Made by a program: the position numbers and the translations under genes. The notes under the pieces were generated by a model. It was not told the origin of the DNA, ran no database searches, and was given only the letters and a program-made list of their open reading frames with translations. Below are positions 1 to 23,180 of a stretch of DNA of 23,180 bases, one piece after another; the first letter of the stretch is position 1; each line of letters opens with the position of its first letter. Source of the stretch: a virus; the IMG/VR virus record IMGVR_UViG_3300030390_001712, positions 1 to 23,180 of that record; one strand, given 5' to 3'.

Positions 1-1077
1 TGCTCTGTTGGCATTTTCTGATAAACCTAGCATTCTTGTATCTTGAAGATCTCTGAGGACTCGGTCATACTCCATTCCATCATACTCTTTAAGCATATCT
101 CTACCATAATCATAAACATACATGCTTGATGGTGGTGGGGTTCTGTAAGATATCTTCTGAGGTTCGCCTTTATTATCTATATATCTAAAATCTGGGAACT
201 GAGCATCTCTTGATTCAACTGTTGGGTATGCTATATCTCCGAACATATCATATTGGTCATCATCTTCGTATCTGGCGTAAAAATCTTTCGGCAATCCGAG
301 GTCTGTATTTATGTTTGATCGCTCTCCTTGTTTGGGGCGAGTGTCAACAACCTCTGCTGTTTTTTCTTCACCACCAGTAAACATGTTTGCAAATTTTTGA
401 GCCATGCCAACATAAGGGATAAGAGTTAAAGGATTTTCTTGTATACCTCTAGTAAATTTGGTTAAGCCTTTTCCTATAAAGCTCTCCCTAGTTTCATCAT
501 ACTTAGGGTCTGATGGGCCAATATCTGTAAACGAAGGCAGCCCAACTATAGCTGCTTTTGGGTCAAGAACTAATTGGCCTTTGCCGCTTTTGTCCATAGT
601 TTTATTTGACCCTAATCCCTGAACTGTTCCGTCCTCAGCATAATCAACCATGTCAATATATGATTTCTTAATATTACCTTTCATAGCCTCAGAGGATCCT
701 GGACCATATTTATTATATCTAGATCTAGCCTGAATTACATCTCGTTTACTTAAATTGTTTAAGTCAGACTCTCTTCTTTCTTTAAAAGTAATATTTGCAT
801 TTACTTTGGTAGAGTCATACATTTCAGGTTCTAAAACTTCAGCTATCGTCATATCTTCAAAATACTTAGGAGCTGTATCTATTTTAACATTGCCTAATTC
901 ATCTTGCCTGTAATTTGTTGAATTAAGGAACTTACCTGCATCTCTGTCTCTAAAATACGCTCTAGCTTCTTTGGCTGGCTTGCCTTCTTTACTAAATTGT
1001 TTTCTTATTGCGGAATCTTCTGCATTAGAGTTACCACCCTGATGCCCACCACTACCTTTACTGCCACCAAAACACAT
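1..1077 (-). CDS. Large phage protein of unknown function, C-terminus beyond the left edge
   Basis: Reading leftward from an ATG at 1077, 359 codons are open with no stop before the window edge, so the C-terminus is missing. An AAAGGAG ribosome-binding site lies a few bases upstream, and the start follows the stop of the 74-aa gene by one base. The N-terminus (MCFGGSKGSGGHQGG) is glycine-rich and flexible. The rest is polar and rich in charged residues, Tyr and Pro, with a PPPSSMYVYDYGRDM stretch late in the visible part. I see no signal peptide or convincing membrane span. I do not recognise the family. Its place directly after portal in the head module suggests a virion or head-assembly protein (inference). 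I am confident it is a gene and unsure of its role. Confidence 0.8.
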   Translation of the reverse strand, partial: MCFGGSKGSGGHQGGNSNAEDSAIRKQFSKEGKPAKEARAYFRDRDAGKFLNSTNYRQDELGNVKIDTAPKYFEDMTIAEVLEPEMYDSTKVNANITFKERRESDLNNLSKRDVIQARSRYNKYGPGSSEAMKGNIKKSYIDMVDYAEDGTVQGLGSNKTMDKSGKGQLVLDPKAAIVGLPSFTDIGPSDPKYDETRESFIGKGLTKFTRGIQENPLTLIPYVGMAQKFANMFTGGEEKTAEVVDTRPKQGERSNINTDLGLPKDFYARYEDDDQYDMFGDIAYPTVESRDAQFPDFRYIDNKGEPQKISYRTPPPSSMYVYDYGRDMLKEYDGMEYDRVLRDLQDTRMLGLSENANRA

Positions 1078-1078
1078 T

Positions 1079-1303
1079 TTAAGCTCCTTTGCCTTTGGCC
1101 ATTGAAGCGATTACACCGCTTAATGCACCGCCACGTTGACCTGTGCCACCTTTAATTTCTTCTATTTTATCTAATACATATTGAACCATCATCTCGTCTT
1201 GGGGCATATTACCTTGAGGTGGTGGTTGCTGGCCTTGTTGTATAACTGGGCCAAATGCTTGCGGGTTAATCGGGGCGATAGATGCTAACATATCATATGT
1301 CAC
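1079..1303 (-). CDS. Small hypothetical protein after portal (74 aa)
   Basis: This is a 74-residue protein with a GTG start. GTG at 1303 is preferred over the in-frame ATG at 1291 because GGAGG sits nine bases before the GTG but 21 before the ATG. Its first 11 bases overlap the end of the portal gene, which suggests translational coupling. The N-terminal half is rich in Pro and Gln (QQGQQPPPQGN). The middle (DEMMVQYVLDKIEEIKGG) looks helical, and the end is Gly/Ala/Lys rich. No domain is recognised. Position between portal and the next head-module gene suggests a small virion or assembly factor, which is inference only. Confidence 0.7.
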   Translation of the reverse strand: MTYDMLASIAPINPQAFGPVIQQGQQPPPQGNMPQDEMMVQYVLDKIEEIKGGTGQRGGALSGVIASMAKGKGA

Positions 1304-3782
1304 TTTTCATCGCCTCCATCTGCAATTCAGCTGCATTCTTTTCTCGTTCTAACTGTATATCAGCTGCATTTTTCTCGCGCTCTAATTGCAATTCAGCTTC
1401 CAGCTTTTGTATTTTTGCTTGCATGTCTTGCTGGGCTTTCATCTGATCTATTTGCATATCTTGTTGGGCTTCAGCTTGTTTAATTTGAATTGAGGCTTGT
1501 GCTTTAGCTTGGTCTGCAGCGATTTGGGCTTGCGTCCTAGCTTGGAGTGCTTGTGTTTCAAGCTCGGCAAGTTGTTGCGCATATTGTAATGGGTTTCCTT
1601 CTTGGCCTTGTTGCATGGCTTGTTGTAATGCTGGTATTGGTTGCATTTGAGGCGATGCCTGTACAACTTGTGCTGCTCTCTGGCTAATTAATCTATCTAA
1701 ATCAGGGTTAATGTCTTCAAACTTAAATTCAGGATCTTTAAAGTCAGGTAATGGCGGCATCTCCATACCTATGCCAGCTTCCATGCGGACTCTGTACAAT
1801 AGAGCTATGTGCTCTGCTAAGTGGGCGATAAGTATAGGCTGCATCTGTGCAGCTCCAGGATTACCGCCTAATGATGGGTCTTGTAAGAACTGCATGTGAA
1901 CTGCGATATGAGAGTTGTGATCTTGCTCAGGGAATGCGCGAATAGGCTTGCCATACATAACTGCCATATTCTCGTCAATCGGATCCATCTGGACAGCTTC
2001 CTCTGGCTTTTTAAGTATCTCGTCAATATTCGGTATGCGGATTGCTTCATACATACGTTTATATGCTTGGTACATATCATGAAATTGAGGTGCTGATTGG
2101 GCGAGTTGTAATATCGCTTGAGCTTGTGCGATTCTTTGTGTGCTTGAGAATATGTTGGGGTCACTGACAGGGAGGATGTCAATGCGATCGTTGAAGTCTG
2201 CCGCGAAGATTTGTTCGCTACTGCCTGACAACGAAAATGTAAACGATTCGGGCAGGTTCTCTGCGTTGAGTTCCGCAAGTAATTTGAACTCTTGCCCTTG
2301 GGAATAATGCAACCTTTTGTGAATGGCCGAGAACGCTTTACTGCCCTGTTCTATCAAAGCCACTGTGGAGCCAACTGGTGCATTAGGGTTTACATCCCCA
2401 ACATTTAAATCCGCTGTACTTGCAAATCTTTGTCCTGCTTGAACAATAAAACCAAGTAAATTAAACAGTGACTGGCTTGGCTCTTTAAATGGTAATGGCA
2501 TTATCGCCTTGTTAACATCGTCAACTGTTGCGTCTAAATCTACAAACTCTCCAGGATTAACCTGAACTTCACCACCGCTAACTCTGCCTCTTAACTTAAA
2601 GCCACCTTGCATATTGGCGAATGCTGCTGAGTCTAATAGAGCTCTTAATGAGCCAGTTGCTGCTTTGCCCAGACCACCAATAAGATGATATAAACCGAAG
2701 CCATAAAAGCCCAATCCAGGAAGGAACTTATAACTGACAAACCAGTCTCTGCGTTCCATTCTTTCGTCATTTTCATGCCAGTTCCTGCGTATGCTTACTA
2801 TGTTGTTATTATTATAATCAATTGTAACAACATATGGTATAGCAACTTTTACTTCGTCTTCATCATATTCAACATCGTTAATATCATCAAAGATTTCGTA
2901 AACATGCATTTCTAAAAGTGTTACAGTATCGTCCTCGGAATCATCAAGCTCATCAACACCTTCAATTTGACCAATGGTATCGCCTGATGGATCTATGTCT
3001 GATGAAGCGTAATCAGTTGCCATATAAAAACCTGACTGAACATATTTGTTATAGTCATTCCTTGGCATTTGTATTACATGTGTGTATCGGGGGGATGTTT
3101 GTAAATCTTTACTTTCAGGAGCTACAACAAAGTCTTCTGCCTTTACAAACTGGGAACATTGCCTGTCCATATTTGCATCCCACCAAACCTTTTTAAAAGT
3201 CTGACCAACTAATGGTAAGTGAAATAACATTTGGTCTAAGTCTGGGAAGTACTCAGGCATCTCCTGAGTAATCTGGTAATTCATGAATTCACGAACGCGT
3301 CTTGCTTGGTCTTCGAGCTCCTCATTAGGATCGCCAACAATTGTAGTTTTAACTGGGCCACCTGATGGATATAACTCTGCAATTGCTCTTGCGTTAAATT
3401 GAGATGCTGCTTCTGCTATCATAGGGTGAACAACTGTAGATAAACCGCGAGTTGCTCTTTCGTCTTCTGATTCGTCTAAGCCGCCATCTGGGTCTAAAGT
3501 TTTAAGCCCATCTTTATATCTTTCTTCCCATTCAGAGCGTGCTTCTCTATCTCTGTCGTAATATGAAATAAGAGTCTGGCCTTTTCGTCTTAACTCTATT
3601 GGGTCTAATATCTCAGCTAAATTCTCGTCAAACTGACTTTCCATCTGCTCAGGCATGTCAGAATCAGGATCTCCTATTAAAACATCGCCATTGGCCAGAT
3701 CTTCAATTTGTAAATCGTCGGGCGGTGAAGCCTCAGTAAATGGTGCGGTGGTTCTATTAAGAGAGATAGGTTCTCTAGCCAT
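1293..3782 (-). CDS. Portal protein (large podovirus type)
   Basis: The product is 829 aa and is read as the portal: the dodecameric ring at the capsid vertex through which DNA is packaged and ejected. It directly follows the large terminase (8-base overlap), the usual order. The N-terminal region (about residues 55-140) has the charged helical segment EILDPIELRRKGQTLISYYD followed by a conserved-looking STVVHPMIAEAASQFNARA, typical of long portals in podoviruses. The centre is mixed alpha/beta. The last 130 or so residues are extremely rich in Gln, Ala, Glu and Lys and form a long predicted helix, as in P22-like portals whose C-terminal barrel reaches into the capsid. At 829 aa it is longer than P22 gp1 (about 725). 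The start is ATG at 3782 with AAGGA ten bases upstream. Family assignment rests on pattern and context, not on a search. Confidence 0.85.
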   Translation of the reverse strand: MAREPISLNRTTAPFTEASPPDDLQIEDLANGDVLIGDPDSDMPEQMESQFDENLAEILDPIELRRKGQTLISYYDRDREARSEWEERYKDGLKTLDPDGGLDESEDERATRGLSTVVHPMIAEAASQFNARAIAELYPSGGPVKTTIVGDPNEELEDQARRVREFMNYQITQEMPEYFPDLDQMLFHLPLVGQTFKKVWWDANMDRQCSQFVKAEDFVVAPESKDLQTSPRYTHVIQMPRNDYNKYVQSGFYMATDYASSDIDPSGDTIGQIEGVDELDDSEDDTVTLLEMHVYEIFDDINDVEYDEDEVKVAIPYVVTIDYNNNNIVSIRRNWHENDERMERRDWFVSYKFLPGLGFYGFGLYHLIGGLGKAATGSLRALLDSAAFANMQGGFKLRGRVSGGEVQVNPGEFVDLDATVDDVNKAIMPLPFKEPSQSLFNLLGFIVQAGQRFASTADLNVGDVNPNAPVGSTVALIEQGSKAFSAIHKRLHYSQGQEFKLLAELNAENLPESFTFSLSGSSEQIFAADFNDRIDILPVSDPNIFSSTQRIAQAQAILQLAQSAPQFHDMYQAYKRMYEAIRIPNIDEILKKPEEAVQMDPIDENMAVMYGKPIRAFPEQDHNSHIAVHMQFLQDPSLGGNPGAAQMQPILIAHLAEHIALLYRVRMEAGIGMEMPPLPDFKDPEFKFEDINPDLDRLISQRAAQVVQASPQMQPIPALQQAMQQGQEGNPLQYAQQLAELETQALQARTQAQIAADQAKAQASIQIKQAEAQQDMQIDQMKAQQDMQAKIQKLEAELQLEREKNAADIQLEREKNAAELQMEAMKSDI
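1323..1388 (-). repeat. Tandem 33-bp repeat coding an 11-residue (hendecad) unit in the portal tail
   Basis: Portal residues 799-809 (QLEREKNAADI) and 810-820 (QLEREKNAAEL) are near-identical 11-mers, coded by two adjacent 33-base units. A third, degraded unit begins QMEAM. Upstream, QQDMQ and QMKAQ words recur with similar spacing. Eleven-residue periodicity favours long, nearly straight helical bundles, which suits a portal barrel. The DNA repeat could also change length by slippage. Confidence 0.75.
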
Positions 3783-5274
3783 ACAGAGTCATCCTTCTTT
3801 TTTCTGGATATTCGTCATCTTCATAATCGTCAGAATGAGTAACAAACCATCCTTTTCTAAGTCTTAACCATGCTTGCGTGCACGTATCTACTATGTCATC
3901 ATTATCACCAGCTGGGAATGCTGCGCAGATGTCTATTAAATCTTTAGCCCATTTTTTATTAAAAGGAAAGTAAATTCTTCCATCTTCCAGCAATGCGGAG
4001 CTTGCATGTGCTCTAGCTTGCTTATCTCTGTCAGGGGAATATTCAATAACTGGGATGCCTGCCATACGCAAATCTTGCAGCAGGGATTGACCCGAGGCTT
4101 TCTTTTCTATTAAAACTGCATCAGGTTCAAAATCATAATAACTTTCTTGAGCTATTTTTCTTAATTCAGGATAACTTACTCTGTCATACCACATATCAAT
4201 TACAATAACATTAACTTGGCCGTTCTTTCTAAAAACTCCCCAAGTTGTGCGAGCGGAATAAGATGAGTTTTCTTTTGTGCTAAATGCAGTATCCCAAGAT
4301 TGTAAAACATATTCTATCGGAGGCAAGTCTTCTTTCTCCCATGGCACCCACCACTCTGCTTTAAGTATTCCGCCACCTTTGGGCATTGGCCTTTGTTGTA
4401 GTTGGCCTGCAGCTGCATAACTTCCTAGACTTCTTTCAAGGTTTTCTAATGTCTTATCGTCTATTCTGTCTGGCCAAAGAAGCTCTCCTTCATCTGTTCT
4501 TGGGTCAAAAAAGTTAAGCGAAGACCTTGTTATTGTCGGGTGGCCGACTTCATAACGAGCAGGCAAACATAAATGATCCCATTCATCTCCTAACTCATTA
4601 GATAATATATGGCCAGTTAAATCATTCTCATGAACTCTTTGCATAATAATTATGAACGCGCCAGTCTTTGGGTCATTGAGTCGGGTTTGCATTGCTTGGT
4701 CCCACCACTCTAGAACTCCTTCTCTAACTGTTGAAGACTCTGACTCCCTAACATTATGCGGGTCATCAATAACAATTATGTCACCACCCTCACCAGTCAA
4801 AGCACCATCAACCGAAGTGGCAATCCTCGCGCCAGTCTTATCATTCTCAAAGCGTTGTTTCTGGTTTTGGTCTGAAGTCAGCTTAAAAGTTTCCCCAAAG
4901 TGTTCTTTATACCATCGGCTGTCGAGCAATCTCCTGCACTTAACGCTATCCCTGATGGAAAGAGAGCCAGCATATGAAGCGTAAAGAAATTTCTTTTCTG
5001 GCTGGATGGTCCAAGCCCAAGCAGGTAAAGCAACAGCAACTGAGATAGATTTCATATGGCGCGGAGGTATATTAATGATCAACCTTTTAATATCACCTTC
5101 AACAACTGCCTGTAAATGATCGCTTACTGCGTCAATGTGCCAGTTATCATAGAAGTCTCGTCCTGGCTCAATCGCTGGCCAACTGCTCTTGGTAAATTCC
5201 TTCAAGGATCTCCGCATTTTCTCCGCCCTGATCTCCTTCAATGACAGCGTGCTCAAGAACTCGTTCAATTGCAT
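3775..5274 (-). CDS. terL: Terminase large subunit (TerL)
   Basis: This 499-aa ATPase-nuclease packages DNA into the prohead. The ATPase half shows the adenine-side segment EPGRDFYDNWHIDAV (36-50), a Walker A of the terminase type, PPRHMKS (70-76), where Met replaces the commoner Gly, and Walker B DIIVIDDPHN (165-174). The RNase H-like nuclease half shows SWDTAF (catalytic Asp328), VLIEKKASGQSL (Glu390) and a final NDDIVD (459-463), the expected acidic triad. Length is normal for the family. The start is ATG at 5274 with AGGAG nine bases upstream. The first 107 bases lie inside the 3' end of the upstream TerS-like gene, and the stop overlaps the portal start by 8 bases, so all three are probably translated from one message. 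Confidence 0.97.
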   Translation of the reverse strand: MQLNEFLSTLSLKEIRAEKMRRSLKEFTKSSWPAIEPGRDFYDNWHIDAVSDHLQAVVEGDIKRLIINIPPRHMKSISVAVALPAWAWTIQPEKKFLYASYAGSLSIRDSVKCRRLLDSRWYKEHFGETFKLTSDQNQKQRFENDKTGARIATSVDGALTGEGGDIIVIDDPHNVRESESSTVREGVLEWWDQAMQTRLNDPKTGAFIIIMQRVHENDLTGHILSNELGDEWDHLCLPARYEVGHPTITRSSLNFFDPRTDEGELLWPDRIDDKTLENLERSLGSYAAAGQLQQRPMPKGGGILKAEWWVPWEKEDLPPIEYVLQSWDTAFSTKENSSYSARTTWGVFRKNGQVNVIVIDMWYDRVSYPELRKIAQESYYDFEPDAVLIEKKASGQSLLQDLRMAGIPVIEYSPDRDKQARAHASSALLEDGRIYFPFNKKWAKDLIDICAAFPAGDNDDIVDTCTQAWLRLRKGWFVTHSDDYEDDEYPEKRRMTLYG

Positions 5275-5707
5275 TTAAATCATCTCCTGTTAATTTGCTT
5301 ATGTCAAGAATTTTCTTCTCTTCAATCTGAGCTGTAACCTCAACTGCCTTTAAATCAGGCATGCATTTTGACAACAAAGTTTTTGCAGCCATTATCCTTA
5401 ACTCAGGATCAGCACCAACCTTACCAATATCTTGAACATTACCTTGTTCATCTTGCGTGTAAACGCTGAACATCTCTCTGCCCTGCATAACTCCAGAAAG
5501 GAAACCAACAGGATCTGCTTGCCCCATGATCCAATTGATAGTTGCAGGATGATTCCATTTGTATCGCTTCTTTCTTTCGCGTGAAGGCTTCTGGTTCTTC
5601 AGAGGTTCAACTGATTTAAACTTACCATCCCATTTATCTGGTTGAACTGGGGCACTTTTGTTAACAGGCCTTTTAACTTGTACTTTCTTTTGGTTCTCTG
5701 TAGCCAT
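5168..5707 (-). CDS. Putative terminase small subunit
   Basis: This is a 179-aa protein directly upstream of TerL. The N-terminal 50 residues are strongly basic (PVNKSAPVQPDKW, RERKKRYKWNHP) and could bind DNA. A central segment, DPELRIMAAKTLLSKCMPDL followed by KAVEVTA, resembles the 'xLRxxAAxxLLxYxxPxLKAVEV' signature I associate with TerS-like proteins that precede TerL in many phages. The C-terminus is acidic and helical. Start is ATG at 5707 with GGGAG about 11 bases upstream. The 3' end overlaps terL by 107 bases, which is long. Function is inferred from signature and position. A generic head-module protein is the alternative. Confidence 0.6.
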   Translation of the reverse strand: MATENQKKVQVKRPVNKSAPVQPDKWDGKFKSVEPLKNQKPSRERKKRYKWNHPATINWIMGQADPVGFLSGVMQGREMFSVYTQDEQGNVQDIGKVGADPELRIMAAKTLLSKCMPDLKAVEVTAQIEEKKILDISKLTGDDLNAIERVLEHAVIEGDQGGENAEILEGIYQEQLASD

Positions 5708-5809
5708 TTATTATTCACTCCCAACCTTACTTGCAGTGGTCAACTGACAATTAAGTGTAACTTATTTAAACATAAAAAGAAAGCAATAATTAACGAACAC
5801 ATTCTCTGG
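5708..5809. other. 102-base intergenic gap before the terminase module
   Basis: No gene is supported here. On the minus strand a weak promoter-like pair can be drawn (TTTCTT, 17 bases, TACACT), followed by the small dyad CAGTTGACCACTG and then the GGGAG ribosome-binding site of the TerS-like gene. It does not match the repeated promoter element seen at the replication operons, so the late genes may have a different promoter type or be read from upstream. The promoter call is weak. Confidence 0.3.
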
Positions 5810-6310
5810 TCAAAGAAGCCAATTAGGCATTGATCTATTTTTGTTCCATCTAGCAAAGCCCATCTTATCTTTCTTATAAAATTTACGATACGCCTCTAAA
5901 GGATAACTCTCAGTTGTTTTAAGATCTTTATGATCACCAAAGCACTGCGGCATAACTGTAAGCATCTTCATATTACCTTTAGGAATAAGGCCGATGCCAA
6001 CTGCGATAGATTTCCTATGTTTACCTGCCCCATGGCATTTACCATAGCGATAAGTATATTCCCTCAACATAGCACAATACAAATTATACGCAAACCGAAA
6101 GTTGTAGCGAGTTTTCATAGCCCAAAGAGTGCAGGGATGTTTTTGGTGAACAGGTTTATACAGATCATTTTCTTCTGCATATTCTGGGGCGTGGTGCCAT
6201 AACGCAGTGCAAAGCATCTGCGCTTCTTCTAAAGGCATTTTTACAACGTGTTGATCGCATAACGCCCTAGCAATAGAATCAGGATCTTCATCAATTATAA
6301 ACCTATTCAT
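5810..6310 (-). CDS. Conserved phage protein, possibly pyrimidine-dimer-glycosylase related
   Basis: I place the start at ATG 6310 (166 aa) because it forms a classic ATGA overlap with the upstream gene and has AGGGTGG just before it. A GTG nine bases earlier is in frame but less well placed. Visible signatures are NRFIIDEDPDSIARALCDQH, HVVKMPLEEAQMLCTALW, KHPCTLWA and REYTYRYGKCH, a Cys/His/Tyr-rich pattern I have seen in proteins of many phages, usually called hypothetical and sometimes pyrimidine dimer DNA glycosylase. The DQH...E arrangement is faintly reminiscent of T4 DenV, but I cannot show homology. If right, it would repair UV damage. It is read from the accessory operon with the 63-aa and 128-aa genes. 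Confidence 0.65.
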   Translation of the reverse strand: MNRFIIDEDPDSIARALCDQHVVKMPLEEAQMLCTALWHHAPEYAEENDLYKPVHQKHPCTLWAMKTRYNFRFAYNLYCAMLREYTYRYGKCHGAGKHRKSIAVGIGLIPKGNMKMLTVMPQCFGDHKDLKTTESYPLEAYRKFYKKDKMGFARWNKNRSMPNWLL

Positions 6311-6498
6311 GTTTGCCACCCTGATATTGGAGAGTAACTTCCGTAAATAGTAGCACCCCCACCAGTATTTAGAAAACCTTCAACAGCAGTCTCAAAGCCA
6401 GTCTTCTCTGCTGCAACAATAGCATCCATAATCTCTCCAAAAACTTTATCTTCAGCCGAGGAGTGAGGGATATTTACCAAGCGTATTTTATAAAACAT
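6307..6498 (-). CDS. Small hypothetical protein (63 aa)
   Basis: This 63-residue product begins MFYKIRLVNIPHSSAEDKVF, continues with an amphipathic helix-like EIMDAIVAAEKTGFETAVEG, and ends in a Gly/Ser/Tyr-rich tail (GGGATIYGSYSPISGW). The start is ATG at 6498, five bases after a perfect TTGAGAAAGGAA ribosome-binding motif. Its TGA overlaps the next ATG by four bases. A stable hairpin lies just upstream. No family is recognised. Confidence 0.65.
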   Translation of the reverse strand: MFYKIRLVNIPHSSAEDKVFGEIMDAIVAAEKTGFETAVEGFLNTGGGATIYGSYSPISGWQT

Positions 6499-6521
6499 AT
6501 TATTTCCTTTCTCAATATGTT

Positions 6522-6539
6522 GGGGAGCCGAAGCTCCCC
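6522..6539 (-). other. C(UUCG)G tetraloop hairpin between two minus-strand genes
   Basis: On the minus strand the RNA would read GGGGAGC-UUCG-GCUCCCC, a perfect seven-pair stem closed by a C-G pair on a UUCG loop, one of the most stable RNA hairpins known. No U-run follows on the minus strand, so it is not a standard intrinsic terminator. It lies between the stop of the 128-aa gene and the ribosome-binding site of the 63-aa gene. Phage T4 messages use the same tetraloop between genes. A role in 3'-end protection or RNA processing is inferred. Confidence 0.8.
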
Positions 6540-6546
6540 TGATTAA

Positions 6547-6933
6547 TTAAACTGGTTTAAGACCAATGTTGTTATTTGCTGTAGCGACAATCTCAAACAT
6601 TTTCCCGTGAAACTTTATTTCATCTCCATGGTTCACCATGAAAGAAATCTCTTGATCTCGTGTGTGAGAAGTAATCGATACACCATTTCCGAATGCAAAA
6701 TGAAGATCCTCACCATTTTCTTTTGCTCTTTCTACTGCCTCGAATGGGCAACTACACCAGTCGATGGCGCAAGATACAACACTACCTAAAGTATAGAAGT
6801 TGTGCAGAGTGCCGTGGTTTATTGATTTATATGCAATAGCTAAGACATCACCATCTTTGTATCCTTCGTAATTTTCTTTACCTACAAAGATTTTGTGAGC
6901 TAAATTTTCGTGTGCTATTTCTCGTTGTGCCAT
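6547..6933 (-). CDS. Hypothetical protein, first gene of the leftward accessory operon (128 aa)
   Basis: The 128-aa product has alternating short strands and turns: VGKENYEGYKDGDVLAIA, a Cys-containing middle (SCAIDWCSCPF) and a likely beta-rich C-terminus (ISFMVNHGDEIKFHGKMFEI). CxxxxxCxC at about 55-62 could bind metal, but this is speculative. Start is ATG at 6933 after TTGAGAAAGGAA. It is the gene directly behind promoter element A, so it is probably made early and in quantity. I do not recognise the family. Confidence 0.7.
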   Translation of the reverse strand: MAQREIAHENLAHKIFVGKENYEGYKDGDVLAIAYKSINHGTLHNFYTLGSVVSCAIDWCSCPFEAVERAKENGEDLHFAFGNGVSITSHTRDQEISFMVNHGDEIKFHGKMFEIVATANNNIGLKPV

Positions 6934-6940
6934 TTTATTT

Positions 6941-7020
6941 CCTTTCTCAATGTATACCCTCTTCTACTCTATTTAATTAGAAAGGTAAAGCACTTTCTTT
7001 CCCTTTAATAACAAAGACTT
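6941..7020 (-). promoter_or_regulatory. Promoter-leader element copy A (leftward)
   Basis: Read on the minus strand from 7020 to 6941, this 80-base element aligns without gaps to copy B (12473-12552), matching at about 64 of 80 positions. It contains AAAGAAAGTGCTTTAC, a -35-like TTTACC (6989-6984), exactly 17 bases, a -10-like TAGAAG (6966-6961), then GGTATACATTGAGAAAGG leading into the 128-aa gene. Placement before a first gene and the sigma70-like spacing support a promoter. Whether host or phage polymerase uses it is unknown. Confidence 0.75.
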
Positions 7021-7028
7021 ACGAGAAA

Positions 7029-7133
7029 GTTCCCAGACACTGGGGTACAGTTTCCCCAGTTTTTCGAGAAAAGAAACCTAATTAACATTATGTTTTTAAA
7101 AGGTTTTTCCCAAAAGGTTCCCAAGGTTTCCCC
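7029..7133 (+). repeat. Iteron-like GTTnCCC direct repeats
   Basis: Five same-strand words are seen: GTTCCCAG (7029), GTTTCCCCAG (7050), GTTTTTCCCA (7103), GTTCCCA (7118) and GTTTCCCCA (7127). The last three form a near-tandem array in which TTCCC recurs about every 11 bases, one helical turn, each preceded by AAGG or AAAGG. The reverse word CTGGGAAC recurs at 7278-7285. This arrangement would place repeated protein contacts on one face of the helix. Confidence 0.6.
7039..7060. other. ACTGGGG/CCCCAGT dyad with following T-run
   Basis: There is a perfect seven-base inverted repeat (7039-7045 and 7054-7060) with an 8-base loop, followed on the plus strand by TTTTC. It has the shape of a short intrinsic terminator for plus-strand RNA, but no plus-strand gene precedes it. 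An operator or origin dyad is equally likely. Its arms share the GTTTCCCCAG/CTGGGG word of the surrounding repeats. Confidence 0.5.
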
Positions 7134-7235
7134 AAAAGTGCTTTTTTTAAGAAATTATTTTTTGTTGTAAAAATCTCCCCTATATAACTATCTCATAATT
7201 CTAGAACGTCCCCCATAAAACTAAAAGAAGAGAAA

Positions 7236-7250
7236 CCAGAGAAACTCTGG
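7236..7250. other. CCAGAG-AAA-CTCTGG inverted repeat
   Basis: A perfect six-base inverted repeat with a three-base centre is seen. A second CTCTGGG word occurs 31 bases downstream (7276-7282). Both lie upstream of the candidate rightward promoter D. They could be an operator for the divergent unit. No T-run follows, so a terminator is unlikely. Confidence 0.45.
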
Positions 7251-7295
7251 GGTCATAGTAATTTTTTATACAAAACTCTGGGAACCAAAAATAAA

Positions 7296-7346
7296 ACTTT
7301 ACTTTTTAGATTTTATAGATCACTATTATATTTATTGAGAAAGGAA
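7296..7346 (+). promoter_or_regulatory. Diverged promoter-leader element copy D (rightward)
   Basis: CTTTAC (7297-7302) is followed 38 bases later by TTGAGAAAGGAA (7335-7346). In copies A, B and C the distance is 40. The segment between is very AT-rich with TATAGAT (7314-7320) and TATTAT (7324-7329) as possible -10 boxes. The 17-base spacing of the other copies is not kept. It is called a promoter mainly because it heads the rightward operon and ends in the same leader motif. Confidence 0.45.
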
Positions 7347-7353
7347 GCCAATA

Positions 7354-7542
7354 ATGTATCAGTACAAACCTAAAGACAAAAAATTTAAATGGGAGCTGAA
7401 CCCAAATGGGCGTGTTTTTGTAAGACAAAAAACTGGTCCAAAGCCTAAAAATACATATCCTTGGTGTGAAGATATTTGGGACTACATGAATGATGTGAGT
7501 GGTTTCTTTGAAAATAAATTGTTTTATTCTGTAAAAAAATAA
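7354..7542 (+). CDS. Small basic hypothetical protein (62 aa)
   Basis: This is the first gene of the rightward replication operon. The 62-aa product is Lys-rich and starts YQYKPKDKKFKWELNPNGR, followed by RQKTGPKPKNTYPW and an aromatic acidic patch (WCEDIWDYMND). It is preceded by a perfect TTGAGAAAGGAA motif. Early position next to the putative origin and a basic, aromatic composition would fit a small nucleic-acid-binding or host-takeover protein, but that is inference. No family is recognised. Confidence 0.6.
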   Translation: MYQYKPKDKKFKWELNPNGRVFVRQKTGPKPKNTYPWCEDIWDYMNDVSGFFENKLFYSVKK

Positions 7543-7575
7543 GATAGAGTAAAATTTCTTGAGAAAGGATATAGA

Positions 7576-7971
7576 ATGGCAAATAGAGCTCCAAAGGTCT
7601 TTATCGTTAATAGACCTATAGAAAACAAGTTTGGTTGGACGCCAGATTTAAGTGATGCTTCACGATATGGCACGCTTGATGTTGTTTTTGAACCCAATGA
7701 AAAACCTCAATTTTTACCCAGCCCATCAATTCATAAAGCTCGGCAAAAGTTGAAAGATTTTGGTCCAGATGATTATATTCTGTGGCCAGGAGGTGGTGAC
7801 CCGATAGCAGTTATGATAACTTGTATGATTGCTAATGAAATGTCACCAATAGTTCGCATCCTAAGATGGGAGCGAGATAAAGAAGCAGGGCACAGAGATA
7901 GAAGAAAAGGCTTCTATATGCCTGTTGCCTTAGAGATGAGAAAGGAAAACCATGACTATCAATCTGCTTGA
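7576..7971 (+). CDS. Conserved phage hypothetical protein (131 aa)
   Basis: The 131-aa protein has an N-terminal strand motif (KVFIVNRPIENKFGWTPDL), a central DDYILWPGGGDPIAVMITCM segment and a charged ILRWERDKEAGHRDRRKGFY near the end. The 'xLWxGGDPxA' and 'LRWERxxxxxxRRxGFYxPV' patterns recall short proteins I have seen near replication genes in marine phages, with no assigned role. Start is ATG at 7576 after TTGAGAAAGGA. The 3' end overlaps the next gene by 20 bases, and that gene's ribosome-binding site lies inside this coding sequence. I can say no more on function. Confidence 0.75.
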   Translation: MANRAPKVFIVNRPIENKFGWTPDLSDASRYGTLDVVFEPNEKPQFLPSPSIHKARQKLKDFGPDDYILWPGGGDPIAVMITCMIANEMSPIVRILRWERDKEAGHRDRRKGFYMPVALEMRKENHDYQSA

Positions 7972-8551
7972 AGACGTAGCACCTGCGTCTAACTCACTAG
8001 GTGCAATTACTGAGATGGCTCAGAATATGTTTGATCTAGAAATAGAGATAAACAAATTAGAAGAGCTATTGAAGCAAAAAAAGCAGAACCTGACGAAGTT
8101 GGCCGAACATGACTTGCCTGATTTAATGCAAGAATTGAACGTCAAAGATTTCACCCTTAACAATGGTGCTAAGGTTGAAGTCAATGAAATAACTTCAGGC
8201 TCTATTCCTTCAGCTGGTGCAATACAAAGAGCATCAGGCGATGATAGAGCTGAACTGGAGTTACGTCAACAACAATGCTTTGCTTGGTTGAGAGCTAATA
8301 AAGCTGGAGACTTAATAAAAAGTAATGTTGAGGTTCAATTTGGACGAGATGAAGATAAAGCGTGCAATGATTTTGCAGATGAGTTGCGTCAGCGCAATAT
8401 CTTTTATCGTCGAGCAACTGGTGTGCATCACAGTTCTTTAAACAGTCTTATAAAAGAACGCATGTCAGAAGGTAAAGATGTCCCACAGGATCTCTTTAAA
8501 ATTTTCATAGGTCGTAGAGCCAAAATCAAAGGAGACAGAAATGTCAGATAA
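7952..8551 (+). CDS. Conserved phage replication-region protein with N-terminal coiled coil (199 aa)
   Basis: Residues about 24-60 form a charged coiled coil (IEINKLEELLKQKKQNLTKL), leading into HDLPDLMQELNVKDFTLNNG. The second half has QCFAWLRANKAGDLIKSNV, a HHSSLNSLIKERMSEG helix and DLFKIFIGRRAKIK at the end. This order ('EHDLPDxMxExG...FxLxxGxKV', 'AFxWLRxNxxGDLIK', 'LPxDLFxxxIGxxAxIK') is one I recognise as a widespread phage protein of unknown function, commonly beside the ssDNA-binding or recombination genes. The start is ATG at 7952 after AGAAAGGAA. It overlaps the next gene by 11 bases. It is probably a replication or recombination accessory factor (inference). Confidence 0.8.
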   Translation: MTINLLEDVAPASNSLGAITEMAQNMFDLEIEINKLEELLKQKKQNLTKLAEHDLPDLMQELNVKDFTLNNGAKVEVNEITSGSIPSAGAIQRASGDDRAELELRQQQCFAWLRANKAGDLIKSNVEVQFGRDEDKACNDFADELRQRNIFYRRATGVHHSSLNSLIKERMSEGKDVPQDLFKIFIGRRAKIKGDRNVR

Positions 8552-9335
8552 AGAAATCGCAGAAGTAAAAGCAACTAACGTAGTTGCATTCGACACCTCA
8601 ATTTTATTAGAAGATGCAGGCACAGCGTCAGAAAATATGACAGCAGATGATATGCTGATACCAAGGTTGAGGATTTTACAATCAGGTTCACCCCAAGTTA
8701 AAAAATCAGAGGGTGCTTATATAAAAGGTGCTGAGGAAGGTCACATCTTCGATAATGTTACGAATGAACTGTTTGATGGAGAAAAGGGCATAAATGTTGT
8801 GCCTATAACTTTCCGCAAGACTTACATCGAATGGACTGATGATCGTAAGTTTGTCGGTGATCATGGTATAAATGTAGATGTATCAAATTGCGTTTTAGAC
8901 GATAAATATAAATTGCGCAATCCAGAGGGTAATGTTATGACTCTGACTGCTGAATATTTAGTTTATGTCATAGATAAAAATGGCAATTACTCCCCAGCAC
9001 TTATCTCTATGAGTTCGTCAGGAATTAAAAAATCTAAAAGATGGAACTCGATGATGAATCGTTTAATGATTGCTGACCCTAATAAAGAAGGCTCAATGTT
9101 TAACCCAGCAATGTTTTGGACAGCATATAAAATAACCTCTGTGCCTGAGAGTAATGATAATGGGGCGTGGATGAATTGGGAGATCGAAATGATTTATGAT
9201 GCAGATTCAGGCGGCATAATCCAGAATTTACCTAATGGTGGTAATATCTATTTACAGGCACGTGATCTAAAAAGCAAAGCAGTTCGTGGTGAAGTCAGGG
9301 TTCAACCTGACACGCCTGAAGATGACGTAATGTAA
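8541..9335 (+). CDS. Putative single-stranded DNA-binding protein (264 aa)
   Basis: The 264-aa product begins with a short polar N-terminus, then DDMLIPRLRILQSGSPQVKK, GAYIKGAEEGHIFDNVTNEL, GINVVPITFRKTYIEW and a beta-rich middle with ALISMSSSGIKKSKRWNSMM, and ends in an acidic tail (QPDTPEDDVM). The 'IPxLxILQxxSPQ.K....YI.GA..G.IFN.VT...YDG..G..V.P' pattern is familiar from phage proteins beside primase and polymerase genes that are often treated as ssDNA-binding. An acidic flexible tail is typical of phage SSBs such as T7 gp2.5. The ribosome-binding site is AAAGGAGA, inside the previous gene. An intrinsic terminator follows 23 bases after the stop. Function is probable but not certain. Confidence 0.6.
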   Translation: MSDKEIAEVKATNVVAFDTSILLEDAGTASENMTADDMLIPRLRILQSGSPQVKKSEGAYIKGAEEGHIFDNVTNELFDGEKGINVVPITFRKTYIEWTDDRKFVGDHGINVDVSNCVLDDKYKLRNPEGNVMTLTAEYLVYVIDKNGNYSPALISMSSSGIKKSKRWNSMMNRLMIADPNKEGSMFNPAMFWTAYKITSVPESNDNGAWMNWEIEMIYDADSGGIIQNLPNGGNIYLQARDLKSKAVRGEVRVQPDTPEDDVM

Positions 9336-9358
9336 TCTAACTCCTTTTACATTCGTCA

Positions 9359-9404
9359 GGCAGACCCTTTATTCTTGCATGGTTCATTGGGTCTGCCGCT
9401 TTTT
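9359..9404 (+). terminator. Intrinsic terminator between the SSB-like and primase genes
   Basis: A nine-pair perfect stem GGCAGACCC (9359-9367) / GGGTCTGCC (9389-9397) has a 21-base loop and is followed by GCTTTTT. This is the clearest rho-independent terminator in the window. The primase ribosome-binding site AGAAAGGA begins right after the T-run, so no promoter fits between. Primase expression must come from read-through, which suggests attenuation or antitermination. Confidence 0.85.
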
Positions 9405-9419
9405 AGAAAGGATTATAAA

Positions 9420-10949
9420 ATGGCGACGAAGAGGTTTATGAACCTGTTCCGAGGTTATGAATTAGCCCATGGACAATATAGGGTTCAGAATGAAGAAGCT
9501 GACGGCAAAATGTCAGGCAGAGCAGTAACAGTTAGCGAGCAGGCAACTGAAAAGAATTTTGAAGATCATTTAAATGGTGGCGATTATATATTAGGCATCA
9601 TAATGCTAAAAGAAAATAACTCCTGCAACTTTGGGGTTATCGATATAGATATTCGTGGCGAGGTTAAACTGTCTGAAAGTTTAGAGTCACTTGAAAAGAA
9701 AATAAGACACACCCCATTAGTATTGTGTAGAAGTAAATCAGGCGGTGCACATTTATATTTATTTTGCGAGCCTGCGATAGCTGCAATGGATATGGTTTCT
9801 AAATTAAATGAATTTGCCGCGCAGTTAGGCTATGGAGGATCAGAAGTTTTCCCCAAGCAAATATCCAGAGCAAATGAACGTGACAGAGGTAACTGGATAA
9901 ACTTAGCATATTGGGATGGAGACAAAACAGAACGCTATGCAATGCACAATGGCAAGAAGTTAAATCTAAAACAGTTCTGTGATCTCGCAGAAAAGAAAAG
10001 AACTAATTACGAAAGTTTAGAAAAGTTTACACCCGAGCTAGTTAATCATTTTGAAGATGGGCCGCCTTGCTTACAACATATCATGACAATGGGATTCCCA
10101 GAAGGTGGACGAAACATCTCTTTGTTCAATGTTGGTGTTTATTACCGCAAGAAGAATCCAGACGACTGGCAAGAAGATTTAATGAAGTTTAACTATGAGC
10201 ATCTGCCCGAACCTTTGCCAAGCAGTGAAGTCAATGGCCTTGTAAAATCAGTTAGTAAAAAAGAATATGCCTATACATGTAAACAAACGCCAATATGTAA
10301 TTATTGCGAGAAGTCTAAATGCATGAAGAGAGATTATGGAGTTGGTGGGCTTGGTGGTGGGCTTTCAATTGAAGTAGACTCAATAACAAAATACGAAACT
10401 GAAAACAGACAATCAGTCCGTTGGTACATAGAAATGCAAGGCGAACGCATAGAAGTAACCACACCCCAACTTTTAGACCAAAGGCAACTGCAAAAGTTAT
10501 GCGTTGAAAAATTAAACAAATGCCCATCAACAATGCCCTCCCAACAATGGGAAAAAAGAATAAATGAATTATTACTTAGTGTAGAAGTAATTGTTGATCC
10601 TGACGATGCATCGCCCCAAGGTCAGTTTGAAAAGATGCTAGATAGCTTCTTGACAGGTAAAGTGCAAGCTCGCCAAAAAGATGAGATAATGAATGGCAAG
10701 CCATGGCACGACTCTGACGAGGGCAAAGTTTACTTTAGATCAGAAGATTTATTTATATATCTTGAAGCACGCAGGTTTAGATATCCCTCCCAGCATCAAG
10801 TCTGGTCTTGGCTAAGGACAGTTGGTGGTGATAGAAAAACATTTAAAATAAAATCTAAAACAGTTAAAGTTTGGTCAGTGCCTGAACCTGATTTTTATGA
10901 TGATGAGGACATGCTAGATATACCAAGTGCAGTAACAGAGGACTTTTAA
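9420..10949 (+). CDS. Archaeo-eukaryotic-type (TOTE-like) DNA primase
   Basis: The 509-aa protein is read as a primase that lays primers for replication. ATG at 9420 is chosen because TTAGAAAGGA lies just upstream; an ATG 45 bases earlier would start inside the terminator hairpin. N-terminal LFRGYELAHGQYRV (9-22) matches the entry motif of TOTE-type AEP domains. Motif I is FGVIDIDIRG with Asp75 and Asp77. Motif II is CRSKSGGAHLYLF with His111. QISRANERDRGNWINLAYW (148-166) carries the third conserved block. Four cysteines (287, 293, 296, 301: CKQTPICNYCEKSKC) form a likely zinc cluster, as in phage primases. The C-terminal 200 residues are unassigned. No helicase motifs are fused. It is followed by an SF1 helicase. 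Confidence 0.8.
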   Translation: MATKRFMNLFRGYELAHGQYRVQNEEADGKMSGRAVTVSEQATEKNFEDHLNGGDYILGIIMLKENNSCNFGVIDIDIRGEVKLSESLESLEKKIRHTPLVLCRSKSGGAHLYLFCEPAIAAMDMVSKLNEFAAQLGYGGSEVFPKQISRANERDRGNWINLAYWDGDKTERYAMHNGKKLNLKQFCDLAEKKRTNYESLEKFTPELVNHFEDGPPCLQHIMTMGFPEGGRNISLFNVGVYYRKKNPDDWQEDLMKFNYEHLPEPLPSSEVNGLVKSVSKKEYAYTCKQTPICNYCEKSKCMKRDYGVGGLGGGLSIEVDSITKYETENRQSVRWYIEMQGERIEVTTPQLLDQRQLQKLCVEKLNKCPSTMPSQQWEKRINELLLSVEVIVDPDDASPQGQFEKMLDSFLTGKVQARQKDEIMNGKPWHDSDEGKVYFRSEDLFIYLEARRFRYPSQHQVWSWLRTVGGDRKTFKIKSKTVKVWSVPEPDFYDDEDMLDIPSAVTEDF

Positions 10950-11010
10950 TTGCAAGACGAGCCAGAAAGATACTATGAATGGATCCTCTGGAAATTTAGA
11001 AAGGAAAATG

Positions 11011-12471
11011 ATGAGCCGTGTACAGATAATTCTCGGACCCCCAGGAACAGGCAAGACAACAAAGCTCCTGAACATAGTTGAAAGGTCTCTTAAAAAAGGT
11101 GTGCCCCCAGAGCGCATTGCTTATTTAGCTTTCACGCGTAAAGCTGCATCTGAAGCGCAAGAGCGTGCTATGGTGCAGTTTGGTTTTGATGAAAGCAGGT
11201 TTCCTTACTTTAGGACTCTACACTCGCTTGCTTTTAAAGTCTTAGGATTGCAGCGAGACGAAGTAATGACCAATGAACACTATCGCAAGCTAGGAAAAAT
11301 CTTAGGAGTAGAATTTAAAGGCATTTACGATGAAGACATAGGAATGCATACAGGCTATGGATTGGGTGATAAGTGCTCAAGAGTTGAGTCTCTGGCAAGG
11401 GTTGGGCTTAGATCTATTGAAAAGCAACACAGAATAGTAAACCAACATGACTTAACTTTACACGCTGCAATTCAGTATGATAATTGTTTAAAAACTTATA
11501 AGCGTGAGAATGGTCTTTTAGATTTTACAGATATGCTAGAACAATTTGGTAGTTCTTTGCCTATAGATATTTGCATAATTGATGAAGCGCAAGACCTCAG
11601 CTCTCTGCAATACAGAATGGCAATAATGGCTTCCAAAGAAGCTTCCGAGATTTATATTGCTGGTGATGATGATCAAGCTATATTTGGTTGGGCAGGGGCA
11701 GATGTTAATAAATTTTTAAACCTTAAAGGTGAAAAGATAATTTTACCAAAGTCTTACAGAATACCAAGATCAGTCCACATGCTGGCCAATGATGTGGTTA
11801 ATAGAATAAAAAACAGATATGTAAAACAATGGTCGCCAAAAGCTGAAGAAGGAACTGTAGAGTATGTTTCAGACGAGCAACAAATTGATTTTAAAGGAAC
11901 TGGCACTTGGCTCTGTATGGCTCGGAGTAAATATTTACTTAACAGATTAAAGCAATCAGTTCGCCAACAAGGCTATGCTTATTATTATAATGGCAGAAGT
12001 TCATTAGAAAGTGACGAAACTCGAGCAATAACTTCTTGGGAGCGTTTGCGTAAAAATATTGATATAACAATGCACGAAGCTAGAAATTTAATAAAGTTTT
12101 TTAATTTTAATGTTAAGCTAGAAAAGAAAGACTCTTACAGAATAAATGATTTAGGGTTGCCTGATGATGCTTCAGCTTTAGATTGGATGTCTATACTTAA
12201 AAATTTACCTGCAGATGAAAGAGAATATCTAAGGTCGTGTTTACGCAATGGAGAAAAGTTTACTGATAAACCGCGCATAACAATTTCAACAATCCACCAA
12301 AGTAAAGGTGGTGAAGCTGACAATGTTGTTTTACTTACTGACATGGGCAAGTTAAGCTGGGATAATTTAGGCAGTGACGAGGAGAATAGAGTTTGGTATG
12401 TTGCTTTGACGAGAGCTAAAGAAAGTCTTTTTTTGGTCAGGCCAAGAGGTCTTCGATACTTTAGCATATGA
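11011..12471 (+). CDS. UvrD/Rep-like superfamily 1 DNA helicase
   Basis: This is a 486-aa SF1A 3'-5' helicase. Motifs in order: Walker A GPPGTGKTT (9-17), Ia AFTRKAASEA (40-49), Walker B IIDEAQD (189-195), III IAGDDDQAIFGWAGAD (216-231), IV PKSYRIPRS (246-254), V ISTIHQSKGGEADNV (425-439) and VI VWYVALTRAKESLFLV (461-476). It is shorter than UvrD (about 720 aa) because the 1B/2B insertions are small. The start is placed at the second ATG of ATGATG (11011), five bases after AGAAAGGA; 36 bases upstream another in-frame ATG (10975) has no ribosome-binding site. It probably unwinds duplex at the fork or in recombination. It may share a message with the primase. Confidence 0.92.
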   Translation: MSRVQIILGPPGTGKTTKLLNIVERSLKKGVPPERIAYLAFTRKAASEAQERAMVQFGFDESRFPYFRTLHSLAFKVLGLQRDEVMTNEHYRKLGKILGVEFKGIYDEDIGMHTGYGLGDKCSRVESLARVGLRSIEKQHRIVNQHDLTLHAAIQYDNCLKTYKRENGLLDFTDMLEQFGSSLPIDICIIDEAQDLSSLQYRMAIMASKEASEIYIAGDDDQAIFGWAGADVNKFLNLKGEKIILPKSYRIPRSVHMLANDVVNRIKNRYVKQWSPKAEEGTVEYVSDEQQIDFKGTGTWLCMARSKYLLNRLKQSVRQQGYAYYYNGRSSLESDETRAITSWERLRKNIDITMHEARNLIKFFNFNVKLEKKDSYRINDLGLPDDASALDWMSILKNLPADEREYLRSCLRNGEKFTDKPRITISTIHQSKGGEADNVVLLTDMGKLSWDNLGSDEENRVWYVALTRAKESLFLVRPRGLRYFSI

Positions 12472-12472
12472 T

Positions 12473-12552
12473 AAGTCGTTGTTTTCAAAAGGAAAGAAAG
12501 TGCTTTACATTTCTGCTTTATTGCATTAGAATAGAATATATATTGAGAAAGG
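12473..12552 (+). promoter_or_regulatory. Promoter-leader element copy B
   Basis: This is the best-preserved copy by sigma70 standards: -35 TTTACA (12504-12509), exactly 17 bases, -10 TAGAAT (12527-12532), then ATATATATTGAGAAAGG. It aligns without gaps to copy A over 80 bases. It starts two bases after the helicase stop and heads the long operon from the 178-aa gene to dnaE. No terminator separates it from the helicase gene. Confidence 0.82.
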
Positions 12553-12561
12553 AATTTTAAA

Positions 12562-13098
12562 ATGGAATACACATATGCTATAACACCACCCAGAGTTATC
12601 TTAGAAAGCAAAAAAATTGTTGCTCCTAAGATAGTTGCTTTTGGTGAAGAGGTAAAAGCTCAAGGCAATGGCATTTACTATTGTAAATCAGTTGAGGATA
12701 TTATCTCCAGCTTAATGACTAATGAGCAGATTGTCTGGACTGTAAATGAATTTTGTGAAAATAATAAGTCCCCACACACTTGTGACGATGGCGGACCTAG
12801 ATTACATGCTGCTAGGAAACTTTTTGATTGGTGTCTTGCGAGTAGTGGGTCTAGAGTACCTGCTGTAAAAACCGATAAGGCAGTTGGCAATAAGATGCCT
12901 TCACCCAAAGGCAAGTTCCTCAAAAAGTTAGTTGAGAAAAATCCTAGGAAAGAAGCCACCCATGGCTTTCACTCTATGGGCATACTTATCAACTATGATG
13001 AGCCAGTTAGTTACGAAACATATTTAGCTGAAGGTGGTAGACCTCAAGACCTTCGGCATGATTGGAACAAAGGTCATGTGGAGATTGTAAATGGATGA
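12562..13098 (+). CDS. Hypothetical protein heading the thyX-dnaE operon (178 aa)
   Basis: The 178-aa protein is basic overall, with a Lys-rich linker (PSPKGKFLKKLVEKNPRK) in the second half. N-terminal half: YTYAITPPRVILESKKIV, GNGIYYCKSVEDIISSLM and a Cys/His-containing segment (EFCENNKSPHTCDDGG) that might bind a metal. It ends HDWNKGHVEIVNG. Start ATG at 12562 follows promoter B and TTGAGAAAGGAA. The end overlaps the next gene by 8 bases. I do not recognise it. As the first gene behind a strong promoter it should be made early and abundantly. Confidence 0.7.
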   Translation: MEYTYAITPPRVILESKKIVAPKIVAFGEEVKAQGNGIYYCKSVEDIISSLMTNEQIVWTVNEFCENNKSPHTCDDGGPRLHAARKLFDWCLASSGSRVPAVKTDKAVGNKMPSPKGKFLKKLVEKNPRKEATHGFHSMGILINYDEPVSYETYLAEGGRPQDLRHDWNKGHVEIVNG

Positions 13099-13264
13099 AA
13101 TAAGATTTAATGATGAAGAGCTTTTGTTAATCAGGGATGCAGTAGATGGCCTTTGGTGTTCAGATGATATTCTAGACCCTTCTGATTCAGAAAGGGCTAA
13201 TCAAGTCAGGGTATTTCGCAAAATAGAGAAATTGCTCGAACACCCTATGACGGAGTTTGTTTAA
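13091..13264 (+). CDS. Small acidic hypothetical protein (57 aa)
   Basis: This short frame runs from ATG 13091 to TAA 13264 and gives 57 residues, beginning MDEIRFNDEELLLIRDAVDG and containing an amphipathic helix RVFRKIEKLLEHPM. GGAG lies seven bases before the start. It overlaps the previous gene by 8 bases and its stop shares a base with the next ATG (TAATG). The close fit on both sides and the protein-like helix pattern argue for a real gene. Function unknown. Confidence 0.65.
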   Translation: MDEIRFNDEELLLIRDAVDGLWCSDDILDPSDSERANQVRVFRKIEKLLEHPMTEFV

Positions 13265-14220
13265 TGATAATATTCGGAGCAGGACTTGCAGGCCTTTTAT
13301 CTGCTAACATGATGCGCAGTCACAAGCCAACTATCTATGAGTTTCAAAGTGAGTTGCCGAACAACCATGGTGCTTTGTTACGTTTTAGAAGTGACAAAGT
13401 TGGCACAGCCACCAATACTTTTTTTAAAAAAGTTAAAGTCAGCAAGGCAATAAAATACGATGGTAAAATTACTACAGAGCCTAATCTGTTCTTGAGTAAT
13501 TTGTATTCTCAAAAAGTCACAGGTGCTATATCTGACAGGTCTATTAATAATTTAGATAGTGCTGAGAGATATATCGCACCTTGGACTCTTATAAGCGATA
13601 TGGCTGAGGGCTGTAATATTACATATGATAAAAAAGTTGACAGAGCTTTGATTGAAGAGTTGCATGATTGGGAGCCAACACGCCCAATAATATCGACTTT
13701 ACCTATGCCGATGTTAATGAGAATAATGGATTGGGAAGATATACCTGATTTCCCAAAGCAAAAGATATGGACTCAAAGAGCCATAATTGATCAGCCAGAT
13801 TGCGATATTTACCAGACAATTTATTACCCAGACCCTGTAGCAAATCACTATAGGACTTCTGTTATTGGTAATGTTATTATCTCAGAGTTTTCAACCAGAC
13901 CCGATCAAAAAGCAGGTGCTCATCTCATGGAGAGGTTAATGGACGACTTTGGCATTACACCAAAGAGGCTCGTCAACATGACAGACTCCCATCAAGAGTT
14001 TGGTAAAATAAGACCCATTGATGAAAACATCAGGAAAGAATTTATATTCCAAATGACAAGTAAGCATAACATTTACTCTGTCGGAAGGTTTGCAACATGG
14101 CGGCAGTTACTGCTTGATGATGTTGTTGACGATTTAAAGATCGTTGAAAGTTTTGTAAGAGGGAAAGACGATTATTCCCGTTTAGTTCATTCTCAGAAAG
14201 GAATAGAAGATGAAAGTTGA
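13264..14220 (+). CDS. FAD-dependent oxidoreductase, UDP-galactopyranose-mutase-like
   Basis: The 318-aa product opens with a dinucleotide-binding Rossmann motif, IIFGAGLAGLLSA (GxGxxG at 5-10) and the ribose-binding acidic residue in TIYEF (Glu26). Near the C-terminus, YSVGRFATWRQLLLDDVVDD (271-290) resembles the second FAD motif of UDP-galactopyranose mutase (GRxxxYxYxxMDxxi), in which the loop covers the flavin. HYRTSVIGNVIISEF may match the substrate-domain strand of that family. At 318 aa it is shorter than UGM (about 370-390). GGAG lies eight bases before ATG 13264. It is followed, with an 11-base overlap, by thyX, another FAD enzyme. Substrate unknown: sugar-nucleotide isomerisation, a base-modification step or another flavin reaction are all possible. 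Confidence 0.75.
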   Translation: MIIFGAGLAGLLSANMMRSHKPTIYEFQSELPNNHGALLRFRSDKVGTATNTFFKKVKVSKAIKYDGKITTEPNLFLSNLYSQKVTGAISDRSINNLDSAERYIAPWTLISDMAEGCNITYDKKVDRALIEELHDWEPTRPIISTLPMPMLMRIMDWEDIPDFPKQKIWTQRAIIDQPDCDIYQTIYYPDPVANHYRTSVIGNVIISEFSTRPDQKAGAHLMERLMDDFGITPKRLVNMTDSHQEFGKIRPIDENIRKEFIFQMTSKHNIYSVGRFATWRQLLLDDVVDDLKIVESFVRGKDDYSRLVHSQKGIEDES

Positions 14221-14860
14221 ATTAATTAATGCGACCAGTGATGCTGTCAACCTATTGTTGTTTACTAAAAACACAAGGTTGATGAATGATGATGATTCGT
14301 ATTCTAAAATAATGGATTGGTCTGATGAAAAAAAGCAGTCAGAACTAGATTACATGCTTAACACCATAAGGTCGTCATGGGAGTTTATTGATTACACATT
14401 TGATGTTAGAGATGTAAGCAGAGGATTCACTCACCAGTTTGTTAGAACTCGCCAAGCATCATACGCCCAGCAATCCCAAAGGACAGTTGACATGGGAGGT
14501 TTTAGTTATTATACTCCTGACAGATTCTATGAACCTGAAAACGAGTACCAGAAGTTGATTTATGATCAAGCAATGGAAGCTATTAATATGAATTACCAAC
14601 AGTTGCGTGAACTCGGAATACCAGCAGAAGATGCCAGAGGTATACTGCCTACAAATATCCACACCAACATTGTTGCTAAATTTAATTTGCGAACATTGAG
14701 CGAGATGGCCAAGTCTAGGCTATCGCCGAGAGCTCAAGGCGAATATCAACAGGTGTTTAAGCTAATGGTAAAAGAGGTTGTTAAAACCCATCCATGGGCA
14801 GAGCCATTCTTAACCCCAAAAGAGTGGTCAGCACCATCAATGTCAAAATCTTTAAATTGA
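14210..14860 (+). CDS. thyX: FAD-dependent thymidylate synthase ThyX
   Basis: This 216-aa flavoenzyme makes dTMP from dUMP using methylene-tetrahydrofolate and NADPH. The N-terminal strand and helices lead to the ThyX signature, here FTHQFVRTRQASYAQQSQR (73-91). Arg79, Arg81, Ser84, Ser89 and Arg91 are kept, but the usual His of RHR is Thr80. The late segment LPTNIHTNIVAKFNLRTLSE followed by RLSPRAQGEYQ matches the ThyX C-terminal block (P....T....N.R.L.......AQ.EI). Length is typical. Start ATG 14210 follows AGAAAGGAA. Overlap with the flavoprotein gene suggests coupled translation. It supplies thymidine for phage DNA synthesis, in the same operon as dnaE. Confidence 0.92.
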   Translation: MKVELINATSDAVNLLLFTKNTRLMNDDDSYSKIMDWSDEKKQSELDYMLNTIRSSWEFIDYTFDVRDVSRGFTHQFVRTRQASYAQQSQRTVDMGGFSYYTPDRFYEPENEYQKLIYDQAMEAINMNYQQLRELGIPAEDARGILPTNIHTNIVAKFNLRTLSEMAKSRLSPRAQGEYQQVFKLMVKEVVKTHPWAEPFLTPKEWSAPSMSKSLN

Positions 14861-14869
14861 GGAGAGACC

Positions 14870-15115
14870 ATGTCTTTTAAGCAGAAATACAGCCAAGCAA
14901 TTGTTAACAAAGTTCACGAGCTAAGTTCAAAAAACTCTGTTAAATTAATTTGTGAGTCTATGAATATGTCAGATAGCACTGTAAGATATATATTAAGCAG
15001 AAGGCAACCTAACATACCTCAAGATGTATTGCTTGAGGATTACAATGAAGTCCCAGAGCCTATTAAAGATAGAACAATTTGGACGCAGATAAAAAGGTTT
15101 TTTAATATATCTTAG
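14870..15115 (+). CDS. Small helix-turn-helix protein (81 aa)
   Basis: In this 81-residue protein, residues 23-44 (SVKLICESMNMSDSTVRYIL and adjoining RR) read as a helix-turn-helix of the homeodomain/resolvase type, with a polar turn and a second helix carrying Ser/Thr-Arg. The N-terminus SFKQKYSQAIVNKVHELSSK forms the first helix. The tail (WTQIKRFFNIS) is aromatic. The ribosome-binding site is GAGGAGAG, seven bases upstream and unlike the AGAAAGGA of the neighbours. It may be a small DNA-binding regulator. It is the only obvious transcription-factor-like protein in the window. Target unknown. Confidence 0.65.
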   Translation: MSFKQKYSQAIVNKVHELSSKNSVKLICESMNMSDSTVRYILSRRQPNIPQDVLLEDYNEVPEPIKDRTIWTQIKRFFNIS

Positions 15116-15127
15116 AAAGGAAATGAA

Positions 15128-15559
15128 ATGAATAGAACTGTTATCGTCGATTTAGACGGCACGATATCTGATTGCAGTCAACGGCTACACCTTCACAAAG
15201 CAAATGACTACAAGGCTTTTAATGAAGCAGGCATAAATGATAAGCCAATAGAGAATGTTTGTAACTTAGTGCGCAGTGTAAAAGATTGTGAAACTAAAAT
15301 TGTTATAATGACAGCCAGAGACGAGAGCTGCAGGCCTTCTGTGAAAGAGTGGCTTAAATTAAATGATGTGCCTTATGATGATATTATTATGAGACCTTCT
15401 TCAGACCAATCGCCTGACCATGTTTGTAAGCAGAGGTTATTTGAAAAAAACTTTGAGTATTCAGATATTTGGTTTGCTCTTGAAGATAGGAAGTCAGTTG
15501 TTGATATGTGGAGAGGTGAAGGTGTTACCTGTTTGCAAGTTGCTCCAGGAGATTTTTAA
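15128..15559 (+). CDS. HAD-family polynucleotide 3'-phosphatase-like protein
   Basis: The 143-aa protein has the HAD motif I VDLDGT (Asp8 nucleophile, Asp10), motif II IVIMTARDE (Thr62), a Lys in motif III (DHVCKQRLF, Lys101) and motif IV FALEDRKSVVDMW (Asp120, Asp126). The last part, VVDMWRGEGVTCLQVAPGDF, closely follows the end of the T4 polynucleotide kinase-phosphatase 3'-phosphatase domain as I recall it (EMWRRIGVECWQVASGDF). No P-loop kinase domain is attached. Likely role: removing 3'-phosphates from nucleic-acid ends during repair or tRNA/DNA end healing, or a related phosphatase. TTAGAAAGGAA lies upstream. The stop overlaps the next ATG by one base (TAATG). Confidence 0.82.
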   Translation: MNRTVIVDLDGTISDCSQRLHLHKANDYKAFNEAGINDKPIENVCNLVRSVKDCETKIVIMTARDESCRPSVKEWLKLNDVPYDDIIMRPSSDQSPDHVCKQRLFEKNFEYSDIWFALEDRKSVVDMWRGEGVTCLQVAPGDF

Positions 15560-15726
15560 TGGCATTGAGGGTTATAGGTAATGACCTTGAGTTGGATGGG
15601 GAGAAAGTCGCAAGGCTTTTCGACCTTCCAGCAAAGCGTCAAGATTTAATTGAGATGATTGATAAAGCAAACGATTATGAAGCAGATGTAGAAGATGCAT
15701 TCTGGAGAGGTAAGAATGACCAGTGA
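15559..15726 (+). CDS. Small hypothetical protein (55 aa)
   Basis: This frame runs from ATG 15559 to TGA 15726, 55 residues, starting MALRVIGNDLELDGEKVARL and ending in an acidic helix (NDYEADVEDAFWRGKNDQ). AGGAG lies seven bases before the start. It shares one base with the previous stop and overlaps the next gene by 11 bases. Tight fit and good ribosome-binding site support a real gene. The sequence is helix-rich with no recognised family. Confidence 0.65.
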   Translation: MALRVIGNDLELDGEKVARLFDLPAKRQDLIEMIDKANDYEADVEDAFWRGKNDQ

Positions 15727-16054
15727 AGCAAGAACGCCAGTGGAGTGTATTGAAGAAGCACTCAAAACATTTAGAGAGCGCAACCAAAGCTATGGTGATA
15801 ATTATTTGCAACATGGCAGAGTGATGTCTGCTTTATTCCCTGATGGTATTAATTTAAAGACAGTTGAAGATTGGAACAGGTTCGGCATAATAAATATGGT
15901 CGTTGCCAAGCTAACTCGTTATTCTCAAAAGTGGCCGCATGTTGATAAGGGAACAATTGATTCAGTTCATGATATGGGTGTTTATTCATTTATGTTAGAG
16001 TCGCTTGATTCAGCTGAATTAGAAAAGAAAAGCGAAGAAATAATACCTTTTTGA
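15716..16054 (+). CDS. MazG-like all-alpha protein (nucleotide pyrophosphohydrolase fold, putative)
   Basis: I start this 112-aa protein at ATG 15716, preceded by GAGAGGTAAGA; an in-frame ATG at 15695 has no good ribosome-binding site. The pattern FRERNQSYGDNYLQHGRVMS, then FPDGINLKTVEDWNRFGIIN, VVAKLTRYSQKW and DSVHDMGVYSFMLESL resembles small phage proteins of the MazG-like / DUF1599-type alpha-helical group, in which helices carrying E/D and K-LxRY residues form a metal-dependent nucleotide-binding bundle. The catalytic ExxE-type acidic set is not fully evident, so enzyme activity is unproven. Its place between a phosphatase and dnaQ suggests nucleotide-pool housekeeping (inference). Confidence 0.6.
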   Translation: MTSEARTPVECIEEALKTFRERNQSYGDNYLQHGRVMSALFPDGINLKTVEDWNRFGIINMVVAKLTRYSQKWPHVDKGTIDSVHDMGVYSFMLESLDSAELEKKSEEIIPF

Positions 16055-16065
16055 TTGGAAAGACT

Positions 16066-16602
16066 ATGATTATATTTGATTTAGAAACCACAGGACTTCC
16101 TAAAGCTGAAGGTTCTGATTTAGACCTTCAACCTAAGATAATTGAGTTCGGTGCCATAAAAGTAACTGACGGGACTTTTGAAGAAATGGAAAGGATTGAG
16201 TTTATGTGCAATCCTGGGCATAGCCTTGATCCTAAGATAACTAAGATAACAGGCATAAAAGATGAAGATCTAAAAGACAAAAAACCTTTTATAGCTCACT
16301 ACAAAGAGCTGTCCCATTGGTTTTTAGGTCAAAGGTCTCTTGCCGCTCACAATTTACCTTTTGATAGGAAAGTTTTAAGATATGAGCTAGAAAGAATTGA
16401 CAAGTTGACTAAATTCCCTTGGCCTTTTAATCACGTCTGTACTTTAGAGGTTGGACAAAGTGTATGGGGAAGGATGCGCAAGCTAGGAGATATCCATTTA
16501 GAGGTAACTGGTAACGAAATAAAAAATGCGCACAGGTCTTTAGCTGACGTTGAGGCAACCATAGAAATATTAAAATGGTATAAAAAAGAGGGACACATAT
16601 AG
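16066..16602 (+). CDS. dnaQ: DnaQ-like 3'-5' proofreading exonuclease (Pol III epsilon type)
   Basis: The 178-aa DEDDh exonuclease has Exo I MIIFDLETTG (Asp5, Glu7), Exo II AAHNLPFDRKVL (Asp100) and Exo III NAHRSLADVEAT (His156, Asp161). All catalytic positions are present. ATG 16066 is preferred, with GGAAAG just before it; an in-frame TTG at 16051 overlaps the previous stop and is less likely. At 178 aa it is shorter than E. coli epsilon (243), lacking most of the C-terminal alpha-binding extension. Its TAG overlaps the GTG start of dnaE by one base, so exonuclease and polymerase should be made together. It probably proofreads for the phage DnaE. Confidence 0.92.
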   Translation: MIIFDLETTGLPKAEGSDLDLQPKIIEFGAIKVTDGTFEEMERIEFMCNPGHSLDPKITKITGIKDEDLKDKKPFIAHYKELSHWFLGQRSLAAHNLPFDRKVLRYELERIDKLTKFPWPFNHVCTLEVGQSVWGRMRKLGDIHLEVTGNEIKNAHRSLADVEATIEILKWYKKEGHI

Positions 16603-19412
16603 TGTTACACATAAGAACTAGAACTGAATATTCTTTCCGCAAAGCATATGGCCCAATTCAAGGCATTGTTGATGGCGCGAGCGAAGCAATTGGCATAGCA
16701 GACTCAGGAACTTGGGGTCATGTACCTTTTAACAATGCTTGTAAAAAAGCAGGAGTCAAACCTATATTTGGAGTTGAGATAGCTGTTGTAGGAGATTCAA
16801 CCGAGAGAACTAAACAACCTTCAAACTCAATGGCATTCATAGCTAAGAATAATTCTGGGCTGACTGAGGTATATGAGCTTGTTACTAAAAGCACGCAAAA
16901 GGAAAATTTTTATTACTTCCCAAGGATAAGTTATTCTGATCTGTTTGATATTTCCAGCAATGTTATAATTTTAAGTGGAAGTCATCCTGAATGGGGAATG
17001 CTTCCTTTGACCAGAAAAGACGATCTGTACATTGAGATAAATCCTATGAGCTCCCGCAAAGCTCTAGAGTTCTGCGAGCAGAAAGGTTTTAAACCAGTCG
17101 CAACGAGTGATAATTATTATCCAAAAGTTGCAGACAAAAAAGCATATGAAGTTTTAGTTGGCCGCAACAGAACTGAAAGAACCTCTCCTATGCATCTTTT
17201 AAACGAGTGGGAGATTTTAGATTGCATTCCTTGGTTGCCTGACGAAGCAATAGCCAATACATATAAAATCGCTGATATGTGTAATGTAGATTTACCAGTT
17301 GCGCAAATGATTTCTTTTAAACCTGAGAAAACTTTAAGGCAAATGTGTATAGATGGAGCACCATCAAGAGGTGTAGATCTATCCGACCCAATTTACAACG
17401 CTCGTTTAGACAGAGAGCTTGATATGATTTCAAGCAAAAAGTTTGAAGATTATTTTTACGTTATAGCTGATATGATAAATTATGCTAAAAAGCATATGTT
17501 GGTTGGTCCTGCTCGAGGATCTTCTGCTGGGTCTTTAGTTTGCTGGTTGATAGGTATTACAGATGTTGACCCTATATTTCATGATTTATTGTTTGAAAGA
17601 TTTATAGATATAACCCGAGAAGACTTACCAGACATAGATATAGATTTCCAAGATGACAGGCGTGAGATGGTTTTCCAATACCTTAGAGATAAGTATGGCT
17701 CTGAGAAAGTTGCTCACTTAGGAACTGTAAGCCGATACAAAGCTAAAAGCACAATCACTGAAGTTGCTAAAGAATTAGCAATACCTGCTTGGGAAGTTAA
17801 TGATTTGAAAGGTGCGATCATAGAGCGCAGTTCTGGTGATGCTCGTGCAGCTATGTGTATTATGGATACCTTTAACGATCTTGAGGTTGGCAAAGAAGTT
17901 TTAAAGAAATATCCACAAATGAAAATAGCCTCAAAGATGGAAAATCACGCTCGCCATACAGGTGTTCATGCAGCAGGCATAATCGTAACAGAAGAACCAG
18001 TTAGCAAGTATTGCTCTGTTAGTGGTCAGAGTGGTGCAGCCCAAATAGATAAATCAGACGCTGAAGACTTAAACTTATTAAAGATTGACGCATTAGGACT
18101 TAGGACTCTTTCTGTATTGCAAGATGTTTTAGACCAAGTCGGTTGGGAAAGAGAAAAGCTCGTTAATTTCCCACTAGAGGATGAAAAGGCTTTTGACATA
18201 CTTAATGATGAAAAATACGCAGGGATATTTCAGTTTGAAGGATATGCCCTCCAGTCATTAACACGTCAAATGAAGATTAGCAACTTTGAAGATATCGCGG
18301 CAATAACTGCCCTTGCGCGTCCTGGACCATTAAACTCTGGCGGCACAACTGAATATATAAAAAGAAAAGTTGGCTCTGAACCTGTTTCTTATCTTCACCC
18401 AATGACTGAAGAGATAACTAAAATAACTAATGGGGTTGTTGTTTACCAAGAACAAGTCATGACAATCGCCAGAGATGTGGGTAAGTTAAGTTGGGAGGAC
18501 GTTTCTCAATTACGCAAGGCAATGAGTAAAAGTTATGGGGAAGAGTATTTTGATACTTTTTGGGTAAGATTTAAGGCAGGAGCTGAATCCCAAGGAATAG
18601 AAGAAGACCAAGCACTTAAAGTCTGGAAGAATATTAATACAATGGGCTCTTGGGCATTTAACCGAAGTCACGCAATAGCATATGGAATGGTAAGTTATTG
18701 GTGTTGCGTTTTAAAAAGCAGATTCCCTTTAGAATTTGCTGCTGCTTGTTTACGGAATGTTAAAGATGATGATCAGGGTGTAAAGCTATTGCGCGAGGTT
18801 GCTCGTGAAGGATTAGTTTATAAACCTTATGATAAATACAAATCAAAGCTAAATTGGTCTGTTCAAGAAGGAGAGTTGATTGGTGGGCTTATAGGTATAA
18901 GAGGTATTGGCCCGAAGTTAGCTGAAGACATTGCAAAAAGAAGAGAGTTCAAGCAACCTCTAACCCCTCGCCAAGAAAGCCTTTTAGATAATGGCCAGAC
19001 TCCATATGATGACATATTTGAGTGCGAGCGTAGGTTTGGGCATATTAAAAAAGACCCATCCTCTCATAATATAAAAACTCCGATAACTGACATACAAGAT
19101 CTTGAAGCTGACACTCCAGGAACTTTTGTATTCTTCGGCAAGCTAAAAGAGAAGAATTTAAGAGATTTAAATGAAACTGTTAACCTCGCTAAAAGAGGCG
19201 GCAGAAGAGCTGAGACTCATAACCTTTGGCTTAACATGACTTTTGAAGATGACACTGGCCCAATTATATCTACAATTGATAGATTTAAATATCCTAAGAT
19301 GGGGAAGGCCATAGTTGAAGATGGCAGGCTTGGTGATTGGTATCTAATAAAAGGCACACTCCGTAAAGGTTTTAGAAAAATATATGTAGATAAATGGAGA
19401 AAACTCTCGTAA
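16602..19412 (+). CDS. dnaE: DNA polymerase III alpha subunit (DnaE-type replicative polymerase)
   Basis: This is a 936-aa C-family polymerase. The N-terminal PHP domain (1-200) starts HIRTRTEYS instead of the metal-binding HxRxHSxYS, and other usual ligands are also lost (ADSGTWG, ATSDNYY), so PHP is probably inactive. Palm: VGPARGSSAGSLVCWLIG (301-318), PDIDIDF with Asp346 and Asp348 (343-349), KIDALGL with Asp496. Further blocks: HARHTGVHAAGII, GIFQFEGYAL, TALARPGPLNSGG, VVYQEQVM, FNRSHAIAYGMVSY (686-699). A helix-hairpin-helix (GIRGIGPKLAED, 765-776) and an OB-like C-terminus follow. It is about 220 aa shorter than E. coli DnaE and lacks the tau-binding region. Start is GTG 16602 with GAGGGA upstream. 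I see no obvious clamp-binding motif. Confidence 0.95.
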   Translation: MLHIRTRTEYSFRKAYGPIQGIVDGASEAIGIADSGTWGHVPFNNACKKAGVKPIFGVEIAVVGDSTERTKQPSNSMAFIAKNNSGLTEVYELVTKSTQKENFYYFPRISYSDLFDISSNVIILSGSHPEWGMLPLTRKDDLYIEINPMSSRKALEFCEQKGFKPVATSDNYYPKVADKKAYEVLVGRNRTERTSPMHLLNEWEILDCIPWLPDEAIANTYKIADMCNVDLPVAQMISFKPEKTLRQMCIDGAPSRGVDLSDPIYNARLDRELDMISSKKFEDYFYVIADMINYAKKHMLVGPARGSSAGSLVCWLIGITDVDPIFHDLLFERFIDITREDLPDIDIDFQDDRREMVFQYLRDKYGSEKVAHLGTVSRYKAKSTITEVAKELAIPAWEVNDLKGAIIERSSGDARAAMCIMDTFNDLEVGKEVLKKYPQMKIASKMENHARHTGVHAAGIIVTEEPVSKYCSVSGQSGAAQIDKSDAEDLNLLKIDALGLRTLSVLQDVLDQVGWEREKLVNFPLEDEKAFDILNDEKYAGIFQFEGYALQSLTRQMKISNFEDIAAITALARPGPLNSGGTTEYIKRKVGSEPVSYLHPMTEEITKITNGVVVYQEQVMTIARDVGKLSWEDVSQLRKAMSKSYGEEYFDTFWVRFKAGAESQGIEEDQALKVWKNINTMGSWAFNRSHAIAYGMVSYWCCVLKSRFPLEFAAACLRNVKDDDQGVKLLREVAREGLVYKPYDKYKSKLNWSVQEGELIGGLIGIRGIGPKLAEDIAKRREFKQPLTPRQESLLDNGQTPYDDIFECERRFGHIKKDPSSHNIKTPITDIQDLEADTPGTFVFFGKLKEKNLRDLNETVNLAKRGGRRAETHNLWLNMTFEDDTGPIISTIDRFKYPKMGKAIVEDGRLGDWYLIKGTLRKGFRKIYVDKWRKLS

Positions 19413-19510
19413 GCCTTTGTTTTTAAAGGAAAAGAAAGTTACTTTATTTCTGACTTAGTGCTTTACTTCTCTGGCTAAAGAGCGTAAAAGAAGGTATATT
19501 TTGAGAAAGG
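19411..19510 (+). promoter_or_regulatory. Promoter-leader element copy C with a 20-base insertion
   Basis: This starts two bases before the end of dnaE and runs to the 100-aa gene. It shares AAGnCTTTGTT, AAAGAAAGT, GTGCTTTAC and GGTATATTTTGAGAAAGG with copies A and B. -35 TTTACT is at 19462-19467, then 17 bases, then -10 TAAAAG at 19485-19490. Between AAAGAAAGT and GTGCTTTAC there are 20 extra bases that look like an imperfect duplication of the -35 segment. The CTTTAC to TTGAG distance (40) is unchanged. Confidence 0.75.
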
Positions 19511-19517
19511 AAGTAAA

Positions 19518-19820
19518 ATGAAAACACCAGTTTACACAAATACTAATGATACCTCGCCTAGAAACACTCCAGATTTCCAACACTTTATGGAAACTTTAGA
19601 GGCTTTTGAAAACTTAGACCGCGAGGTAAAAAAGGAGGATGACAAAACTTGGAATCATAGAGATTTAGAGGCTAGGATTCTTTCAAACCGAGATCGTTAT
19701 GGTCAGATAATTAATCAACTTACTTCAGCTGAAAAATCAGTTGCTTCGAGATTTAGGCCTCTTATGGAAGCGTGGCGAGTTAATTGTAGAATTGAGAAAG
19801 GAATATACGATGGAAAATAA
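19518..19820 (+). CDS. Hypothetical helical protein heading the third rightward operon (100 aa)
   Basis: The 100-aa product has a polar N-terminus (KTPVYTNTNDTSPRNTPDF) followed by charged helices (METLEAFENLDREVKKEDDK; DLEARILSNRDRYGQIINQL) and a basic end. It looks like a small helical bundle. Start ATG 19518 follows promoter C and TTGAGAAAGGAA. It overlaps the next gene by 11 bases, and that gene's ribosome-binding site lies in this coding sequence. No family is recognised. Confidence 0.68.
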   Translation: MKTPVYTNTNDTSPRNTPDFQHFMETLEAFENLDREVKKEDDKTWNHRDLEARILSNRDRYGQIINQLTSAEKSVASRFRPLMEAWRVNCRIEKGIYDGK

Positions 19821-20313
19821 ACATAACCCAAATGCTAGAGAGATCACTGACTGGATCGGTAATTCAAGGATTACTTGGTGTGGTCCTTTTTCAGTTGCCA
19901 CTGTTGCTGGCATTAAATACGAGCCAGCTTACCAAACTCTAAAAATGATTAGAGGTAAGCGTCATTGTAAAGGTGTTACTAAAAGTAACATCACAAAGGC
20001 TTGTCAGAGATTTGGTGTTAACCCTAAATACACCGCTCTTAAAAAGCGAAGAGTTCTTCGTAAATTTATCGAGGATGGTCATCTTGAGTCTGGTAAAGTT
20101 TATATTGTTGAAGTTACTAAGCATGTGCTTGTTATTGATACTCGTGATTGGACCACTATTGACAATCAGGTTGCTAAGTGGAGAGCGATGGATGCTTCTC
20201 ACCACTGGTCAAGGAAACTTGTAAAAGGCTTCCACGAGATCAGAAACCCTAAGTTTCTACCATCAGACGAGGGGCAATTAAATTTTGATTTTGCCCTAGC
20301 TGCAGGGAGGTAA
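19810..20313 (+). CDS. C39-like (papain-fold) cysteine-peptidase-like phage protein
   Basis: I start at ATG 19810 (167 aa), seven bases after TTGAGAAAGGAA; a TTG 69 bases upstream is in frame but lacks a ribosome-binding site. Residues 21-33 (ITWCGPFSVATVA) carry the Cys-Gly-Pro of C39-type peptidases with Cys24 as nucleophile. GKVYIVEVTKHVLVIDT supplies His105, and TTIDNQ supplies Asp118/Asn119, the order Cys-His-Asp/Asn. Such small papain-fold proteins occur in many phages with no assigned role. The C-terminal QLNFDF resembles a beta-clamp-binding peptide (QLxLF type), which would be notable in a replication operon but may be chance. Alternatives: an inactive fold used for binding, or an anti-host protease. 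Confidence 0.6.
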   Translation: MENKHNPNAREITDWIGNSRITWCGPFSVATVAGIKYEPAYQTLKMIRGKRHCKGVTKSNITKACQRFGVNPKYTALKKRRVLRKFIEDGHLESGKVYIVEVTKHVLVIDTRDWTTIDNQVAKWRAMDASHHWSRKLVKGFHEIRNPKFLPSDEGQLNFDFALAAGR

Positions 20314-20319
20314 TTTATA

Positions 20320-20454
20320 ATGAGTAATTGTTATAAGTGCGATAACCGAGGAATTATTTATGAGCGCGATCCCTATGGGGATTGCGTTAATCTTGAGGCT
20401 TGTGATTGTAAAGCTGCAAAAGAAAGGTTTGAAGACGATAATGAGAATAACTAA
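20320..20454 (+). CDS. Zinc-cluster miniprotein (44 aa)
   Basis: This short frame runs from ATG 20320 to TAA 20454. The 44 residues start MSNCYKCDNRGIIYERDPYG and contain five cysteines: CxxC at 4-7, Cys22, and CxC at 28-30. This is enough for one zinc ribbon-like site. The tail is charged (KERFEDDNENN). GGGAGG lies nine bases before the start, the strongest ribosome-binding site nearby. It overlaps the following helicase gene by 14 bases. It may be a nucleic-acid- or protein-binding adapter. Function unknown. Confidence 0.7.
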   Translation: MSNCYKCDNRGIIYERDPYGDCVNLEACDCKAAKERFEDDNENN

Positions 20455-22132
20455 AGCACCTTTTGGCAAGTATTGCATTGCGACTGTTCCTTTAGGTGGG
20501 GGCAACTTTGATAAGTTGAACTCACTTCCTGGATTTAAAAAATGGATCGGCAGAACTCTTATGTTTGATCCTACTGGTGCTAATATTGAACGCATTAATA
20601 AATACTGGCCAGATGCTAAATGGGACGAAAGTGTTTCCGAGATACTTGATGAATATATCTTAAAATTGAAAACTGCTGAAGAAACTTTAAAACTTAAAAA
20701 AGATGCTTTGCCTTCAACAGATGATTTTGATTTTAAAACTAAGCCATTTGATCACCAGAGAAGAGCTTTTTATATGAGCCGAGATAAAGATTCTTTTGGT
20801 TTGTTAATGGAGCAAGGCACAGGCAAAACTAAAGTAATAATTGATAATGCTGCTTATCTTTATGCAAAAGGCGAGATTACTGCGCTTGTTGTTATTGCTC
20901 CTAATGGCGTTCACCGAAACTGGTTAAACACAGAGATTCCTTTCCATATGCCTGATTGGTGTATTCATAATTCAGTATTCTATACTTCTGGTATGAATAA
21001 AAAACAATCAAAACAATTTGATGATGTGCTTTCTTCTTCTAACTGTTTAAAGATATTTAGTTTTAATGTTGAGGCTTTTACTAGCCAAGTTGCTGTTAAG
21101 TATATGATGAAGATTTTATTAAGCAACAGAGTTATGCTTGTTGTTGATGAAAGCTCTAGGATAAAACGTCCAGGAGCCAAGCGAACAAAGATAATAACTA
21201 AATTTTCAAAACAAGCAAAATATAGAAGAATATTAACAGGCACACCTGTGACCAAAGGACCAGAAGACACATACAGCCAGTTTAAATTTTTAAACCCTTT
21301 GATATTAGGTTATGACAGCTTTTATTCTTTTAAAGCTAGATATTGTAATATGGGCGGCTTTGAGAACAAACAGATTGTTGGTTATAAAAATGTTGATGAA
21401 CTTACGAGGAATATTGAAGGCCATAGTTTTAGAGTTCTTAAAAAAGACTGCTTAGATCTTCCTGATAAAATATACCAGAGACATTATGTTGAATTAACAC
21501 CTAGGCAGAAAAACATATATGAAACTCTTAGGAAATCTTTTGTCGCAGAACTTGACGGGAATATAATTGAAGCACCCGAAGCAATTACAAGATTATTAAG
21601 ACTTCAGCAGGTTTTATGTGGGTGGTTTTCAGGTGAGGAAGGCATACAGCAAATAGACGATAAAAATGCTCGTTTAGAGGCGTTAAAAGAGATACTGTCA
21701 GATATAGACTCTAAAGTTATAATATGGGCTAGATTTAAAGCCGATTTAAAGGCCATACAGAGGGCATTAGGTGAAGAGGCAGTAGCTTATCACGGAGAGG
21801 TATCAAACGACGATAGAGAGGTGGCCGTTTACAGATTCCAAAACGACCCAAAAATCAAATATTTCGTAGGTCAGCCCCAGTCGGGGGGAATAGGTTTAAC
21901 TTTGACTGCTGCTGATTATGTTATTTATTATTCTAACAGCTTTGATTTAGAGATAAGAATGCAGTCTGAAGACAGGTGTCACCGAATAGGAACTAAAAAC
22001 AATGTTACTTATATTGACATAGAAGCTCGCAAAAGCATAGACACTAAAATAATAAAAGCCTTGCGAGAGAAAAAGAATTTAGCAGACATAATAACTAAAG
22101 ACCCAATGTCATTATTTTTAGTGGAGGATTGA
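20441..22132 (+). CDS. SNF2-family (superfamily 2) helicase/ATPase
   Basis: I start this 563-aa protein at ATG 20441 (MRITKAPFGKY). An earlier in-frame ATG at 20360 would lie wholly inside the zinc-miniprotein gene and gives a less convincing N-terminus. Motifs: DHQRRAF (Q-type), Walker A LMEQGTGKT (122-130), Ia VIAPNGVHRNW (151-161), Walker B VVDESSRIK (234-242, DESS in place of DEAH), III LTGTPV (265-270), V SGGIGLTLTAAD (481-492) and VI QSEDRCHRIGTKN (508-520). Length matches a bare SNF2 core with an N-terminal 100-residue domain. Phage SNF2 proteins are thought to act in replication or recombination fork remodelling. A VRR-NUC-like nuclease follows after one small gene. Confidence 0.93.
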   Translation: MRITKAPFGKYCIATVPLGGGNFDKLNSLPGFKKWIGRTLMFDPTGANIERINKYWPDAKWDESVSEILDEYILKLKTAEETLKLKKDALPSTDDFDFKTKPFDHQRRAFYMSRDKDSFGLLMEQGTGKTKVIIDNAAYLYAKGEITALVVIAPNGVHRNWLNTEIPFHMPDWCIHNSVFYTSGMNKKQSKQFDDVLSSSNCLKIFSFNVEAFTSQVAVKYMMKILLSNRVMLVVDESSRIKRPGAKRTKIITKFSKQAKYRRILTGTPVTKGPEDTYSQFKFLNPLILGYDSFYSFKARYCNMGGFENKQIVGYKNVDELTRNIEGHSFRVLKKDCLDLPDKIYQRHYVELTPRQKNIYETLRKSFVAELDGNIIEAPEAITRLLRLQQVLCGWFSGEEGIQQIDDKNARLEALKEILSDIDSKVIIWARFKADLKAIQRALGEEAVAYHGEVSNDDREVAVYRFQNDPKIKYFVGQPQSGGIGLTLTAADYVIYYSNSFDLEIRMQSEDRCHRIGTKNNVTYIDIEARKSIDTKIIKALREKKNLADIITKDPMSLFLVED

Positions 22133-22133
22133 T

Positions 22134-22289
22134 ATGAGTAGCTTTTCACAGTTAGTAATTGCTGGTGTTGTTATACACAAAATACGAATGATAGTAGAAA
22201 ATAATGACGACAAAAGTAGCAAAGAATTAAAATCTGAAATTAAAGACATAATTTATAACGATATTATTGATAGGAATAGTAATGAGTGA
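22134..22289 (+). CDS. Small hypothetical protein (51 aa)
   Basis: This frame runs from ATG 22134 to TGA 22289, 51 residues. The N-terminal 20 (MSSFSQLVIAGVVIHKIRMI) are hydrophobic with a basic end, like a short amphipathic or membrane-associated helix. The rest is charged and helical (KSSKELKSEIKDIIYNDIID). GGAGG lies six bases upstream of the start, just inside the helicase stop. It overlaps the nuclease gene by 8 bases. Good ribosome-binding site and tight spacing support it. Role unknown. Confidence 0.68.
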   Translation: MSSFSQLVIAGVVIHKIRMIVENNDDKSSKELKSEIKDIIYNDIIDRNSNE

Positions 22290-22716
22290 AAAAAACTTCT
22301 GGACACTAATAAGGAATAATTTACCTTTGAAAATGTACCGCGTTGAAAACAAAGTTATGAAAGGAATGCCAGATGTCCATTACATAGATAAACAAGGAAA
22401 CTCTGGCTGGATAGAATTAAAGTTTTTAGATTCTTGGCCAAAGAAAGTTTTAAGCATAGGCCTGCGCATGAACCAGAGCTTGTGGTTAACTAGTTATGCT
22501 AGGAGTAAAGGAAGTTGTTGGGTTTTATTAAAAGTTGGAAGAGATTACACAGCTTTAATGAAAGGCAAAGACGCAGATAAATTATTTAGACCTAGTAAAA
22601 AAGAATTCTTTAATGTTGTTCATTGGTCAAAAAAAGGCAACTTATCAAAAGACGACTGGTCAGAGCTCTGCGATGTTATCACCCTTTCCCAGAAAATGCC
22701 GATCCCGTCAGTATAG
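22282..22716 (+). CDS. VRR-NUC-like (PD-(D/E)XK) nuclease
   Basis: I start at ATG 22282 (144 aa) with AGGA about six bases upstream; an in-frame TTG at 22267 is less likely. The core RVENKVMKGMPDVHYIDKQG then GWIELKFLD gives the PD-(D/E)XK signature (Asp in GMPDV, ExK in IELKF), and RMNQSLWLTSY supplies the conserved Gln-containing helix. This matches phage VRR-NUC / Holliday-junction-resolvase-like proteins often paired with SNF2 helicases. It probably cuts branched or flap DNA in replication or recombination. Its last 38 bases overlap tail-to-tail with the minus-strand holin-like gene. Confidence 0.85.
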   Translation: MSEKNFWTLIRNNLPLKMYRVENKVMKGMPDVHYIDKQGNSGWIELKFLDSWPKKVLSIGLRMNQSLWLTSYARSKGSCWVLLKVGRDYTALMKGKDADKLFRPSKKEFFNVVHWSKKGNLSKDDWSELCDVITLSQKMPIPSV

Positions 22717-22981
22717 CCCCGAATGCTAAATGAAATAATCCACCGCCCATTAATGTAAAAGGATTGTGCTGACCTGTCAGCTTCTTCATTAACTCCATCT
22801 GTACCATAGGCTCTGTAGTGGAATTTATTATTTCCATAAACTGTGAGATGTCAGGTCTGTTAAGCCCATACCATATAGGGCAAAACATAAAATCATAAAA
22901 ACATATAAGAAGGTAAAGTATTAATGCCGTCCACCTCCAAGTCATTGTAGACTTCTGTTGCGCTGTAAGTTCCTTGCTCAT
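22679..22981 (-). CDS. Holin-like small membrane protein (100 aa)
   Basis: The 100-aa product has a polar, basic N-terminus, a first hydrophobic segment around 16-38 (WTALILYLLICFYDFMFCPI) and a second around 75-96 (TLMGGGLFHLAFGAILTGSA). A Pro-rich loop and amphipathic helix lie between, and the C-terminus is basic. Size and layout suit a phage holin, which permeabilises the inner membrane at lysis; the first block (W....L......P) recalls three-TM holins of gene transfer agents. ATG 22981 directly follows the stop of a 33-aa membrane protein with no strong ribosome-binding site, suggesting coupled translation. Other small phage membrane proteins cannot be excluded. Confidence 0.6.
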   Translation of the reverse strand: MSKELTAQQKSTMTWRWTALILYLLICFYDFMFCPIWYGLNRPDISQFMEIINSTTEPMVQMELMKKLTGQHNPFTLMGGGLFHLAFGAILTGSAFSGKG

Positions 22982-23083
22982 TTAAACGCAGGGTGGCTCA
23001 CACATCATCTTGTCTACACCATAAAAAATAACAACTACAAATATTGCTAGTGCTATACCTATCCAGATCCATTTGTTTTTCAT
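22982..23083 (-). CDS. 33-aa membrane miniprotein
   Basis: A minus-strand frame of 34 codons runs from ATG 23083 to TAA 22982. It begins MKNKWIWIGIALAIFVVVIF: a short basic start and a single clean transmembrane segment, then a short tail with two Cys (MMCEPPC). AGAAAGGAAAGC precedes the ATG, the same ribosome-binding motif used by many genes here. The stop abuts the next ATG (TAAATG). Position beside a holin-like gene suggests a lysis accessory protein, possibly a spanin-like or holin-modulating peptide. That role is inferred. Confidence 0.65.
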   Translation of the reverse strand: MKNKWIWIGIALAIFVVVIFYGVDKMMCEPPCV

Positions 23084-23095
23084 TTGCTTTCCTTT

Positions 23096-23180
23096 CTATT
23101 TAAATCCACCCAAGGCTTTCTTAATCTGATCTTCCATATCAGCCATGAGGTCTTCTCTTAATTGATCTTGAGCTTCAGTC
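23096..23180 (-). CDS. C-terminal end of a gene entering from the right edge
   Basis: On the minus strand an open frame enters at the right edge and ends in TAG at 23098-23096, with 27 residues visible, including DQLREDLMADMEDQIKKALG and a final GGFK. It is acidic and helical. The stop overlaps the AGAAAGGA ribosome-binding site of the next gene, as expected for an operon. Too little is visible to name it. It continues the leftward late/lysis-like unit. Confidence 0.6.
   Translation of the reverse strand, partial: TEAQDQLREDLMADMEDQIKKALGGFK

Follow-up and report, generated by a model that had tools for sequence, protein, structure and literature searches.

In bacteria, proofreading of C-family replicative polymerases follows an either-or rule, PHP or DnaQ, and in alpha-, beta- and gammaproteobacteria the PHP domain is as a rule dead and DnaQ a separate protein (PMC3919608, PMC12926913). 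Among viruses, Pbunavirus LBL3 and Serratia phage WR01 already have an annotated alpha/epsilon pair, and the arrangement is known from Pseudomonas and enterobacterial phages and also from Vibrio phage VA-RY-3. We analysed a pair of this kind in a virus record of 23,180 bases (IMG/VR IMGVR_UViG_3300030390_001712), the whole of which is referred to below as the window, and where a phrog_192 gene and a phrog_405 gene are likewise neighbours. In Pbunavirus LBL3, Wifcevirus FEC19 and Myosmarvirus WR01, the same exonuclease of about 180 aa lies directly upstream of the polymerase gene with a one-base overlap, the PHP site is also dead (1-2/9 ligands), and there is no clamp motif; their DnaEs are about 37-42% identical to that of the window, which represents a different phage lineage of marine origin. 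In view of the LBL3 and WR01 annotations, of phrog_192 itself and of the proteobacterial dead PHP plus DnaQ, the pair is a further example of a known arrangement; what is new here is the comparison, across phages, of PHP state with exonuclease presence.

We read the locus as encoding a C-family (Pol III type) replicative core that belongs to the phage itself, with a probability of about 0.85. The PHP domain of DnaE would serve as a scaffold that has lost catalytic activity, with 3'-5' proofreading provided in trans by a separate DEDDh exonuclease that has no tail and presumably contacts DnaE physically. The clade that carries the exonuclease gene and has lost the metal site would have arisen from ancestors in which the PHP site was intact and the exonuclease gene absent, the order of exonuclease gain and PHP loss being one that we infer. 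The features of the locus are:

16057..16062, plus strand: possible ribosome-binding site of the exonuclease, GGAAAG (sequence)
16066..16602, plus strand: DEDDh 3'-5' exonuclease, epsilon-like (PF00929, phrog_192), 178 aa, without a tail (Pfam, PHROGs, model of a relative)
16078..16086, plus strand: exonuclease motif I, D5 and E7 (invariant in 79 sequences)
16363..16365, plus strand: exonuclease motif II, D100 (invariant in 79 sequences)
16531..16548, plus strand: exonuclease motif III, H156 and D161 (invariant in 79 sequences)
16588..16593, plus strand: possible ribosome-binding site of DnaE, GAGGGA, within the exonuclease gene (sequence)
16600..16604, plus strand: TAG/GTG stop-start overlap of one base (sequence)
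16602..19412, plus strand: C-family DNA polymerase, DnaE-type (phrog_405), 936 aa, GTG start (Pfam, PHROGs, model)
16602..17291, plus strand: PHP domain (aa 1-230), seven of nine metal ligands lost (DnaE alignment, family conservation, fold match)
17331..18593, plus strand: palm, thumb and fingers (aa 244-664) with catalytic D344, D346 and D496 (Pfam, catalytic alignment)
19059..19409, plus strand: C-terminal OB fold (aa 820-936; model alignment to E. coli alpha)

The exonuclease starts at the ATG at 16066; an alternative in-frame TTG at 16051 would extend it to 183 aa, and the ATG is favoured because GGAAAG sits directly before it. The ORF coordinates place the exonuclease gene directly upstream of DnaE, as had been predicted, with base 16602 common to the TAG (16600-16602) and the GTG (16602-16604). 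This stop-start overlap probably couples translation of the two genes, and the position of the putative DnaE ribosome-binding site, inside the exonuclease gene and 8 nt upstream of the GTG start, would fit such coupling.

The upstream product matched RNase_T in Pfam (E 1.6e-26) and phrog_192, 'DNA polymerase exonuclease subunit', in PHROGs (E 2.6e-41), and its best PDB sequence match was a PolC-type exonuclease domain. The DEDDh active site (D5, E7, D100, H156, D161) is complete in 79/79 sequences, bearing out the description of the exonuclease as intact. A structure model of a relative's exonuclease matched residues 8-180 of E. coli epsilon (Z 20.6). According to this model and the sequence alignment, the phage protein stops at a point matching about residue 180 of the 243 in E. 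coli epsilon, and both the clamp-binding QTSMAF and the alpha-binding tail are absent from it. The protein had been described as short and lacking most of that tail; the loss is confirmed, and 'most' is too weak, since the tail is wholly absent.

These properties extend to the close family, which we defined by 80 IMG/VR loci encoding relatives (74-97% identity). The exonuclease was located upstream of DnaE in 78/78 loci where both genes could be placed, with its C-terminus within one residue of that of the window, and the gap between the two genes ranged from -4 to +651 nt. Adjacency and the lack of a tail are conserved, and the one-base overlap of the window is just one among the spacings seen. 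The same overlap recurs in the isolates VA-RY-3, FEC19, LBL3 and WR01. Tight adjacency is not essential, since 0.4-1.5 kb separate the two genes in loci L104, L105 and L106. No natural fusion of exonuclease and DnaE was found among about 120 viral and phage loci. One candidate, a product of Pseudomonas phage BR150a labelled 'DNA polymerase III alpha subunit' (L209, 3924-4529), was rejected because it is a mislabelled, stand-alone DEDDh exonuclease of 201 aa.

The window DnaE retains an N-terminal PHP fold, which matched PF02811 (E 1.8e-12) and the E. coli alpha PHP-epsilon chimera 4gx8 (Z 23.7, rmsd 2.6). We scored the nine PHP ligands, given as HHDHEH[C/H]DH in published work (PMC12926913, PMC3919608), in an alignment that included, besides the window, DnaE of E. 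coli, 28 other phage DnaEs and 80 bacterial DnaEs. The string obtained for the window is RRKSESSDY: R5, R7, K14, S35, S76, S127 and Y172 occupy lost positions, E59 and D170 are kept, and the nine-ligand site of a PHP-type proofreading DnaE is thereby reduced to 2/9, a larger loss than the several ligands originally claimed. E. coli DnaE scores 4/9 in the same alignment, so that a dead PHP domain is nothing unusual in a polymerase that works with epsilon. Among the 80 sequences of the close family, the main substitutions vary little or not at all (R7 in 80/80, K14 in 76/80), and E59 and D170 are invariant. This pattern suggests a pocket that has settled in a new state, with a positive charge at the former metal position, rather than one that is drifting.

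Comparison with PHP-intact polymerases did not reveal ligands that were shifted but present, and relocation was rejected because the fold superposes on the PHP domain of E. coli alpha; the conserved H40 was also rejected as a relocated ligand, being present in PHP-intact relatives. A PHP domain that still binds metal and acts, as an exonuclease or a pyrophosphatase, through a rearranged ligand set would find some basis in E59, D170 and the conserved acidic D34, and in PMC4822814, where the PHP domain of E. coli DnaE is credited with pyrophosphatase activity. We regard it as very improbable indeed, because none of the lost ligands is replaced by a His or Cys, because R7 and K14 put positive charge where a metal would sit, and because VA-RY-3 and L105 retain 0/9 ligands. 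The scaffold role is the one that we retain for this domain.

Across phages, the PHP sites of DnaE fall into two states, 9/9 or 0-2/9 ligands. The complete site is present in Butterscotch, Emianna, Hiddenleaf, Izzy, Grungle, Sham, NiceHouse, FADO and six environmental DnaEs, and the depleted one in the window family, VA-RY-3, FEC19, LBL3, WR01, BUCTxx99 and loci L097, L101, L104-L106 and L115. A DEDDh-family exonuclease was found in 15/15 dead-PHP records vs 2/13 intact-PHP records (Fisher p 3.6e-6, a test that treats records as independent, which they are not); Sham and FADO, whose PHP sites are intact, encode an exonuclease elsewhere that matches weakly. The correlation rests on few independent events, namely the window clade and perhaps BUCTxx99. 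In the latter, a Stenotrophomonas phage (L088 / OR529408), DnaE has 0/9 ligands and a long branch, and a DEDDh exonuclease lies ~69 kb away in the record; this may be a second, unlinked proofreader swap. In Microbacterium phage Hiddenleaf (L085), DnaE is split into two ORFs (4986-6023 and 6034-8337), with the PHP part (9/9) separate from the polymerase part.

The exonuclease might instead be a general 3' end-processing or DNA-recycling nuclease within a replication operon. Such a role would suit a protein that lacks every known epsilon docking element and that is not adjacent to DnaE in some relatives, as well as the situation in Hollowayvirus BR150a, where a homologous exonuclease is followed by an SSB gene and no DnaE is annotated in the stretch read. 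We nevertheless consider it unlikely, given that the exonuclease occurs in every dead-PHP phage record examined and is missing from nearly all intact-PHP ones, and that adjacency with a stop/start overlap recurs across isolates at 35-45% identity. A proofreading role thus stays our preferred reading.

The origin of this association was addressed with a quick maximum-likelihood tree of 60 DnaEs, which is rooted at midpoint only and in which some placements are uncertain. The exonuclease-bearing, dead-PHP clade (14 rows, SH-aLRT 100) is sister to a clade of intact-PHP phage DnaEs (8 rows, 100), and further intact-PHP phage DnaEs branch outside these two clades. The window DnaE groups with phage DnaEs, outside the 30 bacterial DnaEs, and far from those of E. 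coli and other proteobacterial DnaE1s. The window clade descends from phage DnaEs with an intact PHP site and stands apart from proteobacterial DnaE1, which points to an independent proofreader swap, and the simplest reading of the tree is a single swap in the window clade, independent of that in Proteobacteria.

The phage polymerase could also borrow the epsilon of its host, the phage exonuclease being secondary. The host is likely a roseobacter, as judged from the structural genes, and roseobacters are alphaproteobacteria, where DnaE1 relies on epsilon (PMC3919608); the resemblance of the PHP fold to that of E. coli points the same way. Against this, an exonuclease that is catalytically intact by its residues is kept in all relatives, and the phage and bacterial DnaEs share only about 30% identity, which makes reliance on host epsilon decidedly unlikely compared with proofreading by the phage's own exonuclease.

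As for the polymerase itself, Pfam found DNA_pol3_alpha (PF07733, E 4.4e-70) and DNA_pol3_finger (PF17657, E 2.2e-41), and PHROGs matched phrog_405, 'DNA polymerase' (E 3.9e-255). Equivalents of E. coli D401, D403 and D555 are all present in the alignment. An AlphaFold model of the window DnaE alone (pLDDT 86.7, pTM 0.81) matched E. coli alpha 2hnh (Z 32.1), with residues 1-936 aligned to 6-1074; the protein ends at the equivalent of residue 1074 of 1160, so that the C-terminal tau-binding domain is missing. The HhH-OB segment is shortened, and neither a second HhH nor a clamp motif was found in DnaE by the model alignment to E. coli alpha and the motif pattern. A Q..[LMI]F motif after the palm occurs in 0/15 phage DnaE rows, the window included, and in about 51/66 bacterial rows searched with the same pattern. 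QESLL at residues 791-795 of DnaE, conserved in 78/80 family members, was not accepted as a clamp motif, since a helix is predicted there and the sister phages lack it.

A phage-encoded clamp (PF02768) was found in 0/28 phage records, and thioredoxin (PF00085), the T7-like processivity factor, in 0/5 records. In two of the clamp-less records, the contig ends carry the two parts of a split TerL, an indication that these maps are closed, at about 54 kb. It is possible, if doubtful, that a minimal C-family replicase copies these ~54 kb genomes with no sliding-clamp or tau contact, its tail-less proofreader docked by a surface unlike that used by E. coli epsilon. The host clamp may be engaged through an uncharacterised contact, or the enzyme may work with no clamp at all. 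The term 'two-gene replicase' was an overstatement, since processivity, loading and priming need other proteins.

We then considered how the exonuclease and DnaE might meet. The suggestion that they pair in a different way is plausible in that the E. coli epsilon tether is missing. As a linked-chain device, the exonuclease stop and the intergenic bases of L051 were read through to give a chain of 1,136 aa, with no claim that the phage itself does so. AlphaFold gave this chain a pLDDT of 87.6 and a pTM of 0.76, vs 0.81 for the window DnaE alone (a different sequence, 78% identical), and simple arithmetic predicts about 0.71 for an undocked exonuclease and 0.82 for one docked as firmly as DnaE's own domains. 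The placement of the exonuclease in the linked chain is therefore intermediate, a suggestive outcome that does not amount to evidence of an interface. Exonuclease distances correlate best with those of the PHP domain (r 0.68), and the correlation, taken in segments along DnaE, falls mostly gradually with distance; co-evolution of exonuclease and PHP was rejected, as linkage suffices for this gradual fall.

By terminase, the isolates closest to the window are Roseobacter phages CRP-901 and CRP-902 (80% identical), which reportedly rely on a bifunctional primase-polymerase and have no gene for a DNA polymerase (PMC10149686). The window combines a CRP-901/902-like terminase (3775-5274) with a different replication module (15128-22716), pointing to exchange of modules between close structural relatives. 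An assembly chimera of structural and replication halves was rejected because TerL and DnaE share a contig in nine relatives. Throughout, rows labelled VIA-align served for positive matches only, and no family absence rests on them. Elsewhere in the window, a 149-aa phrog_2165 protein (22267-22716), 'DNA helicase' in PHROGs, adjoins an SNF2 helicase. The PHROGs label is probably misleading, and the protein may be a small nuclease of VRR-NUC type; a VRR-nuclease occupies the corresponding position in CRP-902. The primase at 9375-10949 has an AEP domain related to TOTE conflict systems and a weak PriCT-1 match. Adjacent ORFs at 15128-15559 and 15695-16054 match the N- and C-terminal parts of a single phrog_4889 protein ('polynucleotide kinase/phosphorylase'), and one of them is a PNKP-type phosphatase. 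Three successive genes (7576-9335) match the families of phage Pam3 gp32, gp33 and gp34, and 5810-6319 gave a weak match to pyrimidine dimer DNA glycosylase, slightly under the cut-off.

The bacterial choice between PHP and DnaQ also holds among phages, where the switch appears to have happened independently. A naturally stripped-down Pol III core, devoid of epsilon tail, known clamp motif and tau domain, could help to identify the components of the E. coli holoenzyme that replication can do without, and to explain how an untethered exonuclease gains access to the primer end; the key question is whether this core works without the host clamp.

Compared with the E. coli Pol III core (alpha DnaE1 and epsilon DnaQ), the window shares the PHP-Pol3-HhH-OB order, the dead PHP domain and a separate DEDDh proofreader. 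It differs in an epsilon without alpha-binding tail or clamp motif, in an alpha without second HhH, QxxLF clamp motif or CTD, and in its position in the tree. The DnaE-like Pol III of actinophages Butterscotch, Emianna and Hiddenleaf belongs to the sister clade and has a related C-terminal OB region; unlike the window, these phages have all nine PHP ligands and no DEDDh exonuclease was found in their genomes. In PolC and Bacteroidetes DnaE1, a DEDDh exonuclease likewise serves a C-family polymerase (PMC3919608), being part of the same chain there and a separate protein in the window.
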